Part shown: piece after piece, positions 1 through 64,000 of the stretch | How the letters are laid out: every line of letters begins with the position of its first letter | Position numbering within the stretch: position 1 is the first letter of the stretch | Assembly (NCBI GenBank): GCA_023512835.1 | Contig: CM042084.1 | Coordinates: 48,531,609-48,595,608, forward strand | From: Taxillus chinensis | Taxonomy: Eukaryota > Streptophyta > Magnoliopsida > Santalales > Loranthaceae | Direction of reading: 5' to 3' | DNA length: 64,000 bases | The notes under the pieces: model-generated | The model's database searches: none | The model's input: the letters and a program-made list of their open reading frames with translations, nothing else | Told to the model about the DNA's origin: nothing | Made by a program: the position numbers and the translations under genes

Positions 1-379
1 GCACAGGCATATCATTAAACACCCATATACCAGGTCCCACGTGCATTATATTGAATACATGGCATGCAGGCCTCACAGACATTTCATCAAACACATAGTG
101 TGCAGGCCTCACAGACATTTCATCAAACACATAGTGGGCATAAACAAACCCAGGAAAATCCTCAGGCCAAATTAACATCGGAATCAACAAAACATGCCAT
201 GAAGGCCAACATCCATATAGGAGATCACACCTATATGGATTTACATATATATATAGGTGTATATCCTAAAACAGAGGGGAGTTAGGAAGAACATAAATCC
301 CTACCTCAGGCTCTTGTCCTATCCTCTACGCTAGACACCTTCCAACGACGCGAACCACCACGGCAACAGCCCGGAGATC

Positions 380-400
380 CTCTCTCTCTCTCTCTCTCTC
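380..400. repeat. (CT)n microsatellite
   Basis: An uninterrupted run of CT dinucleotides inside the LTR. The related solo LTR has a shorter CT tract at the equivalent place (11224-11240), so the tract belongs to the LTR leader. Confidence 0.9.
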
Positions 401-662
401 GTCGCCAGTGCAGCAAGGAAGAACACAAGAACCCTAAATTCAAACTCAAGCCCTCCTTATATAGACACTACCCACATCAAAACGACGTAGTTTTGATTAA
501 GTAAACCCAGGATCAAAACGACGTAGTTTTGATCACACAAGTTAGCACCTTTCCGCACCCATATAGGCCAAAATACTCGAATTTCAACATGGTCCTTTGG
601 AGAAAGATCATTAGAATGTCAAAACCAAGGGAACCATGCAAAAATATGGCCGCACGCCAATT

Positions 663-689
663 TGCACGTGAATTCCCAATTCACGTGCA
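663..689. promoter_or_regulatory. Perfect inverted repeat carrying two CACGTG G-boxes
   Basis: Arms TGCACGTGAATT (663-674) and AATTCACGTGCA (678-689) are exact reverse complements separated by CCC. Each arm contains CACGTG, the core bound by plant bZIP and bHLH factors. More CACGTG copies lie near 764, 785 and 865. The related LTR at 10135-11810 has an equivalent structure with different arms (11501-11528). A regulatory role is inference. Confidence 0.6.
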
Positions 690-971
690 ACTCCAAATGG
701 ACTCCAAATGCTCTCAAACTTCACCCCTAGCCTCCTTGCATCATTTGAAGACAATCACACTTGCACGTGAATTGGACCCATATCACGTGCACCTCACATA
801 CACGTCCGTTTGGCCTGAAACTTCTGTGGTAGATAGAGGACATCATTCTAAGCATCTTTCCTTTTGCACGTGAATTCATTTGAGCCCATTCACTAGGTCA
901 AAATCTAGAAAAACTCTACTCGAAGGCAAAGCGTGACTAATCGTGACTAACTTAAGGTACGGGTCCTTACA

Positions 972-2420
972 CAACCGATATACAAGATCTACCTGATCCG
1001 CGAGCTTCAAATCATCAACTACTCACCACCACTTGCGCAGAACTATAGGTGGACTCGGAACCGCCCATCGGAACAAGTGATTGGTGATCCTACTATTGAA
1101 GTCTGAACTAGGGCCGCCACTTCAATCTATGCCTCTACTCGTGTTTTCTATCACAAATAGAGCCGAAGGTCGTGGAAGAAGCCCTTCAAGATTCAAATTG
1201 GATTGAAGCTATGCAAGAAGAGCTTAATCAGTTTAAGAGGAATGAAGTGTGGACATTAGTACCAAGGCCGAGATGTCAACAAGTCATAGGAGTTAAATGG
1301 GTGTTCCGGAATAAATTGGATACCGAGGAATAGTAATCCGGAACAAAGCCAGGCCTGGTAGCCAAAGGTTATTGTCAAGAAGAAGGCATTGATTATGACA
1401 AAACCTTCGCTCCAGTAGCTAGACTTGAGGCAATCCAAATGTTCTTGGCGTATGCATCATATGAAAACTTCAAGGTTTATCAAATGGACATTAAAAGTGC
1501 ATTTCTAAATGGAGACCTTCAAGAGGAGGTTTATGTTGAACAACCTCTGGGATTCATTGTACACAAGGCTGAGCATATGGTATATAAACTATGGAAAGCT
1601 TTGTACGGATTAAAGCAAGCTCCAAGGGCCTGGTACGACACACTGTCAGAATTCTTGCTCAAACATAATTTCAGAAAATGGAAGATAGACACCACTCTAT
1701 TTCTATGAAAGGAGAAAGGTAATTCCCTCATCGTACAAATCTATGTGGATGACATCATTTTCGGATCGTCCAATCCGAAGCTTTGTGAAGAATTTACAGA
1801 ATTTGTAGATATAATGTTTGCAAGTTGCATTTGCGCAAGATATTAGGCGAATCCCAAAGAGTCACACATGCTTCATGTGAAATGGATATTGCGATATTTA
1901 AAAGGGACAGTGAATCTGGGACTTTGGTACCCAAAGGAGTACAACTTCTCCTTATCCAGTTATTCAGATGCTGATTTTGCCGGGTGTCGCATCGACAGGA
2001 AGAGCACTAGCGGTACTTGTCAGTTTCTTAGAAGTAGATTGATTTCATGGTTCAGTAAGAAGTAGAATTCCGTATCAACCTCTCTTCTTGAGGTGGAATA
2101 TATAGCTCTTTGGGAGTTGTTGCGCTTTAGCTACCGGATGCAAAGTCAACTTACTGACTATGGTTTCAACATGACATTTGTTCCTCTGTATTGCAATAAC
2201 ACTAGTGTCATTGCCATCAGCAACAATCCTGTGATGCACCCAAAGACCAAGCACATTGAAGTCAGGTATCACTTCATCTGAGATCATGTTCTTAAAAAGC
2301 ACATATCTCTCGAACATGTTGCTATGGATGATCAACTCGACATACTCACCAAGCCCCTACCTCGATGCAAGATTTTCTGAACTTCTCCTTAAATTAGGTA
2401 TGCTTGACCTATCTCGCATA
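972..2420 (+). pseudogene. COP1 copia pol remnant: reverse transcriptase and RNase H
   Basis: The 3' half of a Ty1/copia pol. Translation gives the pre-RT linker, the RT start (KWVFRNKL near 1297), [25 protein letters not shown] and the catalytic YVDDIIFGS (about 1741-1767). RNase H follows with SDADFAGCRIDRKSTSG, KTKHIEVRYHFI and the usual end DILTKPLP. Compared with COP2 it lacks roughly 285 bp between the YVDD block and ANPKESHMLHVK (junction near 1800-1850). It has several stops (for example after 1705, 2062 and 2278) and a frameshift near 1325. The 5' part of the element was separated by the LTR insertion at 1-971 and lies outside the window. Dead copy. Confidence 0.92.
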
Positions 2421-3660
2421 GTTTCTACGTTATAATTCCAACAAGTACTTCTTTCAGAACTTGCATTGCACTTATAATGCACATTTGACACCAAACTGTT
2501 TCTCTTGCTGATTATTTGTACTTGTGTCATGCATTTTGTTTCGATAATTTTCTCATATGTTCATATTGGGAGGATGCTTGCGTTCCCGATCAAGGCCGTT
2601 AAAGCCAACATAATTAAAACATATATGAATAACCTCTTTAGGATTTCATGATTTTAATCTCCACTCATCACCACATGACGAATGCTGTTTCATATTGATT
2701 GCTCTATTAACTTGTATGGTTGAAAAAATGAAATGGGTTAGCTCGGAATGCTTGGTGGTTGTACTCACAGTTGTTGTCTGATTAGCTCCTGAAGTGTAGT
2801 TTCCTAATGGGTAAACAGTGTTGTTTCATGATCTAAATTCTTTAACAGGTAATAACCATCGAGAGGATCGCATGATCTACGGGGGAGAAAATGCTTATTT
2901 ATTATCCAAGCAATACCCCCCGTATATGTCTCGTGACCTCTTTCCTGGCTGTCTATCTGAGGGGGAGTCTATCACTGAGAGGATCGCACGATCTAAGGGG
3001 GAGCAACCTTTGTAATAATCCCCTAATATGTCTCGGATGCTCTTTCCCCTAAACTTTCACTTCCGAATGTAACTGGACATGCATTGTTGAATCAGAATTG
3101 TTGCATGCAAGGATGTTTTTCTTTTTTCAACCATGCATTTTAATCGGATAATCATTTGCTTGCTTTTGACATGTGTTCATTTCTCCAGTTTCACTCATGA
3201 ATCCTAATTTGGAAAAATCATATGATTTTTAATTAATCTTAGCTATCTCGTTCAGTAGGACAGTTTTGCTATGTTAATCAATATGAACTTGTGTGATTAG
3301 TATCTGACATATGCCTCGATTCAGTAACAATGATCATTCTCTTGTATGTATGTGTCTATTACAATTTTTTTAAATGCATTAAGTTCTGTTACTCATTAGT
3401 TCAAATTCTGTTGCTCTTCAATTAACTATTTGTTCATATCCGTACTCGTTTCTTCCTGTATAGCTTCCTAATCTTTTAGTTTATTTTCGTGAAGCTATAG
3501 GTTCAAATTCTCTTTGCACCTTTATCGATATATCTTGTCTATAGTCTCGGATTTGAAGTGTTGTAATACTTCTCCTCTCTTTGACTTCACGACAGCAAAG
3601 GAATCTACTTCTCTCTTACTGCACTCTGTTTCTCCGGACTCGGTCTACCTTTCATCCGGA
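2421..3660 (+). other. COP1 non-coding spacer between pol and the 3' ORF, with repeated PPT-like motifs
   Basis: No gene is visible. The stretch aligns by eye with 28099-29345 of COP2. It contains three polypurine-tract-like motifs ending GGGGGAG (about 2880-2888, 2959-2968 and 2995-3003). These sit in a repeated phrase of the type GAGAGGATCG...GATCTA followed by the purine tract. Multiple upstream PPT copies are a described hallmark of Sireviruses, which supports assigning COP1 and COP2 to that copia lineage. Confidence 0.7.
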
Positions 3661-5728
3661 TGATTATGCCTTTCCCTCAGGCTTATTATCTTCGCCACCT
3701 TACGGACCGCTATCCCTCTGCTGCTCTCCGCCTTCTTCCTGCCTTGGAACAACATGGCAGCTTGATTGGTGACCCCTCCGATAGCCATGCCCCCGAGTCG
3801 CCTCTCGCTCACCGGTCCTCCCGGATTCGGCCTGTTCTTTGCTCCTTCCATCTCTCGAGCCTCCGAGTACAGCGTCCGTGCCGACCCCTCGGAGGTTGCG
3901 GGACCTTCTCATCCCAGTTTACCTAAGGCTGTTTCCCTAGCTCCTTCTATTGTGGATGTCCCCACTCCCTCCACTTCCGTTGTTGCTGCCGCGGTTGATA
4001 CTGCCGTTGCCACTACCGTCGCTGATGTCCCGGAATCTCTTTTGGAAGCTCCTATGCCTCCCCTACCTCAACCCCAAGACTACCTTGACCATCTCTCCGT
4101 CGACACCTTAACAGACCTATGGTTCCGTTTTAGCCTCGCCTCCACTACCTCCATCCCCGACAACAAAATCAAGGTGTTTTATGCCAAACACACCCGTACC
4201 CCGGAGGATATGATCGTCTGGAATCTAGACCATGGCTTTCTTACGCCCGCTCACATTCCGGACGTTCCCTTTGCTGTGTCCTCCGGAAAGGCCCATAACG
4301 CACGGGTTCCCTCCCCTGCCGAGGCTCGGTCCACCTCTCTGCCGGGTGCCATCCCCGTTGTTGACCTCTCTGGGTCAAAGTGGCCTTCTTGCTCCGGATG
4401 CCCCCTCTACTGCTGTTGCTGACATCGCTTCCACTCTTACTGACTCCTCTGCCCAGTGCATGCCTGCACCTATTCCTGCCGGGGAGTCCTCCAAAGCTCC
4501 GAAGTTGGCGCTTGGACGTGCCACATTTGGCACGGTTCACTTCGATGCTGTGTTGTCTGCTCAGCTGGACCATCATTCCCAAGCCCAAACCGCCCAAATT
4601 TCTACCATCGCCGCTAAGGTTGATACCCTCGGTGCCCAACTCCTCTCCTCCTTAACCGACTCTTCCACCTCCATCGAGCAAAAGATGGACCTTGTCGCCT
4701 CGTCCGTCCATTCCCTGTCTGCCTCTTTTGCGGACTTGGCCCACACGATGGCTCGTCCTCCTCCCGTACCTCGCCGATCTGCCTAACCGGGGGAGAGAGT
4801 GTCATCTGATCCTCCTGCACCTTCCCCAGCTCGTGCTAAAAAGTGGTCTACATCCTTACTCCTTTCAGGAGTTACCATCCCCAAACCCAGCTCCTCTAGT
4901 GCAGCTCCTCTTTCGACCTCTCCATCTGTAGCGGCTGACGCCTTCCTCCCATCATACGCGGATCTTGATCCTCTTGATGAGGATGGAAGTGTTTTTAATG
5001 CTATGGCCAGGTATATCGTGTCAAATGCTGAGCGAAGATGTCTATCCGAGTTATACCCCTTCTCTCCTCAAGACATAAGGACTATTCGTTCTGAGATGGG
5101 TCTGCTCACCACAGAAGACATAGACAACTTCCCTCGGGCAGTTAAGATGGAGATGAGGTTGTTTTCGTTCCTATACAAGGACAGGCACATGTTTGATATC
5201 TTGCCTTGTTGGAATGAAGGGTATCTTCCACATATAGCTGATATTCAGACCTTCATTAACGGAACTGTTAAGGATAGCACTCCCTGGAAGACTCTTTAAT
5301 CTGTCCTCATTCCATATTGGGTCATGACGCCGCACTTCATGCTAGTTGTTTTTATGATTCCGTCCAAGCAGCTGATCCTAATTGATTCCCATCAAATTGT
5401 GGAGCATAATGTTAGAAGGAATCTATTTGAGCCACTGCGTATTCATCTGATGGAAGCCGTAAAGCAATCGGGGCTTTATGAAGAAAGGGGCCTGACTCTG
5501 TTGGGTCCAACTGAAAAGCTGAAGGCGACAATCCGGGGCAAGAAGCTAGTGCCACAACAGCCTGATGGAGATAGCTGCGGAGCCTTTGTCTATTTCTTCA
5601 TCAAATCCATTGTCAAGGTGGATAAAAACTGGAACAGCATCCAAGCCTACACAATGGAGCAGACAATGGAGCTTAGAGAGAAGGCTGCAACGATGATCTT
5701 CAAGTATAGTAAGCCTTATGTACCTTAA
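3660..5728 (+). pseudogene. COP1 3' ORF remnant ending in a Ulp1-like (C48) cysteine protease domain
   Basis: Homologue of the COP2 ORF at 29791-32496, lacking its first domain. At 3660 the sequence jumps from the spacer straight into the part matching COP2 near 30390. A Ser/Pro/Ala-rich linker (about 3760-4420) leads by a frameshift near 4375 into a second linker that is partly helical. The protease domain follows (about 4960-5728). Stops occur at 4784 and 5297. Catalytic-type residues are intact: His at 5333 (in TPHFM), Asp at 5384 (in LIDSHQ) and Cys at 5576 (in PDGDSCGAF). The His-Asp spacing is 17 residues. The final MIFKYSKPYVP is identical to COP2. Function is inferred from motif and spacing only. 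Confidence 0.8.
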
Positions 5729-5809
5729 TGAAAATTTTATATAAAGGCTGAATTATACTTTGTACTGGTTAATGAAAATGGAGTGATTTCTTTTCGGTAT
5801 GTTATCTCT
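5729..5809 (+). other. COP1 3' untranslated remnant with deleted PPT and LTR start
   Basis: It matches the first part of the COP2 3' UTR (32497 onward). The polypurine tract and the first ~60 bases of the LTR are then missing. The join near 5805-5812 leads directly into LTR sequence corresponding to COP2 about 32690. Confidence 0.7.
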
Positions 5810-5954
5810 TTGATTTAAGATCTTTGTTGTTTTATCTTAAGTCATTGCAGAAGATATGACCTTCATCCAGATCTACACTCGTGCGAGCAAAGCTAAGGAC
5901 ATGATACATAATCCTGATCCAGGTGAGAATGAGTGTCGTCAAACACTTGGTATA

Positions 5955-6530
5955 TAACCAAGTCTTTACTTCATACGGAATAAGGATCATTCATGCGGAC
6001 TAAGCAATCCGCACCTAATACTTCAAATGGACTAAGTCAAATAGATACGGAGTAAGAATCTTAGTCTACAAAGTCGCACGGAATAAGAGAGTCATCACGG
6101 AGTTGAAAAGTTAAGTCTTCCACTTAACCGGACTAAAGTAAAGAAGACACGGAGTAAGGAATCCGAGTCTTCCATACATGCGGAGTAAGGAAGCACTTCT
6201 ACAGAATAAGGACTTGAGTCTTTATTCGCACGGAGTAAGAAAACTAGATGCCGAGTAATGAATCCGAACCACTCACTCATGTAGAGTAAGCATGTGCTGA
6301 TACGGATTAAGCCATCTGTTCCTTTAACTCATACGTAGTAAGGAAACTAGATGCGGAGTAAGAAAGCACTGGTGTGGAGTAAGCACTCCGACCTTCTCTT
6401 TCATACAGAGTAAGGAAGTGCTTACATGGAATAAGGATTCCAATACCAAATTGATATGGAGTAAGCAATTAGTATTACGGAGTAAGGATCCGAGCTTAGT
6501 TTAGCACGGAGTAAGGAACCTTACACCGGA
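5955..6530 (+). repeat. Degenerate tandem array of CGGAGTAAG-type units in the COP1 U3 region
   Basis: About 17 irregularly spaced copies of a core close to CGGAGTAAG(G)AA. One copy (6478-6496) reads ACGGAGTAAGGATCCGAGC, a string that also occurs, reverse-complemented, in the gypsy LTR arrays at 57896-58340. Confidence 0.8.
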
Positions 6531-6822
6531 TTCAAGAAGACGCTACTTCAACTTATCTCTTCGTATTCAAAGTCACCAGCTCGCTACTTCCCGATGTAAG
6601 ACAAACTTGTTGAAAACTTAAAGCACCTTACACGTGGATCATCCAGATATGTGGACACAACTTTAATTACACTTGGGAACTTACAAAAACTCTTATGCGT
6701 TGCAAACCCAAGATCTTGAAGACCACATCAGTAGCAATTGAGGCAGAGAGATTTCCGAGAGACAGTAAATGTGCACAATATCCGGAACAACAAGTTCCAA
6801 GGTTGTCTCTTATGGATGTCGC

Positions 6823-6830
6823 TATAAATA
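6823..6830 (+). promoter_or_regulatory. TATA box of the COP1 LTR
   Basis: TATAAATA within GCTATAAATAGC, at the position equivalent to the COP2 TATA box (22069 and 33534 regions). It lies downstream of the U3 array and the CACGTG element. Confidence 0.6.
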
Positions 6831-7157
6831 GCACCACTTGTACATTTTATAAGGGTGCATAAGTGAACGTGTAATAGTTTTGTGTATGTACCAAAGCTCA
6901 TTGAGATCATAGAGGCTAGCGTGTGCGTACTTGTAAACAGAGTGCTAAAGAGTTGTTAAGTAGGTCTAAAAGCTTTCAAGCTTTAGTCTGCTTCCATTTT
7001 GTTGTACTTATCATACTGATAATAAAATAAAATAGTTCCACTATCTGGTTATCTTCCGCATTGATTTTATCTCTTAACCAGATAAGTATTATGCCAAAGA
7101 GTAAGAAAAGAGTTTCGATAAGAGCCTATTCATCCCCCTCTAGGCTCCAAGGGACCA

Positions 7158-8876
7158 ACAAAACCCCTAGAAAGTCAACAATCGGGCCACTCAGGGGCCC
7201 CGACTCGAATCGGGCCCAAGTAATGTCAAAATGCTCACATCGATGGCTACACTACCATCCAAGATAGTTGCATTCACATCGAATGGCTATCTCCATATCC
7301 TACCCACATACGAATCTATACAAGAGTTCTAGCGTGTCAGGAATCCGATTATATGCCCTTCGACTAACTCCATAACGTGCTTCCGATATGGGACTAATTT
7401 GTGGTTTCAAGTCTCCCATTCTCTCCTTACTTGAAAAATAATAAGCACTGAATTACCAAATACTCGTAATTTTTTGATTCCTTTGGTAATTGCTTCTTGA
7501 AGTCCCATCACACATGCCTCATATTCGCTACATTGTTGGTACAAGGGAAGGTTAACTTTGATGCAATCGGGAAATGTTCGCCTTTTGGGAATATCGGGAT
7601 GGCCCCAACATTGTGTCCCAAAAGACTGGAAGCTCCATCAAACCACATAGTCCACATGTTTGATACTTGGCCGTAATGATGTTGATGTGCTCATTTGGAA
7701 AGCCAATAGTCATTGGCTCATAGTCTTCTAGTGCTCTGTCGCCAAGTAATCGCCTATTGCACTTCCTTTTCTGACTTTTTGAGGCACGTAGATGATATCA
7801 TATTCGATTGGATCAACTACCATTTGGCGATTCTTCCAAGAGATGGATGGCTTTTTCAAGAGATATTTGAGTGGATTGTGCTTGGAGATCGGCCATGTAG
7901 TATAATAAAGAGTGTCTTGCCTTAATCTTCTTGTTGTCGAAAAAGGCGCAACATGTTTTGTCTAATGTGGTATAGTTTTCCTCATCGATGGTGAATTTCT
8001 TCTCGAGATAATAAATTGCCTGCTCCTTCTTGCCCATAGCATCATGTTGCCCTAAGACACATCCCATTGATAACTCCTAACAGATCAAGTATAAAATCAG
8101 AGGCCTATCTGATACTGGTGGGACCAAAATAGGTGGATTAGACAGATATTGCTTGATCCTGTCAAAGGCTTTTTGACACTTATCATTCCAAATTTTGGGG
8201 TTATTCTTTTGTAACGTCTTGAAAATGGGTTCACATGTGGCTGTCAATTGTGAAATGAATCCGGTAATGTAATCCAACCGCCCAAGGAATCCTCTAACCT
8301 CCTTGATGGTTCGTGGTGGGGGCATCTCTTGGATAGCTCAAACTTTATCTGGATCAATTTCCACTCCTTTTTGGCTCATGATGAAGCCTAACAGTTTTCC
8401 CAATATGGCACCGAAAGTGCATTTTTTTGGGGTTCAATTTGAGCTAAAATTTCCGTAGCCTATTGAAGAGCTTTCAGAGTATTTTAATGTGATCTTCAGT
8501 ACTTCGCGATTTGGCTATCATGTCAACTACATAGACTTTGACTTCTTTATGCATCATGGCGTGGAATAGTGTCACCATGGCTCGCTGATAGGTTGCTCTT
8601 GCATTCTTTAGACCGAAAGGCATCACATTAATGTAAAAGGTGCCCCAAAGTGTTGTGAATGTGGTCATCTTCTCGTGTTCGGGGGCCATGCGAATCTAAT
8701 TATGGCCTGAGAATCCATCCATGAATGAGAACAGAGCATGTTTTGTTGTGTTATCCACTAGGGTATCAATATGACAAATGAAAGTTATCTTTCGGATTGG
8801 CCCCGTTTAGATCTCTATTATTGATACACATGCGGACTTTGCCTCCTTTCTTTGGTCCTGGTACAACATTGGACAC
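7158..8876 (-). pseudogene. GYP1 pol island: RT C-terminal half, RNase H and start of a second RNase H
   Basis: Read from 8876 downward. VSNVVPGPKK and VRMCINNRDLNGANP are RT block 2. MAPEHEKMTTFTTLWGTF and MPFGLKNARATYQRAM follow. The catalytic site reads YVVDM where YVDDM is expected (about 8524-8540), so one catalytic Asp is lost. The primer-grip/connection part (VRGFLGRLDYI) and the gypsy RNase H (MGCVLGQHD...QAIYYLEKKF, 8067-7813) come next, with a stop near 8076. From about 7640 a second RNase H-like segment starts (WTMWFDGAS...CTNN) with a frameshift near 7520. Two RNase H domains are typical of the Tat/Ogre lineage. The pol is interrupted at 7157 by COP1; integrase lies outside the window. 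Confidence 0.88.
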
Positions 8877-10829
8877 TGTTGGACCCCATTTTCTCCGTGT
8901 TGAGCATACACATTTATTTTCACTTTAAACTTCGTTCTTATTTGTTAATCACTCGTACATATAAATAAAGAGACATGACGCTGATCTGAGAGGGGGATTT
9001 CAATGACTTCTTTAAAAAGGCTTTCAAATGACAAAGATCTAATTTCGGGTGATAGAAAATCAAATTTCAAGGTCAACGCCTTCGACCGCGCTCAATTCTG
9101 AGGTCAAACGAAAAAGTTATGGTCAAAACCATATTTGGACCGCTAAAGAAGTCAACTAGTGGCCAATATTCAAAACAACACTCCGGATCAGGTCATGAAC
9201 CTCATATTCTCATTCTACTCGTCGTTTTGAGAATTTTGACATATATATTATATATATTCACTTCCGGAGCATTTTACATAAAAAAAATAAAAAATTATGT
9301 TTTTCGGTAATAAATAATCTCAGAATAAGCTTGCTGTAAAAACAAGATCATTTTCAAATAAAATTGACACGGAGTCACTCCTCATGACACCCCGAGTCCA
9401 AAAATAATTTTTTCGAGATGTTTTGAAATCCGGTTTGCAAAAATTAAAAAACATCAGTTAAAAGCCCAAAAACAATAACTTTGTGCTTTTGCTTTTCTTT
9501 TCCCGCCACTCTAGGCCACGTGTTAGCCATTAATTGGTCAAAAGTAAATAAAACCAAAAATTAAAATAAAATAAAAAATAAAAACATAAAACAAAAAAAT
9601 ACAGCCACAAAAGTCGTCAGCCTTATCCTTTCCACCAACGCCCGATCGTCTTTTTCCCTTCTCTCTCCCGTCTCGCCCTGTTGCCTTCCTCGCTACCGGC
9701 CACCATTCCCGGAGGACCACCCCAAGTCCGACTAACCTCCTCCACACCACAGCCCACTTCCGAGGACCACTCGCACATTCCTCCAACTAGCCAACTCAAC
9801 TATGGTTCAACGACAGGTCTTCCTCTCTCTCTCAAATCGAACTCCACGTCTAACCCAACACCAATTCGAGGCCACCGCTCCACCCCTGGCTCAAACCCTA
9901 ATCCCTTTTTCTCTATTTAAACCCAACTAACCCATAAACGTAAGGGGGCTCTTACAACTGAAAAATCCTACTATCACACCACAATCCCTCATCCATCTTC
10001 TCCAAAAGAGAGTCCCCCGGTCTTAAAATGCACCACCGGCGGTCGCCATTTCACCCCCAACCAACTCGATCCTCCTTGCTTCCGAAGTAGCTTCCCAAAC
10101 ACCAGGCCACGGTGAACCAAACCGCGGCACACACTGTCACGCCCCAGATTTCCAACCCGAGGAAACCGATTCGTGGCTACCCTTTACCCACGCGATGGAT
10201 AAGGGGGATAGGATACAAGGTTCCACATAGGATGTCACAACCTCCACATCGGATAATCACCAAGGCAACTTAATTAGGTTTATTAGATTTGAAACACAAT
10301 TAACGTTCACAAACCAAACATGCCTTTATTATAATTAAATTTCCCTTACAATATCTCCCCACTAGGGTTAGAAAAGTTCCACAAAAATAACAATACAAAA
10401 TAATATTAAACAAAGCAATAAAGTAGAACTGTCTTCCACCTTGGTATTCCCACCTAACGCTTGTAGGTTCCCGAAAAGTAAACAAAACACAACGGAAGGG
10501 GTGAGCAACCACGGCTCGGTAGGGATCATGTCTCCCCAACCCATCCCATGCTCCCTAACATCTATATGTTGACATGCACGAGTGCAATGTCGTGGCAATA
10601 CTATACAAACAGGCCATAATCAACATTTATACACAATCAAGCCACATCAACAGGTACAACCATTGCCACAACCACACAGGCTCCATAACCGACCATGGGC
10701 TTCCACATGACCACCATGCTTCATAACCAGCCTCGAAGGCTCCGGCCACACAGGTTCCAATCTCACCACACAGGAATACAATCAAACACATAACATGCAT
10801 CGGATCAACAATCATTATATCAAGTATAT

Positions 10830-10842
10830 CCCCCCCCCCCCC
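10830..10842. repeat. Poly-C run of 13
   Basis: Thirteen consecutive C residues inside the solo LTR. Such runs are prone to length errors in sequencing and assembly. Confidence 0.85.
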
Positions 10843-11500
10843 AGAAACCCCAAGGGTTCCCACGTGATCCCACAGCGGAACGAAGCCTAATGAACCACCG
10901 ACATCCCAACGGCCTCTAAGGCCCATTGCCCGCAACGAACCCCAAGACTTCCCATACCCCGGACTCAACATCAGAATCAAATGAAACATGTCATTGAATG
11001 CCAACATCCATATAAGAGATCACACCTATATGGATTTAAATATATATATATATATAAATATATATCCAAAAAGCCACAAATCGCCTACCATAAGGCCAAA
11101 ACCCTGGGATAGATTCAAGGAAAAACAGAACCCCTACCTCTAGAAAATCCTCCTTGCTCCCACGCTAGATGCCGTCCACCCAAGCAAGTCAACCCAACCG
11201 CTATGACCAGGAGCTCTCCATGCCTCTCTCTCTCTCTCTCTGCGACGGTTGCGGTGGCTAACAACTGAAACCCTAAAACCTAAAACAAAGAGGGCTCCTC
11301 CTCCTTATATAGACACCACAACATTAAAATGACGTAGTTTTGATTAAGTGAACCCCAGCATCAAAATGACGTAGTTTTAATTAAACAGGCTACAACCTTC
11401 CCGCATCCACACATGACATAATACCCATAATTCAAACATGTCCCTTTGGGAAAAGATTATTAAAATAACAAAACCAAGGTGATGGTGCAAAAACATGGCT

Positions 11501-11528
11501 GCACGTGACAAATGCCATTGTCACGTGC
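11501..11528. promoter_or_regulatory. Inverted repeat with two CACGTG G-boxes
   Basis: Arms GCACGTGACAA (11501-11511) and TTGTCACGTGC (11518-11528) are exact reverse complements with a six-base spacer. It occupies the same relative place as the G-box palindrome at 663-689 in the related LTR, although the arm sequences differ outside CACGTGA. Confidence 0.6.
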
Positions 11529-12038
11529 AAGCTCCAAATGCCCTAAGATTTTGCCACAAGACTTAGAATAACCAGGGAAGGCTCCCATGCAAAAACACCA
11601 CTGCCCGTGACAAGCCATTGTCACGTGCATTGTCACATGCACCCCCTAAAGGTTCCCTCTTGGGCTCATCTCTTACCTCAAACTTGCCCATCATCATACA
11701 AAGTGTTCAAGCCAATGTGTGTGGGAATAAAACTCCATAAAACCTAACAATTGCCACCCCAAAAGGCAAAACTGTGACTAACTCCACATCCCAAAACACG
11801 GGTCGTTACACACACCCTCGTGACGCAACATCAACCCAACACAATTGCCTTACCATAAGACCTTCCCAAACACCACCATGCCCACCATCCGAGATTGATC
11901 GCCTTCTACATCTCGAACCGACCCACAACAGTCAACAACTGGTCTCCTCCCTTCACACAAACAACCACCAACGTAAAACCAAGGCATCCCCTTTACCGCA
12001 GGCCATCCAGCCCCTCGCTTGGCTCAAGGGCTTGCCGC

Positions 12039-13271
12039 TGATGAGTGGATTTTATATAGACATTTATGGTATATTTTTCCTCTATTTTAGACATATTTTA
12101 TATCTTTTTATGACTTTTATTGAGTGCATTTATTTGTTTAGGTATTTTATTTTATTTTTGGTAGAGTGTGTTTTTGTTTTTGTTTTTCTTAGTTTTTATT
12201 TTAGGCTTTCTTTAGCTGGGCTATAGAGAAGAAGGAAGCTAGCCTACTCACCTTGGGCTTTCTTAAAGGGTTGTGTGGAACTGGGCTAGGGGAGCAAGTT
12301 AGTAATTCCAAAAGGGCGGCTTTGTCATTTAGAGAGCCAGAAGATACAAAGGTTGGAGTAGGGTTTTCTCTTAGAGGGATGACCAGGTGAAGAGAGGAGG
12401 ATCCAAAGGGAGGAAACACAGCGCAGGCTGGAGATTGTAGGAGTTTAATTCCAGGAGCACCTTTGAAGATTTCTCTGTCTCTATTTTTAATGTCTTCAAG
12501 GATGTTTTTACATTTTGAATTGATTGCTTTGAATATGATTCTGGGGTAATCACTTTTCTTAGGGGAGCAATGTAACCCCCATTGTGTTGTATGATGATTT
12601 TGACATGGTTGTGTGATGGAAGAATTCTTTGATGTTTAAATTAATTTCAGAATACAATGCTATTTGATTCATGCATGATCGGATTACCTTAGCCCTAGTC
12701 TGGGGTGGAAAATGAAATGATTTGATTCAATTGGCTAAAGCACGGACCAAGTGCTTAGGCAATTGAAGGATTGATACCTTTAATTATCCCAATTCTCATG
12801 GACCAAGTGGTTTATGGTATGTTTAATTTTCTTAGGATGGACCAATGTAAGGAAATGGGTGTTAATCAACATTATTAAGAATTAAGAGATGGAATGTGAA
12901 AACCATTTGTATGTAAGGAAATGGGTGTTAATCAACATTATTAAAAATTAAGAGATGGAATGTGAAAACCATTTGTCAAAGTCAGAGTACAATGCATGGG
13001 AGGTGAAATTGCTACCCTAGGAATCTCCACTATTGAATTTTCTTACCAGTTTTGATTTAAATTGAAAAATAGAAAATATAAAACAAATTAGTTGTAATTG
13101 TTTGAGAGTTGCTAGACTTAAATTATTTTTCTAGGCATAACTAGGCACTTGCCTGCTTGGTGCTTATCTATTTGACACCGATTTACATAAATTCCCTGAG
13201 GTTCAACACATCGGAGTCTCAATTACTCCATTATTCTATGAGATTAAATAGTCAAAAAATAACAGACATCA
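12039..13271. mobile_element. Solo LTR of a third family, TGATGAGTGG...AGACATCA, TSD GCCGC
   Basis: TG at 12039 and CA at 13271 are flanked by GCCGC at 12034-12038 and 13272-13276, a perfect 5-bp TSD. Length is 1233 bp with no internal region. AT-rich, with a text-like end (about 13185-13250) resembling the terminal part of some plant gypsy LTRs. The family cannot be named and orientation was not decided. It is inserted into the gypsy LTR 8877-16774. No coding capacity. Confidence 0.88.
12845..12976. repeat. 66-bp tandem duplication
   Basis: Units 12845-12910 and 12911-12976 begin ATGTAAGGAAATGGGTG and end CCATTTGT. They differ at one base by eye (AAGAATT versus AAAAATT). The duplication lies within the solo LTR and is recent relative to it. 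Confidence 0.93.
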
Positions 13272-14096
13272 GCCGCCGCCACATGCATGATTCCAAGCAA
13301 TAGACGAAGGGGGAACCCAGTGCAGTATAGCAGTCATCCCGTGTCCAATCGACTGTTTGGGAGAAAAAAGGGCATCCTCGTTTGCAATCCAAAAGAAAGG
13401 AGCTACCTTGGTGAAGAAGAAATCCGTTTGATTATGGTTGGTTTGTTTCATTTTGTTTTGCTCGTTTTCTCGTTATACCCTTTGGATTTCAAGTTTGTTA
13501 GCTTCTATATTTGCTTGTGTGTTGATTGCTTGGTGTGCCATCTCTTACCTCTTGGTTTCAAATTGTTCATGGTCACCATTGATGTGGCACCTCTATGGTT
13601 GATTTTATTTGCATCTGATGGAACGTTATCTTGTTTTTATGGTCAAGGATTACTTGTTTTCAAATATAAAAAAGGCATTCGCAAGGAAAACAAAAAAAAC
13701 ATGGAAGAGGATAAAAAAAATTCATGAGGATAGGTTTACATTTTCACTGGCTCACAATTTCCCTAAATTCTTTATGGTTTTTCACTGCATCATGGTTTTT
13801 CCTTGGGGATGTCTCCTACTTCATCTTTTTCACCTCACTTTCCTTTGGTGATTTTTCCATGTTGAGAGATGACTGGTTTGATAATATCTCAAAACATGTT
13901 TCCCACTAATGTTTTCTGCTTGTAGTCCACTGGTTCCCTGCCTGTTTGATGAATGTGTGTTATCCATGCATGTTTTGTTTTTTTATGTCATTGCCTCTAT
14001 GATGTCTTCTCTGTCATGCTTGATATATCTGTGTGTTTACACTCTGGATTTCATGGGATGTGTTTCTAAAAAAAAGGGAACAGGGTGAATAAAGAT

Positions 14097-15699
14097 TGTT
14101 GTTCCCGTGAGGTTAAGTTGTCATTATTGTCAACATTATGCAGAAGCGGAATTCGTAGGGTCGAAGGTCTGGGTCGAAGATCCGTACTTGGTTGGATAAC
14201 TTCGTAAAGTTATCTCTTACAGTGAGCTCATAGAGGGAGTCTACCTATGTACGTCCTTAATTCAAAGATCTATAGACTCGTAGCCAGTAGAGTCGAAGAC
14301 TCGAAGGTCATAGACCAGACGACTTGAAGGTCAAAGGTCGTAGATCAAGCAACTCGAAGGTCACAGGTCATAGACCATCAAACCATGGGGCTCGAAGCAC
14401 CCTTGAAGGACCATAGGGTCGAAGCCTCGAAGGGCCACAAGGTCGTAGTTTCCCTGGACCCAAAGAGCAGACAGTGAAGAGCCGCATCTCCCAGACTCGA
14501 AGCAAAGACTCGTAGAGTCACAGCATGTAGGGTCATAGAGTCGAAGCCCACAGAGTCATTGATTGAAGCTCGCAGGGTTGTAGATTGAGGGACCCGTTGT
14601 GAAGACCCGTGATCAGTTAATCAATCAAGGCAGAATGCAACTGTCACTGACTCGAAGACTCGTAGAGCTCAAAGGCTCATAGAATGAGATGCCAGTTAAG
14701 CATTGGTTCTGACCTAGCTTTGAAGCCAGAGAGCAAAAGAATTGGAAGATCAATGCCCTTGGTTCGAAGACTCAGACTCAAAGAGTCGAAGATGAAGACT
14801 CGTCGACTCGTAGAAATGCTACGAGGCAATATCTTCGAGGCTATGGCTAGTCAAAAGGAATGGAGCGCTGCGAAGGAGCAAAACGCGCTGAAGTTCATCG
14901 TTTAAGTAAGTTATTACCCAGGCAGCGGTTTTAAGTACGCTAAGTATTGGAAAACACGTGGACATCATCCAAGGGTGGTTTAACATGTTTCAATGATAAA
15001 GATCGAAGTGAGAAACACGTGGACTTCAGACTTTGGACGACCTATAAAAGCAAGGAATGTGCTTGACTTGAAAAAGAAAGCGCCCATAATATTTTGAGCA
15101 GACAAGAAACGTATCTGAAGAGAAAAAGAGGCGATGCAGAGTAGTTCATATGATATATAGAGAGATAATAGTGAGTTAATCTGTCTTTCTTCCTTATACA
15201 TTCAAAGAACATATCGTGAGTTCGGAAAAAGGAGTGATTGAAGGTTGAGCATAGCAAACGGCTGAATGCGCAGGAGCAGATTGCGTCAGACAGTTCTTCA
15301 CAGTGAGTGAGCTCTGGAGTAATACTATTTTTGTATTTACATTTAAAAGAAAAGAGAGTTAATACTATTGTAACAAGGGCTAGACCTTACTATATTGAAA
15401 GGAGATAGTGGATTGGACTCGGTGTAGGTACACCCTCACCACCGTGGAGTAGATCGCATTGATCGAACCATGTAAACCGTGTGTCTTTGTCTTTTACTTT
15501 TCATACATACCTGCTGTTGAGTTGATTCTTCATGAGACACTAAAATACCACCCAAACAAGAACCATATTTGTTGGAATATCTCTAAAGTATCCTACTCTT
15601 TAAAACTAGAGGAATAATTTTAAAGTATACAGATTCACCCCCCTCTCTGTATACAAACATGCATACCAAGACGATCACGCTTGGAACCTAGGAATATCA
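14097..15699 (+). mobile_element. Solo LTR of the COP3 copia family, TSD AAGAT
   Basis: It begins TGTTGTTCCCGTGAGG and ends GGAATATCA. AAGAT lies at 14092-14096 and 15700-15704. The 1603-bp sequence is the same LTR as those of COP3 (38392-42412 and 48141-49537) but in plus orientation. U3 carries many CTCGAAGG/CTCGTAGAG-type short repeats (14150-14830). CACGTG boxes occur at 14955-14960 and 15016-15021, and a TATA box at 15043-15049. The LTR end region (15585-15699) has the stretch read in COP3 as a Sirevirus-like terminus. Confidence 0.95.
15043..15049 (+). promoter_or_regulatory. TATA box of the COP3-family solo LTR
   Basis: TATAAAA within CCTATAAAAGC, 22 bases after a CACGTG box. The 5' LTR of COP3 has the same box on the minus strand (48814-48820). 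Confidence 0.65.
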
Positions 15700-16774
15700 A
15701 AGATAGATGTGAGTTCCACCTATGCACTTTATTTCTTTATGTTTAGTCTATCTTAACCAACTTGTTTGTATGGTTTTTTCCCTTTTTTTCGTGTATTTGA
15801 TATCTAACCATTGGTCTTCTAGCAATGTTGTAATTTATTATTATTATATTTTTTTTTTGTAATTTTTCTTTTGTTATTATATGTTTATTTGTAATCAGGC
15901 GTAAGGTCTTTTCATTGTAACATGTAATCAAGAATCAAAATAGTAAAAAAGAGAAAAAAAGAAGAGAAAAAAAGTAAACGAAGAAAAAAAGAGAGAAGAA
16001 AAAAGAGAGGTCCTTTTTTGTGAATGTCACTTATCACACACCCGACACTTTATTTATATTTCATGCATAAAAAGTATTTTCTAAAAAAATAAATAAAAAC
16101 AAATATTTTCTATAAAGTCACAAAAAAGCATTCCTTTTGTCAAAATAAAATAAATGAGTTTTTCTTTAATTTTTAAAACAAAAACTCAAATTTCTTGTAT
16201 TGGAAAAATCAAAAAAAGGTTTCTTGTTATCCTCTCTCATTTTTTTCCTTTTCTTTCTCTTGCATTCTTTAGAAATTCTTTTAGGACCCTTTCAGCAAAT
16301 ATTTTTAGGTTTTCTTCAAAAATAAAAATAAAAATAATTTAGGATTTAATCATTCTTTTAGATGCGTACTTTAATTTGTTTCTTTAATGTTTAACAGTTC
16401 TTTTAGATCTTTTTGGACAATTGGACTTAATTTAACTTAAACAAATAACTTAGATAAAAAAGTAGAAATTCTAAGTTCTTAGAAAAACAGAATGAATTGT
16501 AGATAATCGAAATTAATGCAATAATTAAAACAAATTAAAAACCTCCTAAACTCCTAAGATAGGTACCAAAAGGGCATTGCGGGGCGTTAAGCTTTCCCTG
16601 CGCGTAACAAACTCCCGAACCCAACTCTAGCAACGTAGATCATTTTAGGTGACCAACTGCACCCCAAAAATAGTTGGTAGCAATTATGTATTTTTTCATC
16701 ACCATTCGGGTGAAGGGTGGGGGAACCGCATCCTCAAAAGCGGGTTTCCTCCCGGACGAAATCTGGTGATGACA

Positions 16775-17332
16775 CCACCCATTATGGATAGTGGCAGACA
16801 CTTAGGAAACCTACGTCCCATTGCTTCTTGACTTCTTCTTTAATCTTCAATAGCATCTCTGGTCTCATTCTTCGCAATTTCTGTTGTACTGGCTTGCACT
16901 CTGGCTTCATTGGTATATTATGTTGCACTATGTCTGTGTCTAATCCCGGCATATCTTGATATGATCATGCAAAAACATCTATGTAACTTCTTAGCAGCTC
17001 AATTAATTGCTTTTTGATGTTAGCAGCTATCAAGGACCCCACCCTTAATTTCTATTGGTTCATTACCGTCCCCAAATTTACTATTTCTACTGGGTCTTCA
17101 CTTGGAATGGATAAGCAATCGTCCCTTTCCAATAGGCGTATGATCTCTCCCAGTTGCTCAGGTATCTCCTCTACCTCATTCTCATCAGCTTCAAACTATG
17201 ACTGCTCCCAGTTTGGACTTTGTCAAACCTTAGGCATCTCGTTTGGATTTCGCATATTACATTTTCATTGACATCGTGATACCTGCTTATAAGAGAATGA
17301 CAAGTTGGTAACCAAATATGATATGCGTCTAT
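16775..17332 (-). pseudogene. GYP1 pol island: linker and N-terminal start of reverse transcriptase
   Basis: Read from 17332 downward. An acidic, poorly conserved linker is followed by QDMPGLDTDIVQHNIP, CKPVQQKLRRMRPEMLLKI and KEEVKKQWDVGFL. These are the opening blocks of a gypsy RT. The reading stops at 16775, where the solo LTR 8877-16774 is inserted. The next RT residues resume at 8876. Several stops are present in the linker. Confidence 0.85.
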
Positions 17333-20154
17333 TGTCATCACTGGTTTTCGTCCGGGCCTGTTTGGGGTGAGCCCAAACTAAACCAATGGTGAGAAAATTT
17401 TATAGTCGCCACCAACTGTTTTTTGGGGTACAGTTGGATACCCTACTCTGGGTAGTTTAAAGGTGTGGTCTGCGTTATCAGAGAAGGGTTCGGGAGTTGG
17501 TTACGTGTAGGGAAGGAAGCACCCGCAACGCCCTTTCGGTATCTATTTTCGGAGGAGGAGGTATTCTATTTTATTTGCCTTATCATGACGGGGTTAAGTT
17601 TCCTAAAAAGTCTATAATTTTTATTCAGCTAAGTTATTTATTAACGTCGTGGTTAAAATGGATTTACCCTAAATTTCTAAAGGGAATCCTAAAAGTTTTG
17701 GGTTTTTGTTTGAAGTGGAGAATGAGATCCTAGGGGTTGGTTTTGGTTTTTGGCTTTATTTTGGAAATTGAAGTCCAAAAATATGTTTTGTTTTGTTATT
17801 TTCCCTTTTTTTGGTTTTTGGGTTAGAAAACACATTTTTTTGGTTTTTGTGTTTTGTAAAAAAAAACGTTTTGTTTTTGTTTTGATTTGTTTTTGGTTTT
17901 TTTTTTTTTTTTTTTTTGTTTTTGTTTTTTTTCATTAAGGGAAAACGTAATGGTTTTTTTGTTTTTGTTTTTTGTTTTGGAAGACATTTTGGAAAATATT
18001 TTATTGCACAAACGTTTTGGTTTTTTTTTTTGTTTTTTTTTTGTTTTAGATTGCCCTATCAAAATACATGCATATCAAAATAGAACGTGAATTGTGTGAT
18101 TGTGACATACAAAAATAACATAAAGCACAACACCACCCTCTCTCTTTTTTTCTCTTTTTTTTTTCATATCTCTCCTTTTGTCTCCTTTTTTTCTTTTTCA
18201 CTATTCTTCACATATTACAATTACAACATATACAACATATACCTACAACTTCAAAACAAACAAATAAATAAAAATAAATAATACAAGAAACATACGCCAT
18301 ATACCCAACAGCAAAACAAAATACAGGGAAACATATTACATCAAATATGAATATACATAAGTAAAAGAAGTAATAAATATATAACCGACTTTGGGGCTTC
18401 CACCCAGACTTCTGTTTGGCTCCTTGTCTGCACCGACAGTCGCCTACTCAAATTACCAAATCACTGAGCTCCAATTGCGCAAATGGCAAAAATCAGTTGG
18501 GATTTTGATTTGGAGATTGCAGTGATGTGTGGAGATGAGAGAAGATGAGAAAAGAAAATTTCTGGGTTCTTGGTAAAACGTGGGAAAGGAGGATGATGTG
18601 TATTTTTAGGATTAAGATTTTTTGGCTGGAATTGAGGGGAATGGGCGTAAGGAATAGGGGAATGACAGAGAATTGGATTTTGTGTTTTTTTTTGGGTTTT
18701 ATGAGGGAAACATAAGGAAAAGGCAGGACTGGAGTTGTTTTTTTGTGTTTTTCGTTTTCTGGGAAAAAGAGGGCTGGAACGAGATAAGAGGGAAAGTGGA
18801 TGCAGAAAGAATGAGCGATTTTTGGTTGCAGAATAGCAGGAAGTTGTTGTTGTTTTTTTTTTTTTTGAATGCAGGAATTGGGCGAAAATGGCAGCAAATC
18901 TGGGCGTTCTCCTCTCTTTTTTTCTTGGCATTCTCTCTCTTTTTCTTTTTCTGGGCGTGAATCCTTTTCTTTTGCGTGGACAGAAGACTGCATTTAAAAG
19001 AATTGGCTAGATTGCATTAATTGCAGCAATTAATGCTGTATTATTGATGCAGTATTTTTATTTTCAGATTCTGCCTGTTGTCGGAGGGAACAACGACTTC
19101 TGCAGCTCGTGATTGTCCTTTTTTTATTTTTCATTTAGCACATGTGACCGACAGGCATTGAAAAACGATTCTGTTAGATGGCCAGCTCATTAAAACGTAT
19201 CCTGTGAGTAGCCAGCGAGAATGCCAGCGAGAGAGCCAGCGAAAGAAGCCAAACAGCGAAGGTCAACGGGTCAAAGGGTCGAAGTGTCGGCAGGTCGAAG
19301 GTCAGTGCGCCGAAGAGCAAAGGGCGAAGGGTCGAACTGTCGGCAGGTCGGAGTGTCGGCAGGCTTACGAAGCTCGAAGGTTGGTGGGTCGAAGGTTGAA
19401 GGGGCGAGTCGAAGGTCGGAGTGTCGGCAGCGGGGCTTCGAGGCTTCGAGGCTTCGAGGCTTCGAGGCTTCGAGGCTTCGAGTCTTCGAGGCTTCGAGTC
19501 TTCGAAGCTTCAGGTCTTCGAGGCTTTAAGGCTTCGAAGGTTGGTGGTTCGAAGGTCGAAGGGGCGAGTCGAAGGTCGGAGTGTCGGCAACGGGGCTTCG
19601 AGGCTTCAAGGCTTCGAGTCTTCGATGCTTCGGGTCTTCGAGGCTTCGAGGCTTCGACCTGCCAACACTTCGAGTTTTTTTTTTATACTTTTAATTACCC
19701 TTTTACCCCCACTTTAAATACCAAAATGGACGACCTTTCAGGGATTGTTTAGGAAGACCCGTATTCACCTAAATAGACATTTCGGACTATTCCTCACGTG
19801 CACATTTTCGGGCCATTTGACTAGGGGCATTGACCGTCTTTTGGCAAGTTTGACTTTTCCGGATGAAAATTGTTTTAGCCATAACTTCTTCATTTTTCAT
19901 CGGAATTGAGCTCAGTCATGTGCATTATTCTTCAAATTTCCTCCTCTATCCCCTAGTATTGGTCTTGGGGTACTACAGGGACTTGTAGCAGTAGTTATCC
20001 ATTTTGGGCTTCCTAGTTCGTGTTAATGCATCCATCTTGTGCAAATCGCAGGGAGTCTCTAAAGACCTGTGCAACAAGGTATATGGCATGGGCAAAAAGG
20101 TACATACATCAAATGGGGTTAGTATCTCCAACCCGGATAAAATGGGGTCCAACA
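17333..20154 (-). mobile_element. Solo gypsy LTR (GYP1 family, minus orientation), TSD TCTAT
   Basis: On the minus strand it begins TGTTGGACCCCATTTT at 20154 and ends at 17333 (TGTCATCACTGG on the plus strand). TCTAT is present at 17328-17332 and 20155-20159. Length is 2822 bp. It interrupts GYP1 between the protease-linker and RT islands. Homopolymer-rich stretches (17750-18450 and 18650-18960) produce long but meaningless open frames. No gene is visible. Confidence 0.95.
19430..19660. repeat. Tandem 8-bp AGGCTTCG array with degenerate flanks
   Basis: The core 19434-19490 repeats AGGCTTCG. Related CTTCGAG/TCGAAGG units continue to about 19660, and GTCGAAGG-type units precede it from about 19260. 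The array occupies the U3 slot where other members of this LTR family carry CTTACTCCG-type arrays. An 8-bp period read as codons gives the open frame of 8-residue repeats seen on the plus strand. I do not regard it as coding. Confidence 0.85.
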
Positions 20155-21032
20155 TCTATCATGAATGGAATGCACCATGAAAGATTCGAAAAAAGTACAT
20201 TTTATGGGAAAGCTTTTAATAAAAACAAATATCAGCTTCAAAAGACATTGAAATAGAATACATTAAATCCAAGTGACCCCCTAAGCATTACATTATGGGG
20301 AGGTCTAGGCTGGTCCAATTGTTCAATGACTGAATGGGATCCTTTCGCACCACCAGAACCATCTCGCTCGGTGCATGCTCGTTTGTGTCCAATGCGGCTA
20401 CAAACTCAGTCTCTGGCTCAGGTTAACTCTTGTGGATAAACCCTCTACTTCAGAATGTAACATTTAAAGGGGGAAAACTCCTCTTTTTTTCTTGTATTGA
20501 CCTTTTCTGCAACCTTGCCCTTCTGATTTCCCTCTTTTTGCCAGCTTCCCTTAGTGTGCCAGCTTTTGTAGGTACGTGGCCTAGCCCAAACTTCATAGTA
20601 TTTTCTCGGATGGTTAGTTGTTTTTGAATCCCTTGAGCTTACGGACCTAATCCTTGCCCTGGTTTATACCCTTGCTTGATCATGGTGGCAGCAACCATTC
20701 TTGCGGCCTTCGAGAGATGATAGTACGGGCGAGCGACATTTACCATCTCAAAAGCCCTATAAGAACATTCCGGAACATCTTCATTGTTTTTAATATAAGG
20801 GACTAATGCTGGCTTGGTAACAACGAAACTTTTTTCCCCAAAGATGCAAATAAGTTGGTCTCCCGTCACAAATTTCATCTTTTGGTGGAGGCTCAGCAAC
20901 ACCCTGCTCCCCGCCATGTGGATCCAGGGTCTTCCCAACAAACATCTATAATATGGCATAATGTCCATCACCTGAAATTCCACCATAAAGGTAGTTATTC
21001 CAATTAGGAGTGGAATGTCTAGAGTTCCCAAC
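20155..21032 (-). pseudogene. GYP1 pol island: protease C-terminal part and G-patch-like linker
   Basis: Read from 21032 downward. LGTLDIPLLIG, TFMVEFQVMDI and LLGRPWIHMAGS are the second half of a gypsy aspartic protease. A segment ending GYKPGQGLG, resembling the G-patch-like linker of plant Tat/Ogre polyproteins, follows near 20650. It continues with FGLGHVPTKA before decaying toward 20155. The first half of the protease is in the island at 36384-37055. The two were separated by the LTR at 21033-36383. Confidence 0.85.
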
Positions 21033-21379
21033 TGTCATCACCGGTTTTCATCCGGGCCTGTTTGGGGTGGGCTCAAACTAAGCCAATGGTGAGAAATTTA
21101 GAGTCACCACCAACTATTTTTAGGGTACAATTGAATACCCTCTACTTTGAGTATTTCAAGGTGTAATCTGCTGTTGGATCAAGCCCAGAATTTGGATAAT
21201 GCTGATAAAGCCTTATGTAATTTGATCTGAGATCTTTTGTGTTTCTTTGATCGTTGCAGAAGATATGTTATTAATCCGGAGATACACTCATGAGAGCAAA
21301 GCTAAGGACAGGATACATAATCCTGATCCCGGACAAGAGTGAGTGTTGTCAAACACTTGGTAAATAACCAAGTCACCAA

Positions 21380-21770
21380 TACATACGGAATAAGGAACAT
21401 TTGTGCGGACTAAGGACTTAAAAGCTACGGATTACGGAATCTGTTCCTAATGCCTCAAACGGACTAAGTCAAACTAGATGCGGAGTAAGGAATCCGGGCC
21501 ACTCACTCATACGAAGTAAGCATGGCTAGTACGGAGTAAGCCATCCGGTCCTTTAAACTCATACGGAGTAAGGAACTTACATACGGAGTAAGGAACTTAC
21601 ATGCGGAATAAGGAAGTGCTGATACGGAATAAGCACTCCGACCTTCTCATTCACACGGAGTAAGGAAGCGCTGACACGGACTAAGGATTCCAGTACCAAA
21701 TAGATACGGAGTAAGCAACCACTGACACGGAGTAAGGTTCCGAGCTTCATTAGCAACGGAGTAAGGAAAA
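21380..21770 (+). repeat. CGGAGTAAG-type tandem array in the COP2 5' LTR
   Basis: About 15 copies of a core near CGGA(G/A)TAAG(G)AA at irregular spacing, including the 16-mer CGGAGTAAGGAATCCG at 21481-21496. The 3' LTR has the matching array at about 32848-33245. Confidence 0.85.
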
Positions 21771-21874
21771 TTACACCGGACCAAGAAGATGCTACTTCAA
21801 ACTACCGCATTTTAAGGTATCAGCTCGTGGTGTCCCGATGTAAGACCAACTCGTTGAGAACTTGAAGAAACTTA

Positions 21875-21880
21875 CACGTG
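21875..21880 (+). promoter_or_regulatory. CACGTG G-box (ABRE-like ACACGTGG) in the COP2 LTR
   Basis: ACACGTGGATCATCC upstream of the TATA box. The COP3-family solo LTR has the similar ACACGTGGACATCATCC at 14953. ACACGTGG matches the core recognised by ABA-responsive bZIP factors; responsiveness is not shown by sequence. Confidence 0.5.
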
Positions 21881-22068
21881 GATCATCCGGATATGTGGAC
21901 ACAACCTTAATTATATTTGGGAACCCACAAAGGCACTTATACTCTTCAAACCCAAGATCTTGAGCTCCACAAACCGCAGCAGTCAAGGCAGAGAGATTAC
22001 CGAGGAATAGTTAGTGCTGAACGCATTCCGGAACTACAAGTTCCAAGGTTGTCTCTTAGGAATGTTTG

Positions 22069-22076
22069 TATAAATA
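22069..22076 (+). promoter_or_regulatory. TATA box of the COP2 LTR
   Basis: TATAAATA within TTTGTATAAATATTC. It is conserved in the 3' LTR (about 33535) and equivalent to TATAAATA at 6823 in COP1. Confidence 0.6.
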
Positions 22077-22373
22077 TTCATACTTGTACATTTGTGTGGG
22101 TGTGCGAACGAGCCTGAATTAACCCTGTGTATGCACAAGAGCTCAAAGATATAATCTAGGCTAGTGTGTGAATCCTTTTGTAAACGAGTGTAAGAGAGTC
22201 TTGCTTTATTTTGTTGTAATTATCTCTCGATAATAAAACAAAATACTTCCACTATCTGGTTATCTTCCGCAGTGATTCTATCACTTAACTAGATAAGTGT
22301 GGTGTCTTAAGAGATTAGAAAGAGTTTCGATAAGAGCCTATTCACCCCCCTCTAGGCTCCAAGGGACCATAAG

Positions 22374-22385
22374 TGGGATCAGAGC
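22374..22385 (+). promoter_or_regulatory. COP2 primer binding site, initiator tRNA-Met type
   Basis: TGGGATCAGAGC starts four bases after the 5' LTR end. It differs at one base from TGGTATCAGAGC, the usual plant copia site complementary to initiator tRNA-Met. Confidence 0.85.
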
Positions 22386-22432
22386 AAGTCTATTTGTTCA
22401 AAAGTAGAGATCCACCTCTTTTACTCTAAGCA

Positions 22433-24220
22433 ATGGCCGAAGAAAGCGATATGCTTTATTCAACACTCGCCTTAACTCCAGGAGGTGCACAAGAGCCCAT
22501 CCCGAATTAGGCGGCGGTGAAAACGTCGACCCACCTCAACCTGCTGCCGCCGCCGCTCCTCTACCACGGAGTTCTGGTTTTACTCTCACAAAACCGCCCA
22601 AATTCACACCTGAGCTTTTCTCCCAGTGGAAAGCTCGCATGAAGATGTTTATGGTATGCCATGATCATCTCATGTGGCCATGTCTTCATCAGGAGATTCC
22701 AATTCCGATGACTATCGGAGAACATGGAGTTAGGAGGCCAAAGACGGATGCCGAACTTACCAATGATGAAAGAACCTGGCAGTGCGCTAGTGAAAAGGCT
22801 CTGGCTTATGTTACATCGTCTTTGGATTCCAAGGCTTTCACGGACGTCCAGGGCTGCACGTTAGCAAAAGGCATGCGGGATAAACCGACAATCCTCTATG
22901 GGGGAGTCGGTCCCCGGATGCAAAATGTGATATGTGCTCTCAGGCAAAATTTTGAGAGTTTCAATCACAAACCTGGCGAATCCCTTGAAAGCATCTATCG
23001 GAGATTCAGCAAGCTCATTCTAGAGCTAAAAACTGTCAATGAGCACTACACTTAGTCTCAAATCAATGACAAGTTCTTTCGATCCTTGCCATATCGTTAC
23101 TACTCCAAGTAGCTCCAGATGCAAGCCGACAAAATCGCCCGTTTATCGCCTCTTGGGGAAATATATGGAGAGCTTCGGACTCATGAGGTCGATTCGGATA
23201 CACCGACCGTGATGAGAAAATAGCTCGGAAAGAAAAAGGGGTAGCTCTCAAAGCTACGAAATGCTCCAGTAATCATCAAGAGGATGATACGGATGAGTCG
23301 AGAATTATGACTCCAGACGCGAAAAGGAAATAGCTCTTCTTGTCAAATCCTTTGAACGATTCCTTCGGAAAAGTAGAAAAGGATTCAGAAGAGGCTCCTC
23401 ATCATCCAGAAGGAAGGAACGATCGGAGTCGAGCTCCCAAGAATGCTTTAATTGTGGGAAACCCGGTCACTGGGCCAAGGAATGCAGATCCAAATCTAAG
23501 ACGGCAGAGAAAAGTGACAAGGTTACTCCTCGACGTACCACCTCAGACAACAGCAAGAACAAGAGGAAAGCGTTCGTGACAAAGTACATCAGTGGCTCGG
23601 AAGAAGAGGAGGAATCCTCGGATGATGAGCCAACTCCAAAGCCGAATGTCTGCTTCATGGCAAATACTGAGGTACCTTCTATCTCTGAGCTCATGAGTAA
23701 ATTAGAATTTCTTACTACTGTATGTGATCATGAAAAGAATGAGAGACTAATAATTACTCAAATGTACAAAGATATGGAAAGTCAGAATAAACGTCTTGAA
23801 TTTACTATTACTAGACTTGAAAAGGACATAGCTGACTTCAGAGGAAAAGAAGCTTGGTATCACGATCTAAGAGCTGAAAATCATCTGCTAAATACCAATC
23901 TTTCAGGCCTAAAAGTTATAGTAAAAAGACTTGAGAATGAACTTGAACAGGAAAGGGAAATAAATCATAAGTGGCTTAAATCCGGGGAAATAGCCTCTAC
24001 ATTTAGAACTGATCCGGATAATATTCGAGTCAAAGCTGGCCTAGGCTCTGAATCATCAACCTCCAATGCTAAAGCTACTGAGTGTCCTCCGGATTTCACT
24101 CCAAAACTAACCAACTTATATCCTGTTAGTACATTTAAATCGTTGGATGGTTTCATTTCAGGTGGCACCATAGTTTATGATTGTGGAGTTGAGGTCACAT
24201 CGCACTTCCCGAAGCAGTAG
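22433..24220 (+). pseudogene. COP2 gag: capsid-like UBN2 region, CCHC zinc knuckle and coiled-coil tail
   Basis: The start at 22433 (MAEESDML) follows the PBS closely. A copia-type gag domain (FSQWKARMKMFM..., through SLESIYRRFSKLILELK) runs to about 23050. The knuckle CFNCGKPGHWAKEC (CX2CX4HX4C) is at 23444-23485. An acidic stretch (SEEEEESSDDE) and a predicted coiled coil (DMESQNKRLEFTITRLEKDI and following, about 23770-23970) come next. Stops at about 22508, 23053 and 23110 and a frameshift near 23200 break it. A long gag with coiled coil is typical of Sireviruses. Confidence 0.88.
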
Positions 24221-24423
24221 CACCCGTAACTAATGATGAAGGGAAGGCTGCTGCAATTAAATCCAAAACTGTAGCACCCAAAAAGAAAGGAAAGGCTAAG
24301 GCTGACGCATCCAGGGCCAAGAGCGCGTCACCCAAACGCAATGGATTAGGCCACAGGGAACAGTAGGAAAGTTGAAAATCTAAGAGACCTATATCCCCTA
24401 TTTGTACTTCGCATTATAGTGTC

Positions 24424-27400
24424 TGTTCCATTTGTAGGGAAATGGGTCATTATCACTATGAATGTTGGAGTTTATCTGATAACTGGTTTTGTAATCAAAT
24501 TCGTACCAATAAAGATCAGTTTAATAAAAAGGTTTCTTCGAGCAAAACAAAATCTAAACCACAAAGGAGTGTCTCTCCCAAGAAAACCCAAATAAAAGAG
24601 GCAGCTGAAACTAACAAGTTAAAGTCAACTTGGAGAGCTAAAAGTCCTAGCAAAATCAAATCCGGAGCTGTTGACATTATCGCTTGCTCTCTAACCGCCC
24701 GAAACAAGTTTGGGCACCAAAAGTGTAACCTGTTGTCTTTCAGGAGCATCTCCGGAATGCATTGCCGGATCACTTGAAGTTAAAGATCAATCAAAGCAAG
24801 TGGATCCTCGATAGTGGATGCTCCGGACATATGACGGGTGATCGGACTCCTTGTAGAAGTTAATGAAAAACGAGGTCCATCCGTTTCATATGGTGACAAC
24901 AGCAAAGGTAAGACGTCGGGTATGGCACTTTAACTAACGACTGTGTATCAATCACTAGAGTTGCACTAGTCGAAGGTTTAAAGCATAATTTTCTAAGTGT
25001 CAGTAATTTATATGACAAAGGATTTCTTGTTTCCTTTATGTCCAACACGTACGAAGAGAAAACTTATCCGGAGATGTTAAGTTATCCGGATCAAGAGATG
25101 GGGACATATACTCCAGGTGGTCTTAAGAAATAATTCTTCGACCCTGTTTGCTTCCTCACTAAAGCTTGAGATGAAGATTGGTTATGGCACAAGCGATGCG
25201 CACATTTAAACTTTAAGACATTGTCTAAATTAGCATCACTTGATCTTGTCAACTGGTCTACCTAAACTTAAATTCTCCAGAGACATTCTCTGTCGAGAAT
25301 GCCAACTGGGCAAACAGACCAAACATAGCTTTAAGAGCAAATCAGTTAATTCAATAACTGCTCCTCTACAACTTCTTCATATGGACCTCTGTGGTCCTAT
25401 TTCTGTTCCTTCTCTGGCTGGTGCAAGATATACCCTTGTGGTTATCGATGATTTCACCAGATACACATGGGTGATGTTCCTGAAATCAAAGGATCAAACT
25501 TTTGAGCATCTTGTAGATCTTTTCAACTGGATAAGCAACTCACAAGGACGAGCATAAAGTGCATCAGGAGTGATCATGGTCTGAATTTGATTTTTCAAAA
25601 ATGAGATCATATTGTTCTGAACAGGGCATACAGCATGACTTCTCTGCGCCCAGAACTCGACAACAAAATGGGGTAGCTGAGCGCAAGAATCATACCTTAG
25701 TTGAGGCTGGTAGATCTATGTTAGCAGGGGCAACGCTTCCTCTCAGTCTATGGGCTGAAGCTGTGTCCACTGCCTGCTATGTTCAGAACAAAACTCTAAT
25801 AAATAAATCTACCATGAAAACACCCTATGAGATGTAGAGAGGACAAAAACCCTCAATTTCACATTTCAGAGCTTTTGGGTGTACGTGCTATATATTGATA
25901 AATGGCAAAGAGACCCGGAATAAATTTGAACCAAAATCTGATGATGGGATTTTTGTCTGGTACTCATTACATAGTAAGGCTTATCGGGTCTTCAATAGAA
26001 AACTTTTTAAAGTTGAAGAATCTATCCATGTGACTTTTGATGAAACTAATCTTGATTGGTCAAAAGTTGCTTCTTCAACTTCTAATGTGTAGGTCCTGGA
26101 CAGCAACATCGATTATTCGAAGTTTATGAATGTTCCTGTTACACATTCTGACCAACCATGTGGCATCAGCGAGGCACAAAGAAATTATATGGATGATGCT
26201 ACGGATGACTCAGACTCAGGACTACCATTAAGCTCCGGACATACTCCTACGGATACCCAAAATTCTGGAGCACCTTCAAGTCCGTCTGGACCAGTTAACA
26301 CTGAAAGAAACAGTGTTGAAGAACCACCTAGTTCTATCGTACCTTCTAATACGGAAACATCTAGTCCGGACGAAGCTCAACCAGCAGATACACCTGAACC
26401 ACCTAATCTGGCAGAGCTTCAAATCGTTCAAGATCATCCATCACATGCACAGAATTATAGATGGACCCGAAACCATCCCTCAGATCAAGTGATTGGTGAT
26501 CCTACTGTTGGTGTAAGAACAAGAGCAGCCACCTCCAACATGAGTCTTTACTCGTGTTTTCTATCTCAAATAGAACCAAAAGTGGTAGATGAAGCTCTTT
26601 AGGATTCGAATTGGATAGAAGCCATGCAAGAAGAGCTGAATCAATTTAAGAGAAATAATGTGTGGACTTTAGTACCAAGGCCTAAGTCTCAGCAAGTCAT
26701 TGGAGTTAAATGGGTGTTCCGGAACAAGCTTGATACGGATGGAATAGTAATTCGGAACAAAGCCAGACTGGTAGCCAAAGGATATCGTCAAAAAGAAGGA
26801 ATAGACTATGATGAGACCTTTGCTCCAGTAGCAAGACTTGACGCAATCCGAATGTTTCTGGCGTATGCTTCATATGAAAACTTCATAGTTTATCAAATGG
26901 ACGTCAAGAGCGCATTCCTGAATGGAGATCTTTAAGAGGAGGTTTACGTAGAACAACCTCCCGGTTTCATTGAACTTAAAGCAGGACATCTAGTCTATAA
27001 ACTTTGAAAGCTTTATATGGTTTGAAGCAAGCTCCAAGAGCCTGGTACGACACCGTCGTCGAATTCCTACTTGCTCACCACTTCCAAAAAGGGAAGATAG
27101 ACACCACCTTATTTCTGCGAAAAGAGAAAGGGCACACTCTAATCGTACAGATATACGTGGATGATATCATTTTCGGATCAACGAATCCGAAGCTTTGTGA
27201 AGAGTTTGCTAAGTTGATGACAGGCAAGTTTGAGATGAGCATATGGGAGAACTGTCCTCCTTCCTCGGAATAGAAGTTAAACAATTGAAGGAAGGAATCT
27301 TCATTAATCAAGCTAAGTACACTTGCGATCTTATTAAGAAGTTTGGTATGGAAGGTTCATCTCCTGTTAAAACTCCCATGCCTGTCAGTGCCAAGTTAGA

Positions 27401-28098
27401 TCCTGATGTAGACGGCATATCAGTAAATGTGACTGACTACAGAGGGATGATAGGATCCTTGCTTGTATCTTACGACAAGTCGCCCAGACATTATGTTTGC
27501 AACTTGCATCTGTGCACGATATCGGCGAATCCCAAGGAGTCACATATGCTTCATGTTAAACGGATATTAAGGTATCTCAAGGGAACGATGAATTTGGGAC
27601 TCTGGTACCCAAAGGAGTCCAACTTCACCTTATCCAGGATACTCGATGCCGACCCTCTGGATGTCGCATCGACAGGAAGAGCACAAGTGGTATGTGTCGG
27701 TTTCTTGGAAATAGATTAATTTCATGGTTCGATAAGAAGCGAATTCCGTATCAACCTCTACTGCTGAGGCGGAATATATAGCTCTTCGGGAGTTCTGTCG
27801 CACTACTCCGGATGCAAAGTCAACTTACTCGACTACGGTTTCAACATGTCATCTATTCCACTCTCTTGCTGACAACACTAGTGCAATTGCTATCAGCCAC
27901 AATCCTGTCATGCACCCTAAGACGAAGCATATTGAGGTTAGGTATCACTTCATACGCGACCATGTTCTCAAAAATCACATTTCCCCGGAACATGTTGCTA
28001 CTGAAGATCAACTGGCAGACATACTTACAAAGCCCCTACCTGATGCAAGATTCTCTGAACTACTCATCCGATTAGGTATGCTTGACTTCTCTGCATAG
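24424..28098 (+). pseudogene. COP2 pol: second knuckle, protease, integrase, reverse transcriptase, RNase H
   Basis: A CCHC-like CSICREMGHYHYEC (24424-24465) precedes the aspartic protease site WILDSGCSGHMTGD (24801-24842). Integrase follows: pre-integrase HKRCAH...C-C (25185-25310), DLCGP (first Asp, about 25387), SDHG (second Asp, about 25570), and the acidic residue in GVAERKNHTL (about 25672). [35 protein letters not shown] (about 27159-27185). RNase H: KESHMLHVKRILRYLKGT and KTKHIEVRYHFI...ADILTKPLP. The order PR-IN-RT-RH is the copia order. Many stops (for example 25555, 26600, 26933 and 27006) and frameshifts (about 27240 and 27640) leave it inactive. Confidence 0.95.
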
Positions 28099-29790
28099 TT
28101 TCACATTTAAATTACCCAACAGTATACTTACTATCAGAACATGCATTGTGCTTTTGGTGAAAGTAGAAGATACATACTAATTTTAATGCTGATCATACTT
28201 ACTGATTAACGGCTTCATGCTTCTGATATTAATATCAACTTCAAATTGGGAGGATGCTTGCGTTTCCCGACTGAAGACGTTTAAGCAAACATGATTAAAG
28301 TTTATATGATTAACCTCATTCTGGTTTCATGATCTTAATTTCCACTGATTACCACATGACAAAAGCCTATTCATTTAGATTACTCTATTAACATGTATAG
28401 TTGAAGAAATGAAATGGGTTAGCTTGGAATGCCTGGTGGATGAATACTCAATCGCAGTCTGATCAGCTTCTAAAGTATAGTTTCCTCAAAAGATAGACAG
28501 TGCTGAATTTCTATACGCCAGAAAGGTCTACCGAGAGGATTGCACAATCTACGGGGGAGAAAATGCTTTATAAATTATTCGAGTAATAGCCCCGTATATG
28601 TCTCATGACCTCTTTCCTGGCGTCTATTTGAGGGGGAGCCTTTCATTGAGAGGATCAAATGATCTATGGGGGAGCTTAAGCTTCATCTATTACCTCAGTA
28701 ATGACCCCCTAATGTCTCGGATACTCTCCCCTCTAAACCTTTACTTCCGGATCTGACTGGACATGCGGTTTTGGAACAGAATAATGGCATGCTTGGATGT
28801 ATTTTCTTTTCTTCAACCATGCATTTTAATCGGATAATCAATTGCTTGCATTTGACATGTGTCCGCTTCCTCATTTTTCACTCATGAATCCTAGTTTGAT
28901 CAAATCATATGATTTTTAATTAATCTTAGCTATGTCGTTTAGCAGGACAATTTCACTATGTTGACCTATATGAACTTGTGTATTTTTATCTGACATATGC
29001 CCTGATTTAGTAATATGATCATTCTCTTGTATGTATATGTCTATTACATTCTTTGTAATGCATAAGTTCTGTTTCTCATTAGTTCGGATTATGTCGTTCT
29101 TCACAGACTATTTTCTCTTATCCGTACTAATCCTTACCTGTTAAGCTTTTGTACTTTTAGTTCATTTTTTTTAAGCTACAGGTTCAGATTTTCTTTGCAA
29201 CCTTATCGATAAATCTAGTCCATAGTCTTGGATTTGAAGTGTTGTGGTACTTCTCTTCTCTTCGACTTATCGACAGCAAAGGAATCTACTTCTCTCTCAC
29301 CGCACTCTGTTTACAAGGACATGGTCTACTTTTCATCCGGATACTCTTCACTCGACTATCGTTGATTCCAGATGATTGTCGGTTCATTCCTCCGGACTCC
29401 TAACACTGTCAAATTGCGATACTTCATGTCTTCTTTTATATCGCAAGCTTTTGAGGAGGAATCATGATGATTCATTAAATGCATATCTCAGGATGCACAC
29501 ACTTCTCCGGAAGGCGAACAGCTGTTACCCTTATTTGGTCATGCCACCTCCACATCATCTTTTAATTCGGAGGCACATCGATATCAAGACCAATGACATC
29601 AGCCTATCAAGCGGTTCACTATTTCAATTGCCAAATTCTTAGACCCGCTGACATTTACGGACTCGGTCTTATATATTCTGGTCATTCCTGCGAAGCACGA
29701 GTATTGCTCATTTCAAATCCCAAAACCTCTCATTGCTCCTTCAATACCCAAGACCTCACCTTTCCTCTCGACCTTCAACCTTCATCTACA
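28099..29790 (+). other. COP2 spacer between pol and the 3' ORF with repeated PPT-like motifs
   Basis: No pol-like coding sequence. GGGGGAG motifs occur near 28553-28560, 28631-28639 and 28667-28675, in the same phrase arrangement as COP1 (2880-3003). The stretch 29200-29345 is conserved with COP1 just before its 3' ORF. An open frame runs from 29593 into the 3' ORF, but its first 66 codons have no counterpart I recognise. Confidence 0.65.
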
Positions 29791-32496
29791 ATGGCACCCA
29801 GAATCTCTCTTTCTGGCGTTAATCCCGGCCATCTGGTCGATTGGAGTGCTGTCTCCTACCCGCCGGACTGGTTTTTCCATCTTCGCCCTCTACTAGAAGC
29901 CTCGCATATACTCAACTTGATCTCCAATCCTGTCGATCTTCTTATAGACGACATTCTTGAGTATTACCAATGGATCCGCTATACCACCGACTCAATCATC
30001 TCCTATGTTCGCGGTGAATCCATCCTCATCACTCCCGCCGTACTCCGCGCTGCTCTTCATCTTCCCCCCGGTGAACCACAGCGCCCTGATGCTGATCCAA
30101 TGGCGGCTTCTATGGGTTACACCCTAAAAGACAAGGAATACAAGGTGAAATCCTTCCAAGGTCGCTATCGTTGTATGGCGACCATACTGAGTCGATGTTT
30201 ACTGGCTCGCACTTCTGCTCTGGACTCGGTTCCTTACGATCTTCTTCTGGCCATGTACGACGTTTTTGAAGGTCTTCCGATGGACTGGGGGAAGTTTTTG
30301 TTCCGACTGCTGCAGAATGGTCCCAAGAACCATTCTTTCGGGCGCATACTAAGCATCGTCTTCTAGCATCTTAATCCGGACCATTTCGCCCGCTATGACG
30401 CTGTTCCATTTCCTTCGGCATATTACCTTCGCTATCTTACGCCGGATGGGAACATGACAGCCTGTCATCCATCTGCAGCTCTTCGCTCCCTTCCTACCGC
30501 GGAACAACAAGGCAATTCTGTTGGTGACCCCTCTGCCAGCCATGCCCCAGAGGTCAGCTCTGCTCACCGGTCCTCCCGGATTCGGTCCGTTGCTACACCC
30601 TCCGTTTCTCAGGCTTCCCAGCACAGCGTCCGTGCCGACCCTTCCGAGGTTGCGGGGCCCTCTCAGCGCAGCGTCCCTCAAGCTGTTTCTTCAGCCCCTT
30701 CTGCTGTGGATGTCCCCACTCCCTCCACTTCCGCCATTGCTGCCGCGGTTGATACCGCTATTGCTGCCAACACTGCTGATGTCCCGGCATCTACTCCGGA
30801 AGCTCCTTTGCCTCCCCTACCTCAACCCCGAGATTATCTTGACCATCTCTCCGCCGACACCTTAACGGACCTATGGCTCCGTTTCAGCCTTGCCCACACT
30901 GCCTCCATTCTTGACACCGATCTCCGGGTGTTGTACACGCGCCATACCCAATCCCCGGAGACCATGATCATCTGGAACTTGGACCACGGCTTTCTTACGC
31001 CGGCCTCCATTCCAGATGTGCCATTCCCTACCCCCTCCAGCCCGGTCCATGCTGCACGGAGTCCTTCCCCTCCTAAGGCTGGCCCCTCTCCTCCTGCTGC
31101 CGCGATTCCCGTGGTTGACCTATCCTGGTCAAGCGGGTCAGCTGCTCCGGATGCCCCTTCTGCTGCGGATGATACTCCTGTGGACTCCTCTGCCTAGCGC
31201 ACTCCTGCTCCTATTCATGCGGGGGAGTCCTCCAAAGCTCCGGAGTTGGTCCTTGGGCATGCCTCTTTTGGCACGGTCCACTCCGACGCTGTGCTCTCTG
31301 CCCAGCTGGACCGACACGCTCAATCTCATAGCGCCCAAATATCCGCCATCGCCGCCAAGGTTGATGCACTTGGCGCCCAACTCCTCTCCGCTCTCACTGA
31401 TTCCTCCACTTCCATCGAACGGAAGATGGATCTTGTCGCCTCGTCCGTCCATTCCTTGTCTACCTCCTTCGTGGACCTAGCGCACACGATGGCTCGCCCT
31501 CCCGTTGCTTCCCAGCGATCTGCCAAACCGGGGGAGAGAGTGTCATCTGATACTTCTACTCCTCCTGCACCACAACCATCCACTCGTGCTGAGAAGCGGC
31601 CTGCCTCTTCATTGCTTCAGGGAGTTCAAATTCCCAAACGCAGCCGCTTCTCTCAGCCAAGCTCCTCGACTACAGCTCCTCCTCCATCCTCTCCACCCGC
31701 AGCTGACACCTTCCTCCCATCATACGCAGAGTGTGACCCTTCTGATGCGGATGGAAGCATGCGTAAGGCAATGAAGTCCTATGCTGCGTCTTCTGCTGAG
31801 AGAAGATGTCTCTCTGACCTGTACCCTTTCTCCCCGGCCGACATTCAGACCCTTTGTTCGGAGAGAGGACTCTTTACAACAGAAGACATTGACAACTTCT
31901 CTAGGGCTGCTAAAATGGAGATGAGGCTGTTTCCATCTCTATACAAGGATGGACACTTGTTTGAAGTTCTGCCGTGCTGGAATGAAGGCTATCTTCCAAG
32001 TGTAGATCTCATTCAGTCCTTCATCGACAGAATTGCTGAGGATAGCAAGCCATGGATAACTCTCTCAACTATCCTCATTCCGTACTGGATCATGTCGCCA
32101 CATTTCATGATGGCTGTCTTCATGATTCAGTCCAAACAAATGATTTTGATTGATTCTCATCAGATTGTGGAGCATTATGTAAGAAAGAATCAATGGGAAC
32201 CACTGTGTCTCAGGCTGCCTGAAGCTGTGAAGAAAGCTGGATTATATGAAGAGTTGGGCATCACACCCTTGAGTCCAACTGAGAAGCTAAAGGCAACATT
32301 CCGGGGCAAGAAGCAAGTGCCACAACAGCCGGATGGAGATAGCTGTGGGGCCTTTGTCTGTTACTCCATCAAGTCATTCTTAACTGTGGACAAATCTTGG
32401 AGCCAACACACCACTTATACGATGAAGCAGACAATGGAGCTTAGAGAGAAAGCAGCAACTATGATCTTCAAGTATAGTAAGCCTTATGTACCTTAA
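29791..32496 (+). pseudogene. COP2 3' ORF: plant-transposon-protein-like domain, Ser/Pro/Ala linker, Ulp1-like (C48) protease
   Basis: One frame of 901 codons plus stop, with only two internal TAG codons (residues 192 and 469); I chose the ATG in TACAATGGCACCC as start. Residues ~1-190 resemble the helical 'putative plant transposon protein' domain (YVRGESILITPAVLRAALHL; SVPYDLLLAMYDVFEGLPMDW), seen by eye only. Residues ~220-640 are low-complexity linker with one helical stretch (AQISAIAAKVDALGAQLL). Residues ~690-880 are protease-like: IPYWIMSPHFMM (His771), ILIDSHQ (Asp788), PQQPDGDSCGAF (Gln846, Cys852). His-Asp spacing of 17 and Gln six before Cys are as in yeast Ulp1 and human SENPs. 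Asp-Cys spacing (64) is longer. No membrane segment is visible, so it does not look like an env-like ORF. Such proteases process SUMO-like proteins; the role here is unknown. Confidence 0.8.
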
Positions 32497-32628
32497 CGAA
32501 AATCTTGTATAAAGGCTGAATTGTATTCTGTTGCTGATGAATGAAATTGGTTATGATGCATATTCTGTATGTTATCTTTTTGCACTGCTTACCAGATCAG
32601 ATTACAAAGGGTTTGGGCATATCCATAA
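32497..32628 (+). other. COP2 3' UTR
   Basis: 132 bases from the ORF stop to the polypurine tract. COP1 retains the first half and lost the rest by deletion. Confidence 0.7.
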
Positions 32629-32639
32629 TTGGGGGAGAT
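32629..32639 (+). promoter_or_regulatory. COP2 polypurine tract
   Basis: TTGGGGGAGAT directly before the 3' LTR. It would prime plus-strand DNA synthesis. It matches the GGGGGAG motifs repeated upstream in the spacer. Confidence 0.85.
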
Positions 32640-33837
32640 TGTTGGATCAAGCCCAGAATTTGGATAATGCTGATAAAGCCTTATGTAATTTGATCTGAGA
32701 TCTTTTGTGTTTCTTTGATCGTTGCAGAAGATATGTTATTAATCCGGAGATACACTCGTGAGAGCAAAGCTAAGGACAGGATACATAATCCTGATCCGGA
32801 CAAGAGTGAGTGTCGTCAAACACTTGGTAAATAACCAAGTCACCAATACATACGGAATAAGGAACATTCGTGCGGACTAAGGACTTAAAAGCTACGGATT
32901 ACGGAATCTGTTCCTAATGCCTCAAACGGACTAAGTCAAACTAGATGCGGAGTAAGGAATCCGGGCCACTTACTCATACGAAGTAAGGATGGCTAGTACG
33001 GAGTAAGCCATCCGGTCCTTTAAACTCATACGGAGTAAGGAACTTACATACGGAGTAAGAAACTTACATGCGGAATAAGGAAGTGCTGATACGGAATAAG
33101 CACTCCGACCTTCTCATTCACACGGAGTAAGGAAGCGCTGACACGGACTAAGGATTCCAGTACCAAATAGATACGGAGTAAGCAACCACTAACACGGAGT
33201 AAGGTTCCGAGCTTTATTAGCAACGGAGTAAGGAAAATTACACCGGACCAAGAAGATGCTACTTTAAACTACCGCATTTTAAGGTATCAGCTCGTGGTGT
33301 CCCGATGTAAGACAAACTTTTGAGAACCTGAAGAATCTTACACGTGGATCATCCGGATATGTGGACACAACCTTAATTATACTTGGGAACTCACAAAGGC
33401 ACTTATACTCTTCAAACCCAAGATCTTGAGCTCCACAAACCGCAGCAGTCAAGGCAGAGAGATTACCGAGGAATAGTTAGTGCTGAACGTATTCTGGAAC
33501 TACAAGTTCCAAGGTTGTCTCTTAGGAATGTTTGTATAAATATTCATACTTGTACATTTGTGTGGGTGTGCAAACGAGCCTGAATTAACCCTGTGTATGC
33601 ACAAGAGCTCAAAGATATAATCTAGGCTAGTGTGTGAATCCTTTTGTAAACAGAGTGTAAGAGAGTCTTGCTTCTATTTTGTTGTAATTGTCTCTTGATA
33701 ATAAAACAAAATACTTCCACTATCTGGTTATCTTCCGCAGTGATTCTATCACTTAACTAGATAAATGTGGTGTCTTAAGAGATTAGAAAGAGTTTCAATA
33801 AGAGCCTATTCACCCCCCTCTAGGCTCCAAGGGACCA
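32640..33837 (+). mobile_element. COP2 3' LTR (1198 bp)
   Basis: TGTTGGATCAAG to GGGACCA. After it come three extra bases (TTA, 33838-33840) and then TCTAC (33841-33845), which pairs with TCTGC (21167-21171) as an imperfect TSD. The following GTTATCCGAGAAGGG continues the interrupted gypsy LTR, as shown by the uninterrupted versions at 17468 and 56317. Confidence 0.95.
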
Positions 33838-35394
33838 TTATCTACGTTATCCGAGAAGGGTTCATGTAGGGAAGGATTAACACCCTTACAACGCCCTTTC
33901 GGTATCTATTTTCGGAGGAGGAGGTTTCTATTTATTTTCACTGTTGTAAGGATTAACACCCTTACAACACCCTAGAAAGTCTATGCTTTTTATTTAGCTA
34001 AGTTATTTGTTAAAGTTACGGTTAAAATTGATTTATCATAAAGTTCTAAAGGGAATCCTAAAAGCTTTGTTTTGTTTTTTTGTGTTTGAAGTGGAAAATG
34101 AAATCCTAAGGTTTTTTTGTTTTGTTTTGGTTTTTTGTTTTTTTGAAAATTAAAGTCCTAAAAATTGAAATAATTTTTAGTTTTATGGTTGGAAAATATT
34201 TTTTTTGTTTTTTTTTTTTTGAAAACATTTTTTTTGAAAGAATTGAACCTAATCACAAGTTACTTTTTAAAAATGCATATTTGAGTCTTCTTTGGCTTTT
34301 GACTATAGCTAAATGCACACACATATCAAAATAAATGTCAAGTGTGTAATTGTGACATCCACAAATAATATAAATATAAAAATAAAGCTACTCTCTTTTT
34401 TATTCTTTTTTTCTTTCTTCTTTTCATTTTCATGCCTCTCTTTGCTCTTTTTTTTTTTTTGCTTTTTTTACTATACTTTACATATTGCAACTTACAACAT
34501 ACAACATATACACATAAACCAACAACAAAAAAAATACAAGGAAAATACAACATATACCAATAACATAAAAAAACAGAAAAAACACTAAATATTACATCAA
34601 GTATAAAAATAAATAAACTAAAAAGGTAATAAATCAACAAATACAAAGTAACTGAACCAACTTTGGGGCTTCAACTACGGTTGCCCGTTTGAACTATCCT
34701 GTCTGCACCGAAAGTCGCCTGCTGGAACACAAAGTCACCAAATTGCCAAATTCAAGTAGTGCAAATTATAAAAATCAGTTGGGGTTTAATTTGGAGGCTG
34801 CAGGTGGTATGTTGGAGTTGATGAGAAATTGATGAAAAGGATTTAAACCTGATAGAGGGAGGGAGGATAAACAATGAGAGAGATTTTTATTTTGGGTGAG
34901 AGAACCCGTACGAGAGAGGAGTGAGAGGAGTTTTTTTTTTTGTTTTTTTTGTTTTTGGAAAGGGAACTCACATGGAGAGAGAAAGAATATGGGAAGGAGA
35001 GTTTGTTTGTGTTTTTGATTTTTTTGATTTTGATCTTGGGAAAAGGAGAAAGTTGGGCAAAAATCTGGGTGTTTTGTGCAAAGGGAAAGAGCTTGGAGGT
35101 AATTTTTGGGGGTGAAGACCCTGAGCGTGAGGGGAAGGACCCCCTTTTTAATGCCTTTGGACGTAGCCTCATTATTGCTGCATTCATTGATGTATTATTC
35201 ATGCCAACATTTTTTTTTCCCGGATTCCATCTGATGTCGGGTGGACTGACGACCTATGATTGCCCTTTTGGTTTCGTATGAGCACATGTGACCGAAAGGC
35301 ATTGAAAAACACCTTCCGTGAAGAAACAGTGAGTGAGCCCATGGATAGGCCAATCAGCGAAGGTCAAAGGTTGGTAGGGTCAAAGGTTAGTGGA

Positions 35395-35830
35395 GGCTTG
35401 GATCCGGATCAATGGAAGGCTATTCTGGATGATTGGAAGGCTCAGATCCTTACTCTGTGTCAATGGAAGCTTAGTCCGAATCAATGGAAGGCTCGGATCC
35501 TTACTCCGTGTTAGTGGAAGCTTAGTTCGGATCAATGGAAAGTTCAGATCCTTACTCCATATTAGTGGAAACTTAGTCCGGATCAATAGAAGGCTCGGAT
35601 CCTTACTCCGTATTAGTGGAAGCTTAGTCTGGATCAATGGAAGGCTCGGAACCTTACTCCGTGTCAGTGGAAGCTTAGTCCGGATCAATGAAGCCTTGAA
35701 TCCTTACTCTGTGTCAGTGGTAGTTTAGTCCGGATTAATGGAAGGCTCGGATCCTTACTCCGTGTTAGTGGAAGCTTAGTCCGGATCAATGAAGGTCGGA
35801 TTCTTACTACATATCAGTGGGAACTTAGTT
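35395..35830. repeat. About 51-bp tandem array in the gypsy LTR
   Basis: About eight degenerate copies of a unit containing GGATCAATGGAAGGCTCGG, ATCCTTACTCCGT and GTCAGTGGAAGCTTAGTCC. Same array type as 57896-58340 in the GYP1 5' LTR. Reverse-complemented, the unit contains ACGGAGTAAGGATCCGAGC. Confidence 0.88.
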
Positions 35831-36383
35831 CGGACTAATGTTGTCTTGGATTTGACCACGATGCTCTGGATTTGACCACTTTTTTTAACTTTTAATTACC
35901 CTTTTACCCTCACCCAAAATGCTAAAATGGACGAACTTTGGGGCATTGTTTGGGAAGCTCCATATTCACCTAAATAATCATTATGGAGAATCTCGCATGT
36001 TACATTTCCGGGCCCATTGAGCAGGGGCATTAACCATCTTTTCACAAGTTTGACTTTTTCCGACAAAAATTGTTTTGGCCATAACTTCTTCATTTTAAGT
36101 CAGAATTGGGCTCGGTCAAGTGCATTAATCTCCAAATTTCATCATTTATCACTTGGTGTTAGTATTGGGCCACTTTAGGGGCTTGCAACAGAGGTAATCA
36201 AATTTGGGCTTCCATGTTCGTGTTAATGTATCCATCTTGTGCAAATTGGGGTTAACATCAACTCCAAACCATTCCTTGGTAGTGGGGAATCCTTAAAGAC
36301 CTGTTCAACAAGGTATATGGCATTGGCAGACAAGTATATAAATGGGCTTAGTATGTCCAACCCGGACAAAATGAGGTCCAACA

Positions 36384-37055
36384 CCCACCACGTCACTTTT
36401 TCAGCCATCAAATGCCCACACTTTCATCATACAGGGACGCATATAGGATGCGTCGATCGGAAGTTGTTGCAGTATATGTAAGGGCATAATGTTTAAAGAA
36501 GAACCATTGTCAATGAGTACTCGGGCTATGGTGTGCTCCTTACATTTGACAATAATATGCAGAGCTTTTATGTGCCATTTTCCTTCCTGTGGCAGCTAGT
36601 CATCTCCAAAGCTAATGATGTTGTTCATGATGAGGTTACTGGCGATTCCATCCTCATTCGCCATTGAGACGGTCGGAGGAATATAAGCTTGGCTCAAAAC
36701 TTTCATTAGTGCTTCCCAGTGAGGTTGGGAATCCATCATTAAAGAAAGCAAGGAGATGCTAGCTGGTTGTCGACTTAACTGATCCATAATATTATACTCG
36801 CTCTACTTCAGGAGTTTCAAAAATTTTGCAATCTCTTCTAAAGTGACTGGTGTTCCTTTCCTCGTTGCCTCCAGCGTTGGCTCAATGTCTGGTTCTACAA
36901 CTTTTTCTTTCCTTGCTTTGTTAGCCATATCAGGGGTATAAGCCCGTCCGCTCCTGGTTTTCTTTTCTACTGCGGTGGCTCCCAAGACTACTTCATAGCT
37001 GTAGTTCCATGGGACTGCTTTATCCATCTTGTAAGGGAAAAGGGCAGGAACACAT
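36384..37055 (-). pseudogene. GYP1 pol island: post-gag linker and N-terminal half of aspartic protease
   Basis: Read from 37055 downward. FPYKMDKAVPWNY and SGRAYTPDMAN form the linker found after gag in Tat/Ogre elements. MDQLSRQPASISLLSLMM follows. The protease active site RVLIDNGSSLN is at about 36490-36525 (the DNG form is usual in this lineage). VWAFDG precedes the break at 36384, followed by a stop. The protease resumes at 21032 with GTLDIPLLIG. Confidence 0.87.
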
Positions 37056-37268
37056 TGTTGAACCCCATTTTGACCGGGTGAGATTATAACTGTACTTGGC
37101 GAAAGAGCACAAGACGAAGGACCACTTTGGGAAACCTTAAATGCCCCAAGGCAAGCACAAGTGATAGAGGATGAAATTTGGAGAACAACGCACTTGACCA
37201 CACTTGATTCCGAGAAGAAATGAAGCGATTATGACAAAAGTATCAAGTTTCATACGAATTTGAATTGG

Positions 37269-37605
37269 ACAGCCAGTGTGCAGCGCACTGTTTTGTCAAT
37301 AACTTTCCCAATACTTGTTAGAATTGAACAAAGTCAATTCTATTGGTTAGATAACCTCTATATATCATTTCCAACTGGTTTGAGATTATTCCGGGCTGTA
37401 TTCAATTAGTTATGATTTTTCGAAGTTGGTGATCAAGTTTGGGTGGGACAATCGGTGTGCGGCGCACTATTTTGCCAATAACTTCATCAATACTTGTTGG
37501 AATTGAACAAAGTCAATTGAATTGGTTAGATAACATCGTTATTTATCATCTCCAACTAGTTTGAGATAATCCGAGTTCTGTGCAATTAACTATGAATTTT
37601 TGAAT
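37269..37605. repeat. About 179-bp tandem duplication
   Basis: The block around GTGTGCAGCGCACTGTTTTG (37276 onward) recurs 179 bases later (37455 onward) with scattered differences, including the following AATTGAACAAAGTCAATT and GGTTAGATAAC. It lies in the first part of the gypsy LTR. Confidence 0.85.
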
Positions 37606-38029
37606 CTAACGGGTAGAACGCTCACTTTGTCATGTACCTATGGGTAGTGTTTCTCACTTTTCTCCTAAATGGATGATCCTTTTTGAGTGATTCCAATTTA
37701 ATAAGATAGATAATAGAATTTCGAGCAAAACAAGACCAATTTGGCCTCAATTCGAGCAAAAAGTTATAAATTTTTGAATTTGCCTCAGAAATCTGTCTTA
37801 TTTTCCATGAATTTTGGTTCTTCATATGCATATTTGTCCCACATTGGCAGTTTTACTTCTCCTTCGTCCCGTATATATACAAATACACTCTCCTTACACA
37901 GTAAGTTAGTACAAGAGGCCTAGGGAAGCCCAAATAAGGTCACTAGCTGGCGATTGAGCCCACACCCGAAATTTTTTAGGAAATGCAAAAATTCGAAAAT
38001 TCAAAACATTGAAATCCGGAGGTCAAACT

Positions 38030-38391
38030 TGGTCAAATCCATGCTAAGCCCAGTGATACGGAATAAGCCTAGATTCGGAGGTCAAACCTAGTCAATGATT
38101 CGGAATAAGCTCGTTGATGCGGAATAACCCCAGATTCAGAGGTCAAACTTGGTCAATGATACAGAATAAGCCCACTAATCTGGAATAAGCCCAGATATGG
38201 AGGTCAAACTTGGTCAATGATTCAGAATAAGCCCGCTGATGCTGAATACGCCTACTGATCCGGAATAAGCCCAGATCTGGAGGTCAAACTTGGTCAATGA
38301 TCCGAAATAAGCCCACTGATGCAGAAAAAGCCCACTGATCCGGAATAAACCCAGATTCCGAGGTCAAACTTGGTCAATGATGCGGAATAAG
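38030..38391. repeat. GGAATAAGCCC-type tandem array, interrupted by COP3
   Basis: Repeats of GATCCGGAATAAGCCCAGAT and GGAGGTCAAACTTGGTCAAT. The array continues on the other side of COP3 at 49543-49735, which confirms COP3 inserted inside it. The TSD ATAAG comes from the repeat itself. Confidence 0.88.
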
Positions 38392-39778
38392 TGATATTCT
38401 CAGGTTCCAAGCGTGCTCGTCTTGGTTTTTTTGTATGTATACAGAGAGGGGGGTGAATCTGTATACTGTAAAACTATTCCTTTAGTTTTAAAGAGTAGGA
38501 CATTTTATAGAAGTTTCTTTATCATATGTGGTCCTCGTTTGGATGGCCTTTTAGTGTCTCATGCAATATCAGTTACAAGCAAGCATGTGTGAGAGAGAAA
38601 AGACAGAGACACACAATATATGTGGTTCGATCAATGTGATCTACTCGACAGTGGTGAGGGTGTACCTACACCGAGTCCAATCCACTATTATCTTTCAATA
38701 CAGTAGGGTCTAGCCCTTGTTACAATTGGATCAACTTTCTCTTCTATTCAATGCAAAAACAAAAATAGTATTGCTCCAGAATTTGCTCACTGTAAGAATC
38801 TATCTAACGCAATCTGCTCCTGCATTGCTGACTGTTTGCAATGCTCAACCTTCTACCACTCCTATACCAGACTCAAGAAATGTTCACTAAATGTGTGAGA
38901 AAGAAAGAAAGATTAACTCACTATTATCTTTCTCTTTCAATCTTCCTCTTTCTATATCTCTTCTATGAACTACTCTACGTCGCCTTTTGTATCTGTGCAG
39001 ATACATTTCTTGTCTTCTTAGAATATTATCGACGCATACTCTAAGTCAGGCATATTCTTTGCCTTTATAGGCCGGCACCAGTCAGAAACCCTTTGTCTAG
39101 GGTTTAGCATGTTTCTCCCTTTGATCTTCACCATTGAAACATGTTAAACCACTTGCGGATGATGTCCATAGTTTACCAGTACTTAACGTACTTAAAACTA
39201 CTGTCTGGGTAACAACTTACGGAAATGGTAAACTTCAGCGCGTTTTGCTCCTTCGTAGCGCACTCCGTTCCTTTGTCTTGCTACAACCTCGAGGATATTG
39301 CCTCATAGCATTTTTGCGAGTCTACGAGTCTACATCTTCGACTCTTTGAGTCTGAGTCTTCGAGCCACGGGCATTGATCTTCCAACTCTTTTGCGCTCTG
39401 GCTTTGAAGCTAGGTCAGAACTAGTGCTTCATTGACATCGCATTCTACAAGCCTTAGAGCTCTACGAGTCTTCGAGCGAGTCAATAACAGCTTCATTCTG
39501 TCTTGGCTGAGTAGCTGTTCATAGGTCTTCGCAGCAGGTTCTTCAATTTACGACCCTGTGAGCTTCGACCCTACAAGCTATGACTCTACAAGTTTGTGCT
39601 TCAAGTTTACGAGACACAGCTCTTTACTTGTTTGCTCCTTGGGTCTGTGAAGCTACGACCCTGTGGTCCTTCGAGGCTTCGACCCTGTGGTGCTTCGATC
39701 CCATGGTCTGATGGTCTACGACCTTCGAGTCAGGGCGTACATAGGTTGACTCCCTCTATGAGCTCACTCTAAGAGATC

Positions 39779-41788
39779 TGTTACGCCCCCAAATCCCGAA
39801 AGGACCAGAACTAAGAGTGTGACTTCCCCATGCCCGCACCCGAAGGGTCAAGGGGTTGGTGACTAGCACCGATATGGACTACACATCAGGTGCTGTCTGA
39901 GATAAACCTGTACATTCATACATCAGGGGTATTCCTGTACATTCTCACATGCTATGAAGTTAAGGAAAATAATTTATTAATAACAGAGTCATGCTATAAT
40001 TCCAATACAACTTCCACGGACCCTCATCCGGATATTCAAATAATAAAATCAATCATGTTTTACAAAATCCATAAACCAAGTTATTACAAAATTTAAAACA
40101 AACAAAAAAATTAGCTTTGGACCAGCCTCTAGCGAATGAGTCGATACCTGAAACATGTCAACAAAGTAGGGGTGAGCACAAGTGCCCAGTAGGTGATCTC
40201 CATCTCCTCACCATCCTATAACATGAAATCCTAAATCTACATGATCAGTGTATGCTTGTACAGTGATATAACATCACAAATATAAGCTCACATTCAATCA
40301 CAAATATAACATCACACCCATTACATTTCATCCATCAAAGGTTTGCACCAACAATCCAACCATTCAAAGGATCCCCGCTACCAACTCCAAGAATCCCAGT
40401 CACTACCAGATAGCCATATGTGGGACCTGTGGTGTCCCTAATGACAACCAGCCACATATGGGACCTGGGTTAACCAGCCATATAGGGGACTCGTGGCCTC
40501 TTGCCAGCCCTATGTGAGACCCGCAATTAACCCAACCAGCTCCACCACCAATTTCACACATACGATCAATAAATAGAATATTCCAACTTACTAGTATTCA
40601 ATACAACTTAACAAAACATTGAAATCATCCAACTAGTAATGACGTACCACAAATGTTATATACTTATTATCAAATTGATAATGTCAAGCCACAAGTAATA
40701 TTTCTAATAATAGATTAATAATATCATGCCCAACAATATTCATTTTAATTACACTACATTATTAAGCCCAACAGTACTTGTAGATAAGTATACTTTTTAA
40801 CTAATCTACATTTACATAATTAATAAATATCAATTTTATCACGTAATTCACACACATAATTAATAAACAGGATTTCCAAGTCAAAACTCAAGATCAATGA
40901 CCTTACAAGCATCTAAATCACTAAACCAACACTATCATACCACATTTCATGTATATACAAATATATATATTTATTTATTCATCAAACAATTATTATTAAG
41001 CCACAATATTAATCTTAAGGACAATTTAGTAGTATCAAGCTACAAATAATGTTTTACATGTCAAATTAATAATATCATTCTATAATCAATAATTTACATG
41101 TCAATTTAATAGCTACAATTAATTTTCTAAATATCCAATAGATGATACCAAGCTACAAATAATATCATATATTATTAATCTTTAATATCAAGCCCAAATA
41201 CTATTTTTATATTCTTTACACTACAATACCAAACCCAAATCAAGACAGTTTAGCCCTTAAAGTGTTAGGAGGAATAGGAAACAGACCGGTCCAAAAAGGA
41301 CCGGCCCGTCCATACCCTGCCAGCCCGTTAGGGCTGGCAACCGTTGCATGGGGGCGGCACAGCAACCGCCTCCCCTCCCACTTGTACGAAGACGCGGCAG
41401 ACTAGTGTGCACAGAATAAAGGTAAGGTTGGGTAATGTTTTCCAAAACCAGGCCAGCTGGCTTAGATACCAAGGTTGACCGAATATTGGTAAGGCAGGGT
41501 AACGTTTTCTCATAATAATAAAAGAAATTAGATGTTGACAGAGATAATGATAATGAGGTTGGAAAGTGGCGGGCTGAACTAACTACACAAAAACCGAACC
41601 TACAGGGCTTTGTATTAGTAATTAAAACTAACATAAACATTAAAACTGTAGGCCGACTGAACCACCTCCTTCTTGCGATTGCTGGAAGAATAGTCAGAAG
41701 ACCCGGACGGGAAACAAAGCACGCCTAGGAGAAACTAGAACCGACCGGAGAAAAAGAAAAAAAAGACCAACCCCATCGCGCGACAAAC

Positions 41789-41829
<41 letters not shown>

Positions 41830-42293
41830 ATTGATATATGTATATGCCTCTAACATTGTGCGTTCATGCAATACAACAGTAAAGGATCTAGAGTCACCTA
41901 CCTCTTGCCTTTCGAAGGGATTAAACTTGCAATAACGATCTAGAATTGGCGAAGAACGATGAAGAACGCGAAGAACACTAAGAACTCTCATCTGACGGCT
42001 AGGGTTTCTCAAAACAAAGTTATAATAAATATTAAAACCCCCAAACCCTATTTTTAATTAAAATTCGTCCTATTCCTTAATAATTTCCAAAAAGCCCTTC
42101 AAAATTCTAATTTTCACTTATTAACTCTCAATTTAATTCCCAAAATTTATTAAATAACCCCTGGAGGCTTTTGGACCTCAAATTAGCCCCAAATATTATC
42201 AATACGATCGTATTAATGCCACATTCTCAAAATAACTTTCTTAACATCAAATATAGATTATAAGTTATGCTAACACATATACGGATCCTTACA
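39779..42293 (-). mobile_element. Solo LTR, TGTTACGCCCCC...GGATCCTTACA type, TSD AGATC
   Basis: TG at 39779, CA at 42293, and AGATC at 39774-39778 and 42294-42298. Length is 2515 bp. The uninterrupted site is visible in the COP3 5' LTR near 49418-49445 (CTCTAAGAGATCACTCTACGA). Termini resemble those of 10135-11810 and 1-971, so it belongs to a related family; minus orientation is inferred from those relatives. It contains an (TA)n microsatellite near 41791-41823 and no recognisable gene. Confidence 0.95.
41791..41823. repeat. (TA)n microsatellite
   Basis: About 16 TA dinucleotides in a row within the solo LTR. Confidence 0.9.
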
Positions 42294-42413
42294 AGATCAC
42301 TCTACGAAGTTATCCAACCATGTACGGATCTTCAACCAGACCTTCGACCCTGCGAATTTCGCTTCCTGCATCATGTTGACAACAATGACAACACAACATC
42401 GTGGGAACAACAA

Positions 42414-42424
42414 TCTCCCCCTTT
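42414..42424 (-). promoter_or_regulatory. COP3 polypurine tract
   Basis: On the minus strand AAAGGGGGAGA directly before the 3' LTR (one T between). A second PPT-like CTAGGGGGAGC lies just upstream (42492-42502). Confidence 0.8.
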
Positions 42425-42591
42425 GGAATTGTTGGCAACACACGGAATGCGCAAACCTTCGAACCACTCCCCTTGAACTTCTCCACTGTGTGCTCCCCCT
42501 AGAAACAATACTCTCTTTTCCGCCTCCTTTGCCAACCAATTACAAAGACAGAGGAGGGAACCCAACGGATGTCTTATGCGTGAGGAGGTGG

Positions 42592-45500
42592 CTATGCAGA
42601 TAGCCCACTTCGGTGTCTATCAAACAGCTCAATGGATAGAGGTTTGGTGAGGATATCTGCCGTTTGTTCTTGTGTAGGTACATACACCAATTGCACATTT
42701 CCCTCTTCCACTTGTTCCTTGATGTAGTGGTAATGATAGTCAATATGCTTGGTCTTCGAATATTGGACAAGATTCCTACTAATATTGACAGCACTCTAGT
42801 TGTCACACCAGATGTTCACAATTAACTCAGCACTGACCCCCATGTCTAACAATTGCGTATGCATCCATACCACTTGTGTACATGCTGCATGTGCAGCCAT
42901 ATACTCTGCTTCTGCTGTGCTACAAGCAACACTGTTCTGTTTGCGGCTCAACCATGCAACACATTTAGAGCCCAAATAAAAACTGCAGGCACTGGTAGAG
43001 CGTCTGTCATCAATGTTTTCAGCCCAGTCTGCATCAGTGTAAGCCTGTAACTCAATGAAATCCTTAGAGGGATACCACAATCCCATCTCTAGTGTACCAT
43101 TTAGGTATCTAAGGATCCTCTTGACTACCAGCAAGTGAGACTCCTTTGGATCTACTTGATATCTACTTGCCTGACACACAGCTTGCATCAGATCAGGTCT
43201 AGAGGTCGTGATGTATAAGAGGCTTCCAATCATACCTCAATACTTTTTTTGATTTATACTTGTGCCTTCCTGATCCTTATGAAGTTTGCAGCCTGTAGCC
43301 ATTGGGGTTCCAACAAGATTGCTATCTTCCATACCATACTTCTTCAGCAATTCCTTGGCATACTTGTGCTATGATATGAATATGCCTTCAGCAGTTTGCC
43401 TAATCTGCAGTCCCAAGAAGTATGTCAGTTCTCCTATGAGAGACATTTCAAATTCATCACTCATTCTCTTGGCAAATTCTTCACATAATCCTGAGTGACT
43501 TCCTCCGAATATAATGTCATCTACATAGACTATGGTAGCCAGCTGACCTTTGTCTGAATTCAGTATATATAAGTTATGATCCACTGTTCCTCTACTAAAA
43601 TTCATTCTTTTTAAATACCCATCCAGTCGGCTATACCATGCTCTAGGAGCTTGTTTCAGGCCATACAAGGCTTTTTTCAGTTTACAAACATGTGTCTCAT
43701 CATTAGCAATCTGCACTCCATCTGGTTGTTCAATATACACTTCTTCTTTTAGCAACCCATTTAGAAAGGCAAACTTCACATCCATTTGATAAACCTTGAA
43801 TTTCTTATGTGCTACTAATACAAGAAACATTCTGATAGTTTCTAGCGTTGCTACTAGTGCAAAAGTCTCATCAACGCCTATCCCCTCAATCTGAGAATAT
43901 CCCTTGCATACCAGTTGTGCCTTGTTCTTGACAATCTTGCCATCTTCATTCAGCTTATTCCTGAATACCCATTTAGTTCCGATAACATTCTTGTTCTTTG
44001 GTCTAGGAACGAGCTCCCATGTCTTATTCTTTTCAATTTGATCCAGCTCATCATTCATTGATGTGATCCAAGCTTCATCTTCTACTGCTTCTCCAACTAT
44101 TTTAGGCTCTATTTGAGAGAGCAATGTAGTAGCTCTTGCAAATTTCCTCCTGGTTGTTACACCTGCTTGGGGATCACCAAGGATCTGATCCTTGTCATGC
44201 ACACTGGACCATGTCCTCCTGGTCTTTTTAGTAGAATCTACTCCAGGATTGGACTCTTCCTTCTCTTCTTCCTCAGACTTCTCTGAGTCCGTGTCCTCCT
44301 CTTTCTCTTCTTTTTCATGCTCAGACTTGTCTTTCTCCTGAGGTTCTACTACTTCAAAATCCAGATTCTCATCCTCAGTTACATCTTTCTTCTAGTTTTC
44401 ATCCACTTTAACTTCACTTGAAGTTATTACTTTTCCAAGTCTTGGAAGAAAAACTCTATATCCCTTTGTCTGATATGAGTATCCAACAAATGTTCCTTCC
44501 TCAGATCTAGCATGAAACTTTCCTCTTCCTTGCTCCTTTATCTTCACGAAGCAAGGGCTTCCAAATATCCTGAAGTATTTGGCTATTGACTTCTTCCCAC
44601 ACCATAATTCATAGGGTGTGCAATCTGTTCTTGGTCTTAATGTCACTCTGTTCAGTAAGTGTACTGCTGTTCTGGTTGTCTTTGTCCAAAACCTCATATA
44701 TAGATTAGCTTCCAGCAGTAGAGTTCTAACCATTTCAGTGACAGCCCTATTCTTGCTTTCAACAACCGCATTTTGTTGTGGAGTTCTAGCTGTTGATAGT
44801 TGATGCTTAATCCCATATATATTCATATATCTCTCAAAAGCTTCGTTTGTAAACTCAATACCCTAATCAGATCTTAGAATCTTAATCTTTTGACCACACT
44901 CATTTTCAGCCATTCTTCTATACTTCTTGAAGCAGTCCAGAGCTTCTGTCTTGTGCTTTAAATACATGATGCAGGTCCTCCTGGTGAAATCATCCACAAA
45001 TAGAATGAAGTACCTTTCACCATTGAGTCCCTTGTTTCTCATTGGTCCACACAGGTCTGTATACACAATATCCAGAGCTGCTTTTGAATATACTCCTTCA
45101 CATGGTAGTGAAATCTGGCTTGTTTTCCATGTAAGCATGCTGAGCAGACATGCTCTATGTCCCTTTTCATATCTGGAATATCTCTGATAGCCTTGCAATT
45201 CACAAGTCTTAAGATGTCCCAATCTTCTGTGCTAGAGTTCATTCTCTTCAATCTTTGTTATATGATAGGTATGGGTCTTGTTTTCATCAATCACATACAG
45301 ATCCCCATCTATCCTTCTTCCAGCTACTACTATGTTGCCATTTTCTCTTTTCACCTGACAACCAGTTTTTGTAAAGGTCACTTTATGACCTGCATCACAC
45401 AGTTGACTAACGAATGCTAGATTGTATTTCAATCCTTCAACATACAGAACATCCTTCAGTTTATTGTTTCCCCATTTGGCTGATGCTAGCCCCTTGATCT

Positions 45501-45609
45501 TCAGAGAGCTATCATTGCCAAATCTTACTTTGCCATATTTATCTTTGTTCACATCTGACAGTGTCTTTAGGTCACCAGTCATGTGAAGCAGCCACTATCA
45601 AGGATCCAC
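42592..45609 (-). pseudogene. COP3 pol: protease, integrase, reverse transcriptase, RNase H
   Basis: The frame from 45582 to the stop at 42592 is continuous, with six internal stops (about 45232, 44863, 44392, 43369, 43234 and 42796) and no frameshift. Protease WILDSGC is just upstream (about 45609-45589), separated by a small frameshift from HMTGD. Integrase: YTDLCGP, ILRSD and VVESKNRAV (V replaces the usual A/G before the acidic residue). An acidic spacer (about 44390-44220) follows. [38 protein letters not shown]. RNase H: SRPDLMQAV, YTDADWAENIDDRRSTSA, KTKHIDYHYHYI and ADILTKPL. Much better preserved than COP2 pol, but still inactive. Confidence 0.95.
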
Positions 45610-45841
45610 TGTCTGTCCTTGATGTCTGCTTTCAATGCAATCTCAGCATTATGAGCCACTTCTTTCTCCTTGGCCATATACACTTGTTTTACTTTAGACT
45701 TGAAGTGCTCTTCCTATTTTACTTTAGACTTGAAGCACTCCCCCTGAGGCTTGGGCTTCATAGTCTTCTGAGATGCTTTCTCCTTCTTCTTTTGAACTTT
45801 CACAATTTTCTTTATCTTATTCTGCTCAGGAATAAGTACTC

Positions 45842-48001
45842 TTATGGCACTGTGTTGTTCATTGCCACACTTATCACAAACTTCCAAGTCTGCAAGTACA
45901 ACAAACTTGTTGCTTGTGGTAATGGGCTTTGGCTTCCACCAACATGAAGCTTCATCATGTCCTTGTTTCCGACGAAGAATCGGAAACTTCCCACTAGTTT
46001 CTTTCTCTCATTTTGGTACAAGTTCCTTCTAGATGTCTTCATCATAGTCCTAGGAGTTTGCATTGGATACCTCCACCAACAAAATCTAGCCATGTGACCC
46101 CACACTGCACAGTAGTAGCAGTGACCCTCAAAGCTGGTGTTGCTCAACTTCTGAACAGCTGGGATCTTCTTCAAAACAGGTTTGGCCTTGACGATTGGTT
46201 TCACAGGTTTACCTTCTTTCTTATGGGGCACCCAAACAATTGGAGAAATGACATTTGCATTAGATTTCTTCACATTCTTAAAATGCCCAGATTTCTGAAC
46301 GCATTTGGTCACTTCATTGAGTTTGGACTCCTTCGGATGTCTCTCCATCTTCATGTCATTCACTCTCTCCATTCTCTTGCTAGTCTGAGGCACGATAGTA
46401 GGGTTCATAGGATTGTCATGGAAGTCTGAATTGACAACCATTCCCACCTTCGGTGTTGCCCCGGTTCTTTGAGCTTCTTGTGGAGTGATGTGTGATGTGA
46501 TCTGGGAACTCCTAGAGGTTGAAGCTTGACTGGCTTTATCCTTTGAGATCTTCAGTTGAAGGCCTACCAATTCTTCTTCAAGCAGTTGGATTGTGGTGTC
46601 TCTGGTGGTCAGTTCTATGGTGATGTCATCACAGATTTTGATTTGCTCCTCTAGCTTGAGCTTTAGACTGACAATTTCCTCATAGAACTTCTTGGAGTCC
46701 ACGAACACCTTATGCTTCTCACCTCTAATTTCACCAAGCTCTCCCTTGGCTTGCTTGAGCTCACCCTTGAGCTGCTTTATCCTACACCCTCTCTTGCGGA
46801 TCTCCTCTGTAGCTAGCTTGAGCTCCTCCTCCAGATCTACTTCTTCTTCTACTGCCTCATCCTCCTCGAAGGCAGTGCTGCCATTGTCTACTTCTATCTT
46901 GGCGACAAAAGCACAATCCGATGAACATTCATTGTCATCATCAGATTCAGTAATCCGGCTCATGTAATTCTTGTATGAGCCCTTCTTCTTCTATGGAGCT
47001 GCTGGTCTCCTTGGGGAATTGCTTCTTCGGTATGATGACTTCTTTCACTTTGTATTCTCTTCATCTGAGACTTCATCATCCGAGTCATTAGCTTTCACTT
47101 TGCATTGAGATACAAAGTGCCCCCGCTTTCCACATTGAAAACATCTGAGGGAAAGTTCTCCTTTCCCTTTTCCTCCAGCTTGCTTTCCTGCTCTATTCCT
47201 TCTGAATTTTCTGGTGAAGTAGGCTACCAACTCATCTTCACTGTCTTCACTATCACTGTCCTCTTGTTTTTCTGAGGACTCAGCTTCCTTTTTAATTTTT
47301 AAGTTTCTCATAGCCTTGAAGGCTACTTCTTTTGATTCCTTGGCTGTGGCTAGGATGTTGAAGTTGATGGCTCTTCATAAGAGTGCAGCTTCATCTCGAA
47401 TGCAGTTAAACTGCACTACAACTCCTGCAAACTCATCGTGTCCAGGTCTCGACTGTTCTCCAAAACTTCCACCCTTGGGATGAATCTCTTGGGTAAAACT
47501 CTCACCACTTTCTTTACAATTGCAAAGTTCTTTTTACTTTTGCCATGACTTCTCATGTCATTGACAATCTCAGTTAATCGTACAAAGAACTCCTGTATAC
47601 TCTCTTGTTCCTCTACTTTGAGAGCTTCAAATCTCTGAGTATACAATTGCAGCCTGGTTTCCTTTAGTCTCCCATCACCTTGATAGACACTTTTGAGTCT
47701 ATCCCATAGATCCTTTACAACCCTGCAGTCCATAACCTTTGCACATTCAGAGTCTGTGAGTGCAGATGTAATAACACTCAAAGCTCTGCCGTTCAGCTCA
47801 TAGGTTCGTCTTTCAGCTTCTGTGGGTTCTCTGTCGTTGGCTGGTTCTATATATCCGTCTCTTATTACCCACTCAACGTCCATACCCATGAACATAAATA
47901 CCATCTCCATTCTAGCTCTCTATATCTTATAATTTGTGCCATAAAAAATAGGCACCCTCTTTAGTTGGAGCTAGTACTCGGTATCTGATTGAAATCTCCA
48001 T
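45842..48001 (-). pseudogene. COP3 gag: capsid-like domain, CCHC knuckle, coiled coil and second knuckle
   Basis: The likely start ATG is at 48001, frameshifted soon after. The region around RVPIFYGTNYKI then leads into MEMVFMFMGMDVEW (47910). The UBN2-type gag domain runs to about 47416. After a frameshift, CFQCGKRGHFVSQC (about 47155-47114) forms the knuckle. A stop-containing stretch (47044-46964) leads to a long coiled coil (LEEELKLATEEI...IQLLEEELVGLQLKI, about 46850-46540). A basic linker and the second knuckle-like CYYCAVWGHMARFC (about 46125-46084) complete it. The same order of modules as in COP2 gag. Confidence 0.88.
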
Positions 48002-48127
48002 TTTTGCTTTAATATACTCTCGTTTGGTCACTAAGCTATTAAGCCACGGATCTCAAGCAACACAAATGTATCGGTTTGTGAGATCACTTCTCCACGAGTG
48101 ATAGATCCGCCTCCAGGTGAGAACTTA

Positions 48128-48138
48128 GCTCGATACCA
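48128..48138 (-). promoter_or_regulatory. COP3 primer binding site, initiator tRNA-Met type
   Basis: On the minus strand TGGTATCGAGC, two bases from the LTR end. It is the plant copia site TGGTATCAGAGC with one A lost. Confidence 0.8.
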
Positions 48139-48140
48139 AT

Positions 48141-49537
48141 TAATATTCCCAGGTTCCAAGTGTGCTCATCTTGGTATTTGTGTATGTATATAGAGAGGGG
48201 GGTGCATCTGTATACTTTAAAACTATTCCTTTAGTTTTAAAGAGTAGGATATTTTAGAGAAGTTTCTTTATCAGATGTTGTCCTCGTTTGGATAGTCTTT
48301 TAGTGTCTCATATAATATCAGTCACAAGCAAGCATCTATAAGAGAAAAAAGATAGAGACACACAATATACGTGGTTCGATCAATGTGATGTACTCTACGG
48401 TGGTGAGGGTGTACCTACACCGAGTCCAATCCACTATTCTCTTTTAATACAGCAGGGTCTAGCCATTGTTACAATTGGATCAATTTTCTCTTCTATTCAA
48501 TGCAAATACAAAAATAGTATTGCTCCAGAATTTACTCACTGTAAGAATTTGTCTAATGCAATTTGCTCCTGCGTTGCTGACCGTTTGTAATGCTCAACCT
48601 TCAACCACTCCTATACCAGACTCACGATCTGTTCACTGAATGTATGAGAAAGAAAGATAGATTAACTCACTATTATCTTTCTCTTTCAATCTTCCTCTCT
48701 CTCTATTTCTCTTCTATGAACTACTCTGCGTCGCCTTTTGTATCTGTGCAGATACATTTCTTGTCTTCTTAGAATATTATCGGCACATACTCTAAGTCAG
48801 GAATATTTCTTGCTTTTATAGGTCGGCACCAGTCAGAAACCCTTCGTCTAGGGTTTAGCATGTTTCTCCCTTTGATTTTCACCATTGAAACATGTTAAAC
48901 CACTTGTGGATGATGTCCACGCGTTTTGCTCCTTCGTAGCATGCTCCGTTCCTTTGTCTAGCTACAGCCTCGAAGATATTGCTTCGTAACATTTCTGCGA
49001 GTCTACGAGTCTACATCTTCGACTCTTTGAGTCTGAGTCTTTGAGCCATGGGCATTGATCTTCCAACTCTTCTGCTCTCTGGCTTCGAAGCTACGTCAGA
49101 ACTAGTGCTTCACTGACATCGCATTCTACGAGCCTTAGAGGTCTACGAGTCTTCGAGTGAGTCAGTAATAGCTTCATTCTGTCTTGGCTGATTAGCTGTT
49201 CATAGGTCTTCGCAGCAGGTTCTTCAAGCTACGACCCTGTGAGCTTCGACCCTGCATGCTATAACTCTACGAGTCTTTGCTTCGAGTTTACGAGACATAG
49301 CTCTTTACCTGTCTGCTCCTTGGGTCTGTGAAGCTACGACCCTGTGGTCCTTCGAGGCTTCAACCCTGTGGTGCTTCGACCCACATAGGTAGACTCCCAC
49401 TACGAGCTCACTCTAAGAGATCACTCTACGAAGTTTTCCAACCAAGTATAGATCTTCGACCCAGACCTTCGACCCTGCGAATTCCGCTTCCTACATCATG
49501 TTGATAATAATGACAACACAACCTCGCGGGAACAACA
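48141..49537 (-). mobile_element. COP3 5' LTR (1397 bp)
   Basis: Plus-strand ends TAATATTCCC (48141; the expected TG is mutated to TA) and GGGAACAACA (49537), followed by TSD ATAAG (49538-49542). It is the same sequence as the 3' LTR apart from a ~75-bp deletion and point differences, and has no nested insertion. TATAAAA on the minus strand is at 48814-48820. U3 has CTTCGAC/CTACGAG short repeats (48990-49480). Confidence 0.95.
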
Positions 49538-50178
49538 ATAAGCCTACTGATCCGATCCGGAGGTCAAACTTTGTCAATGATCCGGAATTTGATGCAGAAT
49601 AAGGCCACTTATCCGGAATAAGGCCAGATCCAGAGGTCAAACTTGGTCAAAGATCTAGAATAAGCTCGCTGATATGGAATAAGCCCAGATCTGGAAGTCA
49701 AACCTAGTCAATGATCCGGAATAACTCCAAAATAGCTCCTCCACATCATCGAGATTCTGAAAAATCTAGAAAAATCCTTTTTTATGTGCTTTAAATGCTA
49801 CTAGTGTCTTGGAACTTCCTTTTCAAGCATGGGAATTGAGGAGTCTCCGAATATTAAATTAAAATGTCTTGGGACTCCTTTTTCAAAGCATGGGAAATGG
49901 GAATCGTTATAAATTGCTTCTAATTAATACCCGGGAACCGAGAATCTTATTTTCGAAGTCATTAATTCATTGGAACACCGTAGTTGACTTATGAGGACTG
50001 TAAGGCATCCAATTAATGTCGAGGCGCAGGCTGTCTCCCCTGGGATCCCTATAAATAGACTACCCCAAGAGGCAGAAAAGGGGGGAATCATTTTGATCAG
50101 AAAAAAAGAGAGCTTGCTAAAGGGGATCAAGTATCAAAAGAGGTCATTCTGGAGGAGAGAGCTTTCTGTGCGAATTTC

Positions 50179-50211
<33 letters not shown>

Positions 50212-51220
50212 GATCCCAAAAATTTTCAAAGAGAGATACTTATTTTCTAAGGAAAAAGGCATCCAAAATTACCTATCCTCAAGCGCCTAAAAGGGGACGT
50301 TCCCAACCAAGGAGGGAGCATTCTGGAAACGTGGGAACTGAAGACTTAAAGAAGGAAGGTAAGCTGCATTTTTTTTTCTAACCTTTGTGTTTTCAGGGAA
50401 ACTTTTTGAAGAAGGATTTCCAAGCTTGGCCATAAAACCACCCAGGTTCTTTCCTTTAATTTCTTCATATTTAAACTATTAAAACTTCTTTCCTCAAATG
50501 TTTTGAAGTGAAACGGTTTCCCTTTTAACTCTCATTTCTTTTTTCTTCAAAAATAAAAAAGGGACAATTAAAAGAACACATTTTCTAGAAAAATTAAAAT
50601 AAGGCCCAGGCGGCCATAAGGGTTGAGCCCTAAATGCTCATATCTTAGTCTGCCTGGACCAATATCAATTGTAGAAGTATTCTCATATTTCAATTCAAAT
50701 GATTTTGGTTTTCTTTTTTAAAAAATAAAATCACTTTTGTTTTCTAAAAGAAATGCAATACTGTCACATGGGCCTAGAACCCACATTCTTTTTCTAAAAT
50801 TAGAATGTCTCTTTTTGTTTCTTTTAAAATCCCTTTTTGTTATTTTAAGTCCTAGATCCTAAAAACTCATTTTTCCTAAAAAATAAAAAAAATATAAATA
50901 ATAACTTTTTTTAATAATGCAAGCAAACACCCATAGATCAAGACTAGGTACCAATTGTGGGCATTGTGAGAGTGCAAGAGTTTTTCTTCCTTGCCCACAC
51001 GTAACCAACTCCCAAACCTAATTCTTTGGAACCATAGACCTTTCTTTTTCTAGGTGCCCAATCACACTTCTAATTTGTTTGGTGGCGACTCTGTGTTTTT
51101 CTTTTCTTTAATGGTTTGTGTGAGCCTTGTGTAGGGATGACTTTAAGATCAACTGAATGAACCAATATGGAGTCCTTTCACAAAAGCCAATACAAGCCCA
51201 GTCAAAAACGGGTGATAACA

Positions 51221-53300
51221 CATATAGTGAGAGGTGTAATTCCATGAGACTATTGTGGGATTTCTATTTTCCTCTTCTTGGCTGGCACAAGATTTGCATC
51301 ATGTATAGTGAGAGGCCTGATTTCATGTGGCAGTAGTGGGATTTCTGAAGTTTTAACGTTCAAGACAAGGGGTGTTGGCACCCATGATGATTTGTATGAA
51401 ATGTCTCCTTGGATAATGTGGCTTTAATTGTCCGTCTCTTCCCTAGAAACTCGATCATCCTTTGGCCCATGAGTTTTTGCACCACCTCGGAAAATTCACT
51501 ACATTCTTCAATGTCATGTCCCTTTGACATCTTGTGGTATGAGCATTGTTTTTCCATATTTACCCCCTCTCTGCTTCTGATGTCTCTTTGGCTTAGACAT
51601 ATCCATGTTCTTGTAGTAGTTGAAACAAATACACCTTCTTCATATGTATTTGTGAAGCCTTCTCCAATCGTCCTTCAGTCTCGATACTAGCCACATTATT
51701 GAAGTGTTCTGGGAAAGGGTTACTGTTCACATTTGGCGTCCCCATCATTGCGGAAAAATCTAACCAATTTGCATCTTTCAAAGCCTGGAACGCTATACAG
51801 TTTTCAATATCATGTCCTGCTCCACCAGCATGATACTCGCATCTGGCATCTAGTTTATACCAAGCCAGGGGAGGAGACCTTATTTCTCCCAAGGGTGTAG
51901 GGAGTACCAACGTTGCTTCTAAAAGCTTGGGGTATAATTCAGCGTATGTCATTGGAATTGGGTCAAACTCTTGTCGTGGTTGACGAGGGGCCTGATTAGA
52001 TCCTGGATGCTGGGTCTGGGCCTTTGGTTGCCCCTGTCCCTGGAATGCAGGTCTAGGTCCTTCCGGAGCTGACGCCCTTGGTTGCTCTTGGTATGGTGCT
52101 CTCGGTTGAAATGGGTTTGGTGCCATTGGATATGGAAATGGAACCCCTCCTTGCGGCAAATAGGGTGTGAATTGGGGAGCAGGAGTAAGTCCAACATAGG
52201 CAGCTACTGGTGATCTTCTGTAGTACCCTGGTGCTTGGTAGAATATCAGTTGTATTGTCGGTTGTGATTGGTATACCAGGTTGGTCTCATTTTCCTTCTT
52301 CTTTATTGGTAGTTGAAACCTTTTTGATGCCTCGGCTGCATCACCCTTTAGCTTTCCTCTTTTAATGCCACTTTCAACATGTTCACTAGATGCGACCAAG
52401 TCTACAAAGCTACTAGAGACGTTGCCGATCAATTTCTCGTAGTAGACGCCTTTTAGCGTGTTGATAAAAAGAGTAGTGAGTTCCCTTTCTGTAAGGAGAG
52501 GTTGGACCTCCACAGCCATCTCCCTCCATCTTTGTGCATAATCCTTGAAGCTTTCATGGGATCCCTTTTCTAAGGACTGCAGGGTTAATCGGTCCAACGC
52601 TAGCTCGGTGACATGTTTGTATTGAGACAAGAAGGATGTGGCCAATTCTTTCCAAGTCTTGATACGGTTGCCATCCAACTAAAAGTACTAGCGGAAGAAT
52701 GCCCCAGTTAGGCTTTCCTGGAAACAATGCATAAGGAGCTTATCTTCATATGCATAGGCTTCCATCTTTTGACAATACATGGCTAGGTGTGTCCTCAGAC
52801 AATAAGTCCTGTTGAACTTCTCAAATTCCGGCATCTTGAATTTCGGTGGCAGCACCACTCCAGGGACTAAGCATAAGTCTTGTGGGCTAGTCATGGCATA
52901 GCTGTCGATGCCTTCTACATCTTTCAACCTTTCCTCCAGTCGTCTTAAAGTGGGAGAGTCAACATTCTCCTTAGGAGTTGGGGAACCCACTGCTTCCATT
53001 ACATTTCTTGCTGCGGGCACAGTGAAATGAGTTTGATTTGGAGTAAGGGGTTGTGTCATGGCAGGTTGATATGTGGGTGCTTGACTTGGACCTAGATTGG
53101 GTGGTAGAACTGCCTCCTGCCGCTATTCTTGCTGGTGATTTGGGGTTCGTCTTGCTGAAGTTCCTTCTCCAGTTACCTTGGTAATCATGTTCATTATTGC
53201 ATTCATTTGCGTCTGTAGGGCTTGTTGTGACTGTTCCAACCCAGTGAGTCTGATCTCTACTTCTTCTGAAATTGGCTGCGGCTATGGTACTTGATTGCGC
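51221..53300 (-). pseudogene. GYP1 gag with two zinc-knuckle-like motifs, and start of the post-gag linker
   Basis: Read downward from about 53300: a short N-terminal helix (EVEIRLTGLEQSQQAL), a linker, then LRRLEERLKDVEG and LPPKFKMPEFEKFNRT (about 52850). The retrotransposon gag domain (HLAMYCQKMEAYAYEDKLLM, TWKELATSFLSQYKH, ESFKDYAQRWREMA) follows. Two in-frame TAG stops near 52678-52690 fall in the segment FFR-YF-LDGNR. A Pro/Gln-rich region (52200-51950) precedes CEYHAGGAGHDIENC (about 51840-51796). After a frameshift comes CSYHKMSKGHDIEEC (about 51545-51501). Sequence continues to 51221, where a solo LTR is inserted, and resumes at 37055. Confidence 0.88.
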
Positions 53301-54314
53301 TAGGATCTGAGGTTGCAAGAGTGCATAATCCCGAAGAAAAACAGCTACCGACCTGGGTGCAAGGTAATTTTTACTTGATTTTCAATCTTGATATGCACGA
53401 ATGCATGAACGACTATGTGAAGGGTTAGAGAAACAAATGACTTTATTCTAAACACTTTCAAACAAACACACAGTACATTATAGAAATGCCATGTAGATGA
53501 GAGTTATGGCTACATGATCGTAAAACAACTTCCATTCATCTCCTAAGTAGCACGACGCCTTTTCCTTTAGGGTGGTCGCTCACCTGCCTCCTCCCTCTGC
53601 TTCAATATGGTCTCGACCCATTTTTCCCTCAACTAAAACCGCTGAAGAGCTCCTTCTAGAGATGCTTCTAGCCTTTGGATCAGCTGCCTGAGATTCTGAT
53701 TCTCCTGGAGGATTGCCCTCATGTCTGTAGTTAACTGTGGCTTGTGTTGTGCCCTCCAGGATAAGTAGGGCTTGTTGTGACTGTTCCAACCCAGTGAGTC
53801 TGATCTCTGCTTCTTCTGACATTAGCTGTAGCTGTGGTACTTGATTATGCCAGGATCTTAGGTTATAAGAGTGCGCAATCCTCAAGAAAAGCAGCTACCG
53901 ACCTGGGTGCAAGGTAATTTTTACTTGATTTTCAATCTTGATATGCATGAATGCATGAATGACTACGTGAAGGGTTAGAGAAACAAATGACTTTATTTCA
54001 AACACTTTCAAACAAACACACTGTACAATGCAGAAATGCCATGCAGATGAGAGCTATGGCTACATGGTCATAAGATAACTTCCAGTCATCTCCTAAGGAG
54101 CACGGCGTCTTTTCCTCTAGGGTGGTCACTCACCTGCCTCCTCCCTCTACTTCAATATGGTCTCGACCTGTTTTTCTCTCAACTGCAACCGCTGAAGAGC
54201 TCCTTCTAGAGATGCTTCTAGCCTTTGGATTTGCTGCCTGAGATTCTTATTCTCCTGGAGGATTGCCCTCATGTCTGTAGTTAACTGTGGCTTGTGTTGT
54301 GCCCTCCAGGATAT
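53215..54314. repeat. 550-bp direct tandem duplication
   Basis: Units 53215-53764 and 53765-54314 both start GTAGGGCTTGTTGTGACTG and end near CCCTCCAGGATA. They differ at scattered positions by eye. The duplication spans the ORF1 end, the ORF1-gag gap and the gag start, so each is present twice. Confidence 0.9.
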
Positions 54315-55532
54315 GTACGCCTGGATAAATGCTAGGTTTTGGACTGTTAGGTTGGATCTTGTGTGGGATAGACCATGCCTGATATATCTTTTTGCCTTTT
54401 TCTGTTAACATGGTTCTGTCATAGGTGAAGTCACAAGCTTCCATTCCAAAGAGAATTGGGATAATCTGATTACGCTCGATTTGTCTTTCACCTTTTAGTG
54501 GTGCATATACAATTGCTCCCCAAGGACTTAAGAGTGGAACCCAATTGTAGTCCCCGTAGCTATATGTCATGGAGACCACCAACAGCCAAGGAGCAGTCCA
54601 AGTAATGTCAGCTTCTATGAGGTTCTCTAACTTCTTCCTCTAGTCTTCAAAGCCTTTAGGTAAGCTCCACTTACTAAGAAGAATATCCAATAGTGTAGTG
54701 GCTGGCAACTGATACACTGAAGGAAAGCGAGAGACAGTATAAGGGAAATGTCCTTTCAGCCAGGTACATAGGAGAGGCAAGCACCCCATGAACTGCCCCA
54801 AGCCCTTACTCCGCAGATAGGTAAGAGAGCGAATGGTTTCATCCAATATGGCAAGAGTAGGTTCGCGTCCTTTGAGCACCTGTTGAACCAAATCCACAAT
54901 TGCTCCATCGATATGGGCCGGAATCCTCGGGAAGATTATTAACGCGTACATGGCTAGTGTAAATAGTTTGTGTGCCCCTAATTCTGTTGTGGCCTGTATT
55001 ATTTCTTTTATTATTGCCCATGAAAGATATTCTCGTCCACAATAGTTTGTAGTCGCTGGTGAGTCCCAGACTGGTTTTCCCATTATCTCAACAAAGGTGC
55101 TTCGACATGATTTTCTGGGCTCTGGTAGATAGATCTTCATTTTGTTTTCCACTGGGATATCCAGCAGCCTTCGGTATTCTTCTATGGTGGGAACAAGATA
55201 TATGTCGTTAAAGTCAAAGCATCGCCGTCAAGGCTCCCAAAAATAGATTGATGCCCAAGCATATCCTTGTCGACTAGTAGCTCGGTCACATGGAGCAAAT
55301 CTCCAAACTGTTGCATATAGATGCTTTTCCTTTCGTCTGACTATTGTTTCTATAGCACCGGTAACACCTTCGTGTAATCCATCTGATCTTCTATGATAAC
55401 TTGTTCTGCTTTGTGGGCTTCTCCTGGTGGAAAATCTCCAAGGCGAAGTTGAATGTCCCCAGATGCTTGGGCCACCACTGCGACAGCCTCCTTATCGTGA
55501 CAGCCTTGTAGGAGATGACTGAAAGTTGCCAT
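54130..55532 (-). pseudogene. GYP1 ORF1: extra ORF upstream of gag, plant-mobile-domain-like
   Basis: The frame from about 55210 to 54130 reads FNDIYLVPTIEEYRRLLDIP, CGREYLSWAIIKEII, LGAHKLFTLAMYALIIFPRI, GQFMGCLPLLCTWLKGHFPY, YNWVPLLSPWGAIVYAPL and EACDFTYDRTM. This is the pattern of the additional ORF1 of Ogre/Tat gypsy elements, related to plant mobile/aminotransferase-like domains. The N-terminal MATFSHLLQGCHDKEAV (55532-55350) is in another frame. Stops near 54639 and 54583 break it. No biochemical function is established for it that I can state. Confidence 0.82.
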
Positions 55533-56164
55533 GCCTATATGGATGTCGTGTTAGGATGACACTTAAACAAATATCAAGGCAAATAGACAGGATAAAAGAA
55601 TATACCAATAGTAAGGCAAATAATATATGCAGGGGATGACTTAAGGCCTACCCTACAACACAAAGGTTAGCATGGCATGGAATGAGCAAACAACATGTGG
55701 GTCAATGCCCCTGATGGGCTTCTATTGCTAGACCTATCTTATTCGTTGGTTCCCAAACTTCCTCTATAGAGGGCTCCGTACACCATGAGATTTACCGGAG
55801 GGGGGTCTTGAAAAAACAAGCCTTAAAAGAACCTCAAGCTTGAGTGAGGAGTCTGAGGCCCCATTGCGGATAATGATCAACGCACTGGGGACCGTACTAA
55901 ACCTCGCTAACCTAGATTGTGATAGATCCAGGTATAAGGTTATGCATGAATGCAATAGGTGGGGAAAGTAGTAAATCACAACTATCATGGCATGTTTTCA
56001 CATTTACAATATAAAATAACAAATATCATAGCAGTCAAAGTAAATAAATCACAATTACAGTTGAGAAAACAAAATGACAGTTATCACGACAGTTAAATAT
56101 ATACAAAAATAAAATAACCTCCTATTCCCTATGCTAGACCTAACTCTCTAAAGTTTTTATAATT
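55533..56164 (-). other. GYP1 5' leader between primer site and ORF1
   Basis: No gene is visible. Ogre-type elements usually have a leader here. Short open frames (for example 55988-55764) have no recognisable content. Confidence 0.6.
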
Positions 56165-56181
56165 CCCCAGCAGAGTCGCCA
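56165..56181 (-). promoter_or_regulatory. GYP1 primer binding site
   Basis: On the minus strand TGGCGACTCTGCTGGGG, two bases from the LTR end. This type of site follows LTRs in many plant Tat/Ogre elements, where tRNA-Arg is the reported primer; I could not check the tRNA match. Confidence 0.7.
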
Positions 56182-56183
56182 GC

Positions 56184-58867
56184 TGTCATCACTGGTTTTT
56201 GTCTGGGCCATTTGGGGTGGGCTCAAACTAAACCAATGGTGAGAAATTTAGAGTCGCCACCAACTGTTTTTGGGCTACAATTGGATACCCTCTACTTTGA
56301 GTAGTTTAAGGTGTGGTCTGCATTATCAGAGAAGGGTTTGGGAGTCGGTTACATGTAGAGAAGGATTAACACTCCTACAGTGCCCTTTTGGTATCTATTT
56401 TCGGAGGAGGAGATTTCTACTTATTTTCATTGTTGTAATTGGGTCGAGGCACTATGGTTTTCCTAGAAAGTCTATGTTTTTTATTTAGCTAAGTTATTTG
56501 TCAAAGTTAGGGTTAAAATTGATTTACCTTAAATTTCTAAGGGAATCTTAGAGGTTTTGTTTTGTTTTGTTTTTTTGGTTTTTTTTGTTTTTGGTTAGAA
56601 AACATTTTTTTTTCTTTTTTTGAAAATATGTTTTTTTGGTTTGAAAGGATTAAAACTAAGAACTAACACATGGACTTCCTCTTTCTTTTTAAAACATGTT
56701 TTTTTGTTGAAAGGATAAAACTACGAACTAACAGAGGTTAAAAAAATAAAATGTAAAGTTATGTGTGTGATTGTGACATCCATAAATCAAATAACAACTC
56801 ACTCTTTTCTTCTCTTTTTTTTTTCTTCATCTTTTATTTTGTTTTTGCCTCTCCTTGCTCTCCCTTTTTTTATCTTATCATTACTATACTTTAGATATTA
56901 CAATGTACAACATAAAAATAAGAAAATACAACATATACTAACAACATAGAGATAAAAAAAGCAAAAAATTACTAAAAATTACATCATCAAGTATAAATAT
57001 AAATAAGCTAAAAAATAGAAATACTAAAAATTATATCAACTATAAATACAAATAAGCTAAAAAAATACAGAAACAAATGCAAATTGAACCGACTTTGACT
57101 TGAATAGGGCTTGAGACTGGACTTCCGTTTGAACTCTCTTATCCGCGCCGATAGTTGCCTGCTTGAAAATAGAACTAACAAACCTGACAGCGAGATTTGT
57201 AAAACTTGAACTGAATTCATATTTGGAGACTAGAGTGATATTTTTTGAGAAACAGATTTTTTTTGTGGCTGGAAATAAGGAGAGTGGGGGTAAGAAATGG
57301 GAGGATGAAAAGGAATTATTTTTTTGTTTTTGCTTTTTGTGATGGAAACGTAGGAAAAAGGGTGGGCAGAATTGGAGTTTTGTTTTGTGTTTTTTTGCTG
57401 GGAAAAAGAGAGCTGGAACAAGATATTTGGGAAAGGTTGGGAAAAAGAGGAGTTGGAAAGGAGGCAGTTTTTAGAAAGGCTCATGTGAGGAAGAAAGAGA
57501 TTGGGCGTAACTCTTGGGCATAAAAAAAACCTCTAGGTGTTCTTGGGTATAAGCTTGGAAGTCGTCTCTGGGCGTTAGTTTTTGGGCGAGGGGAAGAACC
57601 TTTTTTTAATGCCTTTGGACGTAGCCTCATTATTGCTGTATTTATTGATGTATTTATTCAAGCCAACATTTTTCATTTTTGGATTCCATCTTATGTGGGG
57701 TGGACTGATGACCTATGTTTGCCCTTTTTGGTTTCATATGAGCACATGTGACCAACAGGCGTTGAAAAGCATCTGCACAGCTAATATAAACACATCCCGT
57801 GAAGAAGGCCGTGGATAGGCCAATCAGCGAAGGTAAAAGGTTGGTAGGGTCGAAGGTCAGTGGAGGATCGAACTCAGATCAATGAAAGGCTATTCCGGAT
57901 GATTCTGGATGATTGAAACTTAATCCGAATCAATGGAAGGCTCGGATCCTTACTCCGTATCAGTGGTGGCTTAGTCCGGATCAATGGAAGGCTCAGATCC
58001 TTACTCCGTGTTAGTGGAAGCTTAGTCCGGATTAATGGAAGGTTCGGATCCTTACTCCGTGTTAGGGGAAGCTTAGTCCAGATCAATGAAGGCTCGGATC
58101 CTTACTCCATGTCAGTGGAAGCTTAGTCCGGATTAATGGAAGGGTTGGATCCTTACTTCGTGTCAGTGGAAGCTTAGTCTGGATCAATGGAAGGGTCGGA
58201 TCCTTACTCTGTGTCAGTGGAAGCTTAGTCTGGATCAATGGAAGCTCGGATCCTTACTTCGTGTCAGTGGAAGCTTAGTCCGGATCAATGGAAGGCTCGG
58301 ATCCTTACTCCATGTCAGTGGAAGCTTAGTCCGAACTAGTGATGTTCCGGATTTGACCACTTCTCTAGACTTTCAATTACCTTTTTACCCCTACCCAAAA
58401 TGCCAAAATGGACAAACTTTGGGGGATTGTTTGGAAAGTCCCGTATTCGCCTAAGTAGTCATTTTATAGAATATCGCATGATCACATTTCCAAGCCCTTT
58501 GACCAGAGGCATTGACCGTCTTTTGGCAAGTTTGACTTTTTCCAACGTATGTTGTTTTAGCCATAATTTCTTCGTTTTACATCGGAATTGAGCTTGGTCA
58601 AGTGCGTTACTCTCCAAATTTCATCCTCTATCACTTGGTGTCAGTCTTAGGGCACTTTAGGGGCTTGCAACAGAGGTTATCAATTTTGGGCTTCCCTGTT
58701 CGTATCAATGTATCCATCTTATGCAAATTGGGGTTAACATCAACTCCAAACCATTCCTTAGTAGTGGGGAATCCTTAAGGTCCTGTTCAACAAGGTATAT
58801 GACATTGGCAGACAAGTATATAAAAATGGGGTTAGTATATCCAACTCGGACAAAATGGGGTCCAACA
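56184..58867 (-). mobile_element. GYP1 5' LTR (2684 bp)
   Basis: Minus-strand start TGTTGGACCCCATTTTGTCC at 58867 and end at 56184 (plus TGTCATCACTGG). The PBS, leader, ORF1 and gag follow directly, so this is the 5' LTR of the shredded element. It carries the 51-bp array at 57896-58340 and T-rich stretches at 56560-56830. It has no gene. Confidence 0.92.
57896..58340. repeat. 51-bp tandem array in the GYP1 5' LTR
   Basis: About eight copies of a unit with GGATCAATGGAAGGCTCGG, ATCCTTACTCCGTGT and CAGTGGAAGCTTAGTCC, the period being 51 bp. It lies in U3, between the LTR start and the promoter side. Confidence 0.92.
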
Positions 58868-59354
58868 GGTGGCCACATAAGCCATTAGATAAGGAGGACT
58901 TAAAGGATATTAGACAACACATTGCTTATATTATGTATTTCAACAACAAAGATGTGTAATATTTGTTTTGTAGTTAGTTCTGCACTAGCATTAAAGGTAG
59001 GTAAATTGATTATGGTGTGTTTTTTAAACATTTATTCATGTGTATAAATTTCATTGTCACAAACAGTTTATCTTTTATTTTTCTGTTTGAATGAATGTTT
59101 GATTTTTTGATCCAGTTGATAATATTAACTATCTTTTAATAGTTGCTTAATGTGACTGTTACTAATACTCAGTTGAGTTTTTGGAAAGTTCTTTTTGTTT
59201 CTAAGTACAGTTACAATCAAAAAGGAAAGTTACTTGGTTGTTCATGATGATATCAAAGTCATTGGATTTCTCTCAAACTCAAGTTTGTATAACTTAACAA
59301 GACTCTTGAAGTGTACATTGAAGGATAAACTCTATCTATCAACTAGGGGGAGAT
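58868..59354 (+). pseudogene. COP4 3' internal fragment: ORF tail, 3' UTR and polypurine tract
   Basis: A frame from 58870 to the stop at 58957 reads WPHKPLDKEDLKDIRQHIAY and on to NNKDV. It is not a copia RNase H end. It vaguely resembles the C-terminal helix of Ulp1-type proteases, which is weak evidence. The next ~390 bases hold no gene. CTAGGGGGAGAT (59343-59354) is a clear polypurine tract before the LTR. The rest of the element was displaced by GYP1 and must lie left of the window or be lost. Confidence 0.45.
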
Positions 59355-60346
59355 TGTTGGAACCTTGAGTTGACTGAGATAGGTTTTTGGAAGAAACTCT
59401 TAGAAGTGATAGTGCTATAGATGGAGGAATTCAACTATGTGCTAAAGACAATCGATTTTATGTTTGGGTCCAATTTGATGGTCTATATTCGAATCAAGTT
59501 ATTTGAATATTCGAAAACTATAGCTGAAGAGATTCGAACATAAAATCGAAATGATGAATCTGTTATACAGTCAGTAATAATATAGAAGATTTCGGATCGA
59601 ATGTTTTCTCGAAGAAAGACTCAAAAACAGATTCAAAGAGTGGTGATTCCAATTGAAGACTCTATTTGAGACTCAAAGATACATCCAAAGACACATTCAA
59701 AGACAGTCATAGATAGAAGAGTTGTCGACAACCATCTGAAGGATTTCAAAGAGACTCTCGAAATACATGTTCAGTGACAATAGTTTGAAGGGTTGTTGAA
59801 GCTTCGAAACTTAACTTCTGAAGTTAAGATTGATGTGTTGATTCGATATACTAGATCATAACTATATGCACATCTCAGCGCCATCATATGTGAAGCTATC
59901 TTTGGAAGACAATAATAAGGAAAGATTTGGAAAGATCTGAAAATATTTGTATGATTGTTTCTTACTTTAGTTTATAGGTCTTCTTGTATAAATAGGTGAA
60001 AGCGTGAGATGTTATGTGTGACAAGAGACGATTGTAATTGAGAGTTATTCAAAAACTTAAGTTTTCATTGTTCTTGCTTGAGTTACAAATCAATAACACA
60101 GCCTATGTGATTCTAATCTTTGAGTGTTTTGTGTGTGCTAATTAAAAAACTCTTATTGTAAATCAGCATTACATTCTTGTTTTCTTATTGGATATATTGA
60201 GTTTACTTTTTACAAAACATCTTGTGTTTGTTTTCGCTTATTGTTTATAAAATTTATTTTCAGAATCTCGTTTATTGATATAAAGATCTAAAAGAAAAGT
60301 CGACAGAAGTCTATTCACCCCCCTCTAGATTTCACGGGGCCTAACA
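59355..60346 (+). mobile_element. COP4 3' LTR (992 bp), copia type
   Basis: From TGTTGGAACCTTGAG to GGGGCCTAACA, directly after a PPT. The end block CTATTCACCCCCCTCTAGATTTCACGG parallels the COP2 LTR end (TATTCACCCCCCTCTAGGCTCC). TATAAATAG is at 59987-59995. U3 has loosely repeated ATTCAAAGA/ATTCGAA motifs (59480-59780). Confidence 0.85.
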
Positions 60347-60407
60347 ATGGATAGTTGATTATCTTTGTACAATGTTCGTACACAAACAATGGACAAAGTG
60401 GGGTAGC
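60347..60407. other. Short unassigned stretch between COP4 and the next gypsy LTR
   Basis: Sixty-one bases with no feature. Possibly the DNA into which COP4 inserted. Confidence 0.4.
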
Positions 60408-62384
60408 TGTTGTACCCCATTTTAACCGGGTTAGATCGCAATTGTGGGAAACCTTAAAATGGCACAAGACAAACATTGAGTGACAAAGGATAAAATTTGA
60501 AAAACAACACACTTAACCCTGCACAAGTCCAAGTCAAAATGAAGAAGGAAGGGATAAAGTAGATATAGTCGGAAAAAATCAAACCCGACACATCGTGGTG
60601 AAATCGGAGCATCATTATCGAATCCAGGATCATCAGGGTCAAATCCTGGGCATTATGGTCAAAATCCGCAACATTAATGACCCAAAATAAGCATTGTCCT
60701 TATCTTGAGACTTCAATGACATGGAGTAAGGAATCGAGTGATCCTAAGCACCGGAGTAAGGAATCTAAGCCTCCCACTAGCACGGAGTAAGGAATCCGAG
60801 CGATCCTTAGCATGGAGTAAGGAATCTGAGCCTTCCCACTAGCACGGAATAAATGATCCAAGCGATCTTTAGCATGGAGTAAGGAATCCAAGCCTTCCAC
60901 TAGCAGGGAATAACGAATCCGAGCGATCCTTAGCACAGAGTAAGGAATCTGAGCGATACTTAGCACGGAGTAAGGAATCCTAATGATCCTTAGCACAAAG
61001 TAAGGAATTTGAGCCTTCCATTAGCACAAAATAAGGAATCCGAGCGATCGTTAGCACGGAGTAAGGAATCCGAGCAATCTTTAATATGGGGTAAGGAATC
61101 CAAGCAATCCAATGATACGGAACAAGCCTCAATGATATGGGAAACGTCTCCTCTCCTTATACCGCAACATCAATGATCTGATCACCCCCTATACCGTAAC
61201 ATCAATGTTCTGCAGCATCAAAGATCCAAATTGATCCACAACATCAATGATCCAAATTAAGCTTCCAATGATCCAAATTGACTTCAAATTATTTCCAAAA
61301 CTCATATTTAACATCATTCACTCCCTTTAGCCTCTCGAGACACGTTTTTTCAGGAAATCACAAAAAACTCTTTTTGATGTTCTGGAACTCTCATTGTTCA
61401 TATGGAAATTAGCGGCCAACCGAACATTAATTGCGGACTCCTCAAGCAATGCAATAGACATCTAGGAGTTTCGAGGCATTTAATGGAACCTCTCACCTAT
61501 TTCCAAGAGGTTTGTCTGTCCCATCCTAAACCTCTATAAAAACACATGCTCACCCAACGAAGAAAGGGAGCCCGATGGGTAGAACTTACGAAAAAAAAAA
61601 AACATTTGAGAGCATAATACAAGATTCTAAAAGAGGCAGAGAGAGGAGATTTTTGAGAGGAGGATTTTAGCAGAGGAGTATACACGACTTTCCTAATCCT
61701 TTGCCTGTCTTTTGCCACCCTTTCCCAGATCTTTCTCCGTTATTCCTCAAGCATTCCAAGGAGCCAAGTATAGCAGGAGCATCAATCTCAGTATTTTTAG
61801 GTTCTTTTTTTTATCTTCTTCATTTCCTAGACAAAACACCAAGACAAACCCCAAACCTTTTTAAAACAAAGTCCCGGGTGGTCATGAGGGTTGAGCCCTA
61901 GATGCTCATATCCTAGTGTGCCTGGGCCAATATCAATTGTGGCAGTATTTTCGTATTTGAATTCAAATTATTTTTATTTTATTTTCTAAAAAAAAAAATT
62001 ACTTTTGTTTTCCTAAGAAATGCAATATTGGCACATAGGTCTAGATACCACATTCTTTTCTAAAATTAGAATATTCCCTTTTATTTACTTTAAAATCATT
62101 TTGTTGTTTTAAAGCCTAGATCCTAAAAACTCCCTTTTTTTGAAAATTAAAAATACAAAAGAACTTCTTTTCAAATAATGCAAGCAAATACCTATAGATC
62201 AAAACTAGGTACTAATTGTGAGCGTTGTGGGGGTGGAAGAGTTTTTCTTCCTTCGCCACATGTAACCGACTCCCGAACCTAATTCTCGGAACCGTAGACC
62301 TTTCTTTTTCTAGGTGCCCAATCACGGCTCTAAATTATTTGGTAGTGACTCTGTGTTTTTTATTTTCTTTTATGGTTTGCGCGA
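60408..62384 (+). mobile_element. Gypsy LTR (GYP1 family, plus orientation), broken at 62384
   Basis: It starts TGTTGTACCCCATTTTAACCGGG, as does the LTR at 37056. It runs through a U3 array, a TATA box (CTATAAAAAC, about 61537-61546) and blocks shared with 50600-51130 (GAGGGTTGAGCCCTAGATGCTCATATCC; TTTCTAGGTGCCCAATCAC). The terminal ~100 bases seen in 37056-51220 are missing because another LTR begins at 62385. No gene. Confidence 0.85.
60700..61130 (+). repeat. About 30-bp tandem array CGGAGTAAGGAATCCGAGCGATCCTTAGCA (degenerate)
   Basis: About 12 copies of a unit built on CGGAGTAAGGAATCCGAG and GATCCTTAGCA. The exact 16-mer CGGAGTAAGGAATCCG occurs at 60783-60798 and 61057-61072, and also in the copia COP2 LTRs (21481 and 32948). 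Confidence 0.9.
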
Positions 62385-64000
62385 TGTCATCACCGGATTT
62401 CGTCCGGGGGAAAACCCGCTTTCGGGGATACGGTTTTCCCACCCTTCATCCGAATGGTGATGAAAAAGAACAGAGTCGCCACCAACTATTTTTGGGGCGT
62501 AGTTAGTCACCTCAAAAAATGATCTGTGTTACCAAAGCTAGATTCAGGAGTTTGATTATGCATGGGGAAGGACTAGCACCCCCACGACGCCCTTTCGGCA
62601 CTGTCTTAAGATTTTAGAGGTTTCTAATTTGTTTTAAATATTTGACCTAAAATTAACTAATTTAAAATTGATGTCAAATTTGCTTGTGGCCTAAAATTCT
62701 ACTTATTTTATTTTTTAATATTATTTGTTACAGTTAAAATTAAATTAAATTTACCTAAGAGATCTAAAAGGATCCTAAAGTTTTGTCATTTCTTTTTATT
62801 TTCTACATTTAAAGTAAAAAAAAATCAAATTATTTTCTACAAAGTTAAAAGTGAGTCTTAACCAAAGGATAAAAAGTCCTAAATTTTACTTAAGTCTAAA
62901 AATTAATAAAAACTCTAAAGAGATTTAAGAAAAAGAAAAAAATTACTTTTATTCTTTGAAAAAAAATCCTTACAAAGATTATTTTTGAAAAACATTTTTT
63001 TATTTTGTTTTGTTTTGCCTCTTTTGTTTTTTAAAGAAAACATTTTTAAAATAATTTTAAAAAAATATAAAAGTAAAAGTGTTTGTGTGTGAGTGAAATC
63101 CACAAAGTTCAAAAAAAAATCAAGCTCACTTTTTTTCTCTTTCTTTTTTTTCTTTTTTTTTTCACTCTTCTTTTTCACTAAGTACTTGATTTACAATATT
63201 ACAATTGGATTATGAGCCATACAAAATCTTTAATGGCCATTTAACATGTGCCTAGAGCCAAATAAAAATAATAGGAAACAATGAAGCTTACACAGCTTGC
63301 AATCCAGAGAAGACGTTATGGCATCCACCCAAAAGAAGAACAAAAAACTAAGGGACGTGCAAACCTAATTAGCATGAAGCTGCACGTGAAGGCAGAAACT
63401 AGAAAGACCAAAACAGAAACTATGCAGAACTAAAAACACTTCACATGGCTATACAATCACCAAACCACCATCGACCCATTCTTCCAACGCTTTCTCAAGA
63501 TGCCATCAGATTAATCTTCCCCAAACAGTACCTCCAAAACACACAAAAGCAGAGGCAGTGAGCTGATTTACGGGTTCAGTTATCTATTGACCCAAATCTA
63601 ACATGAAGCAACCCCAAAGATGAAGACCCGTACGCAGACCCAACACAACAAAATAAAAAGGAAAACACACAACCAAACAAACTGATTACAGATTGTGTAT
63701 TTTGATAACAGCCTGTGCTGTTGCTTCTTTTTTTCTTTGTTGTTAATCAAGCAGAGACCATGATGCAAAACAACACTCAACTGGGCTTGCGATTGAAAAC
63801 ACAAACAACGCGACCGAGAAACGCAGAGACTGATAATGAAAGCAAACCAGCAAAATAGTGGTGTAAAGACCCGTACCTAAGTAAGGTTGGAAGTTAGGTC
63901 CGAATAGAATTTAGAATATTTCTTCGACAGCGTGGCCTGAGCGTGGGCGTTGAGTTATTATTAATATTATTTTAATATTTAGAGTTTATTAATATGCGTT
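62385..64000 (-). mobile_element. Partial gypsy LTR (minus orientation), running off the window
   Basis: Plus-strand start TGTCATCACCGGATTTCGTCCGGGG. It closely matches the reverse complement of the end of the LTR 8877-16774 (16550-16774). It is inserted in the LTR 60408-62384 and is itself interrupted at 63862. The stretch 62600-63180 is A/T homopolymer-rich, and nothing gene-like is seen. Confidence 0.8.
63862..64000 (+). mobile_element. Start of a TGTAAAGACCCGTACC-type LTR, cut by the window end
   Basis: TGTAAAGACCCGTACCTAAG matches the reverse complement of the LTR end at 952-971 (GGTACGGGTCCTTACA). If the minus-strand reading of 1-971 is right, this copy is in plus orientation. Only 139 bases are visible. 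Confidence 0.6.

What the first reader, a model, noticed from the sequence alone, without database searches (positions are those of the whole stretch)
29791..32496. A copia retrotransposon carrying a Ulp1/SENP-like cysteine protease between pol and the 3' LTR
Seen: a 901-codon frame with two stops lies between copia RNase H and the PPT. Its C-terminal part shows IPYWIMSPHFMM, ILIDSHQ and QQPDGDSCGAF. The candidate His and Asp are 17 residues apart and Gln is six before Cys. Known: yeast Ulp1 (H514, D531, Q574, C580) and SENP1 (H533, D550, C603) have exactly this H-D spacing. Ulp1-like domains are known in plant Mutator-like elements (KI-MULEs); I know of none established in a copia element, where extra 3' ORFs are described as env-like. 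Inference: the element captured a SUMO-protease-like gene, or shares one with MULEs, perhaps to counter SUMO-dependent silencing or to process its own polyprotein.
Basis: partly seen in the sequence, partly recalled or inferred. Interest (0 to 1): 0.88.

Follow-up and report, generated by a model that had tools for sequence, protein, structure and literature searches.

The report
SUMO-protease-like gene in plant retrotransposon
A family of plant jumping genes carries, beside the genes it needs to copy itself, a gene for an enzyme resembling those that strip the SUMO tag from proteins; its active-site residues are kept in distant relatives, which suggests that a gene long called 'envelope-like' is, at least here, a protease.

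Summary
Window 29791-32496 is a 901-codon frame with two TAG stops, in sense between copia RNase H and the PPT/3' LTR of a 12.7-kb Sirevirus-like element (21172-33837). Its C-terminus is a Peptidase_C48 (Ulp1/SENP) domain: Pfam just above cut-off in two copies; a profile of three diverged groups finds SENP1 (1.1e-7) and yeast Ulp1 (2.7e-6), with His, Asp, Gln and Cys on the SENP1 catalytic residues. It is not an insertion into one copy: a capped genome search scored 97 near-full-length copies (the others 88-94% identical); 12, this one included, have an RT match 3.9-4.7 kb upstream (controls 0,0,1,0,0,0). Diverged groups (about 25-30% identity) keep the N-terminal domain and the protease; in two of them a Sirevirus-type PPT and LTR start follow. 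Copy-to-copy dN/dS is 0.08 (N-terminal part) and 0.16-0.21 (protease part). Best reading: in this lineage the Sirevirus 'envelope-like' gene is a fast-evolving, selected ULP-type protease. That it removes SUMO or counters silencing is inference. No outside plant relative and no structure could be had. Ulp1 domains are known in MULE, CACTA and Ginger elements; the paper searches made found none reported for a copia element.

The parts
21172..22369 (+). 5' LTR (TGTTGG...GGGACCA), 1,198 bp
   Evidence: direct repeat; ends and alignment
22370..22385 (+). intervening bases TAAGTGG and PBS-like GATCAGAGC (8 of 9 of the Sirevirus PBS TATCAGAGC)
   Evidence: PBS consensus read in PMC2829016
22408..23052 (+). 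gag piece (Retrotran_gag_2, 35.6 bits)
23297..24217 (+). gag continuation with CCHC zinc knuckle
24810..24839 (+). DSGCSGHMTG, aspartic-protease active-site motif of pol (motif recognised from memory)
   Evidence: translation
25234..25837 (+). integrase pieces (rve 28.4 bits, cut-off 32.6, in the piece 25234-25554; the second piece was not scanned)
26603..27716 (+). reverse transcriptase pieces (RVT_2, 112.9 bits for 26603-26932), frame broken
27736..28095 (+). RNase H (no Pfam match as a piece; 61%, E 8e-34, to the same region of copy 2; recognised from memory by its ADILTKPL motif)
28553..28674 (+). three GGGGGAG motifs in the linker (28553, 28632, 28668), one of them (28632) the full AGGGGGAG octamer
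29791..30363 (+). N-terminal domain of the ORF; Transposase_32-like at 20.2 bits (cut-off 45); shared with other groups at 26-31%
30367..31194 (+). middle part of the ORF, Ser/Pro/Ala-rich; TAG stops on both sides (30364-30366, 31195-31197)
31198..32493 (+). C-terminal open piece (432 aa); stop TAA at 32494
31708..32493 (+). Peptidase_C48-like domain (21.8 bits, cut-off 20.7)
32101..32346 (+). catalytic residues: H302 (32101-32103), D319 (32152-32154), Q377 (32326-32328), C383 (32344-32346)
   Evidence: aligned to SENP1
32630..32639 (+). terminal PPT TGGGGGAG and AT attachment dinucleotide, 10 bp before the 3' LTR; long inverted repeat around the junction (-47.2 kcal/mol fold of 110 bases)
32640..33837 (+). 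3' LTR; CACCCCCC about 20 bp before its end
977..7157 (+). second copy in the window (matches begin inside pol; 66-81% DNA identity by piece) with RT, RNase H, linker, ORF (3666-5725; the N-terminal domain was not matched) and LTR in the same order; same His-Asp-Gln-Cys
58867..59354 (+). tail of a group-2 protease ORF (57% over 30 aa, E 4e-8), then AGGGGGAG-AT-TGTTGG from 59345: a third Sirevirus-type 3' end with a C48 remnant

Best explanation
The element is a Sirevirus-like (SIRE-type) copia. Its 3' sense ORF, the position of the so-called ENV-like gene, encodes a three-part, probably soluble protein: a conserved N-terminal domain, a low-complexity linker and a C-terminal clan-CE (Ulp1/SENP-type) cysteine protease with intact catalytic residues. 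The gene was kept by selection through rounds of transposition in at least two diverged branches. Shown: position, domain, residues, recurrence, selection. Inferred: it acts in trans in the plant cell as a SUMO- or ubiquitin-like-specific isopeptidase, aimed by its N-terminal domain, removing modifiers from element proteins (Gag particles, integrase) or from host silencing proteins so that the element escapes repression. The model for this is the VANC proteins of Vandal MULEs, some of which carry a Ulp1 domain; they undo methylation of their own elements, though what the Ulp1 domain does there is unknown.
For: Domain: Pfam above cut-off in this copy, copy 2, a group-4 ORF (L018, 37.5 bits) and a group-2 ORF (L003, 61.8 bits). 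ORF to group 2 E 1e-17 over 264 aa, to group 4 E 3e-16 (alignments). Profile to PDB: SENP1 1.1e-7, Ulp1 2.7e-6, SENP2, SENP5, chlamydial Dub1/Dub2, with residues aligned. Residues: H, D, Q and C invariant in the four rows of A3; same spacing in L002, L004, L005, L006, L008 and L013, the last and L008 with stops, and in group 3 with one Gln (L007). Family: 97 scored copies, all nine large contigs; RT 3.9-4.7 kb upstream in 12 of 97, controls 0,0,1,0,0,0. Group 2: L006+L036 has gag remnants, integrase and RT (76% to this RT) upstream of the ORF and a one-mismatch PPT/LTR start downstream. GGGGGAG-AT-TGTTGG after the ORF also in L003, L004, L007, L013. Selection: omega 0.078 (N-terminal domain), 0.162-0.206 (protease part), 0.133-0.214 in group 2; RT 0.044-0.086, gag 0.45.
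Against: This copy cannot make the full protein (two stops), and 54 of 97 scored copies have at least one stop in the C-terminal 432 aa. The single-sequence Pfam score is barely above cut-off; by phmmer SENP1 came only at E 0.49, behind an unrelated chain at 0.039; the two-copy profile A2 found no protease in PDB. No structure could be predicted. No activity, expression or localisation evidence; substrate unknown: clan-CE enzymes also cut ubiquitin, NEDD8 or viral polyproteins (recalled). One hydrophobic stretch, the active-site strand, just passes the usual membrane cut (1.66). No relative outside this genome was found, though those collections may hold few or no plants. Independent support in group 2 is thinner than the list of loci: L003/L004 are 99% and L006/L008 98% identical. 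Group 4 (L018, L005) has the same protein without a Sirevirus-type PPT in the stretches searched, so the protein may not be confined to Sireviruses.
Confidence: 0.55

Rival explanations
1. The protease works for the element itself: it cuts Gag, Pol or its own N-terminal part during particle maturation, as the adenovirus and ASFV clan-CE proteases do (recalled).
For: Clan-CE proteases of viruses are often maturation enzymes (recalled); selection on the protease part; the ORF recurs with RT upstream.
Against: Copia pol already has an aspartic protease, and its DSG motif is present here. Closest solved relatives are SUMO/ubiquitin-type peptidases. The ORF starts 1.7 kb downstream of pol, with a Met kept in 3 of the 4 rows of A4, not as a polyprotein.
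Confidence: 0.2
2. It is a true envelope-like protein, and the protease resemblance is a relic or a binding module (for example SUMO binding without cleavage).
For: Position and name: Sireviruses carry an ENV-like gene there (PMC2829016, PMC3414828). One stretch reaches a hydropathy mean of 1.66.
Against: That stretch is the active-site strand; the other two pieces reach 1.15 and 1.06. Catalytic residues are invariant while the rest falls to about 25-28% identity; purifying selection on the protease part.
Confidence: 0.12
3. A captured host gene or MULE fragment that hitch-hikes without function.
For: Many copies are broken; GC of 30.2-31.7 kb is 0.55-0.60 against 0.33-0.49 elsewhere in the element; Ulp1 domains are captured by MULEs (PMC13317346, passages).
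Against: omega of 0.08-0.24 for the N-terminal domain, the C-terminal piece and the protease part in every pair measured (0.27-0.33 in the low-complexity parts), which hitch-hiking does not predict; the same N-terminal domain and protease in diverged groups.
Confidence: 0.07
4. The protein belongs to another mobile family (group 4 type) as well and was swapped between elements, so that Sireviruses are only one of its carriers. (Not exclusive of the readings above.)
For: L018, L005 and L017 carry related ORFs or remnants with no Sirevirus-type PPT, and no copia pol was matched around L018 or L005 (L029 gave only a weak integrase match in a gypsy element). RT of groups 1 and 2 is 76% identical while their ORFs are about 27-30%, which fits exchange or fast evolution.
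Against: Groups 1, 2 and 3 sit directly before a Sirevirus-type PPT/LTR start; no clear LTR pair was found around group 4 (TIRs were not searched).
Confidence: 0.3

Closest known systems
Sirevirus (SIRE/Maximus) ENV-like gene, eORF-3'F (PMC2829016: passages and section 20; PMC3414828, PMC6317226: passages; PMC7264820: first third of the text)
   Same: Copia element, sense ORF between pol and 3' LTR, long linker, GGGGGAG-AT-TG junction with inverted repeat, poly-C near the LTR end; ORF highly variable between families.
   Different: The text read assigns no enzyme: it speaks of transmembrane and coiled-coil features, or of SIRE eORFs in 19 groups with little mutual similarity. Here the ORF has a C48 protease and no convincing transmembrane segment.
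KIU / VANC-Ulp1 genes of Vandal MULEs, and Ulp1 MULEs of melon, rice and grapevine (PMC13317346, passages)
   Same: Ulp1-type domain carried and kept by a plant mobile element; VANC proteins counter silencing.
   Different: DNA transposons; here an LTR retrotransposon.
C48 domain in CACTA elements of Chenopodium (PMC8978399, passages)
   Same: Peptidase_C48 as an extra domain in ORF2 of a plant transposon.
   Different: DNA transposon; described there as a fragment of the domain in some elements.
Ginger1 transposases with Ulp1 or OTU domains (PMC2836005, passages)
   Same: Ulp1 protease joined to an integrase-type mobile element.
   Different: Animal cut-and-paste DNA transposons; protease fused to the transposase, not a separate 3' ORF.
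Yeast Ulp1 and human SENP1 (PDB 1euv, 2iyc)
   Same: His-Asp and Gln-Cys in register by profile alignment.
   Different: 64 residues between Asp and Cys here against 53 in SENP1 by the numbering in the finding; only the catalytic core aligns; activity untested.

Membership tests
Peptidase_C48 / clan CE (Ulp1/SENP) | Score above the Pfam cut-off | tested here: met
   21.3 bits (cut-off 20.7) this copy; 21.9 copy 2; 37.5 L018; 61.8 L003
Peptidase_C48 / clan CE (Ulp1/SENP) | His-Asp-Gln-Cys in order and on the catalytic residues of solved members | tested here: met
   Profile alignment to SENP1, E 1.1e-7; invariant in A3
Peptidase_C48 / clan CE (Ulp1/SENP) | Clan-CE fold | not tested
   Structure prediction was busy, then switched off
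Peptidase_C48 / clan CE (Ulp1/SENP) | Cleavage of SUMO or another ubiquitin-like protein | not testable with these tools
   needs an enzyme assay
Sirevirus (SIRE lineage of Ty1/copia) | Copia domain order: gag, protease, integrase, RT, RNase H | tested here: met
   gag, integrase, RT and RNase H in the same order in L014
Sirevirus (SIRE lineage of Ty1/copia) | Terminal PPT AGGGGGAG exactly 10 bp before the 3' LTR, then AT and TG | tested here: met
   TGGGGGAG-AT-TG here and in L013 (7 of 8 of the octamer); exact octamer in L003 and L007
Sirevirus (SIRE lineage of Ty1/copia) | Several PPT copies, mostly after the ENV gene | tested here: inconclusive
   three GGGGGAG motifs in the linker but before the ORF, two more inside it and one in gag; none between ORF and terminal PPT
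Sirevirus (SIRE lineage of Ty1/copia) | Inverted repeat around the PPT/3' LTR junction | tested here: met
   strong hairpin of 110 bases, -47.2 kcal/mol
Sirevirus (SIRE lineage of Ty1/copia) | CA / ATTGG / TATCAGAGC at the 5' LTR junction | tested here: inconclusive
   CA / TAAGTGG / GATCAGAGC: PBS 8 of 9, intervening bases differ
Sirevirus (SIRE lineage of Ty1/copia) | RT/INT tree placement among named SIRE elements | not tested
   no named plant elements were found in the collections searched
Retroviral-type envelope protein | Transmembrane segment | tested here: inconclusive
   best 19-residue Kyte-Doolittle means 1.15, 1.06, 1.66; the last just passes the usual 1.6 (recalled) but is the active-site strand; a simple scan only
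Ulp1-bearing Mutator element (KI-MULE) | Mutator transposase and MULE ends around the gene | tested here: not met
   copia pol, PBS, PPT and LTRs surround it; no search aimed at MULE ends was run
Transposase_32 (PF20167) | Score above the Pfam cut-off | tested here: not met
   20.2 bits here, 20.5 L014, 20.9 L031, 25.2 L018, cut-off 45

The most novel reading that the evidence does not exclude
The fast-evolving ENV-like proteins of Sireviruses across flowering plants are not envelopes but one family of ULP-type cysteine proteases with a targeting N-terminal domain; they look unrelated by BLAST because most but the catalytic residues drift. Sireviruses would then carry their own SUMO/ubiquitin-like isopeptidase as an accessory anti-host gene.
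Probability: 0.35. Interest if true: 0.87.

Novelty: new variant of a known kind. Interest (0 to 1): 0.7.

Why it matters
The function of the ENV-like gene of plant copia elements is open; the papers read call it unproven, controversial or speculative. A catalytic triad gives a direct, cheap test, and would link retrotransposon success to SUMO or ubiquitin biology, in parallel with the Ulp1-bearing MULEs.

Tried and rejected
Rejected: single-copy insertion (97 scored copies and co-linear RT); chance motif; unrelated family (sequence evidence only).

Led nowhere: protein database (none of 8,000, 473 and 2,866 candidates scored within the limits set), viral contigs, plasmids, PDB with the two-copy profile and with the N-terminal profile. 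Structure prediction never ran. The element type of group 4 stayed open. L010 and L015 have copia pieces but no ORF match in the stretch held behind pol (78, 86; L010 is partly masked with N); L012 holds a 5' part and L016 only LTR-like sequence.

Novelty searches: (open-access PMC papers only; long lists were seen as listings). One search (retrotransposon, Ulp1, copia, LTR) found 14 papers, 13 listed; I looked into passages of three of them (PMC2836005; PMC5240378; PMC10438386), and of these only PMC2836005 ties Ulp1 to a mobile element. PMC5240378 lists a Ulp1 gene among the contents of a repeat-rich amplicon that also holds copia elements; no link is drawn in the passages. The other ten were not opened. 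One search (Sirevirus + Ulp1) found one review, which in the passages read does not join the two. None of the 21 papers holds both 'envelope-like' and 'ulp1'. One search found none. Additional file 4 of PMC6317226, which lists CDD hits of eORFs, could not be read; it may already name C48 for some SIRE eORFs.

In the dN/dS scripts codons with stops were left out; a few RNase H codons may come from the minus-strand copia of the window, whose HSP was also read. The codon-pair counts are those printed.
Full report
What was claimed and what is there. The frame at 29791-32496 exists as described: 901 codons, TAG at codons 192 and 469, TAA at the end. It lies inside a 12.7-kb LTR element, 21172-33837. 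The LTRs are 1,198 bp and differ by 22 substitutions in 1,197 aligned positions, K = 0.0186, about 0.7 million years at 1.3e-8 per site and year, a rate recalled and not from a call. No target-site duplication is visible. Upstream of the ORF are gag, a CCHC knuckle, a DSG motif, integrase, RT and RNase H, in copia order and with broken frames; the RNase H piece has no Pfam match of its own.

The element is Sirevirus-like. Against the features listed in PMC2829016 (passages) it has the PPT ten bases before the 3' LTR (TGGGGGAG, one base off), the AT-TG attachment, a strong inverted repeat at that junction and a C-run near the LTR end. The PBS is 8 of 9, and the intervening bases differ. Extra GGGGGAG motifs are present, but before or inside the ORF, whereas the paper finds most after the ENV gene. 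No tree with named elements could be made, so the lineage name rests on these motifs.

The protease. Alone, the C-terminal piece scores 21.3 bits for Peptidase_C48 against a cut-off of 20.7, and SENP1 only at E 0.49, behind an unrelated chain at 0.039. The case is made by relatives. A second copy in the window (977-7157) has the same layout and an ORF 70% identical over 430 residues, 21.9 bits. L003, found by the Pfam search of the genome, aligns with this ORF over 264 residues at 1e-17 and scores 61.8 bits for C48. A profile of the window ORF, copy 2, L003 and L018 finds 28 PDB sequences at E up to 1: most are SENP1, SENP2, SENP3, SENP5, Ulp1, Ulp2 and chlamydial deubiquitinases, with a ferritin at 0.012 as an evident chance match; the best are SENP1 at 1.1e-7 and Ulp1 at 2.7e-6, and the SENP1 alignment puts His, Asp, the Gln pair and Cys-Gly in register. 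The catalytic residues are among the 21 columns invariant in A3. A profile of copies 1 and 2 alone did not find proteases.

Not a one-off. The genome search with the 432-residue piece scored 97 places out of 11,382 first-look candidates: the window itself and 96 others at 88-94%, covering at least residues 5-432, on nine large contigs. 43 of 97 have no stop in the match; 3 of these lie in open frames of at least 880 residues, so long unbroken copies exist. With a capped list of 150 places matching an RT-end piece (27234-27716), 12 of 97, the window included, have it on the same strand 3.9-4.7 kb upstream, start to start; 11 of the 12 fall at 3.92-3.99 kb. A flipped-strand and five shifted controls gave 0, 0, 1, 0, 0, 0. 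The other 85 have no RT in that capped list, which says nothing either way.

Other groups. Of the eight loci that one search returned, five (L002, L003, L004, L006, L008) form a second group, one (L007) a third, one (L005) joins L018 in a fourth, and L001 showed no match to this ORF. L003/L004 (99%) and L006/L008 (98%) are near-duplicates, so the second group counts as three independent loci. GGGGGAG-AT-TGTTGG follows the ORF in L003, L004 and L007, and a one-mismatch form in L006 and L008; none was found in L001, L002 and L005 in the stretches held (L001 was scanned for the exact form only). A search allowing two mismatches gave 15 matches in 276,264 bases, overlapping loci included; for random sequence I reckon about two. 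L006 with L036 shows gag remnants, integrase and RT before the ORF, RT 76% identical to the window's; RNase H was not matched there. The ORFs of the two groups share only about 27-30%. For L003 no copia pol was found in the 5 kb before the ORF, and by eye a gypsy element lies directly before the L007 ORF. The N-terminal domain (Transposase_32-like, below cut-off) is shared by all four groups. His-Asp and Gln-Cys keep their spacing in group 3 too, with one Gln and in a broken frame. The window itself holds a group-2 tail at 58867-58956 in front of a third PPT/LTR start.

Selection. Nei-Gojobori omega between copies: N-terminal domain 0.078 (189 codons), middle 0.331, C-terminal piece 0.191, 0.231 and 0.236, protease part 0.162 and 0.206; group 2 protease 0.214 and 0.133. 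For comparison RT 0.044 and 0.086, another RT piece 0.415, RNase H 0.351, gag 0.45. In one search the first 170 codons of the C-terminal piece gave 0.269. Decay after insertion pushes all values up, so the gene was selected about as strongly as pol while the family was active. Few pairs were measured.

How it may work. There is no convincing membrane span; the most hydrophobic stretch (1.66, just over the usual cut) is the active-site strand, so an envelope role is unlikely for this version. A bipartite basic stretch (KR-12-KRSR) before the protease in the window copy and L013 could be a nuclear signal, but copy 2 lacks it. The most likely use is a trans-acting isopeptidase that protects or activates element proteins or strips host silencing factors, by analogy with the VANC genes described in PMC13317346 (passages), some of which carry a Ulp1 domain of unknown function. 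I put this mechanism at about 0.4, against 0.2 for self-processing; the domain identity itself at about 0.93.

Novelty. Ulp1 domains in MULE, CACTA and Ginger elements are known. The 2019 survey found the 3' ORF in 74% of SIRE elements, in 19 groups with little similarity, and the word Ulp1 does not occur in its main text (passages). The searches named in Tried and rejected found no report of a C48 protease in a copia element among open-access papers, but most listed papers were not opened and one supplementary table that could hold it was unreadable.

Limits. One unnamed plant genome, no outside plant sequences, no structure, no expression data. The general claim about all Sireviruses is a proposal.

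Noticed in passing
L031:1038-1961 (+): Geminivirus Rep-like open frame in the plant genome (Gemini_AL1 87 bits, Gemini_AL1_M 76 bits), about 3 kb before a group-2 protease ORF.
   Followed up: partly
L018:4781-7066; L017:1-1028; L005: Fourth group of the same protein, repeated in the genome, without copia pol or Sirevirus-type PPT; L017 looks like an internally deleted copy. Carrier unknown. L018 and L017 are two of only 12 arbitrarily placed 10-kb stretches, so it may be abundant.
   Followed up: partly
window 42421-46990 (-): Another copia element on the minus strand (RT 61% to this one) with an AGGGGGAGAT-TGTTG junction and no protease ORF match.
   Followed up: no
window 38389-39538 and 48138-49219: Direct repeats of 91-94% about 9.7 kb apart, possibly LTRs around the minus-strand copia.
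   Followed up: no
window 35385-35815 and 57852-58365: Arrays of a 51-bp repeat in two places, 22 kb apart.
   Followed up: no
L003 and L004 (C2:27.77 Mb and 27.79 Mb): Nearly identical (99%) group-2 ORFs and LTR starts in opposite orientation 18.7 kb apart, like an inverted duplication.
   Followed up: no
window 30172-31671: GC 0.55-0.60 in the middle of the ORF against 0.33-0.49 elsewhere in the element, and CpG observed/expected near 0.9 around the 5' side of the ORF.
   Followed up: no
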